NCBI RefSeq assembly: GCF_900091475.1
Contig: NZ_FMIB01000002.1
Coordinates: 1,116,001 to 1,180,000, forward strand
Length of the DNA stretch: 64,000 nucleotides
Direction of reading: 5' to 3'
DNA from: Micromonospora chersina
Lineage (GTDB): Bacteria > Actinomycetota > Actinomycetes > Mycobacteriales > Micromonosporaceae
The position numbers and the translations under genes were made by a program. The stretch's first letter is position 1. Every line of letters starts with the position of its first letter. The notes beneath the pieces are model-generated. The model saw only the letters and a list, made by a program, of their open reading frames with translations, did no database searches and was not told the DNA's origin. Positions 1 through 64,000 of the stretch are shown here, in pieces.

Positions 1-3000
1 CGACGGGCGTTCAGCTTGCACCGACCCGACGAAGACCTGCTCGAAATCGCGCGGTGCCCATGGAGCATCGCGGCCATCTCCGCCATCGACCCGTTGCCCA
101 TTGAGGCGTTCAACCAGGTGGGCAGCGACTCCGGCCGGCGACTACGGGTGCTGTTTCCCTCTCAGGCAAGATCTCTGACTGCGTCAGCAAATCCGGCTTC
201 GCTCACCGTCATCCGGCTCTTCGGATCGACCGACGAGGATGCGCCGTCTCACCTGCCCCCGTTGACCGCTATGGCGCTACGCCAGCGACGCGCGTTCGAC
301 GTGGCACCGGTCTTCCGGCAGCTTCCCTTCCTCGCGGCGTCCGGCATGGTCGTCATCGCGGGTGTCGGCGAGGACGACTGGATCCCGCTCGACCTGGTGG
401 AGCTCGCGTGCAGCGTTCTGCCTGTCGGTTCGGTCCACTGGTTCCTTGGCCACGAAAGGCCGGTAAAGCGCTCCGACTTCGCCGGCTTCGGCGACGCCCT
501 CGTACTCCATGAGGGCTCCCTGCCCGATTTCCTCCGGGACAACGCCGCGACAGACGCGGGTCGAAGGCTCACGGAGGCTCAGGAGACCGCACTTTCACCT
601 GACGACCACATCATCTCTTTCGGTCGGCCGGGTGAGAACAAGCGCATCGTCTTGACGGCGCAGGAATGGCGCAGCGTGGCGCAGTCCGTGGTAGTCCTCG
701 ACGACGCCGCTACCGCCACCCCGCCACCCCTCTCGCCGGACGAAATGCGGACGGAGTTCCGCCAGTTCCTCCGAGGTGCACAGCGTCCCCCCGACTGGTC
801 GGCGATCGTCCGGGGTTTCCTGTACAAGCGCAAGGTCAGCGAAAAACTGACGGCGGAGGTGGAGACCGCGCTCACCGAGCTCGGCTCGGTGAACCCGATA
901 GATACGACCGAGCAGTACACGGTCAACTATTCGCGCCGCCCGATCCTGCTGACAGGTCCGCCGGCCTCCGGCAAGAGCCGCATAATTCACTGGCTAGCGG
1001 TGCACCTGCGGCAGCGTGGCCACGTCGTTCTCTACGTTGCCCCCGTAGGCGGCCGGTTGAAGGTCGAGGCGATCGAACGGGTCTGCCGCCTCCTGCAGTC
1101 CCGCGGAGCTCCAGGTGTGGCCGTGCTTGCCGACGAGATCGACAATACCGAGTACGTCCAGCTAGCCGAGGCGCTCGCCGCAGCGGGCCGTAATGCGGTA
1201 GTGGTTGGCACTGCCCGGCATAGTCCGGGGCAACTCAGACCGGACGACGATCCGAGGTCTACCGGCGACCGCGAGCCGGACTACAAGTCGGTCTCGATGG
1301 AACGCCGGTTGTCGCCGAAGGAAATTACCGAGTTCAGGGAGTATCTCGAAGAGCAGGGTCAGAGAACCGATGGACTCACCACTTCTGTCATCGGCGACCC
1401 GCACTTCCTCCTGCTGCTCTACCGGCTGCTGCCCGATGCCCAGGGAAACGTCCGGCTGCGGATTGGAGAGGCATACGACCGGTTGGCCCGCGCCCTTGAC
1501 GTAGCTGGACGGGCGGCCGCGGAAGACCCCAGGTCCACAGGCGACAGCGAACTTCGCGAACAGTTGAAGGCCGTGGCAAGCCAGCTCTTCCCTGGCATCG
1601 ACTTCGATCGTGACGACGACGGGGCAGCGACCTCGCCCTTCGCGCATAGCGAGGCGACCCGCACTGCACTTGATCTCGCCCTGCTCTGCGCGCGGCTGCA
1701 GCGGCCGATCCCCGTCGACCTCCTACTGCGGACCTTCGGTACGGACTTCATTCGGCACTACGCTGCGTTCAGCCGACATCTTGGCGATTCGGAGCTCATG
1801 GACGAGGTCGTGGACGAGCACGGGATCCTGGTGCTGGACACCGACCACAACGAACTCGCCCGTCTTGCGTTGGGGATCGTGCGACCGTCGGCACCGGACC
1901 AGATGGGTCTCCTCAATCGCCTTGTCGACGCAGTCCAATGGAACGGAAGTAATTTCCCGGGTGACGACCCCGATCAGGACTACTGCATCGAGATTCTACG
2001 TCTGGTCGGTCCGCGCGGCACCTATGCCGACTTCTATTCGAGCCCAGCCAGCATCGAGCAGCTGGCGCAGATACTTGAGCGGATTCGGGAGGGCCTTCAG
2101 GTACGTATACCGAAGCTGCTGCTCCTTGAGGCGCAGGCCCTGCGACTACTGGCCAACCGTGACGCCGACTACGACGCCTCAATGCGCCATATTGGCGACG
2201 CCATTGAGGTCCTGGAACAAGCCGAAGAGGTGCTCCAGTCCCGCCGTGCAACGGATATACGGAACCTCGAGCTAAACAACCTTCTGACCACGCGGGCCGC
2301 TACGCACGGATACAAGATTGGCGCCCAACTGAGCCGCCTCCAGCAGGTGTACCAGGCCGCGCCCGCGTCTCCCGAGGTGCTGACCCTTCGCAAGGCGATC
2401 GCGGACGAGCTAGAACTGGTAGACCTCTACGTCGGGCGCACCCGCGCCCTCGGCCACACAAGCTTCTTTCCGCTGGACGTCAACTTCTGGACGATCCGAG
2501 ATGTCGTCAACCAGATCCCGGCGCTCTCGGACGTCGAGCGGATCGGTTTCATCGAACGGATGGCCTTCATCCTGGACGCTGCGGTGGAGGAGCCGCTGGA
2601 GCCGCGGCAGGTCCAGCGATTTAAGCACCGTCGCATCGAGCTGGCCGAGTTGGAGGGGCGGCATACTGTCAGCGCTGAGCTAGCCGAGGAGATGCGCCAA
2701 ACGGGTGACTTCTCTGGCTACTGCCAGATCATCAGAACCCAGGTCTACGACTCGAGAACACGCCGTGCGCAGTCGCCGGCCACGGCCCAGCAGGGCTTGA
2801 ACCGGCTGCTGACTGTGCACGAGGACGTGTGGCGCAGCCGAGTCGCGATGGGACTCGCCCATCGTCTCTGGATGGACGCGCACCTTCCCGGTGGCCGAGT
2901 TGGCGGCGCCGACCCGGTATACGCCTCCTGCACTCGCGAGGAGTGGGAGCAATGGAGCCGAATCCTCCAAGCTCGGCTGGTCTTCTCCGAGGAAGAGGAC

Positions 3001-3489
3001 AGCGCGTTCGTCAACTTCTGCCTCGTCTGGGCGCTACTCCAGCTCTCCGAGCCACACGCGGCCCTCAGGCACCTTGCGGCACTAGAGGCTAATTCGGCAG
3101 GTAGCCGGCGGCGGGTCGGGTGCCTGGCAGTCCTCACCAGCGACGACGGCACTCCGAGGCCGTATCGCGCGGTAGCCCGTCGACGCCAAGGCGATGTATG
3201 GGTCTGCTACATGCCACAGTTGCTGACGGAGATCCGGGTGTCACTCGCGTTCCTAGGTCCGGCGGTTGAACTCCAGGTCGGGATGGAGATCCCGATCTTC
3301 GTGGGCATCAACTATCGCAGCTTGCTCCCTTGGGACCGGCGGACCGATGCAAAGCGCCTTCCAGCCGGGCTCTCCAGTGACAAGAAGCCTGCCAGGACGG
3401 ACGAGCCCACCCGCTCCATACCTGCCGGGCCTTTGCCGGTCCGGGCAACGCCTGCCACAATGCCGCCGAGGCGACCCCCGGGCCGATGA
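1..3489 (+). CDS. STAND-like P-loop ATPase with putative SIR2-like N-terminus (5' end outside window)
   Basis: The frame is open to base 1, so the gene probably starts upstream; the first start in the window is a TTG at 16, and residues below count from it. Residues about 60-165 look like the distal half of a SIR2-like (NAD-binding) domain: LFGS near 68, then MVVIAGVGEDDW near 115, the kind of 'G..D' strand seen in SIR2-type defence effectors. A Walker A motif, GPPASGKS, lies near 314-321, and a Walker B-like VLADEID near 373. The rest is a long helical region without a recognised repeat. The stop overlaps the next start by 4 bases (ATGA), so the two genes are translationally coupled. The P-loop is clear. 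The SIR2 reading is inference, because the catalytic half would lie upstream of the window. A role as an NTPase sensor in phage defence fits the architecture and neighbours. Confidence 0.7.
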   Translation, partial: RRAFSLHRPDEDLLEIARCPWSIAAISAIDPLPIEAFNQVGSDSGRRLRVLFPSQARSLTASANPASLTVIRLFGSTDEDAPSHLPPLTAMALRQRRAFDVAPVFRQLPFLAASGMVVIAGVGEDDWIPLDLVELACSVLPVGSVHWFLGHERPVKRSDFAGFGDALVLHEGSLPDFLRDNAATDAGRRLTEAQETALSPDDHIISFGRPGENKRIVLTAQEWRSVAQSVVVLDDAATATPPPLSPDEMRTEFRQFLRGAQRPPDWSAIVRGFLYKRKVSEKLTAEVETALTELGSVNPIDTTEQYTVNYSRRPILLTGPPASGKSRIIHWLAVHLRQRGHVVLYVAPVGGRLKVEAIERVCRLLQSRGAPGVAVLADEIDNTEYVQLAEALAAAGRNAVVVGTARHSPGQLRPDDDPRSTGDREPDYKSVSMERRLSPKEITEFREYLEEQGQRTDGLTTSVIGDPHFLLLLYRLLPDAQGNVRLRIGEAYDRLARALDVAGRAAAEDPRSTGDSELREQLKAVASQLFPGIDFDRDDDGAATSPFAHSEATRTALDLALLCARLQRPIPVDLLLRTFGTDFIRHYAAFSRHLGDSELMDEVVDEHGILVLDTDHNELARLALGIVRPSAPDQMGLLNRLVDAVQWNGSNFPGDDPDQDYCIEILRLVGPRGTYADFYSSPASIEQLAQILERIREGLQVRIPKLLLLEAQALRLLANRDADYDASMRHIGDAIEVLEQAEEVLQSRRATDIRNLELNNLLTTRAATHGYKIGAQLSRLQQVYQAAPASPEVLTLRKAIADELELVDLYVGRTRALGHTSFFPLDVNFWTIRDVVNQIPALSDVERIGFIERMAFILDAAVEEPLEPRQVQRFKHRRIELAELEGRHTVSAELAEEMRQTGDFSGYCQIIRTQVYDSRTRRAQSPATAQQGLNRLLTVHEDVWRSRVAMGLAHRLWMDAHLPGGRVGGADPVYASCTREEWEQWSRILQARLVFSEEEDSAFVNFCLVWALLQLSEPHAALRHLAALEANSAGSRRRVGCLAVLTSDDGTPRPYRAVARRRQGDVWVCYMPQLLTEIRVSLAFLGPAVELQVGMEIPIFVGINYRSLLPWDRRTDAKRLPAGLSSDKKPARTDEPTRSIPAGPLPVRATPATMPPRRPPGR

Positions 3490-5069
3490 GACAGGCGGAA
3501 TGGGCACAACGCTTTCGGGACACCACCGGCTGGCGGCGTGACTTCGGCACCAGCGGTGTCCCCGTCCAGGTCGTGGCGGCCAGCCCGGAACTCGTCCAAG
3601 CATGTGACCTGATCAACGATCTCGGGCGTGGCGACTCCCGGTTCGTGCTCATACAGGCACCAGCCGGCGGCGGCAAGTCAACACTCATCGCGGCGGCGCT
3701 GGCGGCCTTCACAGAACTGGATCTCCCCTACGAGCGCATCCAGGCCGACCACGATTTCGGTCCGATCATGAAGCGGCTCAGCCAAGGTAACCTCGACACG
3801 ATCGTCGTGGTGGACGACTGCGACAAGCTTCAGGCGTCAACGTTGCGCCAAATCGTCGCGCGCCGGCGGAACTGCCGCGGCCTATTCCTCACCGCGACCA
3901 AGGTCGGGAGTGAAACGTCCTCGGCGCTCGACGACGAATACGATCGCTACCTCCGCATTCCACATCTTGATCGGCGGCCGGACGATCTGCTACTCGTCGC
4001 CGCCATGATCTGGAGTCGGATGTCGATGCCGCCGCTTGCGGACGCCTGCGACGAGTCATTCACGGAAGTCCTGCTCCAGGGCACGTACCCCAAGGGCGCG
4101 CGGTCGCTCGAAGCCATTTTGACGAGCATGGCGGAGCTGTTGGAGACCAGTGGAGACATGGCTGGCGGTCATCTCAACCGGAAGATCACCTCAGGTGACG
4201 TCACGCCGCACCTGCTCCGTCTGTTCAGGGCCCAGGCAGAGCAGGCGACCGTCGCGCCGACCGACGCCGTCCTGATGGTCGAGGGCGAAACCGACGAGGT
4301 CTACCTGCGACGGGCCGCCGAACTCGCCCTCCAAGAACACGGATGGCGCCTGCTCGACGGGCTTCAGGTTGAGTCGCCCGTCGGCCGCACCGGAGGTGGT
4401 AGCTCCGTCGTGGACCGCCTTCTCGACCTCCGGCGTGACGGCATCAACGGGATTGGCCTGTTCGACCGGGACCCTCCCGGCTCTGCCGCGATGGATATCG
4501 CTCGCAAACACAATCTCAAGCGCTACCAACTACCCACTAAGTTCGATCCGCTGGACCGCGGAGACGAAGGCGCATTGGTGGAGATTGAGGATCTGCTGCC
4601 CGTCGAAATGTTGAACCGCTACTACGAGGAGCACCCCGACGCGTCCGCCGAGGAGCGGCACTGGCGCCTAGGCCGATGGCGGATCGTGCCGCTCGGCAAG
4701 GACAAGGGTGATCTCGCCGCATGGGTCTGCTCAGTCGCCACCTACGATGACCTTGAACGGTACGTGTACCTGCTAGTGGCGGTCCGACAAACGCTAGGCC
4801 TGCCGCGCTACGTGTCGATGTCCGACAAGTCCTGGCTCTCTCGGCTTCAACAGCGGCCGGCCGGGGCGAGCCAACCGCCCATCGCCCCGTCCACTCCTCC
4901 CGCCGTATCCACTGCCGGCCCCGCATCTGCTGACCTGTCGGACGACAGGGACACGGATACACTATCTAGAGTGACGCCGCACCCTCCGCGGCAAGCGCCG
5001 GATCGCGAAGAGGCACCGGATCACGCAACATCAGCCAGCGAAAGCCCGATTGCGCAGCGCCAAAGGTAA
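3486..5069 (+). CDS. AAA ATPase fused to a TOPRIM nuclease-like domain
   Basis: The 527-residue protein begins at an ATG overlapping the stop of the preceding ATPase. Its N-terminal half is a P-loop ATPase: APAGGGKST near 57-65 (Walker A) and IVVVDDCDK near 107-115 (Walker B). The C-terminal half reads as TOPRIM: VEGETDEVYL near 265 supplies the conserved Glu and GLFDRD near 324 supplies the DxD acidic pair, as in OLD-family nucleases. The last 80 residues are Pro/Ala/Ser-rich and probably disordered. TOPRIM-ATPase proteins of the OLD/GajA kind nick or cleave nucleic acid during phage defence; here the ATPase precedes TOPRIM but is not the ABC type of OLD. Coupling to the STAND-like gene suggests a sensor-effector pair. 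Domain calls are solid; the pathway is inferred. Confidence 0.75.
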   Translation: MRQAEWAQRFRDTTGWRRDFGTSGVPVQVVAASPELVQACDLINDLGRGDSRFVLIQAPAGGGKSTLIAAALAAFTELDLPYERIQADHDFGPIMKRLSQGNLDTIVVVDDCDKLQASTLRQIVARRRNCRGLFLTATKVGSETSSALDDEYDRYLRIPHLDRRPDDLLLVAAMIWSRMSMPPLADACDESFTEVLLQGTYPKGARSLEAILTSMAELLETSGDMAGGHLNRKITSGDVTPHLLRLFRAQAEQATVAPTDAVLMVEGETDEVYLRRAAELALQEHGWRLLDGLQVESPVGRTGGGSSVVDRLLDLRRDGINGIGLFDRDPPGSAAMDIARKHNLKRYQLPTKFDPLDRGDEGALVEIEDLLPVEMLNRYYEEHPDASAEERHWRLGRWRIVPLGKDKGDLAAWVCSVATYDDLERYVYLLVAVRQTLGLPRYVSMSDKSWLSRLQQRPAGASQPPIAPSTPPAVSTAGPASADLSDDRDTDTLSRVTPHPPRQAPDREEAPDHATSASESPIAQRQR

Positions 5070-5847
5070 GCTGCGGCCACGAACATCCCGGACTTCGTCC
5101 AGGCTGTGCTCCAGCCCGGTGGCGAGCTGTCGGTCCACACCTTCGCGACCCGTCCCCCGCTGCGATGGCCGGCACGGCTACCCCAATTGAGCGGACGCGA
5201 TTCGCGCCGAGCTGAGGCAGCGGGATCCCACAAGTCCTCATCACTCGTGAGATGCTCAAGTTGCTGGCACGGTGGGAGCGCATCATGGACTCAAACCAAG
5301 CGACCGCCAAGCCGATTGCGGACGACGTGATCGCTTCGCTAGAGGATTGGCGGGAGATCAAGCGCGGCAAGAAGGGCACCATTCCGCCAACGTGTACGCC
5401 CCCCGCGCAAGATCCGGAACCCGGCCACCTGGCGTTCGTGCAGGCCACCCAACCTCGCCCTGCTCGGCCCACCCGGAGGGTTTCTCGCTCTCGCCTGTGC
5501 CATCATCTGCTGGCGCCGGCTCCAACGCTCGGAGAGCTAGGAGCTGAAAGTCATACCGGGTCGGGCGACCGGGCCGGAATCGCCGACGGTGTGCAAGCTG
5601 CTTCCTTCACGGGCACCATCGCGGCGACGGATCAGCATGCCGGCAGAGCAATGCCGAACAAATTCAGGCGAAGTCCCAGATGCTCGCGAGGCAGCGGCCG
5701 TTGGATGGTGCATTCGCTCGGGTGTCACGCGCCAAGTGAGCTGTATGTCCTCGACGGCACGCACGTCTCGCGGATCGGCGATGGGGAGCAGACCTCGCTG
5801 GGCTAGTGAGGCGACGACGACACGCGTGTGAAGCAGGCCGTTGCCGC
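5070..5847. other. Non-coding or degenerate stretch with a coding relic near 5216-5400
   Basis: No convincing gene lies here. On the plus strand, 5234-5400 reads VLITREMLKLLARWERIM and then an Asp/Glu/Lys-rich helix, which looks like a true protein end. It follows a TGA at 5213 and has no ribosome-binding site. A neighbouring frame just upstream (AIRAELRQRDP) could be its lost N-terminal part, so this may be a frameshifted relic. The open frame continuing to 5806 is rich in Arg, Ser and Pro and looks like shadow sequence. Confidence 0.3.
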
Positions 5848-6141
5848 TCAACCACGGAACACCCGAAGCCCGTCGGCTGTGGCTCGACGTCCGGCGATGC
5901 GGCGCAGGATCGGCGGCAGCTCCTGAATACGCGGACGCAGGATTGCCAGCTCGCCTAACACGGTTGCCGCGGTAACCCCCGGTAAGCCCACGCGCGCGTC
6001 GATTGTCGCGGCGAGGTTGGGCCCGTAAGCGTGGTCGAGGGCATGATCGTCGATCGCCGACATGAGGGCCGCCAGCTGGGTGGCGAGCTGGCCGTGCTCG
6101 ACGAACCATGCCAATACCGGTAGCACGACTGGGTGCAGCAA
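5848..6141 (-). CDS. Hypothetical protein, small or a fragment
   Basis: A 97-residue frame starting at TTG (the frame is open about 40 bases further upstream). Its composition is protein-like: a hydrophobic N-terminal helix (LPVLAWFVEHG), acidic/Ala-rich helices and a GLPGVTAATVLGELA segment. The last resembles the 'PGIG..TA' helix-hairpin-helix stretch found in IS110-type transposases, but the match is too short to use. No ribosome-binding site is evident and no partner gene is near. It could be a genuine small gene or a decayed fragment. Confidence 0.3.
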   Translation of the reverse strand: MLHPVVLPVLAWFVEHGQLATQLAALMSAIDDHALDHAYGPNLAATIDARVGLPGVTAATVLGELAILRPRIQELPPILRRIAGRRATADGLRVFRG

Positions 6142-6380
6142 CGGATCGGGCCGTAGTGCGGGTCTATGCAGCGCCGAGCGTCACCAGCACCGCAAGAGGG
6201 CTTACCTGTTACTCGGACTTGGTCAGTTCGTTGGTCGCCCGTTTCATCAGCCCGGGACGCATGGCGGGCCTCGTGACGCCGTACGTGGCGCTTGGGTGGA
6301 GCGGACACGTCCGAACGTGGAGCAGCCCGCGTAGCGGGCCTGGCCATCCCGGTCTCGCTTCTATAGAGGTCAGGCCCCGC

Positions 6381-6416
6381 TTAGGCCCCGCCGGCCGTCT
6401 GACCGGCGGGGCCTAA
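6381..6416. terminator. Perfect 14-bp hairpin, bidirectional terminator candidate
   Basis: TTAGGCCCCGCCGG at 6381-6394 is the exact reverse complement of 6403-6416, with an 8-base loop. It lies downstream of the minus-strand DUF6236-like gene that ends at 6651. There is no T-tract, as is usual for actinomycete terminators. The 235 bases between it and that gene hold nothing else I can name. Confidence 0.6.
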
Positions 6417-6650
6417 CCTCTTCGTCCCGAACTCTTGGCGGTGGCTCCTGGTGCGGCTACGTCCGAGGTCAAGCGGCTTGTACCGGCCGAGAGCGGTTGG
6501 GGCGCCGTCTCCACGGTTGCTGTACTCCCGAAGGTGCACAGTCTTCAGCCGGCTGACCCTGCCACCCTGTTCGGGCGTCAGCGAGGATGATGGCACGCGC
6601 CCGAGCAGCGGGCCGCCCTCTAGTGGACTGCTCGTGCCTGTCCGTTCTTC

Positions 6651-7661
6651 TCAGGCGGCCCCTCGGAGAAGTTTCTGCGTCCGATGCAGGTAGGTGTAGT
6701 CGGTGACACCCCTACTCACGTCGCGCCGCGATTGTGTCGTTGCGAGGTTGACCGCTCCGTTGGATAGCACCATCAGAGGTACGTTCAGATCTGGTTGCGC
6801 GGATGCTGCGAAGCTGGTGGTAAGGGCGACAAAGGCCGCGACTGGACGGGTCACCCAACTCCACTTCGTGCTGCGTGCCGCGGCAGCCAGTTCCGCTGTC
6901 GCGTCGGCCAGTTCACGCTCCACCAGGCGAAAGGCATCCTGTGGGTGGCGGCCGGCTTGCTCGAGCTGGTGAAGGAGCTCGTCGATGGCAAGCATCAGTC
7001 TTTGCCGCTCGGGGTCGTACTTCGTTCTGAAGCGCACGAGATCACCGACCATCACGTCGGCTCGTGGTACCGGCAGGAGTGGACCCACATTGACCTGCCA
7101 GCACGCTGTTACGTCGTAGCCGGGAGTCGGTTCAGTGCCAAGCTGATGGGCCGCGGTGATGTCGGTGTGTGGGCGTAGCCCTTGTGGGCCGGTGCAGCCC
7201 GACCGAGCGTTGTTGTCGGCAGCGATGCGCCGGGCGATGAGGCTGACGACGATATTCAGCAGGGCTGGCGCGGCGACCAGTCGCGACGGGCTGTCTCGGT
7301 GCGGGTAGACCAGCTTCTGCTGGAGTAGTTCCTTCACGACACTCTTATGCAGCTTGTCTACGTGAAGGGTGCTGAACTCACCATCCGCCGGTTCAGTTGG
7401 CGGATTCAGGGCGTCGAGCGGTACTTGCTTCAGAGCGTGGTCAAGTTCCACCTCGATCTCGTGCAGCTCGAAGGGCCCGAACGCCCGCTGCGCCTCGAGC
7501 GGCCGATAAAGGCCTGCGTCTTGAACTTCCTTCATCCGGTCAGTCAACCGGTCTTCCCATCCCGGGGCGACGACCGTAGCGAGATCGTCCCAGTACAAGA
7601 TCGCTTGCTGCAGAACGGGCACCGGCGCGTTTGCAAACGGGTAGTACAGCATCCCGGCCAC
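6651..7661 (-). CDS. DUF6236-like protein
   Basis: I chose the GTG at 7661 because a GGAGG lies 5 bases upstream; the ATG at 7652 (MLYYPF) is the alternative. The frame extends further upstream, but that part is low-complexity Arg/Ala and looks non-coding. The 336-residue protein opens with LYYPFANAPVPVLQQAILYWDDLATVVAPG, the pattern of DUF6236 proteins, where an aromatic 'YYP..' strand precedes a 'LYWD' helix. A Trp/Ala-rich hydrophobic stretch near the C-terminus (VAAFVALTTSFAASA) could be membrane-associated. No enzymatic motif is visible. It stands alone on the minus strand between the ADP-ribosylglycohydrolase gene and a hairpin terminator, and its function is unknown. Confidence 0.7.
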   Translation of the reverse strand: MAGMLYYPFANAPVPVLQQAILYWDDLATVVAPGWEDRLTDRMKEVQDAGLYRPLEAQRAFGPFELHEIEVELDHALKQVPLDALNPPTEPADGEFSTLHVDKLHKSVVKELLQQKLVYPHRDSPSRLVAAPALLNIVVSLIARRIAADNNARSGCTGPQGLRPHTDITAAHQLGTEPTPGYDVTACWQVNVGPLLPVPRADVMVGDLVRFRTKYDPERQRLMLAIDELLHQLEQAGRHPQDAFRLVERELADATAELAAAARSTKWSWVTRPVAAFVALTTSFAASAQPDLNVPLMVLSNGAVNLATTQSRRDVSRGVTDYTYLHRTQKLLRGAA

Positions 7662-7989
7662 GCCAACCTCCACAGGAAAGGGCTCGCGGTGATCGATGCC
7701 AAGAAATCTAACGCTTGCTGCGCCAGAATCGCCCAACGCATGCCGGCGAGTTCGGGAGTCGGACGGGCACCGGCGGCCGCCGCTGGCCCCTATCGGTCTG
7801 CGCGCTAGCGCTTCGAGACAGGCCCGACGGCAGAGTTCGCGCTGCAAGGCCCGGGACGGGGGCCCGCACGAGGCAGGATGGGCTGCGTCGGCAGCCGCTC
7901 CCTTCATGGGCGGAGTCACAGGTCGGCCTCGCTTGCAGCTGGCTTCTCGCCTGTGCCTGTGCGGCCTACAGCAGCCGCGGCGTAGCGCG

Positions 7990-9471
7990 TCACAGCTCTT
8001 CGACGACCTGCCGCAGTTCCGGGTTGAGTGTCCAGCCGTGCGTGTCGAGCAGGCCGCGCAGCTCGGCCAGCGCGGCGCGCGCCGGTGTGCCGGTGGTCAA
8101 GGTTGTGTAGCGGGCGGCGACCGCCGGCGTGCGACTCTGACCGGCGGCGCAATGCAGCAGCACGACATGGCCCTCCTTGCGCAGCTCGAGCAGCATGCGG
8201 GCGGCCTGATCGACCACGAAATGCGGGTGTGCGTTGGCGCCGGGCTGGTCGACCAGCCACGCCCCGACCCTGTTGGCGACGGGCACGTCGTCGAAATCGT
8301 CGCAGCCAACGCGACACAGGGAGATCACCGCGGTGGCGCGCGCTGCGGCTGCGTCGGTGTGGAGGTTGCCGAGGATCACCCCGGGGTCGTGCGGGTGTGC
8401 CTGCATCAACGGTGCAACGGCTTGCCGTGGCGCGCGGGCGCAGCCCGGCCAACCGCCCTGGCCGGCACGCCCTCCTTGGGCGGTCAGCACGCTCAGGCGG
8501 ATCAGGTCCGCCGCGCGCCGCCTCGGCCAGCCGTGAACGACGCGCTGCCAGGCCAGGGGCACCGCGGACGAGCCCCACCTGGCGCCGAGCAGTGCCCCGG
8601 CGATCGCCGCGACGGTGTCGGTGTCGTCGCCGACGCGCACCGCTGCCGCCAGGGCGCGTTCGAGATGCTGGCAGGGGAAGCTGCCATGGCCCGGGTTGTG
8701 GTCCGGGATATCGGTGTGTGTGATCGCCGACCAGGCGGCCTGCAACGCGGGGACGACAAAACCGTTGGGTCGGAACTGCTCCGGCGGCTTGGACTCCGCC
8801 TCGGCCAACCAGCCCGACCATCGGTCACGGCGTTGCGCGGGCAGCAGGTCCAGACCCTCGCGTACCCCGTCGAAGGTCCCGTCGAGCACCGCCCGGCGGA
8901 TCCCGGCGCACCACAGCACACACGCGTCCGCGGCCAAGGGGTCGTAATGGGTCAGCTCACTGACTGCGCGGGCGGCTTCCGCGAGCGCTTCCGGGTCGCC
9001 GAGATAGGCCAGCGCAACCGGCGCGGTCCGCATCAGCGACCCGTTACCGGCGCTGCGGCCAGTCCGCCGGTGCAGATCGGCGGCTGCGTCTCGCATCGCC
9101 GCGGCAATGCCCGGCCCGCTCACGTGCGAGACCGCGTCCAGAACCTTGCGGGTCTGTGCCCCGATGTCGCTGGCGCCTTCCCGCTTCCACCGGAGAAAGT
9201 TGCCGGCGATGCGGTCGAGGGAGTCGCTGCGGCGCAGGTCCGCCCCTGCGGCGGACACCTCCCCGATGCACATCGCCATCTGGGTGTCATCGCTGTACTC
9301 ACCCGGCGCGTACGGGCCGAGTCCCCCACCGCGCATCTCAGGCTGCTCGTTCGCCGGAAGCGCCGGTCCGAACTCGTACGGCACGCCCAGCGCGTCCCCG
9401 CACGCCGCAGCGAGGAGAACGCCGGCAGCCCGGTCGCTCTGGATCGCATCCAGCGGCACAGTCGCTGTCAT
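7990..9471 (-). CDS. ADP-ribosylglycohydrolase (DraG) fused to a dual-specificity phosphatase domain
   Basis: The start is the ATG at 9471, preceded by GGGGGAG at 9475-9481. Of 493 residues, about 1-310 form an ADP-ribosylglycohydrolase: AACGDALGVPYEFG near 22-35, the metal-binding SDDTQ at 60-64, GNGSLMRTAP near 140 and a second metal site GDDTDT near 275. This family removes ADP-ribose from modified proteins or other acceptors using Mg2+. Residues about 360-493 form a cysteine phosphatase. The P-loop HCAAGQSR (Cys441 to Arg447, CX5R) is intact and is preceded by a Rossmann-like 'VISLCRVG' strand. Both active sites look complete. The fusion suggests one protein that erases two signals, or processes ADP-ribose-phosphate conjugates; that is inference. 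It is flanked by defence genes but has no operon partner. Confidence 0.85.
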   Translation of the reverse strand: MTATVPLDAIQSDRAAGVLLAAACGDALGVPYEFGPALPANEQPEMRGGGLGPYAPGEYSDDTQMAMCIGEVSAAGADLRRSDSLDRIAGNFLRWKREGASDIGAQTRKVLDAVSHVSGPGIAAAMRDAAADLHRRTGRSAGNGSLMRTAPVALAYLGDPEALAEAARAVSELTHYDPLAADACVLWCAGIRRAVLDGTFDGVREGLDLLPAQRRDRWSGWLAEAESKPPEQFRPNGFVVPALQAAWSAITHTDIPDHNPGHGSFPCQHLERALAAAVRVGDDTDTVAAIAGALLGARWGSSAVPLAWQRVVHGWPRRRAADLIRLSVLTAQGGRAGQGGWPGCARAPRQAVAPLMQAHPHDPGVILGNLHTDAAAARATAVISLCRVGCDDFDDVPVANRVGAWLVDQPGANAHPHFVVDQAARMLLELRKEGHVVLLHCAAGQSRTPAVAARYTTLTTGTPARAALAELRGLLDTHGWTLNPELRQVVEEL

Positions 9472-9726
9472 CAACTCCCCCACCCTCGCAACTCCCACAT
9501 CCTCATGGCCGTCGCCACCGCCACAAGGCCGCTGGTCACTGTGTCAGCCGGGTACGACGTTCTGTACGCCGCTCCGGCCTCCATCAACGCACTGAACCAG
9601 GCGACCTACGGGCGCCTGTCCACCTTCGGTCGGACAGGGGAACGAACCACCGCGCCTGCAGCAAGGTCAGCAGGAGCAGAAAATGGAAGATACTTCCCAC
9701 TAGCCACGAGTCGTGCCGCCACTGTG
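9472..9726. promoter_or_regulatory. Intergenic region upstream of the DraG-phosphatase gene
   Basis: These 255 bases separate the end of the three-gene helicase operon from the DraG-phosphatase start. They must hold the latter's promoter and any terminator for the former. The only feature I can point to is the GGGGGAG ribosome-binding site at 9475-9481; I saw no strong hairpin or clear promoter hexamers. Confidence 0.35.
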
Positions 9727-11796
9727 TCAGTTAGTTTGTCCGGTCGGTAGGTGCCGGCCGATGTAGCCGACATAGATCCGTCCGCTCTGCGCCGCGTGGT
9801 CGTAGTAGTGCATGCGGGGGCTGATCATTGCGAACTGAGCGATCTTGAAGTGCGCACCCATGAAAATCCTGCCCGCCTGCACGACGGAGACCGGCACGGG
9901 GAGAACCCGCTTTCTCCAGAACGCCGGGTTGGTCCGGACCTCCTCGCTCTCGTCACGGGCGTGTCGTCGCGTCGGCCACTCGTGGCAGCCATCCGGAGTG
10001 TTTTCCAGGAAGCCATGCACGTCCCGATCCCAGCGCCCGTCCGCCTTCGCCGCTGCATAGTCCTGGAGCACCAACAACGCGTCCCAGGTCTTCGAAGCCC
10101 AGGCGCCCAGGGGGTCGTTGCTGTCGAGTTCCTCAGCGCAGTCAGGATCGCCCGTGAACACGACGTGCTGGAGCCTTGGCAGCCAACGGAGCAACTCGCC
10201 GAAGCTGTCCGGGCGGGAGACGTCCGCTTCCGATGGCTGTGCCGTCCAGGCCGCCTCTGCTTGCCCCATAGAGGCGAGCCGGTGGCGTAGCGTCCGTTCA
10301 GTCTCCGCAGACCGGGTCAGGCGGTCGACCGCGTCCCGGTTCTCGATCTGCTCATCATCCAGCTGCCATTTGACTTCGTGATACGCCTTCTGTGTCTCAT
10401 CGAGTTCGGCTTGGAGCTGCGCGAGTCGTGATGCGATGTCTTTCTGTGCCTCCTGCGATGACCGACCGACCTCGATCAAACGCACGAGCTCGTCGATTCG
10501 GTCGACGGTCAGGTCATCGATTCCTACCTTGATCTTCAGGTAGTCCAGCAACATGCCTTGCTGCGCGCTGACGTCGTCTTGCCGGCGATCACTCTCTCGC
10601 GTCTCGACGGCCGCCGCCCGCGGCTGCAACGGAACGAGCGATGGCCGCTTCGAACCGACGTCGCCGAGCCGGTGCACCAACATGTCGTCGGCGATACGTT
10701 CCAGCATCCGGTGTACCCGCGCCACCGATGCGGGTAGCGGCTGTTCGAGAGCCTGAAGTTGGGCATTGGAGGCGAGGACCCGCGCGAGCCGGGGCTGTTC
10801 GTTGTCGTCGGCGATCCGTTCGGCGCTCAAGACCCGGTGCCGCAGCCCGTCAACGACGGAGTCCGGTTGAACCTGAGAGCGATAGGTCCGGAGCCGGCCG
10901 GGCAGTACAGCGTGCGCCTGGCCGAGCCGGTCGTTGAGCAACTGTGTGGCCTCCCCGTCCAGCACGTAGCACGAGGCCATACCGATGGTGAAACGGGTCA
11001 GGTTGGCGATCCGGTTCGTCCATGGGACTGACGGCAGCGAGTCGTCGTTGCCGGCGACAAAGACGACACCTCGTCGCTCGGTGTCGATGAGCGCTCGGTG
11101 GACCTCGTCGACTTCGTCGCCGCGGATGACGATTGGTCGCGTCGTGAGGCGTGCGGGACCGTCCCAGGCATCGATGATGTCGAGCATGGGGGCGAGAAAG
11201 CGGGGGGTGCCGGCGCGGCGGGGGCGGCTGCGTGGGTCCTCGCTGTTGGGGTCGGGGGATTCGATGTCGACCCAAGCCCAAGCCGCACGCTCTCTCGCGT
11301 TGGGCGCATGTACGGTTAGTTGGGTGATCCACTGGCCGTCCGGCTTCGTCTCGACGATCCGTACGCGCGTGGAGGCCGATCCGTCCTGTCCTTCGTGCTG
11401 CAGTAGCAGGGCCCTGACGTTGTCGCCGATGGTCGCCCACCGGTTCTCATGAAGTGCAGAGGGATCCCAGCCCTTGGGGTTCGCGATCCACCTGTCGAGT
11501 TGTTCCCGAACCAGTGGCTGCAGATGGTTGCGTTCGCGGTGGGTCGTAAAGACCGCTCTGAATCCGAGCATTGTGCCGTCCCGAGGGGTAGAGGCGAGTG
11601 GTTCCACCGAAGGCGTCGCCGCGCTGCTTGATGCGGCCCGCTCGCCTCCGCCTACGACTCCAGCATCTCGTTCGTTCCTCGGAGGCTGGAGTCGCGGCGG
11701 CGGCGCCGAGGCCGGCATCTGGACAAGTAGAGGTCGGTCCGCTTGCTGGCTGATAGACGAGATAGGCCTGTGGTCAGGGGGCGGATTCCAGGTCAT
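9727..11796 (-). CDS. Coiled-coil protein of the DUF4011-helicase operon
   Basis: The 689-residue protein is the last gene of a three-gene operon. Its ATG at 11796 lies 23 bases inside the preceding Abi/HEPN-like gene, which implies coupled translation. Residues 1-75 are Pro/Ser/Ala-rich and probably disordered. Residues about 76-380 look globular, with many short strands and helices (WAWVDIESPDPNSED, VDEVHRALIDTERRG, VFVAGNDDSLPSVPW). About 430-560 is a long charged coiled coil (LIEVGRSSQEAQKDIASRLA onward). The final 110 residues form a compact domain ending in PRMHYYDHA, GRIYVGYIGRHLPT. I do not recognise a named family and no catalytic motif is clear. It could sense or recruit a target for the helicase-nuclease; that is inferred only from operon context. 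Confidence 0.65.
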   Translation of the reverse strand: MTWNPPPDHRPISSISQQADRPLLVQMPASAPPPRLQPPRNERDAGVVGGGERAASSSAATPSVEPLASTPRDGTMLGFRAVFTTHRERNHLQPLVREQLDRWIANPKGWDPSALHENRWATIGDNVRALLLQHEGQDGSASTRVRIVETKPDGQWITQLTVHAPNARERAAWAWVDIESPDPNSEDPRSRPRRAGTPRFLAPMLDIIDAWDGPARLTTRPIVIRGDEVDEVHRALIDTERRGVVFVAGNDDSLPSVPWTNRIANLTRFTIGMASCYVLDGEATQLLNDRLGQAHAVLPGRLRTYRSQVQPDSVVDGLRHRVLSAERIADDNEQPRLARVLASNAQLQALEQPLPASVARVHRMLERIADDMLVHRLGDVGSKRPSLVPLQPRAAAVETRESDRRQDDVSAQQGMLLDYLKIKVGIDDLTVDRIDELVRLIEVGRSSQEAQKDIASRLAQLQAELDETQKAYHEVKWQLDDEQIENRDAVDRLTRSAETERTLRHRLASMGQAEAAWTAQPSEADVSRPDSFGELLRWLPRLQHVVFTGDPDCAEELDSNDPLGAWASKTWDALLVLQDYAAAKADGRWDRDVHGFLENTPDGCHEWPTRRHARDESEEVRTNPAFWRKRVLPVPVSVVQAGRIFMGAHFKIAQFAMISPRMHYYDHAAQSGRIYVGYIGRHLPTGQTN

Positions 11797-12610
11797 TGAG
11801 GAGCGCGTGCACAGGTGCCCAGCACATCCGCACCGTGTCCAGGTCGGGCACGAGCCCGTAGTCGATCTGGTGACGGGGGTGGACGAAGTTGCGGTAGTCC
11901 CGGACCTTCTCCATGAAGTCCTTGGCGTCGGTCTGGACCCACTCTTGTCGATGCGCGTACTCGAGGAGCAGGTGAAGGCCCGCTCGTTCGGCCGGAATCC
12001 GTCGGCCGTTCCGGCCGACCAGGCCGTTCCTTCGCACGGTTTCGTCGCGGTCAGTTACCACGACGTGCAGCAGGCCTTCTACGAAGCTGCCGATGCCGAT
12101 GATCGCCAGTGCGTAGGCTCCGTTGTTCTGGCAGATGGATGCTTCGTCGGCGCGCGCCATGAGGATGTCGACCGCCTTGCTGTTGCGGGTTAGTCGTCGC
12201 ACCCGCTCGTGGAGGTCCGGCGGCGGCCCGTACAGGGGAACGTCACTGGTCTGGCTGAGCTGACCGAGCACGGGGCGCCCGCCGACGTAGGTAATGGTGA
12301 GCTGTTCAGGAGCCAGGATGCGGTTCAGCTCCTGCGCGATCGGCTCGGCGGCCTCGACGCCGCCGTCGTACTCCAGCGGATCACCGATGCGACAGAGCAG
12401 CCGGTCGAGTGCGGCGGCATCGTCGGCATGGGAACTGAGCACTTCTGTCAGCCAGGGGATCCGCGGAGAGCCGTCGTATTGCGGATCGCCAGGCCACCGG
12501 ACCCGGTGCAGGAACCGCTCGACCTGCGTACCGGTCCGCTCGTAGGGACCATCGACATCGCAGATCAGGCGAGCAACGCGTTCCAGAGTGAGCAGATCGA
12601 GGGCCACCAT
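11774..12610 (-). CDS. Abortive-infection/HEPN-like protein
   Basis: The ATG at 12610 shares one base with the stop of the helicase gene (TGATG) and has GGAGG about 8 bases upstream. The N-terminal 120 residues resemble AbiJ N-terminal-type domains: an alpha-helical start, a 'LLCRIGDPLEYDGG' segment, then 'ELNRILAPEQLTITYVGGRP'. The C-terminal half resembles DUF4145/HEPN-like folds and contains RDYRNFVH at 237-244, close to the R(X4-6)H motif of HEPN RNases. If this motif is active, the protein could be an RNA-cutting effector; that is inference. A helicase-nuclease upstream and a coiled-coil protein downstream suggest it works as part of that system. Confidence 0.65.
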   Translation of the reverse strand: MVALDLLTLERVARLICDVDGPYERTGTQVERFLHRVRWPGDPQYDGSPRIPWLTEVLSSHADDAAALDRLLCRIGDPLEYDGGVEAAEPIAQELNRILAPEQLTITYVGGRPVLGQLSQTSDVPLYGPPPDLHERVRRLTRNSKAVDILMARADEASICQNNGAYALAIIGIGSFVEGLLHVVVTDRDETVRRNGLVGRNGRRIPAERAGLHLLLEYAHRQEWVQTDAKDFMEKVRDYRNFVHPRHQIDYGLVPDLDTVRMCWAPVHALLNDLESAP

Positions 12611-15600
12611 CAGGAAACCTCCTGGTCGGCGCGCCGCTGCGCGATGTCGAGTGCTTCGGTCAGGCGCTGGATGATGATTGAGCCCCTCTTACGGAAGCCG
12701 AGCTCGGTCATGGCCTCCTGGAGGCGCTCATCCCGATCACGCTGAAGCTGGTCGCTCACTAGCCAGGTGCAGATCTGTACCAGCTGTTCCCGGGTGTAAT
12801 CAGTGATCCGCAGGCCGATCGGCACGTCGGGACGCGGGCCAGGGCGGGACGCTGGCGGCGACGGTGGCCGAACGGGCCGCCGTGCTGCCAGTATCGGCCG
12901 GCTCCTCGCAGCGTTGTTGGCGCGGTCGACCGCCTGCTTCCAGCGGGCGACGAGCCGTGCTGTCTGGCCTGCTGGGTCCACGTACCAGTCGGTCGACCAG
13001 ATCCGGTGGAACTCCCACCCGAGGCGCTCGAGGTGCTGCTGACGTAGCCGGTCTCGGTCCCGGGCGCTGTGTGCCTGGTGGTACGAGTGGCCGTCGGTCT
13101 CCACAGCGAGGACCATGCGGCCGGGCTGGTCTGGGTGGGCGAGGGCCAGGTCGATGCGGTAGCCGGAGACGCCCCACTGCGGCACGGCGTTGATGCCCTG
13201 CTGCTGGAGAGCCTTCAGGACGCTGCGTTCGAGGCCGTTGAGCTCGACCCCGGTGTGTTGTCGCGCGCCGAGGTCGCCGCCGAGGTCGACGAACTCGAGG
13301 TAACGGCGGAGCAGTTCGGGTCCGCGGTTCCGTGTTGCCGCGGTCTGGTTCGGGTCCATGTCGTGGTGGGAGAAGGCGCTCACCACGGTCAGCCGACTCC
13401 GCGCCCGGGTGACCGCGACGTTGAGGCGCCGCTCGCCGCCCTCCTGGTTGAGCGGTCCGAAGCGCAGCGGAAGTCGACCGTCTCTGGTCTTGGCGTAGCC
13501 GATACTCAGGATGATGGCGTCCCGCTCGTCGCCCTGGACGTTCTCCAGGCTCTTGATGAAGAACCGCTGGCTCGCGGCCCGGTCCTGGGAGAAGAAGTCG
13601 TCGAGGTGCTCATGCTCGCGGCGTCGGCTGCGCAGGGTCGCCTCGATCCGCAGGGCGTGCTTCTGCCCCATCGTAATGACGCCGAGGCTCTCGTTCGGTC
13701 GCTGCTCGGCGTGCTCGAGAATCAGCTCGACCGCCCGGTTGACCTCCTCCGTTGATGAGCCGCTCTGACCGGGGGCGACACGGCCATCCACCGTCTCCAG
13801 ACGCAGCGGGCTGTCGACCTGCACGCCAGGGAACGTGACGAGGGACCGGTGGTAGATCTCGACGTTAGAGAACGCGATCAGACGCTCGTCTCGGCTGCGG
13901 TAGTGCCAGGTCAAGCGGTACCTGTCCGAGATCAGGCCACCGAGGACGTCAAGAACGGACTCGTAGTCCTCGAGGCTGTCGTCGCCGAGATCATCGTCTT
14001 CGCCACCGGGGCTCTGCTGAACGAGACGCCGGAAGAACGGCGTGGGTGGGAGTTGCTTCGGGTCGCCGGCCACGACGAGTTGGGTGCCACGCATGATCGA
14101 CGCGACCGCGTCGTGCGGCTCGATCTGGCTCGCCTCGTCAAAGATGACTACGTCAAACGACCGCTCGGGCGGCAGGATGCGGCTGACCACGAGTGGTGAC
14201 ATGGCCCAGCACGGGAACGCGGCGAGCAGCACCTCCGGTGCGCTGCTGAGTAGCTTCCGAAGAGAGAGGTGCCGGCTCTTCTTGGCCGCCTCCCGCCGGA
14301 CGAGGCCGTTCTGGTCAGGATAGGCGTCTCGGGCCTTCCGGAGGTTCACTGCCACGTTGCGGCGCACGTGCCGGGCGGCCATCTCGATGTGCCGGCTGTC
14401 CGCGACGCGGAAGTCCTGGACCACTGCGGCATGCTGCTGCCCGACGAACTGACCGAGGTACGGGACTCGCATGCGCATCTCGTCAAGGACCACCTGCAAC
14501 CAGGAGCGCAACAGGGTGTCGGCTGCCTCGTCGCTCGAGACCTGCCGAGCGGCCAGGTCATCGAGCATGTGGCTCAGTCCCAACGACCGGAAGAGTTGCT
14601 GCTGTTTGTTCAGTTCGGGCATCAGGAACAACGTCTCGCGATCGGCATTCAACTCGGCGAGGGTGTTGGCCGCACTGGTGGTCGGTCCGCGCTCGAGGCC
14701 GTCGATCCGGGCGCATGCCGCCACCGCGGCGAGGTGGTTACGCACCTGCGTGAAGGACGACATGCACAGGTCAGCCCCCGCTAGAGCAATGGGTGCGCTG
14801 TCCTGACGGCTGAGCTTTCGCCACCGCTCACGCTGGTCCACCGCGGCGACCAGGCCCTGATACATCTCGGATCGCTTCCCGGGAGCGGCCGGACAAGTCC
14901 GCCGCAGCTCGCGACGCAGTTGGAATCGGCGGAAGATCCCGAGCGGTTCCGGCCGGCGCGGCCGGGACCGGCTTGGTGCTGTCGCATAGACGAGGTCGTC
15001 CAGATCCGGGCCGAAAACCTGCTCGCCGTAGCTGGCGATGGTGCGGTCGACCTCGCTGAGCAGGTCGAACAGATCCTTCCAGGCACCGAGGTCGTCCGGC
15101 ACGTCCAGCCCCGCCCGATCGACCAAGTCCCGGATCTGCCGCTGTGCGCCCTGCAAGGCGCCGGCCGCGAGTCCGTCGAGATGTACCAGCACCTCGCCGA
15201 CATCGTCCGAGTTGCGGATAGTGGCCTTCGCCCACGGCGACTCCCCGCGCCAGATCCTCAGGCCGCCACGATCTACAAACGTCCGAAGGTCCTCCCGCGC
15301 GGACTCGATCCTCGACCGGTCGAGGTTCCGCAGCTCGGATGCGCGCAGGTTGTAGCCGCTGACGTCGCAGGTCGGCAGCGCGAGGAGCTGCTCGATGACC
15401 TGAAAAGCGCTCATGCCCCAGGGCTGCCGTACCTCGTGCAGCTCCGCCGGGTGCCGTTTCGCCGCGGCCCGGCGGCTGTGTAGTCGGCGATGCAATTCGT
15501 CGGTGTCGACGGGGGGTTCGGCGCCGGCTTGGGTGAGGACGTTGGCGATGCGCTGGGCGACCTGCCGCTTGCTGATCTTGCGGTCGTGCAGGTCGAACAC

Positions 15601-16665
15601 CAGGTTGTCGAGCCCGACGTCGCCAAGGCGGTTCATCACCGCTTCGATGGCAGCCCGCTTCTCCGAGACGAACAGCACGCTGCGGCCCATCGCGGCCATG
15701 TACGCGATGATGTTCGCGATCGTCTGGCTCTTACCCGTGCCGGGTGGACCCTCGATGACCACATGCCGGCCGGACAGCACCGCGTCGATCGCTGACTGCT
15801 GAGAGGAGTCCGCGTCGTGGACCAGAAACTCCTTGGCCGGATCGATCCGATCGGCACTGGAGCTTGACCCCTGAACTTGCTCCGTGCGCAGCTGTTGCCG
15901 AGCGTCCCGGTCGCCCGCCATCGCGCCGATAACCGGATGTGATGCCAGCAGCTCGGCCGAGTTGCGCAGGTCCTCGACCATGGGCAGCTTGTCGAAGCTG
16001 AAGACGCCGGCAACCACCGCGGGCTCCAGCCGGAGAGACAGGCCACTGGGAGCGACTGCCTCGGCGATCAGCTCGTATGCAGCACCGAGCTGCTGGTCCG
16101 GGTCAGCGACCTCGGACAGCATCGCGCTCAGCTTCTCGCCGAGGGCGCTGATATCCGCCTCCACGCCGTACTGCCGCTCCAGCGCGTACAGGAGGACGGG
16201 ATTGATCTCGGGTGACTCCGACAGCTCCAGCGTGAAGTCGTTCTCGGTCGCCGTCCTGCTGTCCAGCGCAAGCTGCTGCAGAATCAGCGGCGCCCGCAGC
16301 GGTTGCATCGGCACGGACCCCCGGGTGTACTGGCCGACCATGCAGAGCAGGCCGCGGGTCACCCAACCGGCCTGGATGCCCTGCTCCTCCTCCAGCTCGA
16401 CCAGCTTCCGGCGGAGGCTGCGGGCAGTGTTGCAGGCGGTGTTGTGACGGTCCTGGTCCGGAAACAGCGTCCGCAGGCGGACCTTTTGCCCAAGGAGCAG
16501 GTCGGCGACCGCGCTGGCAGCTGCCTCCGCGAGATCGAGGGTGGTTGCCTGGCGCTCCTTGAAGTAGAGCAGCGTGTTGCGTGGGCCGAAGTCGATCAGT
16601 TGGTCTGCCCACCGGCCGGCGGCCTGGTGGACGAGGTTGAGCACATCCGGTTGGGTCAACAGCAT
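12610..16665 (-). CDS. DUF4011-superfamily 1 helicase-Vsr-like nuclease (Hhe-type defence protein)
   Basis: The ATG at 16665 has a GGAGA about 5 bases upstream. The 1351-residue protein opens with a DUF4011-like domain (RWADQLIDFGPRNTLLYF, 18-35). Walker A GPPGTGKSQT lies near 303, the Walker B DEASQ near 845 and GDPKQLPP near 865. A C-terminal superfamily 1 helicase core follows (HYRSRDERLI near 945; later VTRARSRLTVV). Residues about 1150-1240 form a PD-(D/E)XK/Vsr-like nuclease: GYRIDLALAHP, then VETDGHSYH, then the 'R..QHLERLGWEFHRIWS' ending. This domain order matches the DUF4011-helicase-Vsr protein described as the Hhe defence system. A further helical tail (1280-1351) replaces the usual DUF3320. 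It is the first gene of a three-gene operon, whereas Hhe is described as a single gene. Confidence 0.85.
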   Translation of the reverse strand: MLLTQPDVLNLVHQAAGRWADQLIDFGPRNTLLYFKERQATTLDLAEAAASAVADLLLGQKVRLRTLFPDQDRHNTACNTARSLRRKLVELEEEQGIQAGWVTRGLLCMVGQYTRGSVPMQPLRAPLILQQLALDSRTATENDFTLELSESPEINPVLLYALERQYGVEADISALGEKLSAMLSEVADPDQQLGAAYELIAEAVAPSGLSLRLEPAVVAGVFSFDKLPMVEDLRNSAELLASHPVIGAMAGDRDARQQLRTEQVQGSSSSADRIDPAKEFLVHDADSSQQSAIDAVLSGRHVVIEGPPGTGKSQTIANIIAYMAAMGRSVLFVSEKRAAIEAVMNRLGDVGLDNLVFDLHDRKISKRQVAQRIANVLTQAGAEPPVDTDELHRRLHSRRAAAKRHPAELHEVRQPWGMSAFQVIEQLLALPTCDVSGYNLRASELRNLDRSRIESAREDLRTFVDRGGLRIWRGESPWAKATIRNSDDVGEVLVHLDGLAAGALQGAQRQIRDLVDRAGLDVPDDLGAWKDLFDLLSEVDRTIASYGEQVFGPDLDDLVYATAPSRSRPRRPEPLGIFRRFQLRRELRRTCPAAPGKRSEMYQGLVAAVDQRERWRKLSRQDSAPIALAGADLCMSSFTQVRNHLAAVAACARIDGLERGPTTSAANTLAELNADRETLFLMPELNKQQQLFRSLGLSHMLDDLAARQVSSDEAADTLLRSWLQVVLDEMRMRVPYLGQFVGQQHAAVVQDFRVADSRHIEMAARHVRRNVAVNLRKARDAYPDQNGLVRREAAKKSRHLSLRKLLSSAPEVLLAAFPCWAMSPLVVSRILPPERSFDVVIFDEASQIEPHDAVASIMRGTQLVVAGDPKQLPPTPFFRRLVQQSPGGEDDDLGDDSLEDYESVLDVLGGLISDRYRLTWHYRSRDERLIAFSNVEIYHRSLVTFPGVQVDSPLRLETVDGRVAPGQSGSSTEEVNRAVELILEHAEQRPNESLGVITMGQKHALRIEATLRSRRREHEHLDDFFSQDRAASQRFFIKSLENVQGDERDAIILSIGYAKTRDGRLPLRFGPLNQEGGERRLNVAVTRARSRLTVVSAFSHHDMDPNQTAATRNRGPELLRRYLEFVDLGGDLGARQHTGVELNGLERSVLKALQQQGINAVPQWGVSGYRIDLALAHPDQPGRMVLAVETDGHSYHQAHSARDRDRLRQQHLERLGWEFHRIWSTDWYVDPAGQTARLVARWKQAVDRANNAARSRPILAARRPVRPPSPPASRPGPRPDVPIGLRITDYTREQLVQICTWLVSDQLQRDRDERLQEAMTELGFRKRGSIIIQRLTEALDIAQRRADQEVS

Positions 16666-16740
16666 CTCGTCTCCAAGTCAGTCGACGTACGCCAGTGTTT
16701 GTCCGCCGGGCCGTCGGCCCGAGGCAAAGCCCTCAAGGAT

Positions 16741-16977
16741 ATGACGGATGACATGTCGGTCTATGCGTCGGATTTCCGACACCGACGTGATCGGAACGAC
16801 GCCCTCAGTAACCTCCACCTCCTCGCCCGGAGTACCGCCGCGCCTTGTCGGCTCATCGAGCAGGCCGGGATGTTGCAGCGTCGAGGCGCCGCCATCCTGC
16901 GCGAGTACGGCCGGGTCTACGCCGACTCACCTGCTGAAGGCTCTGGCACCCTCACCCTCGATCCCGGTCCAGGATGA
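16741..16977 (+). CDS. Hypothetical small protein
   Basis: An ATG at 16741 follows AAGGA closely, and a second in-frame ATG lies at 16753. The 78 codons show actinomycete-like third-position GC and a helical, charged composition (SDFRHRRDRNDALSNLHLLA; GAAILREYGRVYA). The stop is directly followed by the GTG of the next small frame, which suggests a pair. I recognise no family. It lies in a worn region beside mobile-element debris and could be a fragment. Confidence 0.35.
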   Translation: MTDDMSVYASDFRHRRDRNDALSNLHLLARSTAAPCRLIEQAGMLQRRGAAILREYGRVYADSPAEGSGTLTLDPGPG

Positions 16978-17178
16978 GTGACATACGGCCACCACAACGA
17001 CGTGCTGACCTACGTAGGGCCCGGCGAGATCTCGGGCAGCAGCGATCTGGCCGTTGGTCTGTACGGACGCTGGAAGCGAGACCAGGACGGCCCTGAGCTT
17101 GACGTCGTGCACGTCGAGGACAACGGCCACGCTGAACCGGGGCCGAGCTTTCGTTGTCGGACGTTGAAGCGGAACTAA
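16978..17178 (+). CDS. Hypothetical small protein
   Basis: The GTG at 16978 abuts the stop of the previous frame (TGAGTG). The 66-residue product has good coding composition and a plausible fold-like pattern (VLTYVGPGEI, DLAVGLYGRWKRDQ, ELDVVHVED). There is no known domain. Another open frame runs antisense across it, so strand is not certain, but third-position GC favours the plus strand. Confidence 0.35.
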   Translation: MTYGHHNDVLTYVGPGEISGSSDLAVGLYGRWKRDQDGPELDVVHVEDNGHAEPGPSFRCRTLKRN

Positions 17179-18140
17179 GAGCCGCTGTCTCGCTACCAGC
17201 GGAAGAAGCCCGCACCTAGTCACAGCGCATCTTGGGCTGCCATGGTTCGTCGCTGGTTCACGACACTTCGCGGTGTCTTATGCGCGGCGGTGTGCCCAGA
17301 CCCCGCGCGCTACCACTTCCGGCGCCATTCGAGGCGACCGCGATGCGGCATCGCCGGGGCGTCTCGCTGGACGTACAACACCTCATCCTCGACCCACCAA
17401 ATGTCGCCGGCGCGAAGGAAGACCGAAGCTTCCAACGTACGGGCAAGGCGACAGCCGCCAGAGCTACCGGGCAAACCCTCCAGGTCGTCCATCAGCTTCG
17501 CCCGGCCTGCGGTGACGGGCTCGGTCCTCACGGCGGCATTTCTGGCGGCTCCCCGACCAGACGCTGACGGATTACACGTGTAGACGGTTTGCTGAGGGCA
17601 TAGCCGGCGAAGATGCGGTTGATCCTGAGCGGCTGCTCGGCCAGCCGCGCCCGCCTGTCGCACCAGCACCTCGCCGCCGCATCGGTGCGCGTGCCCGTTG
17701 CCACCCCCGCCTGGGCCACGCCGCCGGTTCCGATTTGAGCCGAGTCGGCGCTTTGTGGCAGCTCCGCGGCGAGTCCGCTCAGCCTCGCGGACCTCCTACT
17801 CGCCCCTACTCACCTGACCAATCACCTCCACCGCGCAGCTGAGCGTGTCCGGCCTGGAATGTTTGCATGTAGCCGCCCCCGCCGCGCCGCCTGGCCGACG
17901 TCCAACGCTCAGCGCGCCGTATCGGGCCTCGGGCGGTGCGGCTCCTCGCCGAGTTCGATTCGGCCGCAGTCGGCGGCCGGATGGGACGCCCGCCTCGCCG
18001 CTGCGACTTGACCTTCAGCGATAGGTGAGCGTGGATCACTAAACCCGCCGCTTGTGCGGCGTGGGATGCCACTGGAAGCTCGGCCGCGTCGGTGCAGAAC
18101 ACCTACCCCCGGCCCCGACGGACGTAGGAGGTCCGACGCC
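17179..18140. other. Stretch without a convincing gene
   Basis: Several frames are open here, but codon composition is poor. The best candidate is on the minus strand: an ATG at 17492 leading to a stop at 17310 (60 residues; DIWWVEDEVLYVQRDAP is protein-like). It has no good ribosome-binding site and may be a relic. GGAGG at 18127-18131 serves the winged-helix gene that follows. I saw no tRNA or attachment-site repeat. Confidence 0.3.
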
Positions 18141-18707
18141 ATGAGTCTTGCCGTTAAAGTCGCTCTTCTCGCGACAAGAGATCTTGGGAAGAACGAGCGT
18201 GCCGTGGCTATCGCCATCGCCGCACACGCCAATCATGAAGGTAAGGCTTGCCCTTCCGTCGCCACCATCGCCAACTACGCCGGCTGCTCGGAGCGGACGG
18301 CGCAGCGATGCCTCACCAAGCTGGTGCAGCTCGGCCACCTGGCCGTCTCCAAGGTCGTCGGCATCGCCACCCGCGTCTACCGCCTGGTCACCGGAGCCAG
18401 GCGGACGGGAACCGCCTCTGGGGCGACAAATCAGCAGGGCAGGGTGACAGATTCGGCCATCGGGGGTGACAGACAGGGTGTCACCCGAAGCCTTGAAGAC
18501 CAATCGAAGAAAGACGGGCGGGCGCCGAATCGCGACCGGTTCGCTTGGCAGGGGAAGCAGGCCCGCGCTCTGGGTTGCGCCGAGCGAGGCGGCACGGCGC
18601 CGCCCATGACCGGTGGTGGCCGCCGCTGCTCGCGTCCGGGGCACATCGGCCAGCCTGCTGGCAGGTGCATTCCCTGCCGCTCGGAGGCGATCGAGCGCGG
18701 GGCATGA
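18141..18707 (+). CDS. Winged-helix DNA-binding protein of mobile-element replication type
   Basis: The ATG at 18141 has GGAGG 9 bases upstream; the longer frame from 18054 is Arg-rich leader and not likely translated. Residues about 1-80 form a helix-turn-helix domain of the HTH_36 kind: SLAVKVALLATRDLGKNERA, then 'SVATIANYAGCSERTAQRCL' as the recognition region, and 'LGHLAV' as the wing. This domain is common in replication initiators and regulators of actinomycete integrative elements and phages. The remaining 100 residues are low-complexity; a Cys-bearing tail (GRCIPCRSEA) might bind metal. No integrase, excisionase or transfer gene is present, so this is probably a stranded piece of a lost element. 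Confidence 0.6.
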   Translation: MSLAVKVALLATRDLGKNERAVAIAIAAHANHEGKACPSVATIANYAGCSERTAQRCLTKLVQLGHLAVSKVVGIATRVYRLVTGARRTGTASGATNQQGRVTDSAIGGDRQGVTRSLEDQSKKDGRAPNRDRFAWQGKQARALGCAERGGTAPPMTGGGRRCSRPGHIGQPAGRCIPCRSEAIERGA

Positions 18708-19003
18708 TCTCGACCATCGCTTATGCCATCGCGGGCTTCCACGGTCAGTGGCGTGACGACGGCCTCGTCCGCCGTCGCCTGCAGGTTGTCGGGGCCTCGG
18801 AGGCGGACCCACGCGAATCTCGGGATGATCTCGAGGCCCGGCGGCCGCGCGTCGCGGCCCATCGGGCAACTGATCGCGACCTGCGCTACCGGACATGACG
18901 GAACCGCTACGCCCCGTTTCACCGTCGGCGGATGGGCACGCGGAAGTCGGCCGGCGTAGGCGGGGAGGACTCCGCTGAGGCGCGGTCACATCGGTGACCC
19001 AGG

Positions 19004-19690
19004 TCAACCCAGGGTGAGGCGTCCCTCTTGGTCGAACCGGATTCGGCCGCTGGTCACGGCGACGTGCAGGCCGTACCGGAGCAGCTTGTCGATCTTGTCG
19101 GTGCGCCGCCGGTATCCGAGGCGTTCCAGCCCCGTGCGCAGCAGGCGCTCCTCGCCCATGCTCGGCACGCTCTCCAGAACGTCAACGAACGCGTTGGCGA
19201 CCTCCTCGGGCGGCACCTCCTCAAAGGCTCGGTCGTTGCTGGCCTGGGTGACCCGGTACGCGCGGTACGTCTGCGGATCCGTCCCCTCGGGCCAGGCGTA
19301 CCGCCCCACGGTGGGGTGGTCGTACAGCCTGCGGACGTCGACGAGTGCGAGCACGGCGAGGCGTCGGTCCTCCCGGGTCCGCAGGAAGCCGAAGCGGGCG
19401 AGGACCAGGCGGGCGAGCCGGTGCTGCTCGACGGGTCACTCGGCCGCGATGATCTCCCGCAGCGCCTCCCGGACGAGCCCGCGCACCCGCTGGTCGGTGG
19501 CGAGCAGGTCGAGGTCGCTCTGGTCGCCGAGCGGCGTCGGAGCGTACGGGACGAAGGGGCTCACTTCGATGACGCCGGCCGTCGCGGGCTCAACCGCGCC
19601 CGTCGGGTGTCGTCCACCACTCGCTCGCCGTGGATCGTCCACCGAGTCAATTCCGCCATCCGGCCAGTATCGAGGCCGATGGGTTGCCAC
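19004..19690 (-). pseudogene. DUF3320 C-terminal remnant of a second DUF4011-family helicase, with nonsense codon
   Basis: Reading from 19690 leftwards, the product shows SPFVPYAPTPLGDQSDLDLL, then VREALREIIAAE, a TGA at 19438-19436, and in the same frame PVEQHRLARLVLARFGFLRT and TVGRYAWPEGTDPQTYRAYRV. This is the pattern of DUF3320, the domain that ends DUF4011 helicases, where the consensus at the stop is 'AEGP': GGA to TGA explains the break. The helicase core upstream is gone; the frame starts in non-coding sequence near 19690. So about 170 residues of a 1400-1700-residue protein survive. A start inside the downstream half could give a 116-residue peptide, but I take this as decayed. Confidence 0.75.
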
Positions 19691-19804
19691 ACCAACCTTT
19701 CACAAGTGAGCAGCGGCTCGCCTCCTAACCTTGGCTCACCGAAACAACTGGCCGTTACCTTGTCTCGTCGCGGTGCAGTTGATGAAGCTAGATACCTTGA
19801 GCCC

Positions 19805-20221
19805 GTGAGCAACTTCTTGGCCGGGGCAATCGGCGCCCTGCTCGGGCTAGCCGGCGTTGCCTTAGGGGGATGGCTTCAGCGACGTGGAGAACACCAGCGC
19901 TGGCTGCGCGACCAGAAACTCCAGGCTGCCATCGGCTTCATCGGCGCCACCGGGGCTATCTACGATCGTCGGCGACGGGTTGAGGCGGCCCTTCCGACTG
20001 CGACCAGCCAGGGGACGGATTGGGCGCGGGCCCAGGATGCGCGGTCCGCGCTGTACCTGCTCTGCGACGAGGCGACGATCGAAGTGGCGGAGGCTTTGAT
20101 TAAACGGGTGAGGAGCCTCCAACCTGCAACCGACGGTTCCCCGGACGAGGAAGCCATTAGTCTGCTGCGTGAGCTGGTTCGCCGGCTCAGGACCGAACTA
20201 GGCGCGGGTCTAGGCAAGTAG
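19805..20221 (+). CDS. Small membrane-anchored protein with helical cytoplasmic domain
   Basis: I chose the GTG at 19805, which puts the hydrophobic segment FLAGAIGALLGLAGVALGGWL at the very N-terminus; no clear ribosome-binding site precedes it, so it may be leaderless. After the single membrane helix the 138-residue protein is charged and helical (EHQRWLRDQKLQAAIGFIG, VAEALIKRVRSL). The following gene encodes a protein of the same plan, and the two are 37 bases apart, so they are probably co-transcribed. Paired single-pass proteins of this layout are common in actinomycete accessory regions, without an established function. Confidence 0.6.
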   Translation: MSNFLAGAIGALLGLAGVALGGWLQRRGEHQRWLRDQKLQAAIGFIGATGAIYDRRRRVEAALPTATSQGTDWARAQDARSALYLLCDEATIEVAEALIKRVRSLQPATDGSPDEEAISLLRELVRRLRTELGAGLGK

Positions 20222-20258
20222 CGGTAAGAGCGGCTGACCCACCTGCATTGGAGGTGCG

Positions 20259-20765
20259 ATGGCGGTATGGGAGTCGTTGCTGTTGACCGCACTCGGCGGC
20301 GGTATTGGCACCGCAGGGACGTGGCTCGGATCGCGCATGCAGGCCAAACAGGCTGAACGGGTACAGCGGGAGCAGCACGACCGTGAAGATCGATTTCGTC
20401 TCCACAAGGAGCGCATCGAGGCGTACTCGGCGTTCTACCTAGCAGCCGGCCATGTGAGGCAGATTCTTGCCGGAGATAGAACCCTGGCTGACAAGCGCGC
20501 GGCTCGTTCGGAACTGTGGCAAGCCTTTACAACTGTCCTATTAGTCGGCCATCCGGATGTCTTGGATGCCACTAGCGATATCTTAGGGTACACAGACAGC
20601 GTGATAAGCAACCAGCAAGACTTTGAACAGGATTACTACTCTTGGTTGATTCACCGCCTGCAGTATGCCGCCAGAACTGATCTTACAGGGGCCAGTGATC
20701 TGATGCCTCCCCCGCAGCATCGTCCTGATCATCAGACGCCCGCACGGCAGTCGAAGGGAGACTGA
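20259..20765 (+). CDS. Small membrane-anchored protein, paralogue-like partner of the preceding gene
   Basis: The ATG at 20259 has GGAGG 4 bases upstream. The 168-residue protein has an N-terminal membrane helix (SLLLTALGGGIGTAGTWLG) followed by a long charged helix (RMQAKQAERVQREQHDREDRF) and a helical body (ERIEAYSAFYLAAGHVRQIL). The layout matches the gene upstream, with which it likely forms an operon. Base composition is less GC-rich than the surroundings, which suggests recent transfer. Function unknown. Confidence 0.65.
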   Translation: MAVWESLLLTALGGGIGTAGTWLGSRMQAKQAERVQREQHDREDRFRLHKERIEAYSAFYLAAGHVRQILAGDRTLADKRAARSELWQAFTTVLLVGHPDVLDATSDILGYTDSVISNQQDFEQDYYSWLIHRLQYAARTDLTGASDLMPPPQHRPDHQTPARQSKGD

Positions 20766-21057
20766 CACATGTGATGGCGAACCTGGGGAGCACTTAGTCG
20801 GGCGTGGCAGTCAGGGAGGGCTGAGCAGGAGAACCTTGGCCTAGCAGACTGGCAGTCTCTGAAGTACGCCCGACGCCGGCGTGGCGAGCTTGCCTGCATT
20901 GCTGACATTCAGGTAGCAGCGATGCGAGGGCATGCGGTCTTCGATCGTCCTGCCAATGCCGACCCTCGCCCTCAGCCCGGGCCGGCCGCATCAGCATGGG
21001 CTGACCTTCATACTTGCACCAGGTCGTGTCACGCATGTTGCGAAAGGGAACCAGGGA
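20766..21057. other. Stretch with no recognisable gene
   Basis: No frame here has coding-like composition with a start signal. AGGGA just before 21058 is the ribosome-binding site of the frameshifted regulator that follows. Confidence 0.3.
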
Positions 21058-21245
21058 ATGCCCGGGTGGCCGAGGATCGGGTCGATCCTGCCACGCCAGC
21101 AACTCGGCTGGCAGCTGCGCCAGTTCCGCACTGGAGGGGCGTGACGCTCGCCGCCGCCGATGTGGCCGAATACAGTCGGCAAAAGATCCGACGAATTGAG
21201 TGCGGCCTTGGCGCGGTACGAGTGCTGGGTGCCAAGCGACGAGCG
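21058..21245 (+). pseudogene. XRE-family (DUF5753-type) regulator, N-terminal fragment with frameshift
   Basis: From the ATG at 21058 the product reads SILPRQQLGWQLRQFRTGGA and then stops at 21142-21144. Shifting one base, the next frame continues VTLAAADVAEYSRQKIRRIE and CGLGAVRV. Together they give the N-terminal helix-turn-helix of an XRE/DUF5753 regulator, where 'R..LG..LR..R' is followed by 'YS.sKIsRiE.G...v'. A single-base frameshift and loss of the whole ligand-binding part make it non-functional. Confidence 0.65.
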
Positions 21246-21304
21246 AGGTCGGGCCAGAACCCCGGCGACGCGGTCACCGGGTGGCGGCTAGGCAGCCAGC
21301 GGTA

Positions 21305-21577
21305 TCAGTGCCCTCGGGTCTTCGCTCCTGTGCCCGCAAGCCGATACCGTCCTCGCTCGTCCCGGACTAGGTCGGCGAAGCGGGTTGCGTGATGCGCCGG
21401 AGCATTCGCGCACATGCGGGAGGTGACGTGGGTACGGATGGTGCTCTCCGCGTAGGCAGTGCCTCTGTCGACAAGGAGCCGGACGATATGGTCAGGTGTG
21501 AAAGTGCTGTCAGAGCTTCGGGCTGCAAGCTCCGTCGCTGCCTGAAGAACCTCGTCACGGCAGGTCCACGTCGGCAT
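21305..21577 (-). CDS. Small DUF7669-like winged-helix-type protein
   Basis: The 90-residue product starts MPTWTCRDEVLQAATELAAR and continues FTPDHIVRLLVDRGTAYAES, TIRTHVTSRMCANAPAHHAT and DERGRYRLA. This is the pattern of a small domain often attached to methyltransferases and HNH or PD-(D/E)XK nucleases in restriction loci (DUF7669-type), where 'T..ES.IRTH..S.M..NAP.HH' is the conserved core. Here it stands alone. No good ribosome-binding site is visible. It may bind DNA for an unlinked enzyme, or be the last part of a lost nuclease. Confidence 0.6.
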   Translation of the reverse strand: MPTWTCRDEVLQAATELAARSSDSTFTPDHIVRLLVDRGTAYAESTIRTHVTSRMCANAPAHHATRFADLVRDERGRYRLAGTGAKTRGH

Positions 21578-21779
21578 GAGCAGACTCTACGAGCACAAAG
21601 CCTGGAGTAGATCCGCCGAATGTATACCGCTCCGGTGCCTAGCGGCAGCAGCGAGTCGCTCGTAACTCACCCCGGCCAAGGACCGTCGGCCCAGGTAGGG
21701 CGGTGTAGTTGGTTGGTGGCCCTCGCTTCGACATGCCGTCTCGCGGTGGCTGCCCTGAGTGCCCGCCGGCAGAGTGTTT

Positions 21780-22751
21780 CTACCTGGCGAAGCGATCGGT
21801 GACGTTCCGGCCGTCGGGCAGGACGTCGGCGAGCCGGATCTGGACACCAACCCGGACCACCTCGGTGCCCGCCCCGAACGAGGTCGGCATGCGCCACGTA
21901 TGCCATGTTCGCAACGGCACCGCCGCCTCCCGCTTCTGCCGCTTCAGGATTGCCTCGGCGGCGATGACGTCGGCGTGGCGACCCTCGACGACCTCGACCA
22001 GCTCAGCACCCGCCAGGAGGTGCTCCCGCACCCGCCGCGGGCCGCCGACCCCGAACTTCAGCAACCCACGATGACGCACCAGATAGAGCAGGTAGGTCGT
22101 GTCTTGCAACGCGGCGAATGACCGGTCACCGGGCTCGGGCGGACACGCCTTGCAGGATCGGCTGCGAAGCGGCTGCCACAACGCGCAGCGAGCGTGGACG
22201 CCCCAGGTGCCGTGGGACCGCGTTCCTCGGCGTTCGCCGTACCACGGGAGTCCGCGGACGTCGCCGGTCAGATCGCTCCAGCCGTCACGGCGATGCCGGT
22301 CGAGCTCCTCGCCGAGAGCGATCGCGGCCTGGAATTCGGCGGCGGCGCGAACGGGGATGGCGTCGGTGGCAGTCACGCCGGCGAACCGGCGAACCTGATC
22401 TGCGAGGGCGGGCTGGTACGGAAGCCGGGATAGCAGTCGCTCTCCGGCCGCAACGGCCAGGCCGGAGGAGCGATCGTCTAGGCAGACGTGGCAACGGGTC
22501 CGCCAACCCTTGTGGCACACCCGGTGGGTGCCGCAGTTTCGGCAGCGGTAGATGTCTGCACCGCTATCGGCTGGCAAGAGGTCGAGCGGTTCCATCTGGT
22601 CGGCTACCAAGGCCGCGCACGAGTGACAGTGGACGAACCACGCGATGTCGGGGCCGCGATAGGGTGAGTTCGCCCGGCCGTGAACGGCTTCCCCGCAGTT
22701 GACGCAGGCGCGTTCGGCGAAGCGCCTTGCGCTCTTCACTTGACGCGTCAT
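21780..22751 (-). CDS. Zinc-ribbon GIY-YIG nuclease-like protein
   Basis: The ATG at 22751 overlaps the upstream stop by 4 bases. The first 100 residues carry Cys pairs (C16/C19, C42/C45, C70/C73, C87/C90) that look like zinc ribbons. The C-terminal part is GIY-YIG-like: YLLYLV at 220-225, KFGVG at 232-236, Arg239/240 and Glu266 (AAEAIL) sit where the two short strands, catalytic Arg and metal-binding Glu are expected. Members cut one DNA strand per active site, or act as homing or restriction nucleases. It ends a minus-strand cluster that begins with a GmrSD-like gene, so it may be the nuclease of that system; that is inference. Confidence 0.7.
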   Translation of the reverse strand: MTRQVKSARRFAERACVNCGEAVHGRANSPYRGPDIAWFVHCHSCAALVADQMEPLDLLPADSGADIYRCRNCGTHRVCHKGWRTRCHVCLDDRSSGLAVAAGERLLSRLPYQPALADQVRRFAGVTATDAIPVRAAAEFQAAIALGEELDRHRRDGWSDLTGDVRGLPWYGERRGTRSHGTWGVHARCALWQPLRSRSCKACPPEPGDRSFAALQDTTYLLYLVRHRGLLKFGVGGPRRVREHLLAGAELVEVVEGRHADVIAAEAILKRQKREAAVPLRTWHTWRMPTSFGAGTEVVRVGVQIRLADVLPDGRNVTDRFAR

Positions 22752-23011
22752 TCACGCGAATCGGCACGATGGATGCCGGTCTGGTCCGCGCCGGCCGCGA
22801 TCGCCTGCGGGGTGCCGCGTCGACCACCATTCGACCACGACACCTGGCTGTATTCGTCCCACCGCTTGTCGATCTGGGCTGGCACCGCCTGATCATCTGG
22901 CGTGACGGTGAAGTCGAAGCCGATCGCATTCATCTGCATCCAGATCGCGTTCACGATGTCCGCGTAACGCTCCTCGCTCACACCGTCGACTCGAACCGTG
23001 ATCTCACGCAT
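22748..23011 (-). CDS. Small hypothetical protein in the helicase cluster
   Basis: The ATG at 23011 follows GGGAGGG by 5 bases. The 87-residue protein opens with a beta-strand-rich segment (MREITVRVDGVSEERYADIV) and a helix (NAIWMQMNAIGFDF), then a flexible polar tail. It overlaps the start of the GIY-YIG gene (ATGA) and begins 30 bases after the DUF6308 gene, so it lies inside the operon. I recognise no family. Confidence 0.6.
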   Translation of the reverse strand: MREITVRVDGVSEERYADIVNAIWMQMNAIGFDFTVTPDDQAVPAQIDKRWDEYSQVSWSNGGRRGTPQAIAAGADQTGIHRADSRE

Positions 23012-23041
23012 TTCGTCCCTCCCCACTCTGATCCTCAGATG

Positions 23042-23716
23042 TCACGGCAGCTGCAGTCCGGGGCATGCACTGCCGCGGTGAACGTCTCGGTGCCGCATCC
23101 AGAACACGACGTCCAAAACGCGAAGTCGGCCGACCGCCGCTGGCAAGTCAGCCTCCTCGTGCACGACCCGGAGGCGCTGCGTCAAGATGCCGCCCTCCTC
23201 ACGGAGCTTGCAGTGCAGCCACTTCCAAAAGCCGGTTCCGGTGCCGAAGGCGCAGGACACAACCTCGTCGTACACCGGCACTAGCTTGGGGCGTTTGCGG
23301 GCGAGCAGCTTGCCGGCGATTACCCACCCGATCCCGACCTCGTTGCGCAGCAGTCGCCACGCGCTGTCGGCGTGGCCGCCTTCCAGGATCAGCGATAGCG
23401 CGTCGTCGGCGCCCAACTCGACATCGACCGGGATTCTCGCCAGCTGCGCTCCAAGATCCTTGCCGAGCTGCCCCTGTAGCAAGTCGAGCGCCCGCCGCGG
23501 AGGCACCTGCACGCTCAGCAATTCCGCCGCGATCAGATCCTCGGCGAGGATGTTGTTCGCCACCGCCGGACGATCACCGCCACCACCAAGTCGTTCGAAG
23601 TACCCACCGGTAAACGCCGCATCATCAATCCCCAGGAAGTAGCGCTGAAGGTCGGGGACCGAGCGAGGATCATCGAGCACTGCCAGGATCTCGGCGAGTG
23701 TCAGCGGGTGCGTCAT
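23042..23716 (-). CDS. DUF6308-like protein
   Basis: The ATG at 23716 has GAAGGAGA just upstream, 15 bases after the UvrD-type gene. The 224-residue sequence carries a helical core with GIGWVIAGKLLARKRPKLVP and YDEVVSCAFG, and ends in LDVVFWMRHRDVH. This is the DUF6308 pattern, a helix-hairpin-helix-like protein ('G...AgKLLA.KRP.LvPv.D') that resembles the DNA-binding core of some glycosylases. Function is unknown. It sits between a helicase and a nuclease, so a DNA-related role is likely. Confidence 0.7.
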   Translation of the reverse strand: MTHPLTLAEILAVLDDPRSVPDLQRYFLGIDDAAFTGGYFERLGGGGDRPAVANNILAEDLIAAELLSVQVPPRRALDLLQGQLGKDLGAQLARIPVDVELGADDALSLILEGGHADSAWRLLRNEVGIGWVIAGKLLARKRPKLVPVYDEVVSCAFGTGTGFWKWLHCKLREEGGILTQRLRVVHEEADLPAAVGRLRVLDVVFWMRHRDVHRGSACPGLQLP

Positions 23717-23731
23717 GCTTCTCCTTCGGGA

Positions 23732-25888
23732 TTAGCTGGGCTCGCTGCGAGAAGCGAACGACAGGAACGGACTGGGCATCCCGCTCCACGACACGTGCAG
23801 GGCTTCCCGGGCGCGGGTACTCGCGACGAAGAGCAGACACCGCTCCCTGAGCATGTCGCTGTCGTGCTGCAGCTGATCAACCTCGCTCGGCGTGACCTCC
23901 TTGGCGAAGGGAACCGCCTTGGCCGTTGCCCCTACGACCGCCACGCACCGGAACTCCAGACCCTTCATCGCGTGCATGGTGGCGAGCCGCACCCCGTCGA
24001 CGTCGGCGCCGGGCTGGTCCCTGACCCGCACTGCCGGAATTCCCGCCCCGGTGAGCTCGTCGTACACGCTGGTCAGCAGAGTGTTGAACCGTGCGCAGAC
24101 GGCGATTTCGCTCGGCTGGACGCCCTGTTCCAGCCACTCCCCCACTCGCTTGACGAGCGAGGTGACCTCGGCCTGGGATGTCGGATACCCCTGCGCGTGC
24201 GGCCGCTTGCCGTGCAACAGCGACCGGTAACCAGTGAGGCTGTCCTCACCCTCACCACCCAGGTCCTCGACCCGCGACCCGACGAGCACGCCCGTGGACC
24301 AGGAAAGGATCTCCTCGGTGCTGCGGTAGTTGATGCGCAGCCGGCTGCTGCGGCCGGCGACGGAGATACCGAGGGCGCCCAGCGACACCCGAGAGTCGTA
24401 AATGCGCTGGTGCGGGTCGCCGGTGATGAACAAGTCGTCGGGGCCGGGCGCCACCGCGGCGCGCAGCACCCGCCACTGCGCGGGGTGCAGGTCCTGCGCC
24501 TCGTCGACCACCACGTGGTCATACCCGTGAACTGTCAGATCGGTGTCCTGGAGAAGCTGGGCGGCCTTCGCACATACCTGCAGGTGCGTCATGGTGCCGG
24601 CCGCCGACAGCTCGGCCGAGAACATCTCGACGGCGTCCCACACCTGATCGCGTTGCCGGGCGCCCAGCGCCGCCCCTCTTCCTCGCCGGCTGGCCGCGCT
24701 GTACTCCTCCCGGCTCCGCACGTCCTGGGCTAGGACGACGTGCCGGAACTCCTGAGCGAGGAACTGCTCCGTCCAGGGCAGCTTCAGCCGCCGGCACACC
24801 CGCCGCCAGACCTGCCGCTCGTCTGCGTCCCCGATCGGGGTCGGCACGCGACCGGCGAGGGCGCGCACGGTGCGGTTGGCGAAGGCGTTAACGGTGGTTA
24901 CCTCCACCCGCGCCAACTGCTGGTCGTCGTGGAGGAGCAGCGCCAGGTTCTCCCGCAGGGTCGCGGCAAGGGCGTTGGTGTACGTGGTGAGTAGCACCCG
25001 GTTATCGGCGGAGCGGGACAGCAGGTGCTTGACCCGGTGCAGGGCGACCACCGTCTTGCCCGTTCCCGGTCCACCCGTCACCTGCGCCGGCCCCTTGTAC
25101 GAGACCCGGTACGCGACGCGCCGCTGCGATGGATGAAGGAATACCCGCCAGGCCGCGAACGGCTTGTCCAGGATCTCGGCGAGCTCATCGGGCCGGGTCA
25201 CCAGAGTGATGCGGCTCTTGGTGTTGGCGATCGCCACCGCCAGGTTCTCACTCGGCTCCGGCGTGGCATCCGCCGGTCGGCGCTCGGCCACGACGTCCCG
25301 GTAGACCTCGTCGGGAGAGAAGCCCTCGGCGAGGTACTCGAGAACCTCGAACTGGTCCTCCGGCAGCAGCATGCCGAACGCCTCGAGCTGTGGCTTGTCG
25401 ATGATCGTCCGGACGGCCCGCAGGACCTGCTCGTCGATGCCGAGGTGCCGGAGCACTGTGTCCGAGTGCTTGGCGAATAGCAGCGTCGGCGCTTGCGCCG
25501 CCGCCTTCTCCAGCGCCGGCGTGAGCTGTTCGATGGCGACGACGTTGCGAACCTCCAGCGCCCGCGTCGCCGTGTTCACCGTGTACAGCCGCTTCGCCGC
25601 CCAGGTGTACGCGTTGTCATGCGGCACGACGTTGAGCAGCAGGAAAGTGTCGCTGCCGTCGTCGGGGGCCAGCACCACCCCGCGCCAGAAGTCAGTGATC
25701 CGGATAGTCCGCATCCGCGGGTCCCGGGCATTGTTCACCGACTCCAGGTGCAGGCCTTTGTCGGCGTGCAGCTCGGCAATGCTCAGCTGCTGGAACTTCT
25801 CCATCGCCTTCCGGACGCCGGCCCTCACCGGCTTCTCCAAGACGTCGTAGCTCTGCCAAAAGCTGTTGGCGAAGGCGAGCTGCGGCAC
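23732..25888 (-). CDS. UvrD/Rep-type helicase with RelE-like N-terminal domain
   Basis: I chose the GTG at 25888 because GGAGG lies about 8 bases upstream; the 46 codons before it are Arg/Pro-rich and look untranslated. Of 718 residues, about 1-120 resemble RelE/ParE-type toxin folds (FANSFWQSYDVLEKPVRAGV, then ARDPRMRTIRITDFWRGVVL). The rest is a superfamily 1 helicase: TGGPGTGKT near 268-276, DEAQDLHPAQW near 457-467, 'GDPHQRIYDSRVSLG', 'LRINYRSTEEIL', and a 'LRERCLLFVASTRARE' motif VI. Such proteins unwind 3'-tailed DNA. The RelE-like part may bind RNA or regulate the motor. It is third of six genes in the cluster. Confidence 0.8.
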   Translation of the reverse strand: MPQLAFANSFWQSYDVLEKPVRAGVRKAMEKFQQLSIAELHADKGLHLESVNNARDPRMRTIRITDFWRGVVLAPDDGSDTFLLLNVVPHDNAYTWAAKRLYTVNTATRALEVRNVVAIEQLTPALEKAAAQAPTLLFAKHSDTVLRHLGIDEQVLRAVRTIIDKPQLEAFGMLLPEDQFEVLEYLAEGFSPDEVYRDVVAERRPADATPEPSENLAVAIANTKSRITLVTRPDELAEILDKPFAAWRVFLHPSQRRVAYRVSYKGPAQVTGGPGTGKTVVALHRVKHLLSRSADNRVLLTTYTNALAATLRENLALLLHDDQQLARVEVTTVNAFANRTVRALAGRVPTPIGDADERQVWRRVCRRLKLPWTEQFLAQEFRHVVLAQDVRSREEYSAASRRGRGAALGARQRDQVWDAVEMFSAELSAAGTMTHLQVCAKAAQLLQDTDLTVHGYDHVVVDEAQDLHPAQWRVLRAAVAPGPDDLFITGDPHQRIYDSRVSLGALGISVAGRSSRLRINYRSTEEILSWSTGVLVGSRVEDLGGEGEDSLTGYRSLLHGKRPHAQGYPTSQAEVTSLVKRVGEWLEQGVQPSEIAVCARFNTLLTSVYDELTGAGIPAVRVRDQPGADVDGVRLATMHAMKGLEFRCVAVVGATAKAVPFAKEVTPSEVDQLQHDSDMLRERCLLFVASTRAREALHVSWSGMPSPFLSFASRSEPS

Positions 25889-26041
25889 GGCGCGGCCTCC
25901 TGCTTGATCAGTCGAGGACGGTGGCTGCGACCCTACCGGTCGCCTGCGTGCCGGGGCTGTCCGGCAATGCGCCTTCGAGCCTTGCTGATGCTTGTGACGG
26001 AGAACGGGCCGGACGACGGTCAGCACCAGAGGGCTGTTGCG

Positions 26042-27625
26042 TCAGTTCGGCCGCCTGCCCGAGAGGTGCCAGGCGAGCAGGGCCGCTCCAGACGTTAAGT
26101 GGTCGAACCGTTCAATCTCCTGAGCAACATCGATGATCTGCTCGAGAAATCCTTCGTGTGCGCCGGTGTCGGGATCTTCCGCCGTGCGTTTGACGTACAA
26201 GATGATGAATGTCGCTGGGCGCCCGTCGGCCTTCGGGCGGATGACGCGCCCCATGCGCTGGATCATCTGGCGCTTGCTTCGGCTTCCCGCGATGATGACA
26301 CCGACATCCGCCTGCGGGACGTCGATCCCCTCATCCAAGAGTCGAGGGGCCGCCAACACCTTCGCATGCCCGTCCTTGAACGCCGCCAACCGTTGCTTGC
26401 GTTCCAGCGTGTTCATGCCGCTGGTGATCTCCATCGCCTGCAGACCGCTCGCCCGCAGCACCGCCGCCGCGTGTTCCGCACTCCGCCTGGTTTCGCCGAA
26501 CACCAGTCCCCGGTCCGCGGTGGCCAATACCGGCGCCAAGTAGGCAAGCGCCACCTGCTTGTTCCAGCACTCGGCTAGGACCTCACGCCTTTTGGTGAAG
26601 GCGTCTAGGTACTTGCGGGCATCCCAGGCCGCACGCGAGTCCCCTTCTCCGCCGACGCGGAGGTGGTTGACCGAGGCCATGAACTCACCGAAGGGTTCCG
26701 CCGGGCAGCCGTGGTCGACGATCAGACGGCGTCGAAGACGTCTCACGCGATCGTCGTACTCGTCATGGGCTTTCTGTTCGTCTGGAGTGAAGTCGACTCC
26801 CACGAAGGCGACACGGAAGGGCGCCAAGATCTCGTCGGCCAGCCCGCGATCGTAGCTGCAGTCTGCCACCACGCCGCCGAAGTAGGGTTCCAGGTGCTCG
26901 ATGAAGCCATTGTCAGGTCGGTCGTACGTCGCCGTCAGCCCGAGCCGGCCATCGAAGTCCGGCTCCAGAGCACGCGCGAAGTATGGTGCCCCATAGCGGT
27001 GCACCTCGTCGGCAACCAGCAGGCCCGACATGCCGAGCGGCAGCATCTGGTATTTGGCTGCGGAGTTCACGATGGCGATCACGATGGAATGGTCGTCGAG
27101 CCCGTCCTCGTGGCCGTCCCCGTGTCGACCGACAAGAACACCGTGAAGATCCCGTCGCAACACGTCATACCACTGGTCGAGCAGCTCACGACCGGGCACG
27201 AGCACCAGCACCCTCTCGCCGGCATCCACCGCGGCCGCAGCTGCCAGCACACCCACGGTTGTCTTGCCCGTCCCGGTGACTGCCTCCACCACGCCTCGTC
27301 GGTCGTGAGCTCGCCATGCGGCCAACGCCTCAATCTGCCAGGCCCGCGGCTCCTTGCCGACGTAACACCTGGGCAGCGCTGCCGGCACCGCGGCAGGAAC
27401 TGCTCCGCCGTTCCAGGATGCCGCTCCAGTCAGTCGCCAACGCGGCGGTGTGGCGCCGTCACGAGCGAAGGTCGCTGTGTTGGCGTACAACGTCCGGTTT
27501 ACGTCCGTCGTGGTCAGCCCATGCAGACCCATGCGCTGCAGCCCGGCGAGCAGTTGCCGCTTGTTCTGACCTGGCGTCGCCGCCAGCAACTGCCACAGCG
27601 CCACCCACACCGGCCCCGGCTGCAT
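26042..27625 (-). CDS. XPB/SSL2-like DEAD/DEAH-box helicase
   Basis: The ATG at 27625 has GGGGAGGGG just upstream; a longer frame overlapping the previous gene lacks such a site. The 527-residue protein has a short winged-helix-like N-terminus (WQLLAATPGQNKRQLLAGLQ), Walker A VTGTGKTT near 112-119, the DEVH box near 205 (VADEVHRYG), GLTATYDRP as motif III and QRMGRVIRPK as motif VI. This is a superfamily 2 motor with the layout of XPB-like and type I/III restriction helicases. There is no nuclease domain of its own. It starts 68 bases after the GmrSD-like gene and is probably co-transcribed. Confidence 0.8.
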   Translation of the reverse strand: MQPGPVWVALWQLLAATPGQNKRQLLAGLQRMGLHGLTTTDVNRTLYANTATFARDGATPPRWRLTGAASWNGGAVPAAVPAALPRCYVGKEPRAWQIEALAAWRAHDRRGVVEAVTGTGKTTVGVLAAAAAVDAGERVLVLVPGRELLDQWYDVLRRDLHGVLVGRHGDGHEDGLDDHSIVIAIVNSAAKYQMLPLGMSGLLVADEVHRYGAPYFARALEPDFDGRLGLTATYDRPDNGFIEHLEPYFGGVVADCSYDRGLADEILAPFRVAFVGVDFTPDEQKAHDEYDDRVRRLRRRLIVDHGCPAEPFGEFMASVNHLRVGGEGDSRAAWDARKYLDAFTKRREVLAECWNKQVALAYLAPVLATADRGLVFGETRRSAEHAAAVLRASGLQAMEITSGMNTLERKQRLAAFKDGHAKVLAAPRLLDEGIDVPQADVGVIIAGSRSKRQMIQRMGRVIRPKADGRPATFIILYVKRTAEDPDTGAHEGFLEQIIDVAQEIERFDHLTSGAALLAWHLSGRRPN

Positions 27626-27693
27626 CTGCCCCTCCCCGCTACCCAGAACTCTGCCGACTTCGCCGGCGATTCGCCACGCACCGTGCAACGAGG

Positions 27694-30237
27694 CTAGGCC
27701 GTCGTCGCGGCGTCCGAAGGAACCATCTGCGCCTCCTGGTAGAACCAATGGAGGTGGTCGAGCAGCGCCTCTCGGGCGTCGGCATCCGCGAGGACCGCCA
27801 GGGGGAAACCGGGGCGTAGGGCGATCTTGGCGGCGGCGATGTCCACGCCCGGCAGCTGGTTGAGCCGCTGGCGCAGCTCCTCCCGAATTGTGATGTCGTC
27901 GAACGGCGGGCGCACGCTGAGGTGCTGGAACACGACTTCGAACTTGCCGCTCGGATAGATCGTCGCCGGCCAGATGTTCCCGAGCTCGTGATCCCTGCCG
28001 CGTGCTATGAGGAAGCAGGAGGTCTCGCTGCCGGAGCCATAGAGCAGGGTGCCACCCATCGAGGTCCAGGCTTCCAGCACGACGAGCGTGGCGGTGGCGA
28101 CGGCCGAGTTCTGCAGAGCGGTCACCTGCTCGATGAACCGCTCCCTATAGGTAGCGTCGTCGCCGGAACGCGGCCGAGGCAACCGCTCAGGCAGGTCTTC
28201 CGGCGTGAGACCGGCGAGTTGCGCCAGCTCTTCGGTGCCGATGCGCTGGGCCTGGTCGGCGCGGCCGTACTGGTCAAACTCCACGCCCTCGGCGCGCAGG
28301 ACGTCCCGCGGGTCGTCGGTGCGGCTCGGGTCGGACCACCGGAAGTTGGGCGAGACGGCGCCCTCGACCTGCAACACGCGGTGGCCGTTCGGAGTTGGAT
28401 GGGTCGCGAGGCGGGCACCGACTGGCACCGCATGGCTTCCGATCAGCGCGGCCAGGTCGCCGTACGTGGTCCAGGAGCCGGCAGGCAGCTCGGCGAGGGC
28501 CTTGGTCATGACCTCCCACGGCACGTCCGACTGCTCAGCCGCCTGCTCCATCGGTCCCGGCCAGATCGAGATGATGCGCTCGGCGAGGGCATCGGCGCGT
28601 GCCCGGATCTCGAGGCGCCCCCACCGGTCCTGCGCGGTGATCTGCTGGCTCAGCCTGATCCCGCTCTTCGCCATCTCGACGCGCTTCGCGGCAAAGGACT
28701 TGTTGCTCAGCTCCGAGTTGTAGCCGGTAAGGGTCAAGTTCCCGAGCGTGTGGACCAGGGCCTCGTGCGCCTCGCCAAAGTTCTCGTCCGGCCCAAGGTC
28801 GGCGGCGAGCATCTGCCGCCACTCGGCGGTGGGGGTCTGCGGCAGCACGTGCTCGATTGTCAGCGAGTCCGGCGCCACCGGCTCCTTGCTGCCGTACGAC
28901 TCCTCTAGCCACTGAAGGATTAGCTTGCGCTGGTGCGCGCGACCGTTGAGGTAGTACGGGATGGACCGGACTGCGGCCCGCACGCTTGCGTCGGTGGAGT
29001 AGTACTTGCGCCCGGTCGAAAGGTAGGCCCGGACCGCCTCGTCCACCGGGAGGTCCTTGTCCATTTCAGTGACGACGGCGAGCAGGATTCGGTTGAGGTT
29101 GTTGGTGGGACGACCAGTCAGCAGGCGTCGGACGAAGAAGCTCTCCACGTACAGCATCGCCGAGGTGACCTGCTCCGACGTCGCAGTTCCGTGCTGGCGA
29201 CGGTCGAGCAGATGCAGCAGCAGAGGGTAAACGGTCGTCGTACCCCAGGCGCTCAATCGCTCCAGTCGCCGCCGTACGCCCATGTCCTGCTCCTCGCCTG
29301 GGTGGAGGATGACCCGGAGTAGGGCGCCGAGGCGGCTGAACCGCTGTACCTCTGCCTCTATCTCCTCCTCGGAGCGCAGCCGGTTCAGGCGGGCCTGCTG
29401 GGCCGCGTAGACGTCGGTCTGCTTGACCCGCTGGTCCCGGTGGACGAGGTCGAGCCAGAAGAGCAGTACCAGCTCGTCCGACGACAACTGCCTCTGTAGC
29501 GGTAGCCACAGGGCCTGATATACGGTCTCGCCGCGGGTGGGCAGCCGCATGAAGAGGTAGTTGCGCAGCAGGTCGGCCTGGGTGAGCTTGAGGCCAGTGT
29601 TGTTGAGGGACTCGAAGATCCGGTACACGTTGTCGCTGGGCTGGGCGGTGACCGACACCAGTGCCAGGCCGGAAATGACTGCACTCTCGATGCGTTCGAT
29701 GTCGAGCGGGTCATCCGGGTCGTCGGCGGCGGCCAGCTGCGCGACGAAGAAGCGGTACGCCGCGCCCACCGGGTCGGCGCCGCCGGCCTGCGGTGTCGAG
29801 TCTAAGCAGGCCAGGTAGGCGTCCCGGTCAGCCTGGGTGGGGATAAGCTTCAACCGCTGCGGCTCCGGCTTCCACGGGTTGACCAGGTACTGCTGGTTGA
29901 GCCGGTCCCGGTGCATCAGGCCCTCGTGCTGCGCTCGGTAGTCGCGGATAGCGCAGAGCAGGATGGTCAGGGTGGTGAGCCGCTGCTGGCCGTCCACCAC
30001 CAGATACTCGGCAACGCCGACAGGCCCGATGGTGGGGCTGGGGGCGAGCACGAGCGAGCCGATGAAGTGCGTGGCGCTCGGATCATGGGTCCGGTCGTCG
30101 GCCAGTTTCAGAATGTCGTCCCAGAGCCGCTGCAACTGCAGCGTGGTCCACGAATACGTGCGCTGGTAGAGCGGCACCTGATACTGCTTCGCACCCTCCA
30201 GCAACTCCTGCAGCGTCGTCTCGCGTGCCGCAACCAC
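27694..30237 (-). CDS. GmrSD-like DUF262-DUF1524 protein with alkyltransferase-like domain
   Basis: The GTG at 30237 follows GGGGGA by 5 bases. The 847-residue protein has a DUF262 domain (VPLYQRTYSW near 21; VVDGQQRLTTLT near 83) and a DUF1524 HNH-type domain (LTIEHVLPQT near 456). In the type IV restriction enzyme GmrSD these are the nucleotide-dependent and nuclease parts that cut DNA with modified (glucosylated) cytosine. Residues about 575-640 then read as an MGMT/alkyltransferase-like fold (ELPAGSWTTYGDLAALIGSH), but the usual PCHR is NGHR, so the alkyl-accepting Cys is missing. A further 150 residues end the protein. The degenerate alkyltransferase may serve as a reader of modified bases; that is inference. 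It begins the six-gene cluster. Confidence 0.8.
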   Translation of the reverse strand: MVAARETTLQELLEGAKQYQVPLYQRTYSWTTLQLQRLWDDILKLADDRTHDPSATHFIGSLVLAPSPTIGPVGVAEYLVVDGQQRLTTLTILLCAIRDYRAQHEGLMHRDRLNQQYLVNPWKPEPQRLKLIPTQADRDAYLACLDSTPQAGGADPVGAAYRFFVAQLAAADDPDDPLDIERIESAVISGLALVSVTAQPSDNVYRIFESLNNTGLKLTQADLLRNYLFMRLPTRGETVYQALWLPLQRQLSSDELVLLFWLDLVHRDQRVKQTDVYAAQQARLNRLRSEEEIEAEVQRFSRLGALLRVILHPGEEQDMGVRRRLERLSAWGTTTVYPLLLHLLDRRQHGTATSEQVTSAMLYVESFFVRRLLTGRPTNNLNRILLAVVTEMDKDLPVDEAVRAYLSTGRKYYSTDASVRAAVRSIPYYLNGRAHQRKLILQWLEESYGSKEPVAPDSLTIEHVLPQTPTAEWRQMLAADLGPDENFGEAHEALVHTLGNLTLTGYNSELSNKSFAAKRVEMAKSGIRLSQQITAQDRWGRLEIRARADALAERIISIWPGPMEQAAEQSDVPWEVMTKALAELPAGSWTTYGDLAALIGSHAVPVGARLATHPTPNGHRVLQVEGAVSPNFRWSDPSRTDDPRDVLRAEGVEFDQYGRADQAQRIGTEELAQLAGLTPEDLPERLPRPRSGDDATYRERFIEQVTALQNSAVATATLVVLEAWTSMGGTLLYGSGSETSCFLIARGRDHELGNIWPATIYPSGKFEVVFQHLSVRPPFDDITIREELRQRLNQLPGVDIAAAKIALRPGFPLAVLADADAREALLDHLHWFYQEAQMVPSDAATTA

Positions 30238-30399
30238 ACCGGTCCCCCGTCTACTTTCGTGCCCCGAGCTGGCAAGACAACCAGATCAACAACGGACCGA
30301 GCAACCTACGAAAGGCCCAAAACGCCGCCAGACCGTATGCTCGCTTTGTCGGCTTTCTGACAGACAGCTATCCGTCGTCCACAAAGGAATCCATGATGT
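30238..30399. promoter_or_regulatory. Upstream region of the six-gene cluster
   Basis: This lies directly upstream of the GTG at 30237 and is the only gap before the whole cluster, so its promoter is expected here. GGGGGA serves as ribosome-binding site. I could not assign clear -10/-35 hexamers. Confidence 0.3.
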
Positions 30400-30569
30400 C
30401 GAGCCGGGGCGGAGGAGGCAGCCGTCGCCGGAGGAGGGCCTGCCGTCGCAGCCGCACCTCGACCCAGGCGCTCCCACTCGTCGTCAGTCATGTCGGACCG
30501 GTGCTGGTAGACGCGGGACGCGTGGCCAGCGTCTGCACAAGTCCGGGTATCAGCGTCTCCTTTACATGA
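30400..30569 (-). pseudogene. DUF5753-type regulator, C-terminal fragment with frameshift
   Basis: On the minus strand a segment starting near 30569 reads ETLIPGLVQTLAT. In a shifted frame it continues RVYQHRSDMTDDEWERLGRG. In DUF5753 regulators 'E..liPGLLQT..YAR' is followed by 'DE...R...R', so this looks like a piece of the ligand-binding part of an XRE/DUF5753 protein with a frameshift between. Short, and therefore tentative. Confidence 0.4.
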
Positions 30570-30597
30570 CCTCGGGGCTTGCTGCTTCCCTGATCAC

Positions 30598-30798
30598 ATG
30601 CTGTATGCCCAGCCGCCTTGGCGCCAGATCAGGGAAGATCTCCGCGCCAAGATTCGGGCCGGAATCTACCCACCAGGAAGTCAGCTTCCGTCGGCTCGAC
30701 TCCTCGCGCACGACACGAGCCATGTGACGGGCGCCCTCGACTCCATGATCGAGCTTGGCGAACTGGTCGGCCGAATGGGCATCGGTGTCTTGTCCTAA
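30598..30798 (+). CDS. Short GntR-type winged-helix protein
   Basis: The 66-residue product reads PPWRQIREDLRAKIRAGIYPPGSQLPSARLLA and then MIELGELVGRMGIG. This is a GntR DNA-binding domain ('Q....L...I..G.y.pG..LPs...La' followed by a wing) with no ligand-binding part; full GntR proteins have about 230 residues. The second helix of the recognition motif looks shortened. No ribosome-binding site precedes the ATG, so it may be leaderless. It converges on the methyltransferase gene. It may be a mini-regulator of mobile-element type or a truncated gene. Confidence 0.55.
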   Translation: MLYAQPPWRQIREDLRAKIRAGIYPPGSQLPSARLLAHDTSHVTGALDSMIELGELVGRMGIGVLS

Positions 30799-30828
30799 AA
30801 CCAGGAACCAAGATTCACAACGGCGAAA

Positions 30829-30860
30829 CCCGCCCCAGGAAGTCACCCCCCTGGGGCGGG
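30829..30860. terminator. Hairpin between convergent genes, bidirectional terminator
   Basis: CCCGCCCCAGG at 30829-30839 pairs perfectly with 30850-30860 across a 10-base loop. It lies between the end of the GntR-like gene (30798) and the end of the leftward methyltransferase gene (30872), where a terminator for both is expected. Confidence 0.7.
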
Positions 30861-30871
30861 CCGCGAAGAGA

Positions 30872-33800
30872 CTATCCCGCCGTAGTTGCGTTCGTGATCG
30901 CCGCGTGTCGAGGGCCATGCCCCGGAGGTGGGTTCACCGTCGACGTGTAGTTCTCACCGTCCGCGAGCGGGTTGATTAGGCTCACGCCCGCTGCAGCCAT
31001 CCGGTCGTACTCGGCGATGATCAGTTCCTTGGTGCGGTATCTGCCGTACCTCGCCTCATCCTTCCGCTTCACAATCGAAAACGTCTCCATGATGTAGTCA
31101 ACGTCATCGCGATCGATCCCGTAGAGGTGAAAGAACAACGCGTCCAACTCGGCCCGGATGATCGCACGCCGATCCTCATCCCATCGGAACGGCGCTCCGT
31201 CATCACCTAGATCATGGGCGAAGGGAGCCATATCACGCGCGGCGTAGGTAAGCTCCAAAACCCGCACGACGAGCCATGAACTATGAGACGTTAGGACATC
31301 CGGGGAAAGGGTAGGCAATTGCTGCCAGATGAACATACTCATACTTGCACCGCCAATCTTTTGGCGGCTCACGTAATCAAAAACAAACGACGTCTGACAT
31401 GCATACAAACAGGCCACAGCTTCATTTTTGACAGCCGGAAACGATAGCGGGAATTTGTTGCCGACTGCCGAACTAGGAAAGACGCTAGCGATGACTGTGC
31501 GTTCATCTGCAGCGCGGCAGATCTCACGCCATCCAAGAAGCCAGCCAGCCCTCCACCCTTTCGCCGACAATTTTTCTTCCACCTCCCGTCCCGAGACCCA
31601 GTACCGAGGCATTGTCACAACATCCGGGTCGTCGTGCTGATCGGGAGTCAGTCTAGGAAGCGTCCCCTTGTTTAACTGCTCTTGGGTAGCTCCATCATAG
31701 GTAGAGAACCTGTGGTCGTAATGATGCAGGAGCTTTGCTTCGCAAAGCGGCAACATGGTCGCTGCATCTCTAGTGAAGATGTTCCCCGTTAGGACCCAGC
31801 CAGCGGATTCCAGTTCCTCGCGGCTACGGAAGAGGTGAGAGTCGTTGGCCATATCGAACATCTTCATGAACGAGATGCCCCAGAGATTCCCCCTCGGATC
31901 ACCCTCCTTGACGAGGACCGGAACTCGGCGGTAGATGCCGAGCGTGATCTCGGCGTCTCGGCGGGAACGAAATACGGGGCAGGTGCCAGTGTTGGGATTG
32001 AGCAGTGTGATCTCTTCTGAGGACAAGGCGAATCTCTTGCTCGGGATCTGATCTACCTGGCGCACCTTGAAGACAAGAGAGATAAGCGCCGCCTGATACG
32101 CGGGGCCAGAAAGCGTCAAAAGGCAGAAACGGAATTGGTTATGCACTTCCGAGAAGACTTTATCTTCATTCTCGAAGTCATACAACGACACCAAGGATTT
32201 CCTCGTTACACAGTCGCGGAAAAACATCTGTGTGGTGGCGTCTGTGCCGATGCCCGTTGGTACGATCACGCCCATGCGTCCACATGGACCAATAAGGGCC
32301 CGGTCAGTTTCGGAGAACACTGCGTAGGTGTTGATGTCGCCTCGACCGGTGAGCGGGTAACGACCGCCATTGCGCAGGAAGTGGCTCTCACCTTCTGACC
32401 TCCGCTTGGCCGCCGCGAACTCCTCATACAACGAGCGGCGATCCTCGTCGTCCTTCAGTTCAGCGATGAGCCTCTTGCGCGCTGCCGCGTTCTTCGCCGT
32501 CGCGATGGCCTCGTCTCGCTGCGCGAAGAACTCTTGTTCTTGGAGCTTGATACGCTCCCACGGCGGGTTCCCCAGTACACAGGCAAACCCGCCAGACCAG
32601 CCAGTGGCGGGGTCGACGTTAGTACCGCTCCCGTGGACGTCGAAGACGTCGGGGAACTCCAGATGCCAGTGGAAGAAGCGGTATTGGTCGCGTAGTCGGA
32701 CGATCTCGTCGTGGGTCTCCCGCGACGCGGCCGACGCGTCCGGGTCCTCCAGCGCACGGAGGACTGCTTGGGTGACGGCTGGCGGTGCGTCCTTCGTCTT
32801 CCGCCACATGAATGCCGCGCACCAAGCGTCGGCGACGTGGCGGGCGCGCACGTAGTCCGCGGATTCCTCCCAGTCCCGATAGGCGGCCTCCTGGCTGCGC
32901 ACCGCGCGAAGGTCGTCCGACGGCGCGTTCAGGATGCGGCGTAGCCCGTCGGCGAAGACCCGGTTGGCGACCTTCACGCCTTCGTCCACGTCGAAGAGGC
33001 TCGCCTGCCCCGCCCGTTCCTGGAGATTTTGTTTCTCCAGGGCCTTAGCGTGCTTCCGGTCGTCGCCCTCGATCGGTTTGAACGCCTCGTCCGGGACGCC
33101 CTGCTTGAGTAGCACGGGCGTGGCGCCAATCAGGGCGTTGCCGTGCTTGACGTGCGCGTCCAGGAAGCTCAGCGGCTTGCCCGGCTCCAGTGCCTCCATC
33201 CACAGGGACACCTTGGCCAGTTCGACCGCCATCGGGTTGAGGTCGACACCGTAGATGCAGCGCGCAACGACCTCGCGCAGGGAGTGGCGGACGGCGTCGA
33301 TGGTCGGCTCGGGGTTGCGTTCGCGGACCGCCGCGACACGCTTGGCGATGCGGCGGGCCGCCGCGACGAGGAAGTGGCCGGAGCCGCAAGCCGGGTCGCA
33401 GACGGTGAGCGACAGCAGTTCGGAGACGATCGCGTCGCTCGGGTCGGGCTGCCCGACCGCGGTGGCGGCGTGCTCGCCGCGCTTAACCGCATCGTCGATC
33501 ACCGGATCGAGGGTCGAGTCGAGCAGGCAGTCGATCAGCGAGGACGGGGTGTAATAGGAGCCCGTGGTCTTACGGGTGTTGCCGGCGAGTTCGACCAGCT
33601 CGAAGGTGCGGTCGACCGCGCTGTGCTTCGGCACCAACTCCAGCAGGGACTCGTAAATCGAACCCAGCTCCTCGGCGTCCAGGTTGCGGTAGTCGACCGA
33701 TCGCCAACGGCGCGAGCCCGCGTCGCGCACCAGCGACAGGCGCCGGACGGCCGTCAACAGGTAGTCGTTCGACAGCGACTGGTCCTTCAGCGGGTTGTCC

Positions 33801-34942
33801 GCGACCGAGTCGTAGTCGAACAGGCCGCCGAGGCCGCGCAGGCCGAGCTCCGGACGGCCGTTCTCGTCGCCGAGCGCGTCTAGCACGATCCGCAGTGCCT
33901 GGTAAAGGTCGCTGTGCGTCGTACCCCGGCGGCGTCGCGCCTGTGCCCTCAGCCGGGCCGAGGAGAAGTAGGCGGCATACCGTTCGCGGGTCTGCTGGTC
34001 GGCGTCGGGGTGGTGCAGCGCGTCGCGGTCCTCGGCGACGAAGAGGAAGAGCAGCCGGTAGACCAGGCGCAGCAGGGCGTTGTGCAGGGCCTGCGGGTCG
34101 ACGTTCTCCCGCAGCGCGGCGTTGTCGGGGTGGCGCAGGAAGCCTGTGCCGAGTGCGGTGATCGCGTCCTGGACGCCCTTTCGGAGCTGGTCGAGCGCCC
34201 GGGTGCCGGCGGTGATCGCCTCGGTGCGCCACTTCTCCAGCCAGCATGTCGACGGTGCCACGCCCTCGGCAGCCTCGAAGCGGGAGACGTGCAGCAGGCG
34301 ATACAGCAGCACGAACTCGCTGAACAGCTCACCGTCGAAGATCGCCTCCAGGTCGAACTCGACGTAGGCGGCGGTGGCGAGCGCGCTGGAGTCGCGCAGC
34401 AGCCGCAGCTGGCGGCCGTTGGTGAGGACACCCCACAGGTGAGCGTCGGAGCGGTTCAGCAGCTCCTGCACCATCGACTGCGGCGGCACGCCGCCCGCGC
34501 CCGCAGGCCGCTTGTCCAACGCCGCGTTCCACGGGGCCAGGTGGATCGGCACGTGGCTCCAGCGGTGGCTGATTGCGAAGGTCTTGGCACCGTCGTCCGA
34601 GATGATGCCGCTGGCGCCGAGCGCGGTCAGCCGACCGAAGCCGAGTTCCGCGAAGAGGGGCTCCAGCCACTGCGTGGCCGCCACTCCGGTCGGGTCGGCA
34701 GGGGTTTCCGCCTCCGGGGCGACGGGGAGCCGGTCGCGCAGCTCCTTCCACACCGACTTGAGGTAGTCCCAGTGCCGCTCGGCGTCGTCCCGCACCGAGC
34801 GGGAGACGATCACCCGGTAGTCGGCGGGCTTGGAGCCGCTGACGTCCTTGCCCTCGGCGATCCGGACCAGCATGTCGGCGGGGATCAGCCCGCCGATAGT
34901 GTGGACGGCCGAGAAAACCTGGTTGTGGGCGGTGGCGGACAT
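30872..34942 (-). CDS. Eco57I-type N6-adenine DNA methyltransferase (DrmMI/PglX-like)
   Basis: The ATG at 34942 shares one base with the stop of the SNF2 gene (TGATG). The 1356-residue protein has a long N-terminal part, then the AdoMet-binding motif I DPACGSGHF near 517 and catalytic motif IV NPPWERI near 789 (N-P-P-W instead of the more usual NPPY/F). The C-terminal third looks like a target-recognition region. Size and motifs fit the large methyltransferases of DISARM (DrmMI), BREX/Pgl (PglX) and type IIG enzymes. No PD-(D/E)XK nuclease motif is seen in it. The third of three overlapping or closely spaced genes, it most likely marks host DNA so that the operon's helicase-nuclease ignores it; that is inference. 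Confidence 0.8.
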   Translation of the reverse strand: MSATAHNQVFSAVHTIGGLIPADMLVRIAEGKDVSGSKPADYRVIVSRSVRDDAERHWDYLKSVWKELRDRLPVAPEAETPADPTGVAATQWLEPLFAELGFGRLTALGASGIISDDGAKTFAISHRWSHVPIHLAPWNAALDKRPAGAGGVPPQSMVQELLNRSDAHLWGVLTNGRQLRLLRDSSALATAAYVEFDLEAIFDGELFSEFVLLYRLLHVSRFEAAEGVAPSTCWLEKWRTEAITAGTRALDQLRKGVQDAITALGTGFLRHPDNAALRENVDPQALHNALLRLVYRLLFLFVAEDRDALHHPDADQQTRERYAAYFSSARLRAQARRRRGTTHSDLYQALRIVLDALGDENGRPELGLRGLGGLFDYDSVADNPLKDQSLSNDYLLTAVRRLSLVRDAGSRRWRSVDYRNLDAEELGSIYESLLELVPKHSAVDRTFELVELAGNTRKTTGSYYTPSSLIDCLLDSTLDPVIDDAVKRGEHAATAVGQPDPSDAIVSELLSLTVCDPACGSGHFLVAAARRIAKRVAAVRERNPEPTIDAVRHSLREVVARCIYGVDLNPMAVELAKVSLWMEALEPGKPLSFLDAHVKHGNALIGATPVLLKQGVPDEAFKPIEGDDRKHAKALEKQNLQERAGQASLFDVDEGVKVANRVFADGLRRILNAPSDDLRAVRSQEAAYRDWEESADYVRARHVADAWCAAFMWRKTKDAPPAVTQAVLRALEDPDASAASRETHDEIVRLRDQYRFFHWHLEFPDVFDVHGSGTNVDPATGWSGGFACVLGNPPWERIKLQEQEFFAQRDEAIATAKNAAARKRLIAELKDDEDRRSLYEEFAAAKRRSEGESHFLRNGGRYPLTGRGDINTYAVFSETDRALIGPCGRMGVIVPTGIGTDATTQMFFRDCVTRKSLVSLYDFENEDKVFSEVHNQFRFCLLTLSGPAYQAALISLVFKVRQVDQIPSKRFALSSEEITLLNPNTGTCPVFRSRRDAEITLGIYRRVPVLVKEGDPRGNLWGISFMKMFDMANDSHLFRSREELESAGWVLTGNIFTRDAATMLPLCEAKLLHHYDHRFSTYDGATQEQLNKGTLPRLTPDQHDDPDVVTMPRYWVSGREVEEKLSAKGWRAGWLLGWREICRAADERTVIASVFPSSAVGNKFPLSFPAVKNEAVACLYACQTSFVFDYVSRQKIGGASMSMFIWQQLPTLSPDVLTSHSSWLVVRVLELTYAARDMAPFAHDLGDDGAPFRWDEDRRAIIRAELDALFFHLYGIDRDDVDYIMETFSIVKRKDEARYGRYRTKELIIAEYDRMAAAGVSLINPLADGENYTSTVNPPPGHGPRHAAITNATTAG

Positions 34943-37872
34943 CAGGCGTTGCCTCCGGCGGCGGTGGTGGAAGCGGGCAGGTAGACGTAGGCGCCGAGGA
35001 TGTCGGCGGGCTTCTGCGCGGTGACGGTGAGGCCGCGGACGATCTCGCCGGCGGCGCTGCGCACCCGGCGGTGCGAGGCGAGCAGGTCAGCAGCCAGTTC
35101 CTCGCCGTACGCCTCGAGGTGGTGGGCGACCTCGGGCAGCCCGTCGAGGATCCGGCTCATGGTGCGCTCGCCGAAGTCGGGGTCGGTGTTCTCGTCGGCG
35201 GTGGCGTCGAGCAGCTGCAGCGCGTCGTCGGTGGGTAGCCAGGTGGCGTTGGCGGGTGCGCCGGCGAAGGCGAGCAGCCGGGCGTCCTCGGCGACGAGCT
35301 GCCGCGTCCCGGTCCGGGACGGCAGGGTGAGGTGGAAACGGTAGCGGACCAGCAGAAGTGTCGTACGGCAGGTGACGGCCCTGGTGCGGATGACCCCGCA
35401 GCGGCGGGCCGGGCGCGGGCTGCTGACCTGGTCGTCCAGGGCGGCGTTGAGGACGTACCCGGCGAGCGCCACCACGGCCGGGTCGGTGCGGACCAGCGCG
35501 GCCTCGCCGCGCGCGACGGCGGCCGTGGTGCGGAACGGGACCTTGCGGCCCTGCTCGACGTCGCCACCGAGCACCGGGGCGAGCGCGTCGCGGAGGCCAG
35601 CGGGGGTGCCGCTCAGGTCGGCGGTGAAATCGCTGGTTCCGCCCGGCTCGTCGCGGAGCACCCCGTCGAGCGCGCGCAACGCCTGGCGTACGAAGTCTCG
35701 GATCTCGGCGGCCCGGCCGAGCGTGTCGCGAATGGCGGCGACCTCTTGGGCCACCTCTTCGGGGCGGATGGTGTGCTGGGCGAACCGGGACCGGGAGGTC
35801 TTCTCCTTCTCGGCGGCGGACTGCCACTCGGTCGCCAGGGCGGCGGCCCTCTTGTCGATGGCGCGGTACTCCTCGACGTCAAAGAGGCTGCCCTGTTCCT
35901 GCTCCTGGCCGCGCAGCAGCAGCCACTCCACGATCGCGTCGGTCACGCCCTGTGAGGCGGCGTCGGGGACGGAGACGGAGACGCCGAGGTCCTTGCGGAT
36001 CTGCCGGTGCTTGCGGATGAGGACGTCGAGAACCTTGCCGTCGATGCCGTTATCGCTGCCCCAGAGGGTGATGACCCGGACCTCGTCGCGCTTCTGGCCG
36101 TATCGGTCGACGCGGCCCTCCCGCTGGTCGTGGCGGGTGGGGTTCCAGGCGAGGTCGTAGTGGACGACGGCGTCGAAGTGGTGCTGGAGGTTGACGCCCT
36201 CGGACAGGCAGTCGGTGGCGATCAGGACGCGGCGGGCGTCGGACGCCTCGCCGGCCGCCTCCGCGAGTTCCTCAATGCGCTGCAGGCGCTGCTGCGGGGA
36301 AAGCGTGCCGGTGACGGCGCGTACCACGACCTTCTTGCCAAGTGCGCCCTCCAGGTGCTCGGCGACGTACTCCGCTGTGGGAATGTAGCGGCAGAAGACG
36401 ATCGGGTGGTAGCCCTCCTTGAGCAGATCCTTGAGGTGCTTAACCAGCGCGGCAAGCTTCTTGTCCTCGGCCGGCCCCTCTAACTCGGCCGCCCGGTCCG
36501 CGAGTTCGGCCAGCCGCCGACCGGCGTCGACATCCACACCGCCGGCCTCGGCGCCGGGCGCGACATCCAGCCCCTCCAGCGCGTCAGTGTCGGAGAAGTC
36601 GCTGGTCAGCGGGGCACCGAGCCGATCGGCCTCCTCGGCGCTGACAGCGGTCGCGGTCGCGGAGCGCGTGCGCAGGGTCTGCGCGGCGGCGCGCGGCGAC
36701 GACACTAGCGACCGCAGCAGCGCGATCGCCGACCACCAGGCGATCCGGGCCTCCCGACGGCCCTGGCTGTCCGCAGCGGCGACCCGCTCGCTGGCGTACG
36801 CGATGGCGTCGTCGAGCAGCGCCCGGTAGGCCGGGGAAAGCTTGTAGGTCTCGTCCTTGAAATGCCGGTCGGACGGGAAGGCCGTCTCCTCGGCGAGGCT
36901 GTTGTCGGCCAGGCCGTCTTCCTTGGTGAGGTACTGCCGCACGTCGGCGCGCTTGCGGTGCACGAAGTGCCGGGCGAGCATCCGCCGGCCGGACTCTGAG
37001 CCGAGGTCGACGGTGGCGAGTTCCGGCCGGACCAGGCCGAGGAGGTTGCGGAAGGCGCTCTCCTTGCCGCTGTGCGGGGTCGCCGTGACCAGCAGCAGGT
37101 GCCGCTCGGTGTCGGCGGCGACGCGCTGCAGCAGCTCGAAGCGGAGCTGGTTCTGCGCCGAGGTGTTGTCGTCGGCGGCGACGCAGGTGTGGGCCTCGTC
37201 GACGATGACCAGGTCCGGGCAGTGGCGGACGAAGTCGTCGCGGTGCCGGGTCGACTTAATGAAGTCGGTGGAGACGATGACGTGCGGGTGCCGGTCGAAC
37301 AGCGACTGGCCCAGGTCCAGCGCGCGCTCCAGCTTCGACACAGTGGAGGCGAGCACCAGCTCGGCGTCGATACCGAACTTGGTGCGCAGCTCCGCCTGCC
37401 ACTGCTCGGCGAGGGCCGGTGAGCAGAGCACGGCGAGTTTGCTCGCGCTCCCCTGGGCCAGCAGCTCGCTGGCGATCAGGCCGGCCTCGACGGTCTTGCC
37501 GATACCGACGTCGTCGGAGATCAGCATGCGCACAGTCTTTTGCCGCAGTGCCATCAGTAGTGGCACGAGCTGGTAGGCGCGGGGCTCGACGGCGATCCCG
37601 GCGAGCGAGCGGAACGGGCCGGCACCGGAACGGAAGCCGATCCGCAGCGCCGACCGAAGGAGGCCCGCCGCGTACGCGTCACCGAGGTCGGAGGGCGCGG
37701 GCGGGGCGAACTCGGCGCTCTTCACCTGCTCGAAGGCCGGGAAGACGGCGGCGATGTCGTCGTCGGCGCCGCCCAACGGTCGCAGGACCAGCATGTCGGG
37801 GGCGCTTTCGGGCAGCACGACCCAGTCGCGGCCCCGGGCGGAGACCAGCGTTCCGGCGCTGAAGGTGGTCAT
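34942..37872 (-). CDS. SNF2-family helicase (DrmD-like)
   Basis: The ATG at 37872 has a GAGGAA ribosome-binding site; the frame further upstream overlaps the previous gene and has no coding look. The 976-residue protein carries the SNF2 motor: motif [14 protein letters not shown] near 116-128, motif [11 protein letters not shown] near 219, motif [13 protein letters not shown] and motif [14 protein letters not shown] regulatory C-terminal region of about 350 residues follows. DrmD, the SNF2 helicase of class 1 DISARM, and the COG0553-type BREX helicase have this layout. It lies 46 bases after the kinase-helicase gene and overlaps the methyltransferase by one base, so the three form one operon. 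Confidence 0.8.
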
Positions 37873-37918
37873 GAAGCGGTTCCTCGCGTTGTCGTCATCG
37901 TGAGTGGCGGTCGGGTGG

Positions 37919-40900
37919 TCAGGCGCTGGCGCCGGTGCCGAAGTAGCGCTTGTTCTTGGTGGCGATCGCGGACCAGTCGGCGTTGTGTGGGAACCGCACG
38001 ACGTCCCAGCCCATGTCGAACAGGCGCTCCTCCGCTTCGCGGTCGCGTTCGGCGACCGACTCGTGCTCGTGGACGGGTCCATCGACGAACACGGCGACGT
38101 TGGCTCCGGGCAGGCGGTAGACGTAGTCGGGGCGGGCCAGCGCCTCGGTGATGAACACCTGCGCGTCGTCCGGCAGCCGCAGTCCGCGTTCCTTCAACCA
38201 CGCGACGAGCTTCCCCTCCAGCTTGGTGTCCGACTGCGCGGTGAGGCGGGCCAGCTGTTCGGTCCGGGATTCGCCCTCCCCAGTGGTTCGCGCCGCCCCG
38301 TGGGCGAACTGCAGCAGCAGGTCGCGGACCAGGTGCCGGTTGATCGAGTGGTGGTTGAGCTGGTTGCCATACGTCAACAGGCACTCGTAGCAGCCCCAGG
38401 CGCATGGGCGGTCCTTGTGCGGCCCGCCCCGGTCGGTGCCGTCCGGGTCGAAGTGGCAGATCTCGAGGGCCGTGGCGGCGGCGCGGGCCAGAGCCTCCGG
38501 GTCCGACTGCATGAGCCGGAGTACGCCGGCGCCGCCCTCGGCAGCCTCGGTGAACAGCATCCGGTCGCGAGGACCGTCGTCTGGCGGAAGCAGCTCGGTG
38601 GTGAGCTCCGAGTCCTCCAGTTCGAAGGCCGCCTCGATGCCGCGCTCGAGCGCGTACATCAGGGTGAGCGCAACGTCGTGGTCTAGCGGTTCGTCGAGCT
38701 TGAGGACGAGAATGTTCCGGCGGTCCTCGACGTACGGGATGACCCGCTTCTTGCGGCGCTTCTCGTTGCCGTCGGCGTCGACCACCGGCATCTCGCTGGA
38801 GTCGCCGGACGCCTCGCCGGCGTCGCGTTCGTTCATCCATCGCCCGTCGGCGGGGTCAAGCCAGAAGCCGTCGGGCTCGTCCTGCTTGGAGCGGACCCGA
38901 CCGATGTTGGTGATGCGGACGGTCGCCGAGTCGCCGTAGGAGAGGGTGGCGAGCCGGTCGTCGCCGTCGGAGACGATGGCGTCCTGCCGGCCTGGCCGGG
39001 CTCCGTGGTCTTGGAAGCGGTACGACGTGACCAGCCGGAAGCCTGCCCGGCGGCGCTCCTCCTCGTCGGAGGAGATCCGTTCGCGGCGCTTGGTGTAGAC
39101 GGTGTGCAGGTGTAGCAGGCCGTAGGTGGTGTCGCCCAGCGGTTCATTGCACATCTCGCAGCGCACGGCTCCGCCGCGGATGTCGTGGTGGTAGCCGCAG
39201 CTGGTGCATCGCCGGGCCTCGCTGGTCACCACCTCGCCGGCTGCGTCGGGTGGCAGCTGGATCCGGGTGACCTGGTAGCGGGCGCCCTCGTGGTAGATGA
39301 GCGCGCCCGGGCCGAACTCCCGGATTGCGAGGAACCGGGGGCGCTGCAGGTAGTCTCCGTCACCGGACCGACGGCCGGTGGTCGGCACGTACGCGGCCAG
39401 GGGCAGGCGCGGGAAGGAGTAGCCCGGCAGGAAGCCCTCGCTGGCCAGGTAGCGGTACGGGTTGAAGTCCGACAGCACCGACCTGCTCTCGACCGTCTCG
39501 TTCTTCAGCAGGTTGAGCTGCGTCTCGGCTTCTTTGCGGCGGCCGACGGCGATCCTTCGGTCGCGCTCGGAGAGAGTGTGGTCGAGGACGCGGCGGTTCT
39601 GCTCCGCCTGGTCGACCAGCGCCGCGCGGAACAGGTCCCGCCAGCGGTCGAACGCGCGGTTGAACCGCTCCGGCGTGGTCCGGACCGTGTCTTCGATCCA
39701 ATTGTCGTCCCACCAGGTCGACTTCTCGAAGTCGGGCAGCAGACCGGCGAACACCGTGCGGGCCGCAGCGGCGGCGCGGTTTTGCGCGTAGGTGTCCTGA
39801 AGCGCCGCGGCGACGTGGTCCTGCAGCTCCAAAGCCGGGTCGGGGCGGCGGCTGTCCTCCAGGTAGCTGATGTCGATGATCTCGGGGATCGCCCGGCCCA
39901 GCTTCAGGCCCGCCTCGGCCAACCAGACGGCGTGCACGTGCGAGCGCACCAGGTCCTCGTTGGCCAGGTCCAGCCGTGGAGGTGCCACTGCCCCCGCCAC
40001 CATCCGCTCCGAGCGCCGGAAGTAGTACTGGTCGTGGCTGTTGCCGGTGGCGCAGTAGGTGGTGACCAGCGCCGGTTGCCCCGACCGTCCGGCCCGGCCA
40101 CTTCGCTGCGCGTAGTTGGCCGGCGTCGGCGGTACGTTGCGCATCATGACGGCGTTGAGCTCGGAGATGTCGACGCCGAGTTCCATGGTCGGGGAGCAGT
40201 AGAGCAGCTTCAGCTCCGCCTTGCGGAAGGCCTCCTCTCGCCGCTCCCGCTCGACGGGGTCGACCTGTGCCGTGTGTTCTCGGGCCGTCAGTCCGGCAAG
40301 GGTGCCGGCCGCCGTCCGGTACAGCTCGCGGAAGAACGTGTTGACCCGAGGACCGTCGCCGCTGGCATAGGTCCGCGTCAGCGGGTCGTGGCTGCCGGTC
40401 TGACCCGTCCCGGCACGCCAGATGAGCGCGGCCGCAGAGACCTGGTACCCGGTGATTGGCGTGCCGGCAGAACGCCGGTAGCGACCAACGCGTTCCGGCG
40501 TCTGGACTACCTCGGTGACCTGGCCGCCTCGCTTGAGCACCTCCAGCAGGTCGGCGATCACTTCCTGGGCGTCGCTCCACGACAGGTCTGGGAAGTGCAC
40601 CCTGCGCAGGTACTTTCCGACCTTCCCTCGCCCGGAGAGGAACAGGTTGGACCGGTCCAGGCCCCGCCCGGAAGGCTGGGGGTAGGCCGCGCCGACCTTG
40701 GGCTTGTCACTGGCGGAGAGCACCCAGGGGTCGACGAGGCGTTCCTCGCTGGCCCGCTGGAGCGAGTCAAAGTCATCACGGAAGTACTGCACGTCGATCG
40801 CCAGGGCCCGGCGCATCTCGTCGAGCAGCACCCGCATGATCCTGACCCGCTCGTCAGGCTCCGCCTCGCGGAGCTTCTCGTGCGTGTTGGACCAGCGGTC

Positions 40901-43900
40901 CTGCTTGTCCGCGAGCCAGGCCAGATCCTGATAGTCGATCTTGAGGAGACCGGTCTGCTCCAGGTTGGGCATCGTGATGCGCCAGCCGCGTTCCAGATCG
41001 AGATACAGCCGGAACGCGATGACGTCCCGCAGGGTCTTCGCCGCCAGGCTGGCCAGCGACGGCGGGAGGTCCGCCTCCCGGGCGTAGTCGCCGAGGCTCA
41101 GTCCGAGCGCGGCGGTGACCTGGGTGGCGAGGTCCTCGTGGGTGATGCCTCTGTCGCCCGCTTCGACCACCGCCCGGTAGAGCGCGCCGCGAAGCTGCGT
41201 GACCTGGACGAAGTCGTTGAAGTGGCCGGCCTGCAGCGAGGCGTCCTGCCGGTTGTCCACGAAGGTGAGCAGCTTGCGCGCCTTCTTGCTCAGCGCCTCC
41301 GGCGGCGCCTGCATCAGCGACCGGACGATCGACGCCGACACCAGCGAGGTGGCCGAGGAGCGACCTTCCTGGTCGAGCGTCGCGAGCTTCGCGAAGTCCT
41401 TCCCCCGGGTCTGCTCGTAGCTCACGCCGCAATGCAGGCAGAAGAGGAACGGGGAGGGAATGAACGCCGCCCGCAGGTCGCCATGGCCTTCCCAGCCCTG
41501 CGGGTTGACCGTGATCGCCTGAGGCAACCGCTGCCGGTAGGAGCTCTTGACCACCTCCCGGCCGCCGGAGTCAACCTCTAACCACGATTCGGGGATCCGG
41601 CGGGCCTCGATCGCCTCCTCCTCGTTGGCCGGCCAGGGTCGATCCGTGTCGATGTGGAGGTAGCCGTCGTCGCCGCGGCCGCCGGTGGCGGCGGTGTCCC
41701 GGCGCGGTGCGTATACGACCTTGCCGTCCTTCTCAGATCGCCACACGGTGAGGTACTCCTGGCCGCACTCCCGACAGAAGGCCAGCGGCAGGAGGATCTT
41801 GCCGTCCGACCCCGGCAGGACAAGCTGGTACTCGCGGGTGAGGTGCCGCGTGAGCTCGTCCTCGAGGGTGACGTACACCGTGTCGCCCTTGGACAGGAAC
41901 TGGTGCAGGCGGAAGGCGAACAGCGGACGCTCGGTGACGGGGTGTCGGGCTTCGGACCCCGCCTTGAGGGTCGCCCGAATCGCTTCTCCGCATTCTGCAG
42001 CGGTAAGCCCACTCTGCCGAGCCAGCTCGAGCGCGGCGTCTTCGATCTTGGCCGGCTTCTGCCGCACCAGGTGCCCGCTAAGAGGATCGGTGGCGAGGCC
42101 GAAGCGGGTCTCGATCCAGCGGGCCAGCGGATCGTTCACCAGGTCGGCGTATGCCCGGGGAGCGCCAGGGGCCTTCAGCCTTTCGACCGGGACCGCGTCG
42201 GGCGCCTCCCCGGTCGCCCGGATCAGCGTCTCGCCGATCACGTTCTGGCCGCTGACCGGATTGCCGAAAAGGGTGGTGGCGACACGGGCCACCGCCACCC
42301 GCTGGTCGTCGACGGTGCCCTCGGTCGACATGGTGGCGGACGTGCCGATGCACTGAAGCTCAGCCGCCTGACAGGCTTCACGGACCCGTCGGATCAGCAG
42401 CGCCACGTCGGCGCCCTGGCGACCACGGTAGGTGTGCAGTTCGTCGAAGACGAGGAACTCTAGCCCTCGGGCCATTTTGATCAGCGACCGGCGGTCGTCC
42501 GGCCGGGTCAGCATCAGCTCGAGCATCACGTAGTTGGTGAGCAGGATGTCAGGCGGGTTGTCGCGGATCTCCTTGCGCCGCTCGTCGCTCTCCTGCCCGG
42601 TGTACCGGGCATACGTCACGGGCTCGCGCCCCGCCCCGTATCCGTCGCAGAGGTACTTGTCGAGCTCCTTGAGCTGGCTGTTCGCCAGCGCGTTCATGGG
42701 GTAGACGATGATCGCGCGGACACGCTTCGAGGCCTTCGGGCCCTCCTGTTCGCGCGCCTTGAGCACCTTGTCGACGATCGGAACGATGTAGGACAGGGAC
42801 TTGCCGGACCCGGTGCCGGTGGTGAGGACGTACGAGGTACCCGACTGCGCCTTTTCGATCGCCTCGCGCTGGTGAAGGTGCAGAGTCAGCGGTCGTCCGT
42901 CGCAGGAGGCGCCGCCCTCCGTCTTGTTCGCCTGGAAGATGCGCGCGCACTCCGGATGCAGCACACCCTCGTTGACGAGTTCCAGCATGCTGCCGCCGGA
43001 GGCGAAGAAGGGGTTCAGCGACAGCCACGGGTCGGGCCACTGCGACTTCGCGTCGAGGTCGCTCTCTACGAAATCCGCAATCCGGTCATTACGGATGGTT
43101 GTGCCGCCCTCGGTGAAGGCCCGGTAGTCGCTGATGAGCTGCCGGTGCACCTCGAACACGTCCATGCCGGGAGCCGGACGGGAGAGCGGCGCCGAAGCCG
43201 GACCGGCCGGCGGAGTGGCCGCAGCCCCGACGGTGTACGCAGCGCGGAAGTAGCCGACCGGGTTGAAGTCGTCCCAGCCGGGAACCTTGTCCTCCCCCTG
43301 CACCAACGGCAGCAGTGCCTCGCGGACGGCCGCCGCATCCTCCGGCCGCTCCGCCGGGTCCTTGGCGAGCAGCCGCTCGATGAGTCGTTCGAGACTGCGC
43401 GGAACGTCCGAGCGCAGCACCCGCACCGGCGGTGGGGCCTCCTCCAGGTGCTTCTGTCCCACCTCATGCGCCGAGCCGCTGTGGAAAGGCGGCACACCGG
43501 TCAGCAACTCGAACAGGACGCAGCCGAGGGCGTACAGGTCGGCTGCCTGGGTGACCGATGAAGCCCGGAATTGCTCGGGGGCCATGTAGCGGGCGGTACC
43601 CACCGTGACGCCGGTGCTGGTGAGCTTCTCGGCTTCGTCGGCGTCGATGATCCGACCCATGCCGAAGTCCAGGACCTTGACAAGTCCACCGCGCAACAGC
43701 ATGACGTTGGATGGCTTGAGGTCGCGGTGGATGACACCGGCAGTGTGTGCCGCGATGAGGGCGTCGGCGATCTGGGCACCGATAGCGGCGACCCACGAGA
43801 TCGGCAGTTGCGGCTGCTCGGAGATCAGGTCCCGCAGCGTCTCGCCGTCGAGGAACTCCATGGCGATGTATGGAAGGCCGGACGGATCGACACCTCCCGC

Positions 43901-44179
43901 GATAGAACGCGGCAGGTTCGGGTGGGTGAGGCGACGCATGATGCGGGCCTCACGCTCGAATCTCTGGACCGCCTTGTTGTCGGCAGTCGAGTCGATGACC
44001 GCGCCGGACCGGCTTCGGAGGATCAGCTTGACCGCGGCGACCCGATCGGGAGAGCCCTCCGCCGCCTGCAGATCCTCCGCCCGGTGGACCTCACCCATAT
44101 TTCCCCTGCCGAGCGCGTTCAGCAGGCGGAACCTGTTCGCCACCAGTTCCATCTCCACGGCCACCCCTACATCCCCCAC
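37919..44179 (-). CDS. Ser/Thr kinase-DEAD helicase-DUF1998-nuclease fusion protein
   Basis: This is a 2086-residue protein. Residues about 15-290 are a eukaryotic-type Ser/Thr kinase with all key parts: GRGNMGEV (24-31), Lys51, HRDLKPSN (151-158), DFG (171-173) and MAPEQ near 197. After a linker comes a superfamily 2 helicase: TTGTGSGKS near 450, FDELHTYRGRQG near 580, and QRSGRAGRSGQ in the second RecA fold. DUF1998/MrfA-type cysteine clusters follow (CTSCGYHHD, CEMCNEP; later CAWGCYECLLTYGNQ). The last 100 residues resemble DUF559/Vsr-type PD-(D/E)XK nucleases (RPDYVYRLPGANVAVFVDG, then HE). Helicase plus DUF1998 equals the sum of DISARM DrmA and DrmB, and the kinase recalls PglW. It leads the operon. 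ATG 44179 is the most upstream plausible start; GTG/ATG at residues 8-10 are alternatives. Confidence 0.85.
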   Translation of the reverse strand: MGDVGVAVEMELVANRFRLLNALGRGNMGEVHRAEDLQAAEGSPDRVAAVKLILRSRSGAVIDSTADNKAVQRFEREARIMRRLTHPNLPRSIAGGVDPSGLPYIAMEFLDGETLRDLISEQPQLPISWVAAIGAQIADALIAAHTAGVIHRDLKPSNVMLLRGGLVKVLDFGMGRIIDADEAEKLTSTGVTVGTARYMAPEQFRASSVTQAADLYALGCVLFELLTGVPPFHSGSAHEVGQKHLEEAPPPVRVLRSDVPRSLERLIERLLAKDPAERPEDAAAVREALLPLVQGEDKVPGWDDFNPVGYFRAAYTVGAAATPPAGPASAPLSRPAPGMDVFEVHRQLISDYRAFTEGGTTIRNDRIADFVESDLDAKSQWPDPWLSLNPFFASGGSMLELVNEGVLHPECARIFQANKTEGGASCDGRPLTLHLHQREAIEKAQSGTSYVLTTGTGSGKSLSYIVPIVDKVLKAREQEGPKASKRVRAIIVYPMNALANSQLKELDKYLCDGYGAGREPVTYARYTGQESDERRKEIRDNPPDILLTNYVMLELMLTRPDDRRSLIKMARGLEFLVFDELHTYRGRQGADVALLIRRVREACQAAELQCIGTSATMSTEGTVDDQRVAVARVATTLFGNPVSGQNVIGETLIRATGEAPDAVPVERLKAPGAPRAYADLVNDPLARWIETRFGLATDPLSGHLVRQKPAKIEDAALELARQSGLTAAECGEAIRATLKAGSEARHPVTERPLFAFRLHQFLSKGDTVYVTLEDELTRHLTREYQLVLPGSDGKILLPLAFCRECGQEYLTVWRSEKDGKVVYAPRRDTAATGGRGDDGYLHIDTDRPWPANEEEAIEARRIPESWLEVDSGGREVVKSSYRQRLPQAITVNPQGWEGHGDLRAAFIPSPFLFCLHCGVSYEQTRGKDFAKLATLDQEGRSSATSLVSASIVRSLMQAPPEALSKKARKLLTFVDNRQDASLQAGHFNDFVQVTQLRGALYRAVVEAGDRGITHEDLATQVTAALGLSLGDYAREADLPPSLASLAAKTLRDVIAFRLYLDLERGWRITMPNLEQTGLLKIDYQDLAWLADKQDRWSNTHEKLREAEPDERVRIMRVLLDEMRRALAIDVQYFRDDFDSLQRASEERLVDPWVLSASDKPKVGAAYPQPSGRGLDRSNLFLSGRGKVGKYLRRVHFPDLSWSDAQEVIADLLEVLKRGGQVTEVVQTPERVGRYRRSAGTPITGYQVSAAALIWRAGTGQTGSHDPLTRTYASGDGPRVNTFFRELYRTAAGTLAGLTAREHTAQVDPVERERREEAFRKAELKLLYCSPTMELGVDISELNAVMMRNVPPTPANYAQRSGRAGRSGQPALVTTYCATGNSHDQYYFRRSERMVAGAVAPPRLDLANEDLVRSHVHAVWLAEAGLKLGRAIPEIIDISYLEDSRRPDPALELQDHVAAALQDTYAQNRAAAAARTVFAGLLPDFEKSTWWDDNWIEDTVRTTPERFNRAFDRWRDLFRAALVDQAEQNRRVLDHTLSERDRRIAVGRRKEAETQLNLLKNETVESRSVLSDFNPYRYLASEGFLPGYSFPRLPLAAYVPTTGRRSGDGDYLQRPRFLAIREFGPGALIYHEGARYQVTRIQLPPDAAGEVVTSEARRCTSCGYHHDIRGGAVRCEMCNEPLGDTTYGLLHLHTVYTKRRERISSDEEERRRAGFRLVTSYRFQDHGARPGRQDAIVSDGDDRLATLSYGDSATVRITNIGRVRSKQDEPDGFWLDPADGRWMNERDAGEASGDSSEMPVVDADGNEKRRKKRVIPYVEDRRNILVLKLDEPLDHDVALTLMYALERGIEAAFELEDSELTTELLPPDDGPRDRMLFTEAAEGGAGVLRLMQSDPEALARAAATALEICHFDPDGTDRGGPHKDRPCAWGCYECLLTYGNQLNHHSINRHLVRDLLLQFAHGAARTTGEGESRTEQLARLTAQSDTKLEGKLVAWLKERGLRLPDDAQVFITEALARPDYVYRLPGANVAVFVDGPVHEHESVAERDREAEERLFDMGWDVVRFPHNADWSAIATKNKRYFGTGASA

Positions 44180-44346
44180 TAGCCGCCGCTATGCGTACGT
44201 CAGCGTCCCCGCGACCCGGTCGATGTCAGCGCCCGCTCACGCCATTCGAGCCTTCTCACCGGGTTCCTTTGGTTTTCCTTAAGGCAGGCAGTATGCCTGC
44301 TGGTCTGCATCGTTGTAGTCCCCCACCCGGCCGAGATGATCAACCC

Positions 44347-44389
44347 GCCTGGCGGGGCGGGCAGGGGCGCCCTGCCCGCCCCGCCAGGC
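44347..44389. terminator. 19-bp perfect hairpin downstream of the HTH-methyltransferase gene
   Basis: Arms 44347-44365 and 44371-44389 are exact reverse complements (core GGCGGGGCGGGC), with a 5-base loop. It lies 86 bases after the stop of the leftward methyltransferase gene at 44475 and before the kinase-helicase start at 44179. It should end the first transcript and make the kinase operon independently transcribed. Confidence 0.75.
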
Positions 44390-44474
44390 TTCCGCCTACG
44401 TCACCGAGGCGCTGCGCCGGCGTCGGATATCCGACGACATGCGTGCCGCGTTGCAGGCTGCGGGCCACGGCGAC

Positions 44475-46388
44475 TTACTCCTCGTCGGGTCGGATCGTGC
44501 CCCGGGCCAGCCCATCGGCGGTGAGCTGCACCAGCTCCGCACCGAGCGATGCCGCCCGTCGGATTGCCGACTCGAAGGTGTCGAGCCGCTGAAATGCCTT
44601 CCCGTGCACTCGCTGCTCAGCGGGCGGCAGGCGCCGCACCTGCGCGCGCCGGATGTCGATGCGCAGCGTCCCTGACAGGCTCGACGCCTGCCTCTCGTTG
44701 GCCGACGTCCGGAGCTGCCCGGCGAGGAACCACGAGTCGAGTGCCGCAGGGTTGGGCCTCAGCAGGTACAGGTTCCGCCCCAGCAGCGCGCCCTCGGACG
44801 TCACCACCCGCGCGGCGAGCTGCCGGGCGATTGTCGGCACCACCACGTCGCCGGGAACCAGCGAGATCTCCTGCCCGAGCCGGCCATCGTCCCGACCGGA
44901 CGGGCCTTCACCGTTCAGCACGTCCTGCACGGTCAGCACCGGCGGCCCGCCCGTTGACGGCGCGCCGCCCTCGGATGACGGCGCGCGTATGGGACCGATC
45001 AGTTGCAGTGCCCCAGCCCGGGCCAGCTCCCCCACCGACAGAAAGTCCCCGCCCGGCCCTTCGGGCGTGGGCGTGACCTGCGGCATCAGCGCCGGTAGGT
45101 CGCCGACGATGGCAGCGAGGCGCTCTCTGGTGCGTACCAGATGCTCTCCGGTGTCCTCGCCCCCGACGGCGGGTTGGCGGCGCGCGGGAGTGAGGTCGAC
45201 CTCCTCGTCGAGAAGCTCGATGACCGGCACCGCCCGGGCGAAGCCAGTCTCCTCGACGCCGGCGTCCGGCGCGGCGGTGAAGGCCCGCCAGACGACGAGG
45301 ATCCGCGCGTAGGTCTCGGCAGCGTCACCGGAAGCGGCGTCCACCAGCAGCGTCCGCGCCGGCAGCGGCGCGTCGGGCGACGGCCGCCGCAGCACCCACA
45401 GGTGCAGGGGTACGCCGTGCGGCGCGGCTACCCCCGGCGGGAGCGCGATGACGGCGCGCAGGGCGCCGCGGCGTAGCAGTTCGGCGCGGATGCGCCGGCC
45501 GGCACGGCGGCTGGCGACGGTGGGTGGCATCAGCAGGACGGCGTGTCCGCCGGCGCGCAGGTGGGCGAGGGCGTGCTGGGCCCAGGCCAACTCCGGTTCG
45601 GTACGCGGGGTGGTGCCGACGATCCAGCGGGGGTCGTGCCCGAGTTCCTCGTCGCCCCAGTTGGTGGCCCCGAACGGCGGGTGGCAGACGACGGCGTCGA
45701 AGGTGCGGCCGGCGAAGGCGTCGGCGCGCAGCGAGTCGCCGGTGCAGACCTCCCCTGCCACGTCGCGCAGCGCCAGCCAGAGTCCGGCGAGCCGGGCGAG
45801 GTCCTCGTCGATCTCCTGCCCGTAGGCAGAGGTGCAGCCGGCGCGGACGGCGGCGCGCAGCGTGGCGCCGGAGCCGGCTGCCGGGTCGAGGACGGAGCCG
45901 CCGCCGACGCCGGCGAGCCCGGCCATCAGGTCGGCCAGGTCATCCGGGGTGGCGAACGGGCGGCCCGGTCCGGGCGCGGAGAACCGTTGCCACAGCGCGT
46001 CGAAGGCACCCTGGGGTCCGAGTTCGTCGGCGAGCGCGTCGATGTCGGGCAGCAGCGGCTTGAGCTGCGGATCAGCTGATCGGCCGGGACGTTGACCGCG
46101 TTGCCGGGCCAGGAGCAGGGCGCCGACGGCGGCCAGGCCGGCGGCGGGTGACTGGCTGGCGGCGGCGAGGTGCCGCCACAGCCGGTCGGCGCTGGCCAGT
46201 TCGGGGAGTTTTCCCTGGGCGTGGAGCCACTGTTCGACCTGTCCCAGGTCGAACTCGGGGCTGGCCGCGGTGCCGCCTACGGGGGCGGGGAAGTCGGCGT
46301 GCCGTTTGCGCCAGTTGCTGACTGCGGCCCGACCGACACCGGCGAGCCGGGCGATCTCCGCTGCGGTGATGGTCGGTGTCTCCTGCAC
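44475..46388 (-). CDS. HTH-N6-DNA methyltransferase-like protein, HsdM type, with altered motif IV
   Basis: The GTG at 46388 lacks a clear ribosome-binding site, so the gene may be leaderless. The 637-residue protein starts with a helix-turn-helix (AEIARLAGVGRAAVSNWRKR, 9-28). Motif I DPAAGSGATLRAA lies near 165, and the catalytic-loop motif, normally NPPF/Y in N6-adenine enzymes, is HPPF (VVCHPPFGATNWG near 235). The C-terminal part resembles HsdM/HsdS-like helical and recognition regions. The Asn-to-His change at the catalytic position makes true methylation doubtful; AdoMet or DNA binding may remain. It is set apart from the kinase operon by a strong hairpin. Possible roles are a modified-DNA sensor or a regulator; uncertain. 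Confidence 0.75.
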   Translation of the reverse strand: MQETPTITAAEIARLAGVGRAAVSNWRKRHADFPAPVGGTAASPEFDLGQVEQWLHAQGKLPELASADRLWRHLAAASQSPAAGLAAVGALLLARQRGQRPGRSADPQLKPLLPDIDALADELGPQGAFDALWQRFSAPGPGRPFATPDDLADLMAGLAGVGGGSVLDPAAGSGATLRAAVRAGCTSAYGQEIDEDLARLAGLWLALRDVAGEVCTGDSLRADAFAGRTFDAVVCHPPFGATNWGDEELGHDPRWIVGTTPRTEPELAWAQHALAHLRAGGHAVLLMPPTVASRRAGRRIRAELLRRGALRAVIALPPGVAAPHGVPLHLWVLRRPSPDAPLPARTLLVDAASGDAAETYARILVVWRAFTAAPDAGVEETGFARAVPVIELLDEEVDLTPARRQPAVGGEDTGEHLVRTRERLAAIVGDLPALMPQVTPTPEGPGGDFLSVGELARAGALQLIGPIRAPSSEGGAPSTGGPPVLTVQDVLNGEGPSGRDDGRLGQEISLVPGDVVVPTIARQLAARVVTSEGALLGRNLYLLRPNPAALDSWFLAGQLRTSANERQASSLSGTLRIDIRRAQVRRLPPAEQRVHGKAFQRLDTFESAIRRAASLGAELVQLTADGLARGTIRPDEE

Positions 46389-46395
46389 GTTTGGA

Positions 46396-46431
46396 GTGTG
46401 TCACACCTGTCAAGCGTCATGTATGTTGACA
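46396..46431. promoter_or_regulatory. Inverted repeats in the divergent promoter region (operator candidate)
   Basis: Between the leftward HTH-methyltransferase and the rightward lipoprotein gene, TGTCAA at 46408-46413 and TTGACA at 46426-46431 form an inverted repeat with a 12-base spacer. GTGTG-T-CACAC at 46396-46406 is a second palindrome. The two TTGACA hexamers also match -35 elements pointing each way, though I see no good -10 partner. The HTH at the N-terminus of the adjacent methyltransferase-like protein could bind here; that is inference. Confidence 0.45.
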
Positions 46432-46487
46432 GCGTTCACAGATGATGTTCTCATTGACGCCGCCACGTTCACAGCAGGAGGAAAACG

Positions 46488-47045
46488 ATGCGCAAGGTCA
46501 CCACTCTCGCTCTGCTCGCCACCGGTCTCGTCGCCCTGGGCTGCGGCGCCGGCTCCACCGACGACACCACCTCCAGCAGCAGCAAGGCCGACTCCACCAG
46601 CAGCGAGGCCGACGCCGGCGGCGCCAAGGGTGACGACAAGCCGAAGACCGCGAAGATCGGCCAGCCGGCCCGGGACGGCAAGTTCGAGTTCACGGTCAAG
46701 TCGTCCAAGTGCGGCGTCGCCAAGATCGGCACCGACATGCTCGGCGCCAAGGCGCAGGGCCAGTTCTGCCTGGTCACGGTCAACGTCAAGAACATCGGCA
46801 AGGAGTCGCAGATGTTCGACGGCAGCAGCCAGAAGGCGTACGCCGCCAACGGCACCGAGTACTCCGCCGACGGCGGGGCCGCCATCTACGCCAACAAGAA
46901 CGCCGAGACGTTCCTCAACGACATCAACCCCGGCAACCAGGTCACCGGCGTGGTCGTCTTCGACATCCCGAAGAACGTCAAGATCGCCAAGCTCGAGCTG
47001 CACGACTCGCCGTTCTCCGGCGGCGTGACCGTCTCCCTCACCTGA
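46488..47045 (+). CDS. DUF4352-like secreted protein, probable lipoprotein
   Basis: The ATG at 46488 has GGAGGA about 6 bases upstream. The 185-residue protein begins with a signal peptide (RKVTTLALLATGLVALGCG); the ALGC site is close to a lipobox but has Ala at -3. A Ser/Asp/Lys-rich linker follows, then a DUF4352 immunoglobulin-like domain (FCLVTVNVKNIGKESQMFDG, LNDINPGNQVTGVVVFDIP). DUF4352 proteins are extracellular and often antigenic or adhesion-like. Followed by a hairpin and then another anchored protein. Confidence 0.75.
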   Translation: MRKVTTLALLATGLVALGCGAGSTDDTTSSSSKADSTSSEADAGGAKGDDKPKTAKIGQPARDGKFEFTVKSSKCGVAKIGTDMLGAKAQGQFCLVTVNVKNIGKESQMFDGSSQKAYAANGTEYSADGGAAIYANKNAETFLNDINPGNQVTGVVVFDIPKNVKIAKLELHDSPFSGGVTVSLT

Positions 47046-47057
47046 CCCGCCGCCAAC

Positions 47058-47084
47058 CCGGGGCGGGCAGCCCGCCCGCCCCGG
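47058..47084 (+). terminator. 11-bp GC hairpin after the DUF4352 gene
   Basis: CCGGGGCGGGC at 47058-47068 pairs with 47074-47084, loop of 5 bases. It lies 13 bases after the stop at 47045, so it is a likely terminator; the next gene starts 30 bases later, so it may only attenuate. Confidence 0.55.
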
Positions 47085-47114
47085 CCCTGTCCCGTGTTCA
47101 CAGAGGAGACCGTC

Positions 47115-47867
47115 ATGACCGACCCGACCAGCTCCGCGCCGCCCGACCAGCCCGCCAACGAGGCCGGCGTCTCGCCGCAGCCGGACCCGACCCTCGCCGG
47201 TGCCGCCGCGGCCCCGCCCACCGCCGGCCCTCAGGACGCCACGCTCGCCGAAGCGCCCACCCCGACCACTCCCCCCACCCGCTCCAACGCTCGCGCCTGG
47301 GCCGTCGGCGGCATCGCCCTCGTCATCGCCCTCGGCATCGGTGGTGCCGTGATCGCCACGTCTGGCGACTCGGCGAACCCGGCCGGCGCCGCGGCGTCCG
47401 CTAGTCCGAGCACCGCCACGCCGACCACTGCCGCACCCACCACCGCTGCCCCGACGACGGCGGCTCCCACCAGCGCCGCTCCCCTGCCGACGAAGACCGC
47501 TGCGCCGCCGAAGCCGAAGCCGCCGTCCTACAAGACGCTGACCGCGCGGCAGTGGAAGCTCATCGCCAAGAACCCCGACGGGCACATCGGCGAGCACTAC
47601 GTCGTGTACGGCCGGGTGACCCAGTTCGACGCGGCGACCGGAACCGACACGTTCCGCGCCGACGTCGCCCACCGGCGGATGTCCGACGAGTTCGACTACG
47701 AGACCAACACCATGCTCTCCGGCGCCGGCTCGGACCTCGAGAACCTCGTCGAGGACGACATCTTCCGCGCCAACGTCATGGTCCTCGGCTCGTACAGCTA
47801 CGACACCCAGATCGGCGGCTCGACGACCGCGCCGCTGCTCCAGATCGACTCGATCAAGGTGCTCTGA
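47115..47867 (+). CDS. Membrane-anchored protein with Thr/Ala/Pro repeat linker
   Basis: The ATG at 47115 follows AGGAG by about 6 bases. Of 250 residues, about 1-60 are Pro/Ala-rich and cytoplasmic, then a single membrane helix (AWAVGGIALVIALGIGGAVI). A TTAAP repeat (three to four copies) and a Pro/Lys linker lead to a C-terminal domain of about 100 residues outside the membrane (WKLIAKNPDGHIGEHYVVYG, VTQFDAATGTDTFRADVA), with beta-rich, OB-like composition. It resembles hypothetical actinomycete surface proteins. Function unknown. Confidence 0.7.
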   Translation: MTDPTSSAPPDQPANEAGVSPQPDPTLAGAAAAPPTAGPQDATLAEAPTPTTPPTRSNARAWAVGGIALVIALGIGGAVIATSGDSANPAGAAASASPSTATPTTAAPTTAAPTTAAPTSAAPLPTKTAAPPKPKPPSYKTLTARQWKLIAKNPDGHIGEHYVVYGRVTQFDAATGTDTFRADVAHRRMSDEFDYETNTMLSGAGSDLENLVEDDIFRANVMVLGSYSYDTQIGGSTTAPLLQIDSIKVL

Positions 47868-47893
47868 CCCCCTACGACACGACAGGAGGCGTC

Positions 47894-48712
47894 GTGCGGC
47901 CCGATGAGTTCCTCCGCGCCCTGCACCTGCTCCCCGCTGCACTGCACGCCCGCGCCCTTCCGCTCCGGAGCTACGTCCGCCGTACCGCCTGCGTGGACTG
48001 CCTGCGGATCGGCGACGCGCTGACCCTGGCGCTCACCGCCGTCCATTACGACGAGATCGGCTCGGCCGAGCAGCTCCTGGACACCGCCGTGCGGCTCGCC
48101 GCCGCGCACGGCACGGCCTGCCGGCCGGAGCCGGACCAGGAGCGCGGTCGCGGGCGGGTCGGGCGCTGGACGGCGGTGCCGGCGCCGGTCGTCGCCGCGA
48201 CCGACGCCAGCTGGAAGGGGCGCGGCGGCGGGATCGCGTACGTGGTCAGCGACGGCCACTACGGCCTGCGCGGCCGGGGCACCGGCCGGCTCGACCCGAC
48301 CGGGGCCTCCCGGGTGCTGATCAACGAACTGCGCGCGGTCGACTTCCTGCTCTCGGCCTACGAGCAGGCGCCGTCGGGGATGACGGTGCTGGTAGACAGC
48401 ATCGTCGCGCTGCGCTGGCTGCGCCGCTGGCAGGCAGGCGGGGTGACCGCGATGCCGGCCGGCTACAGCCTGCGGCCGCGCCGGTGGGCCGAGCAGCCGA
48501 CCCTGGTCCGGCTCGCCGAGCAGGTGAGCCGTCGGCCGGACCTGTCCTTCCAGCACGTCAAGGGGCACAGCGGGCACGCCGTCAACGAGGCCGCAGACGG
48601 CCTGTCCCACATGGCCCGGCGCCGACTCGAGGAGACCTTCGACGTACGCCCGCGGGCGCACGCCCTGGCGGAGGCGTTCCTCAAAGACTGGCACGCCAGC
48701 CTCACCCGCTGA
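47894..48712 (+). CDS. RNase H-fold protein
   Basis: The GTG at 47894 has GGAGG 4 bases upstream. Of 272 residues, the first 90 carry a Cys pair (C33, C36). Residues about 98-245 show an RNase HI fold with all four metal-binding acids: Asp104 in AATDASWKG, Glu145 in INELRAVDF, Asp168 in VLVDS and Asp235 in NEAADGLSH, plus His225 in HVKGHSGH, where RNase HI has its catalytic His. It should cut the RNA strand of RNA-DNA hybrids. It is not the housekeeping rnhA by context: it stands among secreted and defence-type genes, with an extra N-terminal domain. Confidence 0.8.
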   Translation: MRPDEFLRALHLLPAALHARALPLRSYVRRTACVDCLRIGDALTLALTAVHYDEIGSAEQLLDTAVRLAAAHGTACRPEPDQERGRGRVGRWTAVPAPVVAATDASWKGRGGGIAYVVSDGHYGLRGRGTGRLDPTGASRVLINELRAVDFLLSAYEQAPSGMTVLVDSIVALRWLRRWQAGGVTAMPAGYSLRPRRWAEQPTLVRLAEQVSRRPDLSFQHVKGHSGHAVNEAADGLSHMARRRLEETFDVRPRAHALAEAFLKDWHASLTR

Positions 48713-48790
48713 GCTCCCCGCGACTCCACACCACCCAGCAGCGAATCGACGCACTGTCGATCCGCGGATCGCACGCGCCTGGAGATCGTG

Positions 48791-49699
48791 ATGACCTTCC
48801 CCCGCCCCGACTCCGACCGAACCCGCTGGCTCGGTCCCGGCCTGCTGCGGCGGCGTCCCGCCGGTCTGCTGCTCGCCGCCACGCTCGCGACCGTCGGTCT
48901 CAGCGCGTGCGGCAACGGCGGCACGACGCCCGCCGCCCGGTTGACGCCGTCGGCCACCCCGTCGACCTCCGCGGCCTCCCCCACTCCGAGCCCGACGCCA
49001 CCGGCCGACCAGGACCGCGACGGCATCCCGGACAGCAGCGACACCTACCCGACCGACCCGAAGAACATCCCCCAGCAGGAACCCTTCGTCCTCACCTGCT
49101 ACCTCACCGACGGCTTCGACCAGAGCCGGCCGTTCACCATCCTCACCGGCAAGGACGGCCGTCCCGACTTCACCGAGGCCTGGGCCGCGAAGCCCGTGTC
49201 CTGCGACGCCGGCCAGGAGATCCGTCCGGTCAGCCCCGTCGAGGAGGCGGCGTACAAGACCTCCGGCTACGACGACAGCAACATCGCGGTGCTCTACCAG
49301 ATGTGCGCCGAGGTCGACGCCGATGACGCGTACGTCGAGGCGGGCTTTGCCGCGAGCAGCGAGCAGATCCCGGAAATCAACGCGGCCCTGACGCTGTGCC
49401 CCGGCCACCCCTACGCGAAGAAGTGGCGTGCCGCGGTGCGGCAGGGCAAGGCGGACGCGGAGCTGGCGGCGCAGGGGCGGCTGTTCGAAGACGGCACCTA
49501 CCGAGTCGGCAAGGAGATCAAGCCGGGCACGTACGTCACCACGGACGTCGACGGCTGCTACTGGGAGCGGCAGGACCGCTCGGGCAACACGATCGACAAC
49601 TACTTCACCAACGGCGCCCGTCGCGTGCAGGTCACCATCCGCTCCTCCGACTACGCCTTCCACTCGGAGAACTGCGGCGAGTGGCGCCCTGCCCGCTGA
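48791..49699 (+). CDS. Lipoprotein with calcium-binding-like repeat
   Basis: GGAGA at 48781-48785 favours the ATG at 48791 over the GTG at 48788. The 302-residue protein has a long signal peptide ending in the lipobox LSAC, a Thr/Ser/Pro linker, then QDRDGIPDSSDTYPTDP, a thrombospondin type 3-like calcium-binding segment. The C-terminal half has conserved Cys residues and YRVGKEIKPGTYVTTDVDGC, a beta-rich motif common in secreted actinomycete proteins. It is probably anchored on the outer face of the membrane. Function unknown. Confidence 0.75.
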   Translation: MTFPRPDSDRTRWLGPGLLRRRPAGLLLAATLATVGLSACGNGGTTPAARLTPSATPSTSAASPTPSPTPPADQDRDGIPDSSDTYPTDPKNIPQQEPFVLTCYLTDGFDQSRPFTILTGKDGRPDFTEAWAAKPVSCDAGQEIRPVSPVEEAAYKTSGYDDSNIAVLYQMCAEVDADDAYVEAGFAASSEQIPEINAALTLCPGHPYAKKWRAAVRQGKADAELAAQGRLFEDGTYRVGKEIKPGTYVTTDVDGCYWERQDRSGNTIDNYFTNGARRVQVTIRSSDYAFHSENCGEWRPAR

Positions 49700-49870
49700 C
49701 ACACCGCGCAAGGTGCACGTTGCACTGCCGGCCTGACCACCGATGCACATAACAAGAGCAACTACACAACGTCCCCACGCCATCACCGCCGGCCAACCGG
49801 CCCGAGCCGACACCGCCCGGCACCCGCATGCCTTCCCACACCCGCATCGGCACTCGTCGGAGGTCGCCTG

Positions 49871-52357
49871 ATGAACCGCACCGATCCCCTGGTCGCGCTG
49901 GTCTTCGACCGGCTCGCCGCCGACCGCGTACCTGATGACACCGCTGAGGTGGTCCTCGCCGCGCTGAGCGGCGAGGCCGACCTGGACGCGGCGCTCGCCG
50001 GCGCGCCGACCGCACTAGAGCCGCAGCGTGCGGCGGACGAGCCGCGGGAGCGGATCTGGCTCTCGTCGGTCACCGTCGCCGGGTTCCGCGGCGTCGGACC
50101 GGAGCGCACCCTCGCCATCGAGCCCGGCCCTGGGCTGACCGTGGTGGTGGGCCGCAACGGCTCTGGCAAGTCCAGCTTCGCCGAGGCGGTGGAGCTTGCC
50201 CTGACCGGGGACAGCGCGCGCTGGGCGGATCGCAACAGCGTGTGGCGTACCGGGTGGCGCAACTTGCACGCCGGCGATCCGTGCCGGATCGCGGTCGAGC
50301 TGCGGGTCGACGGGGTGGCCACGCCCACCCGGGTGGTCCGTTCCTGGCCGTCGGAGGCGGAGCTGGGCGACGCCGAGGTGGCGGTGACCAGCGCGCGCGG
50401 CACCCATCGGGACCTCGCTGAGCTGGGGTTGGCCCGGCCGCTGGAGCTGTACCGGCCGTTCCTCACCGCCGCCGAGCTGGGCCGGCTCACCGCCGGCACG
50501 CAGAGCCAGCTCTTTGACGCCATCTCCGCGATCCTCGGCCTGGAGGCGATCACCGACGCCGACCGCCGCCTGATGGCCGCCGCGCGCCCCGTCGACACCA
50601 CCATCAGGGAGGTACGCGGACAGCGCGCCACCCTGACCGACACCCTCGCCGGGATCGCCGACGACCGGGCCCGGCGGGCCGCCGCGCTGCTGCGCACCCG
50701 GGGCGCGGCCGACCTGGCGGCGCTGACCGCGATCCTCGACGAGCCGGACGAGCCGACCGACGACGAGGCGGTGCTGCTGTGCCGGCGGCTGGCGGCGATG
50801 CAGCTGCCCGACGCCGACGAGGTGACCCGCCTCGCCGAGCAGCTGAGGGAGGCCGCCGCGCAGGCGCGCCGGCACGACGGTGGCCGTTCGCGGGCGTCGC
50901 TGCGCAGCGCCGAGCTGCTCCGGCTGGCCGTCGAGCACCACGACGACCAGGGCGACGGGCCGTGCCCGGTCTGCGCGACCGGCCGCCTCGACGGCGACTG
51001 GCGGACCAGGGCGGCCGCGTCCCTGGCGGAGCTGCGCGACCGTACCCTCGCCGCCCAGGCCGCCGCGTCCCGGCTGACCGCGCTGCTGCAACGGGCCCAC
51101 TACCTGATCGACGACCTGGACGTGCCCACCGGCGACGCCGACGGGGTGCCCGTCGGCGAGCTGCACTCGGCGGTGACGGCGCTGCGGCTGGCGCCGGGCG
51201 GGCCGGAGGAGCTGGCCGACCACCTGAGCGCCCGGTACCCGGCGGTGCTCGCGGCGGCGCAGGCCACGCAGGCGTACGCGAAGGGTCTGCTCCGCCAGCG
51301 CGACACCGGCTGGCAGGCGGTGGCCGGCGAGCTGCGGGCCTGGATCGCGTCGGCCGTAACCCTGCCGGAGCAGGAACGCGCCCTGGCCCGGTTGAAGGCC
51401 GCGCGGACGTGGCTGAAGGCGACCGGGGCGCAGCTGCGCAACCAGCGGGTGGCGCCGTTCGCCGAGCACTCGCAGCGGATCTGGGCGCAGCTACGGCAGG
51501 AGAGCAACGTCGAGCTGGGCGCCATGACCCTGGCGGGCATGAACACCCGGCGGCGGGTGGTGATCCCGGTCAGCGTGGACGGCGCGGACAACGGCACCGC
51601 CCTCGGGGTGATGAGCCAGGGCGAGATGCACGCCCTCGGGCTGGCGACTTTCCTGCCGCGCGGCTGCGCGCCGGAGAGCCCGTTCCGGTTCATCGTCGTC
51701 GACGACCCCGTGCAGAGCATGGACCCGGCCAAGGTCGACGGGCTGGCCCGGGTGCTCGCCGAACTAGCCGAGCAGCGGCAGGTGGTCGTCTTCACCCACG
51801 ACACCCGGCTCCCCGACGCCCTCGCCCGCCTCGACCTCGGACGGTCACGCATCGTCGAGGTGACCCGCGCGGAACGGTCGGTGGTGACCCTGCGGCCCGG
51901 CTCCGACCCCGTGACCCGCTACCTCGACGACGCGCACGCCCTGGCCCGCACCGAGGAAATCGCCTCCGAGGTGCGCGGGCCGGTCGTGGCGGAGTTGTGC
52001 CGCTCGGCGATCGAGGCGGCCTGCCACCGGATCGTGTGGCGGCGGCGAGTGGCGCGAGGTGTGCCGCACGACGACATCGAGGCGGCCGTCGTGGCCGCGT
52101 CCCGGCGGCTCACCACCATCGTCGCGCTGGCGCTGTTCGACGACGCCAACCGGGGCGGTGACGTGCTCGGGTACCTGAGTCGCCGGCACGGGTCGCGTGC
52201 CGTGGGCGCGTACAAGGCGTGCAAGGAAGGCGTGCACGGGGCGTACCTGTTCGACCTGCCCGAGCTGGTCTCCGACGTCCGGCACCTGGCGGCGGTGTTG
52301 CAACCCCCACCGGCTGCCGTGCCCGCGCCCCGCGACGGCGCTGAGGTGCGGTCATGA
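49871..52357 (+). CDS. Rad50/SMC-like ABC ATPase with zinc-hook motif
   Basis: The 828-residue protein has a 60-residue N-terminal extension, then an SMC-like ATPase: Walker A GRNGSGKSS near 97-105, a coiled-coil region with a CPVC zinc-hook motif near 365, the ABC signature MSQGEMHALGLATF near 581 and Walker B FIVVDDPVQSMDP near 607-619. A helical domain of about 160 residues follows. Architecture recalls Rad50 and AAA-type defence ATPases such as RloC. The stop overlaps the following small gene by 4 bases, so they form a pair. ATP binding is secure. The role in DNA-end sensing or defence is inferred. Confidence 0.8.
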   Translation: MNRTDPLVALVFDRLAADRVPDDTAEVVLAALSGEADLDAALAGAPTALEPQRAADEPRERIWLSSVTVAGFRGVGPERTLAIEPGPGLTVVVGRNGSGKSSFAEAVELALTGDSARWADRNSVWRTGWRNLHAGDPCRIAVELRVDGVATPTRVVRSWPSEAELGDAEVAVTSARGTHRDLAELGLARPLELYRPFLTAAELGRLTAGTQSQLFDAISAILGLEAITDADRRLMAAARPVDTTIREVRGQRATLTDTLAGIADDRARRAAALLRTRGAADLAALTAILDEPDEPTDDEAVLLCRRLAAMQLPDADEVTRLAEQLREAAAQARRHDGGRSRASLRSAELLRLAVEHHDDQGDGPCPVCATGRLDGDWRTRAAASLAELRDRTLAAQAAASRLTALLQRAHYLIDDLDVPTGDADGVPVGELHSAVTALRLAPGGPEELADHLSARYPAVLAAAQATQAYAKGLLRQRDTGWQAVAGELRAWIASAVTLPEQERALARLKAARTWLKATGAQLRNQRVAPFAEHSQRIWAQLRQESNVELGAMTLAGMNTRRRVVIPVSVDGADNGTALGVMSQGEMHALGLATFLPRGCAPESPFRFIVVDDPVQSMDPAKVDGLARVLAELAEQRQVVVFTHDTRLPDALARLDLGRSRIVEVTRAERSVVTLRPGSDPVTRYLDDAHALARTEEIASEVRGPVVAELCRSAIEAACHRIVWRRRVARGVPHDDIEAAVVAASRRLTTIVALALFDDANRGGDVLGYLSRRHGSRAVGAYKACKEGVHGAYLFDLPELVSDVRHLAAVLQPPPAAVPAPRDGAEVRS

Positions 52358-52758
52358 CCGCGCCGTCGCCCCGGCGCTGCCTGGCGGCGGCCGACCAGAT
52401 GCTGCGCGGCGCCGGCCCGCTCGGCGCGGCCGCGGTGACCGCCGGCTGGTGGCCGAGGGCGTGCGCCTGCCTGATCCGGCTCGCGCTTGAGGGCGGCATC
52501 GACGCCTACTGGCGGCGGACCCGCCCGGTGGTGGCCGCGTGCCGGCAGGGCCGGGCGAAGCAGCTGATGCTGCGCGGCCGGTTCGGGCCCGGCCCCGCCG
52601 TCGCCCGGCGCGTCGCCTTCGCCTGGGCGGCCCTGTCCGCCGCCGCCCACCACCACTGCTACGAACTCGCACCGACCGCCGCCGAGCTGCGTCGCCTGCA
52701 CACCGAGGTGAGCGCCCTGCTCACCCACCTCGACGGAAGAACGGAACCACGCCGATGA
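52354..52758 (+). CDS. Small HEPN-like helical protein, partner of the Rad50-like ATPase
   Basis: The ATG at 52354 overlaps the ATPase stop (ATGA). The 134-residue product is all-helical. AWAALSAAAHHHCYELAPTA recalls the C-terminal helix of HEPN/nucleotidyltransferase-partner proteins, but the R(X4-6)H motif of active HEPN RNases is not clear. The coupling suggests a stable complex with the ATPase. It also overlaps the next gene by 4 bases. Confidence 0.55.
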   Translation: MTAPSPRRCLAAADQMLRGAGPLGAAAVTAGWWPRACACLIRLALEGGIDAYWRRTRPVVAACRQGRAKQLMLRGRFGPGPAVARRVAFAWAALSAAAHHHCYELAPTAAELRRLHTEVSALLTHLDGRTEPRR

Positions 52759-53195
52759 CCTACCCGCAGCCCGGCCTCGAGCCCACCCGCCGGCAGCCGC
52801 CGCTGCCCGCCGTCCTGGGCCCCTATCCCCCGGTGTCCGCGCCCACCGGCGCGTACGCGCCGGTCCCGGCCCAGCCCTACCAGGGCCGCGGCTACCCGCC
52901 GGGCATGCAGCGGCTCACCGTCCAGCCCGTCCTGACCTCGGGCATGGCGACGGCGTCGCTGGTGCTCGGGATCCTCGGCGTGCTCGGCGGCTGGTGCCTG
53001 TTCGGCCTGCCGTGCGTCCTGGCCGTCATCCTCGGCCACCTGGCCCTGCGGGAGACCCGCGACGGCATGCGGTCGGGGCACGGCATGGCGGTCGCCGGCC
53101 TCGTCCTGGGCTACGTCTTCGTCGGCCCGATGATCCTCTTCACCGTCATGGTCTTCTTCGGCAGCGTCCTGACCGCCGCCACCCCGGCGCCCTGA
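52755..53195 (+). CDS. DUF4190-type membrane protein
   Basis: The ATG at 52755 overlaps the preceding stop. The 146-residue protein has a Pro/Tyr-rich cytoplasmic N-terminus of about 60 residues, then two membrane helices (MATASLVLGILGVLGGWCLF and VAGLVLGYVFVGPMILFTVM) flanking LGHLALRETRDG, which is the DUF4190 pattern. Function unknown; common in actinomycetes. Confidence 0.75.
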   Translation: MTYPQPGLEPTRRQPPLPAVLGPYPPVSAPTGAYAPVPAQPYQGRGYPPGMQRLTVQPVLTSGMATASLVLGILGVLGGWCLFGLPCVLAVILGHLALRETRDGMRSGHGMAVAGLVLGYVFVGPMILFTVMVFFGSVLTAATPAP

Positions 53196-53280
53196 ACCGG
53201 GCGGAACAACAGGTGTGACAGCAGCCGCCACCGCGGCCCGGAAACAGGCGCCCACAAGGCCGCCGGAAAGACAGGAATGC

Positions 53281-53799
53281 ATGTCCCAGAAGCATCCCCT
53301 CCACGCCGTGCCCGACCCGTCCCTCGAACTGTCCCGCCGGGACGACGGCTTTGTCGTCACGGCCCGCTGGCAGAGCGACACCGGATCGGACGAGATCAAC
53401 GGACCCGACGAGGTCGTCATCCGCATCCACGACGAGGCAGGCCCCGAGGTACGCCGGCACGGCATCACCTCGGCGGTCCTGCACCGGACGGGCCGACAGG
53501 TCGACGACATGGTGGCGGAGTTCCACGACATGCCCAGCGTCGGCGCCTACCAGGTGATGGTGGGCCGCTACATCGAGAGCCGGCTCGCCGAGCTGGCCCA
53601 GGCCCGCGGTGCGACCGCGGACGGGTTCGAGGCCGACCTGCTCGCGGTCTACGAGGACCTCGCCAGCCGCCGGCACGCCGACCCGCTCGGTGCCCTCGCC
53701 ACCGCAACCGGCCGGACCCGCGCAGTCCTCAGCCGCCTGCTCGACGTCGCTCGTCAGCAAGACGACCAGAAGGGACCCTCGCGTGAGCGGCTCGCATAA
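53281..53799 (+). CDS. Hypothetical protein
   Basis: The ATG at 53281 follows AGGAA closely; the frame before it is not convincing. The 172-residue product has a beta-rich first half (DDGFVVTARWQSDTGSD, VVIRIHDEAG) and a helical second half (VGRYIESRLAELAQARGA). No family recognised. It overlaps the following gene by 17 bases, so the two are probably co-translated. Confidence 0.65.
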   Translation: MSQKHPLHAVPDPSLELSRRDDGFVVTARWQSDTGSDEINGPDEVVIRIHDEAGPEVRRHGITSAVLHRTGRQVDDMVAEFHDMPSVGAYQVMVGRYIESRLAELAQARGATADGFEADLLAVYEDLASRRHADPLGALATATGRTRAVLSRLLDVARQQDDQKGPSRERLA

Positions 53800-54339
53800 C
53801 GCCCCGGTGACACCTTCGGAGCAGGGCCGCGTGTGGTCGAAGGTCTTCCGCCGCAGCCACATCTCGCCCCACGTGTTCGTCGTCGCCGAAGCCGCGGCCG
53901 GTCAGGTCGACCAGGTGGTGGCCGGCCTCGGCCTGCCGCGGGCAACCTCGAACAGCCTGTTCGACAACGCCCACTGGGCGACCCCGCTGCTCGACGGCGC
54001 CGTGACGCGGCTGCTCACCTACGGCCTGCCCGCCCTGCCCAGCGGCACCCGGTGTACGGGCACCGGCCGCTGCGACTGCTCTGCCACCTCATGGACCTCC
54101 GGCCACCCGCCCGCGCGCTGACCGGCGAACGACAAGTACCGGACATTGACCAGTTGCTGGCCCATCTCGACCGGCAGCGGCAGACCGAACCCGAAGTCCT
54201 ACTCGTCCAGGCGCGTACCGCCATGGCCAACGACGCGCAGGAGGTGCTGACCGCGGTCCGGGTGTTCTTCGGATACCCCGCCACCCCGACGCCGCCACCA
54301 GGTCAAGCTCGGCCTGCGCGGTCGGCCGCCACAGGGTGA
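53783..54339 (+). pseudogene. Hypothetical gene broken by one-base deletion
   Basis: From the GTG at 53783 the product reads coding-like to LPALPSGTR at about 54048, then loses sense and would stop at 54121. In the next frame the sequence VYGHRPLRLLCHLMDLRPP and DIDQLLAHLDRQRQ continues to a stop at 54339. Restoring one C in the run ACCCGG at about 54049 rejoins the frames as GTPVYGHRP. So this is either a recent single-base loss in a C-run or a sequencing error. The full product would have about 185 residues. Family unknown. Confidence 0.6.
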
Positions 54340-54515
54340 TCGTGTCGGAGTCGCCGATGGTCTGCTTCTCGCCAATCGTGGCTGCGGGTGGTCGTGGCGA
54401 GCCACGGTCGGACGTTCCGGTGGTATCGGCCCCGGGCATTGCCGTGGCCGGGCCGGCTCGGCCATCCGAGAGGCGCAAATGAACCCCCGTATGCTCTCAT
54501 CTGCCGCCGGCCGTC

Positions 54516-54737
54516 GTGGGGCAGCCTGAGTCAGGTCATCTTCCGTCGGCCGCAGCCGGCGCGCTGTTCGACGACGGGGACACCCCTTACCACTTCCGGG
54601 CGACAGCAACGGAGGTCTTTCCCGCGGGCGTGATCCGCGTGATCTACGCTCCGGTCGCGGACCCCGCCAAGGTCGGCTACGACGACGTCAAGGACCAGGT
54701 GCCCGGAGGGGACCAGCACTCCAGCCGTAGATCGTGA
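54516..54737 (+). CDS. Hypothetical protein, possible fragment
   Basis: The GTG at 54516 starts a 73-residue product with protein-like central part (ALFDDGDTPYHFRATATEVF, GVIRVIYAPVADPAKVGYDD). No ribosome-binding site or family is seen, so it may be the end of a truncated gene. Confidence 0.35.
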   Translation: MGQPESGHLPSAAAGALFDDGDTPYHFRATATEVFPAGVIRVIYAPVADPAKVGYDDVKDQVPGGDQHSSRRS

Positions 54738-54879
54738 TCTTCATGGCTGCGTGGCTGCCTGCCGCCAGTAGCGGCATGCACGAGCTTGTAGCCGTCGACG
54801 CCCCCGCCCCCGGCGCGATCGGTGCGCGAGATCGCGGACCGGGCTGATCCGCGCTAGCGCCTAATCATCAATTGCAGCC

Positions 54880-55368
54880 TCACCTGCTCGGACGCCAGCG
54901 GAACCAGAAGCCGGGGCCCTCGACCCGGTAGTGGGCGCCGGTATCGAACCGCAGCTCGCCCTCAAGCCGGCGCGCGTCGTCCGGCACCTGGCGGTACGGC
55001 GCCAGCAGCAGGTCCAGTTCGTCGTAGCGGGCGTCGATTCCACCCTGTCCAGGATGGCTCTCCGGCCCCACCGTCCCCGCCTCGTAGCGCTCGTTCCACC
55101 TGGCGAAGATCGCCCACTGCTCGCGCTCCAGTTGTACCGTGGCCTCGCTCGCCGGCCAGACGCGGTACTCGTCGGCTTCATCGGCGTGGTCGTAGTCGAG
55201 GCCCTGAAAGTAGTGGGGCCTGCCGTTGACTTCGGCGATGCCGGCACGAGGCCCGTCGTACCACTCCAACTCGACGTACACACGCTCAAAGCCGTCCGCG
55301 ACCAGCTGTTCCTCATCCCAGGCCTCCGCCACACAGGCAGGGTACCGAGGAGCGGCCCCGGCACCCAT
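54880..55368 (-). CDS. Hypothetical protein
   Basis: The ATG at 55368 gives 162 residues; a GTG at residue 13 is an alternative. The sequence is rich in aromatic and acidic residues (RVYVELEWYDGPRAGIAEVN, LEREQWAIFARWNERYEAGT, FWFRW at the end). No catalytic motif is evident. Such small acidic cytoplasmic proteins recur in actinomycetes. No operon partner. Confidence 0.65.
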   Translation of the reverse strand: MGAGAAPRYPACVAEAWDEEQLVADGFERVYVELEWYDGPRAGIAEVNGRPHYFQGLDYDHADEADEYRVWPASEATVQLEREQWAIFARWNERYEAGTVGPESHPGQGGIDARYDELDLLLAPYRQVPDDARRLEGELRFDTGAHYRVEGPGFWFRWRPSR

Positions 55369-55559
55369 GACGACGATCTAGGGCCGGAGTACTCGGCTCC
55401 CGCTCGTTGATTCAGCTTGGGCGACGATCCTGAGCTGTTCGCGACCGGCGCGGGTCTGTCTACCGACGCCCGCCCCACCCACACGATCACCACCGGCAAC
55501 GCCGTCCAGGGACGCAACTGAGGAGGGCACCGGCGCCCTGCTCCTGCTGCAACTCGGCG

Positions 55560-55970
55560 CTACGAGCTGCGGCGCCGCCCGCCACCGGCCCCCACCGGTT
55601 CGATCACCTGCGAGAACTCCTCGGGAAGTTGGGCCATGGCGTTCTCGAACTCGTCTCGGGTTACAGCCTCACGTAGGGTGGTGAGCACCGCGCGGACCCC
55701 GGCACCGGCGAGTGCACGGTCGATCTCCGGGCGATCCCCCACCCGCCGCACGAACTCGTCGAGCCCGAACGCGGTGGCCATCTCCCCTCCGAGCGGTCTG
55801 GTCAGGTGTCCGGCGAGTCGATCCGGAAGCTGATAGGCGAGGTCCTCAGCCTGGCCGGCGCTGATCCGATCCGCCAACGTCTCCAACGTCACGCCGGTCA
55901 GTGTCGCCGCCTGATCGGTCGACACCTTCGCCCGCGTGGCCACGGCGTTGATGAAATCCTCGTATTCCAC
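55560..55970 (-). CDS. DUF2267-family protein
   Basis: The GTG at 55970 follows GGAGAGGAG; the long frame upstream is not coding. The 136-residue protein reads EYEDFINAVATRAKVSTDQA, LTGVTLETLADRISAGQAED and VLTTLREAVTRDEFENAMAQ, which is DUF2267 (all-helical, two-repeat). These proteins are common in actinomycetes, often with stress or membrane-linked genes. Function unknown. Confidence 0.85.
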   Translation of the reverse strand: MEYEDFINAVATRAKVSTDQAATLTGVTLETLADRISAGQAEDLAYQLPDRLAGHLTRPLGGEMATAFGLDEFVRRVGDRPEIDRALAGAGVRAVLTTLREAVTRDEFENAMAQLPEEFSQVIEPVGAGGGRRRSS

Positions 55971-56098
55971 CTGATTCTCCTCTCCGGCCAGATCCCCCGC
56001 CGAACGACTGGAACGCATCACATCGCTTCGTGAGCGAACTGGTACCTCGACAGCCTGCTGGAACGGGGGGTGATGCGGCCTCATCCCAATCGGGCGAA

Positions 56099-56257
56099 TC
56101 ACCACGGCGCCCTGCGGCGACATCCTCGGCATTCCGTTGGAACGGCGGCCAGGTTTAGTGAGGCGTTGCGATCGCGGTCCATGATTAGGCCGCACGCCTC
56201 GCAGTGGTAGGTGCGCTCGCGTTCCCGACCGTCCAGTGATCCGCACGTTTCTTCGCC
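56099..56257 (-). pseudogene. C-terminal zinc-finger relic of a TnpB (IS200/IS605-type) protein
   Basis: Reading leftwards from about 56257, the minus strand gives ETCGSLDGRERERTYHCEAC, GLIMDRDRNASLNLA and a stop at 56101-56099. The CG...R.Y.C..CG...DRD.NA..NL pattern is the C-terminal zinc ribbon and last RuvC acidic residue of TnpB. The 300 or more residues before it are absent, so only the tail of a lost insertion sequence remains. Confidence 0.75.
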
Positions 56258-56267
56258 GGGAAGCGGG

Positions 56268-58292
56268 TCACGCCGTACGCAGCCAACCGAGGGTCTTCAT
56301 GGTGGTGAGGCTGGTCGCCTTGAGGCCGGCGTCGGACACGGTCCAGAGCACGCCGTCGACCACCAGTGACCGCCGGATCATCACCACGTCCCCGGGAGGT
56401 CCGCCGCCGAGTGTGTGGTCGACGGTGCCGGCCTCGGTGAATCCGCCGTCGCCGACCCGCAACGCCAGCGCCAGATTGCTCGGCAGGCCCGGCTTGCCCA
56501 CGGCGGCAGAGCCGTGGACTGTCAGGGGGACCACGACCAGGCGTTCGGCCGGCCAGTAGAGGAAGGCGTGCGGGTCGAACTCCGCTTCGGAGTGCCCCTG
56601 CCGGACGTGGTACTGCGCGATCCGGCTCGGCTCGACCGGATCGGCGACGTCGAAGAGCGAGAGCTGGGTGCCCTGGACCCGGCCCTGGTCGGTCGCCTCC
56701 TGCCCGACGCCGAGCAGCCGTCCTTCGCCGACCGGGTGCAGATACGCCGAATACCCGTTGATCTTCAGTTCCCCGCTCACCTTGGGCGCGGTCGGATCAC
56801 GCAGGTCGACGGTGTAGAGCGGGTCGGTCTGCCGGAACGTGACGACGTACCCGGTGCCGCCGACGAACCGTACGGCGTGGATCCGTTCCCCCCTGCCCAG
56901 TCCGGTGACCTTGCCGACCTGGGCCAGTGTCGAGCCGTCGGCGCGCAGGACGTACACGCTGGACGTCGAGTCGGGCTTGGTGCCCCAGGTACGGCCACGG
57001 GTGGTGGCGACCCGCAGATGCCCGTCCCACTCCGACATGGCGTACTGGTTGACCAGCCAACCCGGAACGGTGGCGGCAGCGACGTACCGCGGTGCGCCCG
57101 CTCCCCCGGTGTCGAACTGGTAGATCTCCGTGGTCTCGTCCCTGGGATCGGGTGCGACGTCGCGGGCGGTGAGCATGGGCAGCACCCGCCAGCGCTGGTC
57201 GTTGGCGACGTACAGCCGGTCTCCGGTGCTGTAGACCGTGTCGCCGTCGGCCAGCACGGTTACCGGGTCGCCAGCGCCGAGCATGGCCGCCGCGAGGTCG
57301 AAGCTGAGCACGGTCACCAGCGAGGTACCGGAGTAGCTGGCCGGCCGGCTCACCCGTTCGCAGCCGACCCGTCCCGTGCTGGTTCGTTCCCCGGAGGTGA
57401 CCTCGTACCGGGGCACCCAGTCGTCGACCGTGGACCTGTCGATGATCTCGCGGTTGGCGGCGGTGCGCTGCGCGTCGGTGGCCCGTTCCCGGTGCGGGAA
57501 CGTCAGCCGGGGCGCGGATCGGACCACGACCCGGACCATCGTGCCGACCTGGCGGGCGTCCACCAGACTGCCGTCGATCCGGTACTCGCCGATGACTTTC
57601 GGCGCCCCGGCGAGGTCCACCATGACCAGGCGTGGACCGACGATGTCGCCGCGGGCCGGACCGGCTGCGGCGGGCCGCCCCTCGGGGATGGCCGGTTTCG
57701 CGATCGCGGCCCACCCCTCGCGGAGCAGCACGAGCGCCCGGTCGCCGTGGAGGAGGAGACTGCCGTCGGTCCAGCCGTCGGCACCGGGCGCCAGCTCCAA
57801 CTCTCCGGTCAGCCGCCGGGTGGCCGGGTCGATCACGTACAGCTTGCCCCGGGTGACGCTGACGATCCGCTTGCCGTCGGTCTTGACCAGGTCCGGTTCG
57901 TCGACCCCGGCCTCGTGTGTGTTCGTGCCCGAGTGGCCGGGGGTTCCGGCTCCGGCCGCGTTGGCCTCGGGCACCGCGTCCGCCTGCTTCGCCGCTGCGG
58001 GCACTCCGGCCTGTTCCGCCCGGCCGAAGGTACGGAAGTCCCCGCCCGGCCCGAACCCCCAGGGCCCGACGTACGCCTTGGCCGCTGTCTTGAGCTGCCG
58101 CATCGCCTGCCCGCAGGAGTCGAACGCGACGAGCCGGAACCCGCCGGCCGGCACTCCCCCGTCCCGACGTGGCGTGGGAACCGCCTCCGCCGTACACCCG
58201 CTGATCAGCGACAGGCTGGCGACCAGAGCCAGCCCCATGACCCGGGGAACGCCGGTCGTTCGATGCCGTAGGGGGACGCTGCTGCCTGTCAT
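56268..58292 (-). CDS. Secreted beta-propeller lipoprotein
   Basis: The 674-residue protein has a signal peptide ending in the lipobox LISGC (Cys33). A linker of about 100 residues precedes THEAGVDEPDLVKTDGKRIV, the hallmark start of the actinomycete 'beta-propeller domain' family (PF09826). Repeated strands follow: VIDPATRRLTGELELAPG, LVMVDLAGAPKVIGEYRIDG, YAMSEWDGHLRVATTRG, LSLFDVADPVEPSRIAQYH. Many members are surface-anchored, with unknown ligand. No operon partner; the TnpB relic lies just beyond its 3' end. Confidence 0.85.
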   Translation of the reverse strand: MTGSSVPLRHRTTGVPRVMGLALVASLSLISGCTAEAVPTPRRDGGVPAGGFRLVAFDSCGQAMRQLKTAAKAYVGPWGFGPGGDFRTFGRAEQAGVPAAAKQADAVPEANAAGAGTPGHSGTNTHEAGVDEPDLVKTDGKRIVSVTRGKLYVIDPATRRLTGELELAPGADGWTDGSLLLHGDRALVLLREGWAAIAKPAIPEGRPAAAGPARGDIVGPRLVMVDLAGAPKVIGEYRIDGSLVDARQVGTMVRVVVRSAPRLTFPHRERATDAQRTAANREIIDRSTVDDWVPRYEVTSGERTSTGRVGCERVSRPASYSGTSLVTVLSFDLAAAMLGAGDPVTVLADGDTVYSTGDRLYVANDQRWRVLPMLTARDVAPDPRDETTEIYQFDTGGAGAPRYVAAATVPGWLVNQYAMSEWDGHLRVATTRGRTWGTKPDSTSSVYVLRADGSTLAQVGKVTGLGRGERIHAVRFVGGTGYVVTFRQTDPLYTVDLRDPTAPKVSGELKINGYSAYLHPVGEGRLLGVGQEATDQGRVQGTQLSLFDVADPVEPSRIAQYHVRQGHSEAEFDPHAFLYWPAERLVVVPLTVHGSAAVGKPGLPSNLALALRVGDGGFTEAGTVDHTLGGGPPGDVVMIRRSLVVDGVLWTVSDAGLKATSLTTMKTLGWLRTA

Positions 58293-58439
58293 GCCCCTAG
58301 GACGTGTCTGCCGTAGGCCGGGTTCCCCGGCAGAGGCATGGGACTGAGGCCGCTGCGGCTGACCTGACCCACGACCCGCAACACAACAGCCGCCGAGCGG
58401 AGCGATAGTGGATCTCGTCCCGGTCCACTCGCGGGCACA

Positions 58440-58565
58440 ATGAACGGCGTGCTCGCCGCCACCCGTACCCTCCTGGCTTCCCTCGATCCGCTGCCGTACC
58501 CCAAGCGGATGAACCGCCTCGCGGAGCCCGAGCTGCGTGGGAGAGTCCGCTCGACGCCCGTCTAG
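58440..58565 (+). pseudogene. N-terminal relic of a HEAT-repeat-type protein
   Basis: The ATG at 58440 starts MNGVLAATRTLLASLDPLPY, PKRMNRLAEPELRGR and stops at 58565. The first 30 residues look like the start of an actinomycete HEAT-repeat protein; the remainder is missing. It may be the residue of a deletion. Tentative. Confidence 0.4.
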
Positions 58566-58623
58566 AAGACCGCGGGTGCCCCAGCAGCGGACGTTCTTCC
58601 GGCGAAGAGGTGCGCCGGTCCAC

Positions 58624-59154
58624 TCATGGGAGGCCGCTGCCGTTTCCGTCCATCACCAGCCGGGCGGCGGTGTCGGGTAGCGCCACCTCGTGCCCCTCTG
58701 CGCACTTCACCACGACGCCGAGCGGACTCCCGCAGCCGGCGTGCACGAGTTCGACGCCGCCGTCCCGACCGAGCCGCTCCCCCCACTGCAGCAGAGCGAC
58801 GAGCACGGGAAAGAGCTCTCGGCCCAGTTCGGTGAGGACGTACTCGTACCTGGTCCGCTTGCCCGGTTCCTGGTAGGGCCGTCGCTGCAGCAGACCGTCG
58901 GCGACCAGCTGCTTGAGCCGTTTGGCGGCCACCGCCTCCGTCAGGCCCGTACGCCGGGCCAGTTCGTCGAAGCGACGGCCGCCGTAGTAGATCTCGCGCA
59001 TCAAGATCATCGCCGACCGGGTGCCGATCAGCTCCAGCGCGTGCTCGATGCGGCACCAGCCCTCCGCCTGCCACGCGTCGCGATCGGCGAAGCGCCCGGT
59101 CAAGGCGATGACGGCATCGGTGTCGGGCCCGGCCGGCCCGGCTGGCGGTGTCAT
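58624..59154 (-). CDS. HxlR-family transcriptional regulator
   Basis: I chose the ATG at 59154 (MTPPAGPAGPD); upstream starts at 59169 and 59187 would run into the operators. Of 176 residues, a winged helix spans about 30-130: CRIEHALELIGTRSAMILMR, FDELARRTGLTEAVAAKRLK as the recognition region, and RPYQEPGKRTRYEYVLTELG as the wing. A C-terminal tail has Cys and His residues that could sense a ligand. It diverges from an efflux-pump gene, and two matching inverted repeats lie between, so it most likely represses both itself and the pump. Confidence 0.85.
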   Translation of the reverse strand: MTPPAGPAGPDTDAVIALTGRFADRDAWQAEGWCRIEHALELIGTRSAMILMREIYYGGRRFDELARRTGLTEAVAAKRLKQLVADGLLQRRPYQEPGKRTRYEYVLTELGRELFPVLVALLQWGERLGRDGGVELVHAGCGSPLGVVVKCAEGHEVALPDTAARLVMDGNGSGLP

Positions 59155-59169
59155 GGCTACCACACCCAT

Positions 59170-59230
59170 CTGGCTAGGCGTTTGCATAGCCAGGGGTGCT
59201 ACCGTCCTGGCTATGGTTTCCACTAGCCAG
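59170..59230. promoter_or_regulatory. Two identical operator half-site pairs between regulator and efflux genes
   Basis: CTGGCTA-N10-TAGCCAG occurs twice: 59170-59193 and 59207-59230, with different spacers and a 37-base centre-to-centre distance. Both lie between the divergent HxlR gene and the efflux pump. The second overlaps the ATG at 59213 that could start the pump, so if the site is real the pump may instead start at 59264 (ATG), or be leaderless. Confidence 0.75.
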
Positions 59231-60766
59231 CCTAACACTGGCGCAGAGCCCCGCCCGGCGCCCATGACCGAGGCACGGCGGCGCTGGTTCGCCCTCTTCG
59301 TCGTCTGCCTGGGCGTGATGATGACCTTCGTCAACGTCTCGTCGACCATCTCGGCGCTGCCGCCGATCCAGGACGACCTGCGCATGTCCGCCAGCACGCT
59401 GGTCTGGGCGAGCAGTGCCTTCAGCCTCGCCGTGGTGAGCCTGGTCCTCTCCGCCGGCACGCTGAGCGACCTACTCGGGCGGCGCCGGGTCTTCTGCTAC
59501 GGCGTGGTTCTCTTCACGCTCGGCAGCGCGCTCGCCTTCGCCGCGCCGAACTCGGGTGTGCTCATCACGGCCCAGGCCGTGATGGGCGTCGGCGCCGCGG
59601 CCGTGTTGCCGTCGAGCCTGTCGATCGTGAGTCACGCCTTCACCGACCACCACGAGCGGACCGGCGCCATCAGTATCTGGGCCAGCTGCGCAGGTCTCGG
59701 CCTGGCGATCGGGCCGCTCGTGGCGGGCGCGCTCCTCGACCAGACCTCCTGGCACGCGGTCTACCTCACCAACCTCGTCGTCGGGGTGCTCGCCCTCGTG
59801 CTCGCCCCCCTGTTCGTGGCAGAGAGCAGGCACCCGACCCGACGACTCGATCCCGCCGGCGTGCTGCTTGGCACCATCGCGATCGCGTCGGCGACCTACG
59901 CCATCATCCAGGGGGGCGCCAGCGGCTACGACCAAGCCCCGATCATCCTGGCTTACGTGGTTTTCGGCGTCTCGCTGGTGGCCTTCGTCCGGCTCGAACT
60001 CCGTCACCACGACCCCATGCTGGACCTGCGGCTGTTCAAGAGCGCCTCGTTCGCGACCGTGATGGCCGTCAGCGCCGTCACCATGTTCGGCTTCGTCGGC
60101 ATCTCCCTGCTCACCGTCCTCTACCTGGAACGGATCGCCCACGCGAGCGCCCTGGAGACCGGAGTGAAGCTGCTCCCCATGTTCGTCCCATACATCGTCG
60201 TCAGCGCACTTGCCGGACGCGTGGCCCGCCGCGTCGGCATCGCCTCCGTGCTCGCCGCGGGGCTCTTCCTCATGGGCGCCGGGGCCCTCGCGCTGCTGAT
60301 GGTCGGCCCGTCCAGCGGTTACGGGGCGATGTGGCCGGGGCTGCTCGCCGCAGGCGTCGGCTCGGCGCTGCTGGTGGCGCCGTCGACCGCCGCCGCCGTC
60401 AACAGCGTGCCGCCGCTGCAGGCCGGCATGGCCGCCGGCTCGGTCAACATGTTCCGCCAGCTCGGCAGCGTGCTCGGCCCGAGCATCCTCGGCACCCTCG
60501 CGACGACCCACTTCCCGACGTACCTGGGTGAACAGCTTGCGACGGCCGGAGTGCCGTCCGACACGGCCGGAGCGGTCGCCGCGGGAGCCACACACGCCGG
60601 CAGCACGGGTCAGCTCCCGGCCCCGCTGGCACACGCGCTCTCCCTGGCCGCGCCGCGTGCCTTCACCGACGCCCTTCACCTCGGCTGGCTCGTCGGCGGC
60701 GTCGTCCTGCTCGTCATGGTGATCCCGACAGTGCTGTTCGTCCGGCGCCCCGCCGCGACTTCCTGA
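59213..60766 (+). CDS. DHA2-type major facilitator drug efflux pump
   Basis: The 517-residue protein (500 if the ATG at 59264 is used) has about 14 membrane helices. The loop motif GTLSDLLGRRRVF is motif A of the major facilitator family. It begins WFALFVVCLGVMMTFVNVSS and continues with PSSLSIVSHAFTDHHERTGA and SCAGLGLAIGPLVAGALLD as the antiporter motif C region. EmrB/QacA-type pumps export drugs or dyes with proton antiport. It is divergent from an HxlR regulator with two operators; a strong hairpin follows. Confidence 0.85.
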   Translation: MVSTSQPNTGAEPRPAPMTEARRRWFALFVVCLGVMMTFVNVSSTISALPPIQDDLRMSASTLVWASSAFSLAVVSLVLSAGTLSDLLGRRRVFCYGVVLFTLGSALAFAAPNSGVLITAQAVMGVGAAAVLPSSLSIVSHAFTDHHERTGAISIWASCAGLGLAIGPLVAGALLDQTSWHAVYLTNLVVGVLALVLAPLFVAESRHPTRRLDPAGVLLGTIAIASATYAIIQGGASGYDQAPIILAYVVFGVSLVAFVRLELRHHDPMLDLRLFKSASFATVMAVSAVTMFGFVGISLLTVLYLERIAHASALETGVKLLPMFVPYIVVSALAGRVARRVGIASVLAAGLFLMGAGALALLMVGPSSGYGAMWPGLLAAGVGSALLVAPSTAAAVNSVPPLQAGMAAGSVNMFRQLGSVLGPSILGTLATTHFPTYLGEQLATAGVPSDTAGAVAAGATHAGSTGQLPAPLAHALSLAAPRAFTDALHLGWLVGGVVLLVMVIPTVLFVRRPAATS

Positions 60767-60797
60767 CCCGCCGATCGCCCGTCGTCCCTCAAGATCG

Positions 60798-60833
60798 AGA
60801 GGGGCGTCCCAGCTCAGGCTGGGATGCCCCTCT
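60798..60833 (+). terminator. Strong hairpin after the efflux gene
   Basis: Arms 60798-60813 and 60818-60833 (AGAGGGGC... paired with ...GCCCCTCT) form a 16-bp stem with one G-U and a 4-base TCAG loop, 32 bases after the pump's stop. Confidence 0.8.
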
Positions 60834-61306
60834 GCCGCCGATCGAGGCCCCGCGCATAGCTGGCCGCGTCGCGAGCGTCGGCGCCCTGCACGTCGGGGTG
60901 ATCCTGTACCTGGGCGGCGGGCTGAGCTTCCTCCTACGCACCACCCGCTCGCTGGCCCCGGGCGGGAGTGGTGGCGCTGATGCGCATTGATCCCAGCCGC
61001 CGCTCGGGTGCCAAATTTGCGGCCTGGCTCCTCGGGCTCCGATCCTCACGGATCCGACAAGGCCCTGACGTTCGTGCCCGGTGGCGCCTCCTTCGTCAGC
61101 CCGTATCGGTAGAACTGGAAGAGATTGTGCTCGGGGCCGGACCACGCCGTCATCTGCGGTTGTCGTCGGGATTCGATTCGTTCCCTGTTCAGGCTGGGGG
61201 TGCGGCGGCACTTCCCCGGACGGCGAGCGTGGTGGCGAGCCCGAGGCCGGCCGTACCGCGACGGCGAGCAGGTTTCGCCGGAGCCGCGAGTGGTGATTGT
61301 CGGCGA
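60834..61306. other. Stretch with no intact gene; possible coding relic
   Basis: Plus-strand frames in this stretch lack start signals. On the minus strand, about 61045-61160 reads MTAWSGPEHNLFQFYRYGLT, KEAPPGTNV with a stop after; this looks like the end of a real protein, of unknown family. I saw no clear promoter for the DUF1206 gene. Confidence 0.3.
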
Positions 61307-62110
61307 ATGTCATCGCTGTCCTCGCGGGCTCGCGGCGCCGTCTCCCGCGCAGCCGACAACCCTGGCCTGGAGCACCTCACCCGGGCCGGCTTCATCGGCT
61401 ACGGAATCCTGCACCTGCTCTTCGCCTGGGTGATCGCGCGGGTCGCCTCGGGTGGGCCGAGCGCCGACCGCGACCAATCCGGCGCCATGCAGGAGATCGC
61501 CGACGAGCCGTTCGGGCTGGCGCTCATCCTGGCGATCGTCGTCGGGCTGGTGGCCATGGCAGTCTGGCAGGTGCTGGAGATGTTCCGGGGGCGCTTGCTG
61601 ACCGAGCGGATGGCGTCGGCCGGCAGGGCCGCGTTCTACCTCTACCTTGCCTTCAGCGGGATCAAGGTGCTGCGCGGCAAGAAGTCGTCGAGCGCCGACA
61701 CCCAGCAGGACACCGCCGAGGGTCTCCTCGCCTCGAGCGGCGGGCGCGTCACGGTCATCACGGCGGGGCTGATTCTGGCCGGGATCGGCGGATGGCTGGC
61801 ATTCGTCGGGTTCACCGGGCGTTTCGAGAAGCACCTGCGGGTCGGCGAGATGGCGGCCGGGACGCGGCGGCTCGTGCGCCGGCTCGGCGCGGCCGGTTTC
61901 GTGGCCAAGGGCCTGGCGTACGGGATCGCCGGCGCGCTGTTCGTCATCGCGGCATGGCGGTACGACCCGGACAAGGCACGCGGACTCGACGCGGCGCTGC
62001 GGACGCTGGCCGGCGAGGCGTACGGCACCGGCCTGCTGCTCGTGATCGCGGTCGGCTTCGCGGCGTACGGCCTGTTCGCGCTGACCGAGGCCCGCTACCG
62101 CAAGGTCTGA
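61307..62110 (+). CDS. DUF1206 membrane protein
   Basis: I use the ATG at 61307; no good ribosome-binding site precedes it, and the frame upstream is not coding-like. The 267-residue protein has about six membrane helices in three pairs: AGFIGYGILHLLFAWVIARV, LALILAIVVGLVAMAVWQVL, and VIAVGFAAYGLFALTEARY at the end. This is the DUF1206 pattern of three repeats. Common in actinomycetes; function unknown. Confidence 0.8.
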   Translation: MSSLSSRARGAVSRAADNPGLEHLTRAGFIGYGILHLLFAWVIARVASGGPSADRDQSGAMQEIADEPFGLALILAIVVGLVAMAVWQVLEMFRGRLLTERMASAGRAAFYLYLAFSGIKVLRGKKSSSADTQQDTAEGLLASSGGRVTVITAGLILAGIGGWLAFVGFTGRFEKHLRVGEMAAGTRRLVRRLGAAGFVAKGLAYGIAGALFVIAAWRYDPDKARGLDAALRTLAGEAYGTGLLLVIAVGFAAYGLFALTEARYRKV

Positions 62111-62222
62111 CCGGTCAGCGAAGGCCGGGCCAGGCGGCGAGGTAACCGAGGTCGGTGAGCACCACCCAGCTACCGGGCTACCGCTTCCGACCGTGACCGC
62201 GTTGCGGCGTCCGCGTGGGCGG

Positions 62223-62663
62223 TCAGGCGGACGCCGCCGCGGGCAGGTCCACCACCAGGAGCCGGTCGTCCAGGCCGACCAGCACGCCGTGCCGCCGGGC
62301 GTACGCCTGCGCGGCCGGGCCGAATGCCGGATCGTCCGGCGAGACCACCCGGCCGAGGCCGGCGCGGCACCGTCCGCCCCGGCACAGCTGCACCTCGGCC
62401 GGCCGGCGGAAGTGTCGCCACCACCGCTTGTCCGAGGCATCGCCGACGAGCACGACGTACTGCTCCTCCGCCGCGGCATAGAGCACCGGCAGGCTGACCG
62501 ACCGCCCGTCGGCGGCGCGGTAGCGCACCTCACACAGTTGCCCGTCGAGCAGGCCGTGCAGGCGCCGGGAACGCAGGACCGCCAGGATCAGCCGGTTGAC
62601 CACCGCCGGCGGCCGGTTGCCGTGCCGGTGCCGTCGGGCGGGACGGGCGTCGCTGTCAGCCAT
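62223..62663 (-). CDS. Deazaflavin (F420)-dependent nitroreductase-like protein
   Basis: The 146-residue protein starts Arg/His-rich and then shows VNRLILAVLRSRRLHGLLDG, CEVRYRAADGRSVSLPVLYA, YVVLVGDASDKRWWRHFRRP and AEVQLCRGG. This is the split-barrel fold of the DDN/nitroreductase (DUF385) family, which in actinomycetes binds the deazaflavin F420 or a flavin and reduces small molecules. 'WWRHFRRP..V' is the typical cofactor-side motif. No operon partner. Confidence 0.75.
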   Translation of the reverse strand: MADSDARPARRHRHGNRPPAVVNRLILAVLRSRRLHGLLDGQLCEVRYRAADGRSVSLPVLYAAAEEQYVVLVGDASDKRWWRHFRRPAEVQLCRGGRCRAGLGRVVSPDDPAFGPAAQAYARRHGVLVGLDDRLLVVDLPAAASA

Positions 62664-62762
62664 GAGCTTCCTCCTGATCTTCGTGCCCTCTTGATGCTCG
62701 CCCCATGCGCGGCCCAGGTGCAGGGTCTTGCGGCCCGGTCTGTCCGAGGCGTCCGCGCCGGG

Positions 62763-64000
62763 TCAGCCGGTGTGGACGTGGGGCCGCCGAGTCGGGTCGG
62801 GTTCCTGCCGGCGCAGGATCTCGCGCGTGACGGGAGCGATCTCACCCTGACCGAAGATCAGGTAGCGCAGGAAGTTGCCGGCGGGGTCTCCCTCAGTCCA
62901 CTCGAAGTAGATGTGTGGGCGGTGGTGGGTGAGGTCGCGGATGTGCAGCAGGAGCGCGGCGAGGGCGTTGGGCACGGACGAGCTGGCCAGCCGGAGCAGC
63001 CGGTACCTGCCGTGCACGATCGTCCCGGTGACGTGCAACTCGGTTTCGAAGTCCGACGGGTCGGTGACGGTGACCTCGACGAAGATGACGTCGCTGCCGG
63101 CGGGGAAGTCGTTGTCCTTGACGATCTGCGCGAGTTTGTCGCGGTACTCGGCCGGGTTCCCCGTGCTCGACTCGTGAGCGATGAGCCGAATTCGCCGCCG
63201 GGCGCAGTCAGTGATGAACTGCCGGGCCGTGGCGTCCAGTTCTACCGTGTCGACCCGGAGGTCGAAGGCCCGGAACAGCCGGGATAGCAGCGACACCGCG
63301 ATGATGCCGGCGATGAAGGCGGCCGCGATCTTGACGCCGTCGGGCCGCTCGACGATGTTCGCGATCGTGGTGTAGACGAAGATCACCGTGATGATCCCGA
63401 ACGCGACGGTGCGGCCGTTCTGGCGTCGGTGCCGGGCGGAGAGCGTCACTGCGGTCGCGGCGGAGGTGATCAGCACGAGCACGCCGGTGGCGTAGGCGCC
63501 GCCCTGGGCGTCGACGCTGGCGTCGAAGATCACCGTGATCAGGAACGCCACGGCGGTGAGCACCAGTACCAGCGGTCGCACCGCGCGGGCCCAGGTGGGG
63601 GCCATGCCGTAGCGGGGCAGGTAGCGCGGGACCAGGTTGAGCAGGCCGGCCATCGCCGAGGCGCCGGCGAACCAGAGGATCGCGATGGTGGACAGGTCGT
63701 AGATGGTGCCGAACACCTCGCCGAGGTGCCGGTGCGCCAGGTACGCCAGGGCCCGCCCGTTGGCTGGCCCGCCCGGCTTGAACTCGTCAGCCGGGATAAG
63801 GATGGTGGTGACGATGCTGCTGGCGATCAGGAAGATACTCATGATCACGGCGGCGGTGGTGAGCAGCCGCCGTGTGCCGCGGATCCGCCCGGTCGGCTTC
63901 TCCTCGGTGTCCTCCGGGTCCCCCGTGACGTGCGGCATCACCGCGACGCCGGTCTCGAAGCCGGACAGGCCGAGCGCGAGCTTGGGAAAGACGAGCAGCG
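62763..64000 (-). CDS. APC-type permease, N-terminus outside the window
   Basis: The frame is open to the window end ([20 protein letters not shown] precedes the first in-frame start at 63941), so the gene is truncated. The visible part has several membrane helices ([80 protein letters not shown]), then a hydrophilic C-terminal domain of about 160 residues. It resembles amino-acid/polyamine permeases of the APC superfamily; 'GLSGFETGV' matches the first unwound helix. Substrate unknown. Confidence 0.75.

Follow-up and report, generated by a model that had tools for sequence, protein, structure and literature searches.

An actinomycete operon resembling ARMADA Type I, with a Hanks-type kinase fused to its predicted helicase-nuclease

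Genes and domains of the operon

Within the window (the whole stretch of 64,000 nucleotides that was analyzed), three minus-strand genes of a soil actinomycete encode, in order of transcription, a YprA-family helicase-nuclease with an N-terminal Hanks-type Ser/Thr kinase, an SNF2 helicase, and an adenine DNA methyltransferase (Table 1). All three frames are open and codirectional, and the 46-base gap between the first and second genes and the TGATG overlap between the second and third are exact, as the original prediction of a single operon had stated. The two flanking hairpins that it described are likewise present, and a terminator scan requiring a T-run reported neither of them. The annotated GTG of the first gene may precede its true start by up to about 10 codons.

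Table 1. Positions of the operon, its domains, and its neighbors in the window
Feature	Position	Strand	Remarks
ArmD-like UvrD helicase	23732..26026	-	35% identity over 721 columns to E. coli ArmD, 388 bits (phmmer)
Cargo between methyltransferase and UvrD	26042..30237	-	PbeA-like helicase (26042-27748), GmrSD type IV enzyme (27694-30237); outside counted core
Hairpin 3' of operon	30829..30860	-	11-bp perfect stem, 10-nt loop
PglX/Eco57I-type adenine DNA methyltransferase, ArmB-like	30872..34942	-	1356 aa; NPPW motif
BrxHII/RapA-like SNF2 helicase, ArmA-like	34942..37872	-	976 aa
YprA-family helicase-nuclease with N-terminal Hanks-type Ser/Thr kinase	37919..44179	-	2086 aa, GTG start
Vsr-type PD-(D/E)XK nuclease domain	37931..38227	-	about residues 1985-2083
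Zinc-cysteine region with MZB/DUF1998	38378..39208	-	residues about 1658-1934
SF2 helicase core	40085..42820	-	Walker A (residue 454) to motif VI (1358), DELH box (578)
Met339	43163..43165	-	at start-codon position of kinase-less relatives (MDVF); retained within fusion, Met in 36/38 rows
Kinase domain	43295..44146	-	residues 12-295; Lys51, HRD-Asp153, DFG-Asp171, activation-loop Thr187/Thr189, APE
Hairpin separating upstream methyltransferase from kinase-helicase	44347..44389	-	20-bp perfect stem, 3-nt loop
N6-adenine methyltransferase upstream of operon	44475..46388	-	637 aa

In the 2086-aa protein, Pfam models matched the kinase (145 bits), DEAD (92.5 bits), Helicase_C (48 bits), and MZB/DUF1998 (35.7 bits, cut-off 24.2) domains, and the nuclease match was under its cut-off (15.2 versus 38.2). 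The C-terminal PD-(D/E)XK nuclease that had been proposed is present, is Vsr-type, and is predicted to be active. Pfam assigned SNF2/Helicase_C to the second product and Eco57I methylase (61 bits) to the third. A fold search with the cut-out segment after RecA1, where a BrxA-like helical insert was expected, did not return BrxA among the matches listed.

The kinase residues Lys51, Asp153, and Asp171 are invariant in 38 of 38 alignment rows (37 kinase-carrying helicases and the window, a duplicate of one of them). Its nearest solved structure is PknB, whose TQT aligns with the activation-loop TST. The kinase had been called Pgl-like, a description that the scores do not bear out (58.7 bits against PglW, cut-off 990; 265 bits against PknB, cut-off 450). 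Internal initiation at Met339, which would give a kinase-free second product, was rejected because this position showed no Shine-Dalgarno enrichment (mean match length 2.2 at 37 loci versus 2.5 at control positions in the same genes).

The arrangement recurs. The best-listed 120 of 7988 database matches all had Pfam kinase and helicase domains, with helicase parts 73-93% identical, and, judged from these sequences, the fused kinase-helicase gene is far from a chance product. In a gene-neighborhood survey of the kind that the original prediction had proposed, the order YprA, SNF2, methyltransferase was found in other genomes as well as in the window: it occurs in 57 of 63 complete named loci (80 loci, of which 17 were incomplete), comprising 21 of 21 with the kinase and 36 of 42 without. 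The 80 named loci and the 122 helicases considered below are best-ranked by similarity or come from limited lists, and their proportions are not frequencies.

Relationship to ARMADA and other defense systems

ARMADA, the disARM-related Antiviral Defense Array, was described in a preprint (Bell et al. 2025, PMC12458937) according to whose main text Type I is abundant in Actinomycetota and consists of a YprA-like helicase that bears DUF1998 and ends in a Vsr nuclease, then a BrxHII/RapA-like SNF2 helicase, then a PglX-like methyltransferase. The window operon has the same gene content, order, and C-terminal Vsr nuclease. Its helicase exceeds the MZB cut-off, its SNF2 protein scores 198 bits against BrxH, 278-303 against DrmD, and 144 against ArmA, and its methyltransferase, with NPPW, scores 103 bits against ArmB and 50-56 against PglX. 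Against E. coli ARMADA (ATCC 8739), the window also yields matches to ArmC (171 bits) and ArmD (388 bits), and an alignment of the helicase-clade profile with that of ArmC spans 1494 columns (E 2.5e-93). The Vsr-motif His, retained in only 26 of 38 rows, counts against the ARMADA reading, as does the fact that the phage tests in the portions of PMC12458937 covered concern an E. coli Type II locus only and none Type I. From gene order and the ArmC/DruE scores we infer kinship with ARMADA Type I. On sequence grounds, we consider it very likely that the locus is an ARMADA relative acting against phage, and reasonably probable that the system is an ARMADA Type I-like DNA-defense operon whose YprA helicase-nuclease gained a Hanks-type kinase as a control module. 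The relation to DISARM claimed by the original prediction is true in the broad sense, ARMADA being disARM-related.

The window departs from the published main-text description of Type I in two respects: it has the N-terminal kinase, and an ArmD-like UvrD gene, published for Type II, lies downstream. The terms kinase, phosphoryl, STK, and serine are absent from the main text of PMC12458937, whose Supplementary Table S1 may include such proteins without comment, and the open-access ARMADA literature (PMC12458937, describing the system; PMC13192584 and PMC12904381, mentioning it) reports no kinase within the system in the portions covered. The original prediction had left room for the fusion to be catalogued under a named system: the system is indeed known, as ARMADA Type I, and the kinase fusion goes unmentioned in its main text, so that what is new relative to described ARMADA is the kinase fused to the helicase-nuclease. 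ARMADA Type II (E. coli ATCC 8739) has homologs of ArmA, ArmB, ArmC, and ArmD in common with the window but carries them in that order in one operon, whereas the ArmD-like gene here is 4.8 kb off behind two other genes. The E. coli locus is without an annotated kinase, whereas one or two separate kinase genes accompany many of the ArmC-ArmD loci in Micromonospora.

Among other systems, Druantia resembles the window in its helicase (344 bits to DruE3, 310 to DruE1) but differs in that the window has SNF2 and methyltransferase partners and a Vsr-type nuclease where Druantia has PLD; neither DruH nor another Dru partner was among the matches listed in a PADLOC scan of 23 window ORFs (the main ones, not all). 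The operon had been read as a plain derivative of DISARM Class 1, with DrmA and DrmB fused and DrmC replaced. Such an origin would explain a DrmD-like SNF2 protein (303 bits) and a DrmMI-like adenine methylase (236 bits), but the DrmD score is under the cut-off of 610, and the helicase, one undivided gene rather than separate DrmA and DrmB, scores at best 47.5 bits against DrmA versus 344 against DruE. A DrmC phospholipase-D gene is absent among the matches listed for the scanned ORFs, and ARMADA Type I as published (PMC12458937, main text) fits content, order, and nuclease; there, the undivided helicase is described as the usual state of the YprA family and DISARM as the split one. We therefore regard the DISARM derivation as highly improbable.

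A Dpd-type DNA 7-deazaguanine system is barely credible: the PADLOC "DpdE" model PDLC02853 matches the SNF2 protein over its whole length (1700 bits), but NCBIfam DpdE falls short of its cut-off (185.7 versus 500) and scores lower than DrmD, the other listed PADLOC DpdE models give 131 bits or less, and neither DpdA nor a deazaguanine gene is among the matches listed for the scanned ORFs. PDLC02853 appears to derive from SNF2 proteins of the ARMADA-like kind. MADS likewise combines a methyltransferase and a Ser/Thr kinase in one defense locus, and PADLOC mad6 and mad2 match the kinase (223 bits) and the upstream methyltransferase (92 bits); however, NCBIfam MAD6 scores 153 (cut-off 460) and MAD2 33.5 (cut-off 720) for the operon methyltransferase, with no MAD2 match to the upstream methyltransferase at E 0.001, and no full MADS set was seen. 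Mokosh also unites a kinase and a helicase in one defense system. BREX, represented in the background literature by portions of PMC12839542, and Pgl fail on the PglW score given above and on PglZ, which, like DrmC, BrxC, and BrxL and in agreement with the original prediction, is not among the PADLOC matches listed for the 23 ORFs. Membership in DISARM, BREX/Pgl, Dpd, and MADS was thus rejected throughout, as curated cut-offs were not reached or partners were missing, and by the profile tests made the operon is neither DISARM nor BREX.

Distribution of the kinase and of the flanking genes

The N-terminal kinase occurs in 37 of 122 distinct helicases examined (window included) and is lacking in 85. 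The carriers form one actinomycete clade with two changes on the helicase tree, one of them a loss; the SNF2 and methyltransferase trees also require two changes each, or one each without locus L070 (carrier counts include L072 and L078, with the kinase within long frames, and the duplicates L077 and L085). The sequence evidence shows co-inheritance of the kinase-helicase with the SNF2 helicase and methyltransferase. Because L070 lost the kinase yet retains the operon, and because 85 of the 122 helicases are kinase-less, the core works without it. Across six congeners, median dN/dS was about equally low in the kinase (0.145) and the helicase (0.152), compared with 0.58 in the linker, and kinase-form ARMADA is sporadic (11 of 131 Micromonospora genomes).

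Two genes overlooked by the original prediction flank the locus: the upstream methyltransferase and the downstream ArmD-like UvrD. In 9 of the 11 kinase-form genomes of Micromonospora, the former is the first recognized gene upstream of the operon, at a distance of no more than about 1 kb, and an 82% identical copy heads a Micromonospora ARMADA II-like ArmC-ArmD operon; it is probably an accessory gene of the system. The UvrD gene probably starts near 25894, since ArmD homology begins at about residue 45. Close UvrD copies (67% or more) accompany 11 of 14 kinase-form versus 0 of 20 kinase-less ARMADA genomes (Fisher 1.3e-6; 1.5e-16 for kinase-form ARMADA versus all other genomes, kinship uncorrected) in an order sample of 397 genomes that are not independent. 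All 11 lie downstream on the same strand. Close copies are missing from G142, from G186 and G149 (both basal kinase forms), and from L068, L070, and L072, and 3 of 13 named genomes have an interrupted or partial copy. Nor is the UvrD link confined to kinase-form loci, since the kinase-less G357 and L091 carry distant copies (46-47%) at about 10 kb, likewise downstream and on the same strand. This survey of named loci took in 16 of 25 of the kinase clade plus 8 kinase-less, minus L087.

The distance between UvrD and operon ranges from 2.3 to 16.7 kb with changing cargo (17 mapped loci), which makes UvrD an island neighbor rather than an operon member; McrBC or other genes take the cargo position in other genomes, and UvrD may serve the cargo. 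There is an appreciable, if lesser, chance that UvrD and the upstream methyltransferase are unrelated to the operon and only fixed neighbors at the ends of a shared defense-island site: the intervening cargo includes type IV systems, and 10 of 20 Micromonospora genomes with a close UvrD have no kinase-ARMADA. Against this, a stand-alone kinase precedes UvrD on its own strand in 9 of those 10, with no listed kinase within 400 kb in the tenth, G011; the E. coli ARMADA II operon includes ArmD; and the coupling holds across Micromonospora, Pseudonocardiaceae, and Streptomyces.

Kinases also adjoin Type II-like loci in Micromonospora. In class A, a kinase directly follows ArmD in 16 of 20 loci and is lacking in four; in class B, it directly precedes ArmA in six of eight readable loci and is lacking in two. 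Around the kinase in 11 class A loci that were read, ArmA was found in 3 and ArmB in 8. Thirty-five of 88 listed stand-alone kinases lie within 25 kb of UvrD; the associated probability of 6e-62 treats related genomes as independent and was set aside. The 11 ARMADA II-like and nine ARMADA-free loci were chosen for a listed kinase near UvrD, and the ArmC-search count is independent of that choice. A tree of 76 kinase domains did not bear out an ARMADA II kinase as the source of the fused one: it separates 24 fused from stand-alone kinases, with other same-genome kinases (controls) between. The tree is midpoint-rooted, support for the fused group is only 31, and nearly all the stand-alone kinases come from one genus.

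Possible roles of the kinase

We propose that the methyltransferase or methyltransferases would mark self DNA, that the YprA and SNF2 helicases would engage phage DNA that is unmarked, unwound, or replicating, and that the Vsr domain would cut it, with the kinase as a control module licensing or restraining cleavage. As helicases cluster on DNA, their kinase domains might trans-phosphorylate each other's activation loop (T187/T189). Phosphorylation of the helicase, SNF2, or UvrD partner by the active kinase might follow, licensing cleavage on real targets only or releasing it from autoinhibition. The fused, intact kinase and the separate kinases adjoining related actinomycete systems suggest that phosphorylation helps switch such defenses on or off. 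We lean toward a kinase that controls this system over one acting on an unrelated target; DNA-clustered trans-phosphorylation in particular is a more doubtful proposition.

Alternatively, the kinase could be a toxic or dormancy-inducing effector, activated by infection and phosphorylating host proteins of translation or the cell wall as an abortive layer on ARMADA. PknB-type kinases have a wide target range, and the closest solved relatives are regulatory kinases of this type; PADLOC matches to kinases of other defense systems (PD-T4-6, 278 bits, and mad6) and stand-alone relatives without an ARMADA core also fit an effector. Fusion to a DNA-acting helicase-nuclease nevertheless points to local targets, the operon outlasted the loss of one copy of the kinase, and ARMADA II is reported to be non-abortive in PMC12458937. 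We consider an effector role unlikely and favor the control module.

More tentatively, the upstream-type methyltransferase, Hanks kinase, and ArmD-like UvrD could form an exchangeable control module for differing DNA-destroying cores in actinomycetes, with the kinase fused to YprA (Type I-like), encoded separately before ArmA and/or after ArmD (Type II-like), or the module placed around type IV or other effectors without an ARMADA core. If so, these defenses would in general be licensed by phosphorylation, trans-activated as helicases gather on foreign DNA. The kinase bears on the question of how ARMADA, DISARM, and Druantia helicase-nucleases spare host DNA, and its conservation in the central helicase, together with kinases adjoining the second ARMADA type, offers a single-residue handle (a kinase-dead mutant). 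In actinomycetes, ARMADA includes components beyond those of the E. coli locus used for mechanism work, and Types I and II are less distinct in gene content than published. A kinase adjoins a Type II-like ArmC-ArmD locus in an annotated Streptomyces plasmid as well.

An ARMADA Type I-like operon with a fused kinase

The system in the window is of a kind already catalogued, as ARMADA Type I (Bell et al. 2025, PMC12458937). The three open reading frames that the original prediction had joined into one operon share the minus strand and have the 46-base spacing and TGATG overlap it described, and both of its hairpins are present. The first operon protein opens at its N terminus with a protein kinase, continues through a DEAD helicase core and a cysteine-rich region (DUF1998/MZB), and ends in a nuclease. 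In the alignment of fused proteins (38 rows, namely 37 plus the window, whose row duplicates L015), the Met of kinase-less relatives is retained at fusion residue 339 in 36 rows; we saw no sign of a ribosome-binding site at this Met339.

Residues K51, D153, and D171 are present in all 38 rows, and the Lys, HRD-Asp, and DFG-Asp are intact in each of the 20 kinases that we inspected, including that of the window. Among six congeners, the kinase had a median dN/dS of 0.145, compared with 0.152 in the helicase and 0.58 in the linker. The closest solved structure to the kinase domain is PknB (174 bits), and the TST of the kinase activation loop aligned with the TQT of PknB, positions which we take to be PknB autophosphorylation sites.

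The PADLOC profile PDLC02853, labelled DpdE, matched the SNF2 protein at full length (1700 bits), and NCBIfam DpdE scored under its cut-off. This PADLOC profile is probably mislabelled and would call ARMADA loci Dpd.

Coordinates of the operon, its neighbours and other genes of the island, with one frame of a comparison locus
Feature	Location	Coordinates	Strand	Remarks
Upstream N6-methyltransferase	window	44475-46388	minus	
Kinase-YprA helicase-Vsr nuclease	window	37919-44179	minus	2086 aa
SNF2 protein	window	34942-37872	minus	
Eco57I/PglX-type methyltransferase	window	30872-34942	minus	
GmrSD-type enzyme	window	27694-30237	minus	MGMT-like DNA-binding domain added at the C terminus (26.6 bits, slightly under cut-off)
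UvrD	window	23732-26026	minus	
Large helicase-nuclease	window	12610-16665	minus	DUF4011, AAA and MTES_1575 domains; 891 bits to candidate PDC-S37, 469 bits to Hhe
Two adjoining genes	window	16-5069	plus	weak nSTAND-like ATPase matches
Frame between kinase and UvrD	L205 (genome G168)	13475-20197	plus	~2240 aa; weak SNF2 similarity (83 bits)

Distribution of the fused kinase and its upstream methyltransferase

The helicase was found in 34 of the 397 genomes of the order sample, with a kinase in 14 of the 30 loci read; the remaining four helicase genomes (two of them partial) were scored as kinase-less from frame length. The phylum sample gave the helicase in 23 of 396 genomes and the kinase in 2 of the 17 loci read (the window among them), six partial loci being left out. 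Among the named loci listed, 24 of 80 carried the kinase. Named carriers are actinomycetes, the sole exception being L067, a contig under a Melainabacteria MAG; its kinase-ARMADA groups in the tree among sequences of an actinomycete family (f15), and the contig is probably misbinned.

On a helicase tree of 122 distinct sequences including the window, the 37 kinase carriers require two changes. One of these is a loss of the kinase in L070 (Streptomyces sp. AC1-42W), whose helicase falls within the clade of carriers. The SNF2 tree (66 rows) and the methyltransferase tree (62 rows) each gave two changes for the kinase as well, or one without L070, and thus the three operon genes travel together.

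In 9 of 11 Micromonospora genomes with the kinase form, the first gene recognised upstream of the kinase-helicase encodes an N6-methyltransferase; G316 and G823 are the exceptions. When upstream genes were clustered, the family of the window methyltransferase was found at 12 loci, every one of kinase form (12/12) and two with the opposite orientation.

The L070 genome (G859, Streptomyces) holds a second copy elsewhere, with a frame of 2115 aa that is long enough for a kinase. Streptomyces sp. BHT-5-2 carries a kinase-fused ARMADA set on a 2.8-Mb linear megaplasmid (L251) that has no gene annotation in the collection. Plasmid pNOCA01 of Nocardioides sp. JS614 (L263), typed conjugative, carries genes annotated drmA and drmB next to a kinase-less ARMADA Type I set and a McrBC-like pair.

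UvrD neighbours and stand-alone kinases

The window UvrD is 35% identical to E. coli ArmD over 721 columns. Close copies (at least 67% identical to the window UvrD) were found in 14 of the 397 order-sample genomes. Eleven of these belong to the 14 genomes with kinase-form ARMADA, three fall outside both ARMADA groups, and no kinase-less ARMADA genome (0 of 20) has one. In all 11 of these kinase-form genomes, the close UvrD is downstream of the operon on the same strand. Five of the 20 kinase-less genomes have more distant copies (44-48%), among them G357, where the copy shares the strand and lies ~10 kb downstream. Of 16 named clade genomes used for this search, from 25, 13 have a close UvrD; 11 of these copies are downstream on the same strand and contig, up to ~35 kb from the helicase gene, two are on another contig of a draft genome, and in three of the 13 genomes the copy is interrupted or partial. 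No close UvrD was found in the seven named kinase-less genomes searched, and the named kinase-less locus L091 has a 47% copy ~10 kb downstream. Over 17 mapped loci, the methyltransferase-to-UvrD distance is 2.3-16.7 kb, and the cargo in between varies (GmrSD, a McrBC pair, a PbeA-like helicase, and others).

Ten Micromonospora genomes have a close UvrD without kinase-ARMADA. Nine loci, picked because a listed kinase is near the UvrD, were read: the kinase is upstream of the UvrD on the same strand in all nine, and a relative of the upstream methyltransferase directly precedes it in six. In the tenth genome (G011), no kinase from the list lies within 400 kb of the UvrD. Loci L197, L199-L202, and L205 contain, in this order, a methyltransferase-kinase pair, varying cargo (RecD-like PDC-S68, a Mokosh/Hhe-like helicase, GmrSD), and the UvrD, with no ARMADA core. 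At L241, L242, L209, and L210, the UvrD is divergent from the kinase and the methyltransferase lies beyond the kinase; these genes could possibly form a minimal three-gene set.

Stand-alone kinases also accompany ArmD-like UvrD genes. Among 88 listed kinases, the nearest stand-alone relatives from 131 Micromonospora genomes, 35 are within 25 kb of such a UvrD, 22 of them at less than 1 kb. At all 11 UvrD-kinase loci read, the kinase stands in a row with ArmC and ArmD, and ArmB was seen at eight of these loci and ArmA at three. These further genes adjoin in L232, L235, and L240; elsewhere, intervening genes part them from ArmC, or they were not seen. We therefore name the loci Type II-like. At L230, L231, L233, L234, and L238, several kb and other genes (e.g., GmrSD-like) lie between ArmB and ArmC, an arrangement that looks like cargo insertion into a Type II operon.

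A search with ArmC gave 33 loci in 31 of the 131 Micromonospora genomes, comprising 20 of class A (80-100% identity to the query) and 13 of class B (38-49% over most of the protein). The kinase is directly 3' of ArmD in 16 of the 20 class A loci, with none directly after ArmD in G011, G036, G244, and G857. For class B, no listed stand-alone kinase was found within 25 kb (0/13), nor any kinase downstream in the six loci read; a kinase is directly before ArmA in six of the eight loci with a readable stretch there (absent in L282 and L283). L277, with just 4 kb of sequence at a contig start, and four further class B loci are not part of this count. In three class A loci (L232, L235, and L268/L240), one kinase precedes ArmA and a second follows ArmD; no ArmA was recognised in any of the ten remaining class A stretches examined. 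The kinase-ArmA operon of L268 begins with a methyltransferase gene whose product shares 82% identity with the window upstream methyltransferase, and that of L235 with a fragment of such a gene at the stretch edge. A Streptomyces jietaisiensis plasmid is publicly annotated with a protein kinase, after which come genes matching ArmA, ArmB, ArmC, and ArmD.

Proposed role of the kinase and other island genes

We postulate that self DNA would be marked through adenine methylation, in keeping with the methyltransferase family, that the YprA and SNF2 helicases would encounter unmarked or replicating DNA, and that the Vsr domain would make the cut. The kinase sits on the helicase itself. DruE is described as forming dimers and higher-order assemblies on ssDNA (PMC13192584); by this route, helicase-borne kinases would meet and could phosphorylate each other in trans. 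For E. coli ARMADA II, Bell et al. report a non-abortive effect that needs all four genes, together with the Walker A and Walker B motifs of both ArmA and ArmC (PMC12458937). The strongest argument that phosphorylation would matter to such systems is that kinases occur in three positions (fused, after ArmD, and before ArmA). Against this mechanism, the kinase is absent from 85 of the 122 helicases and was lost once, fused and stand-alone kinases are not grouped in the kinase tree, and varying cargo separates the close UvrD from the operon.

The words kinase, phosphoryl, STK, and serine are absent from the main text of Bell et al. (PMC12458937). In the open-access papers searched, including that main text, we found neither the kinase fusion nor kinases by ArmC-ArmD in actinomycetes, nor ArmD coupled to an operon of Type I order. 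Elsewhere in the island, the large helicase-nuclease is likely another defence gene.
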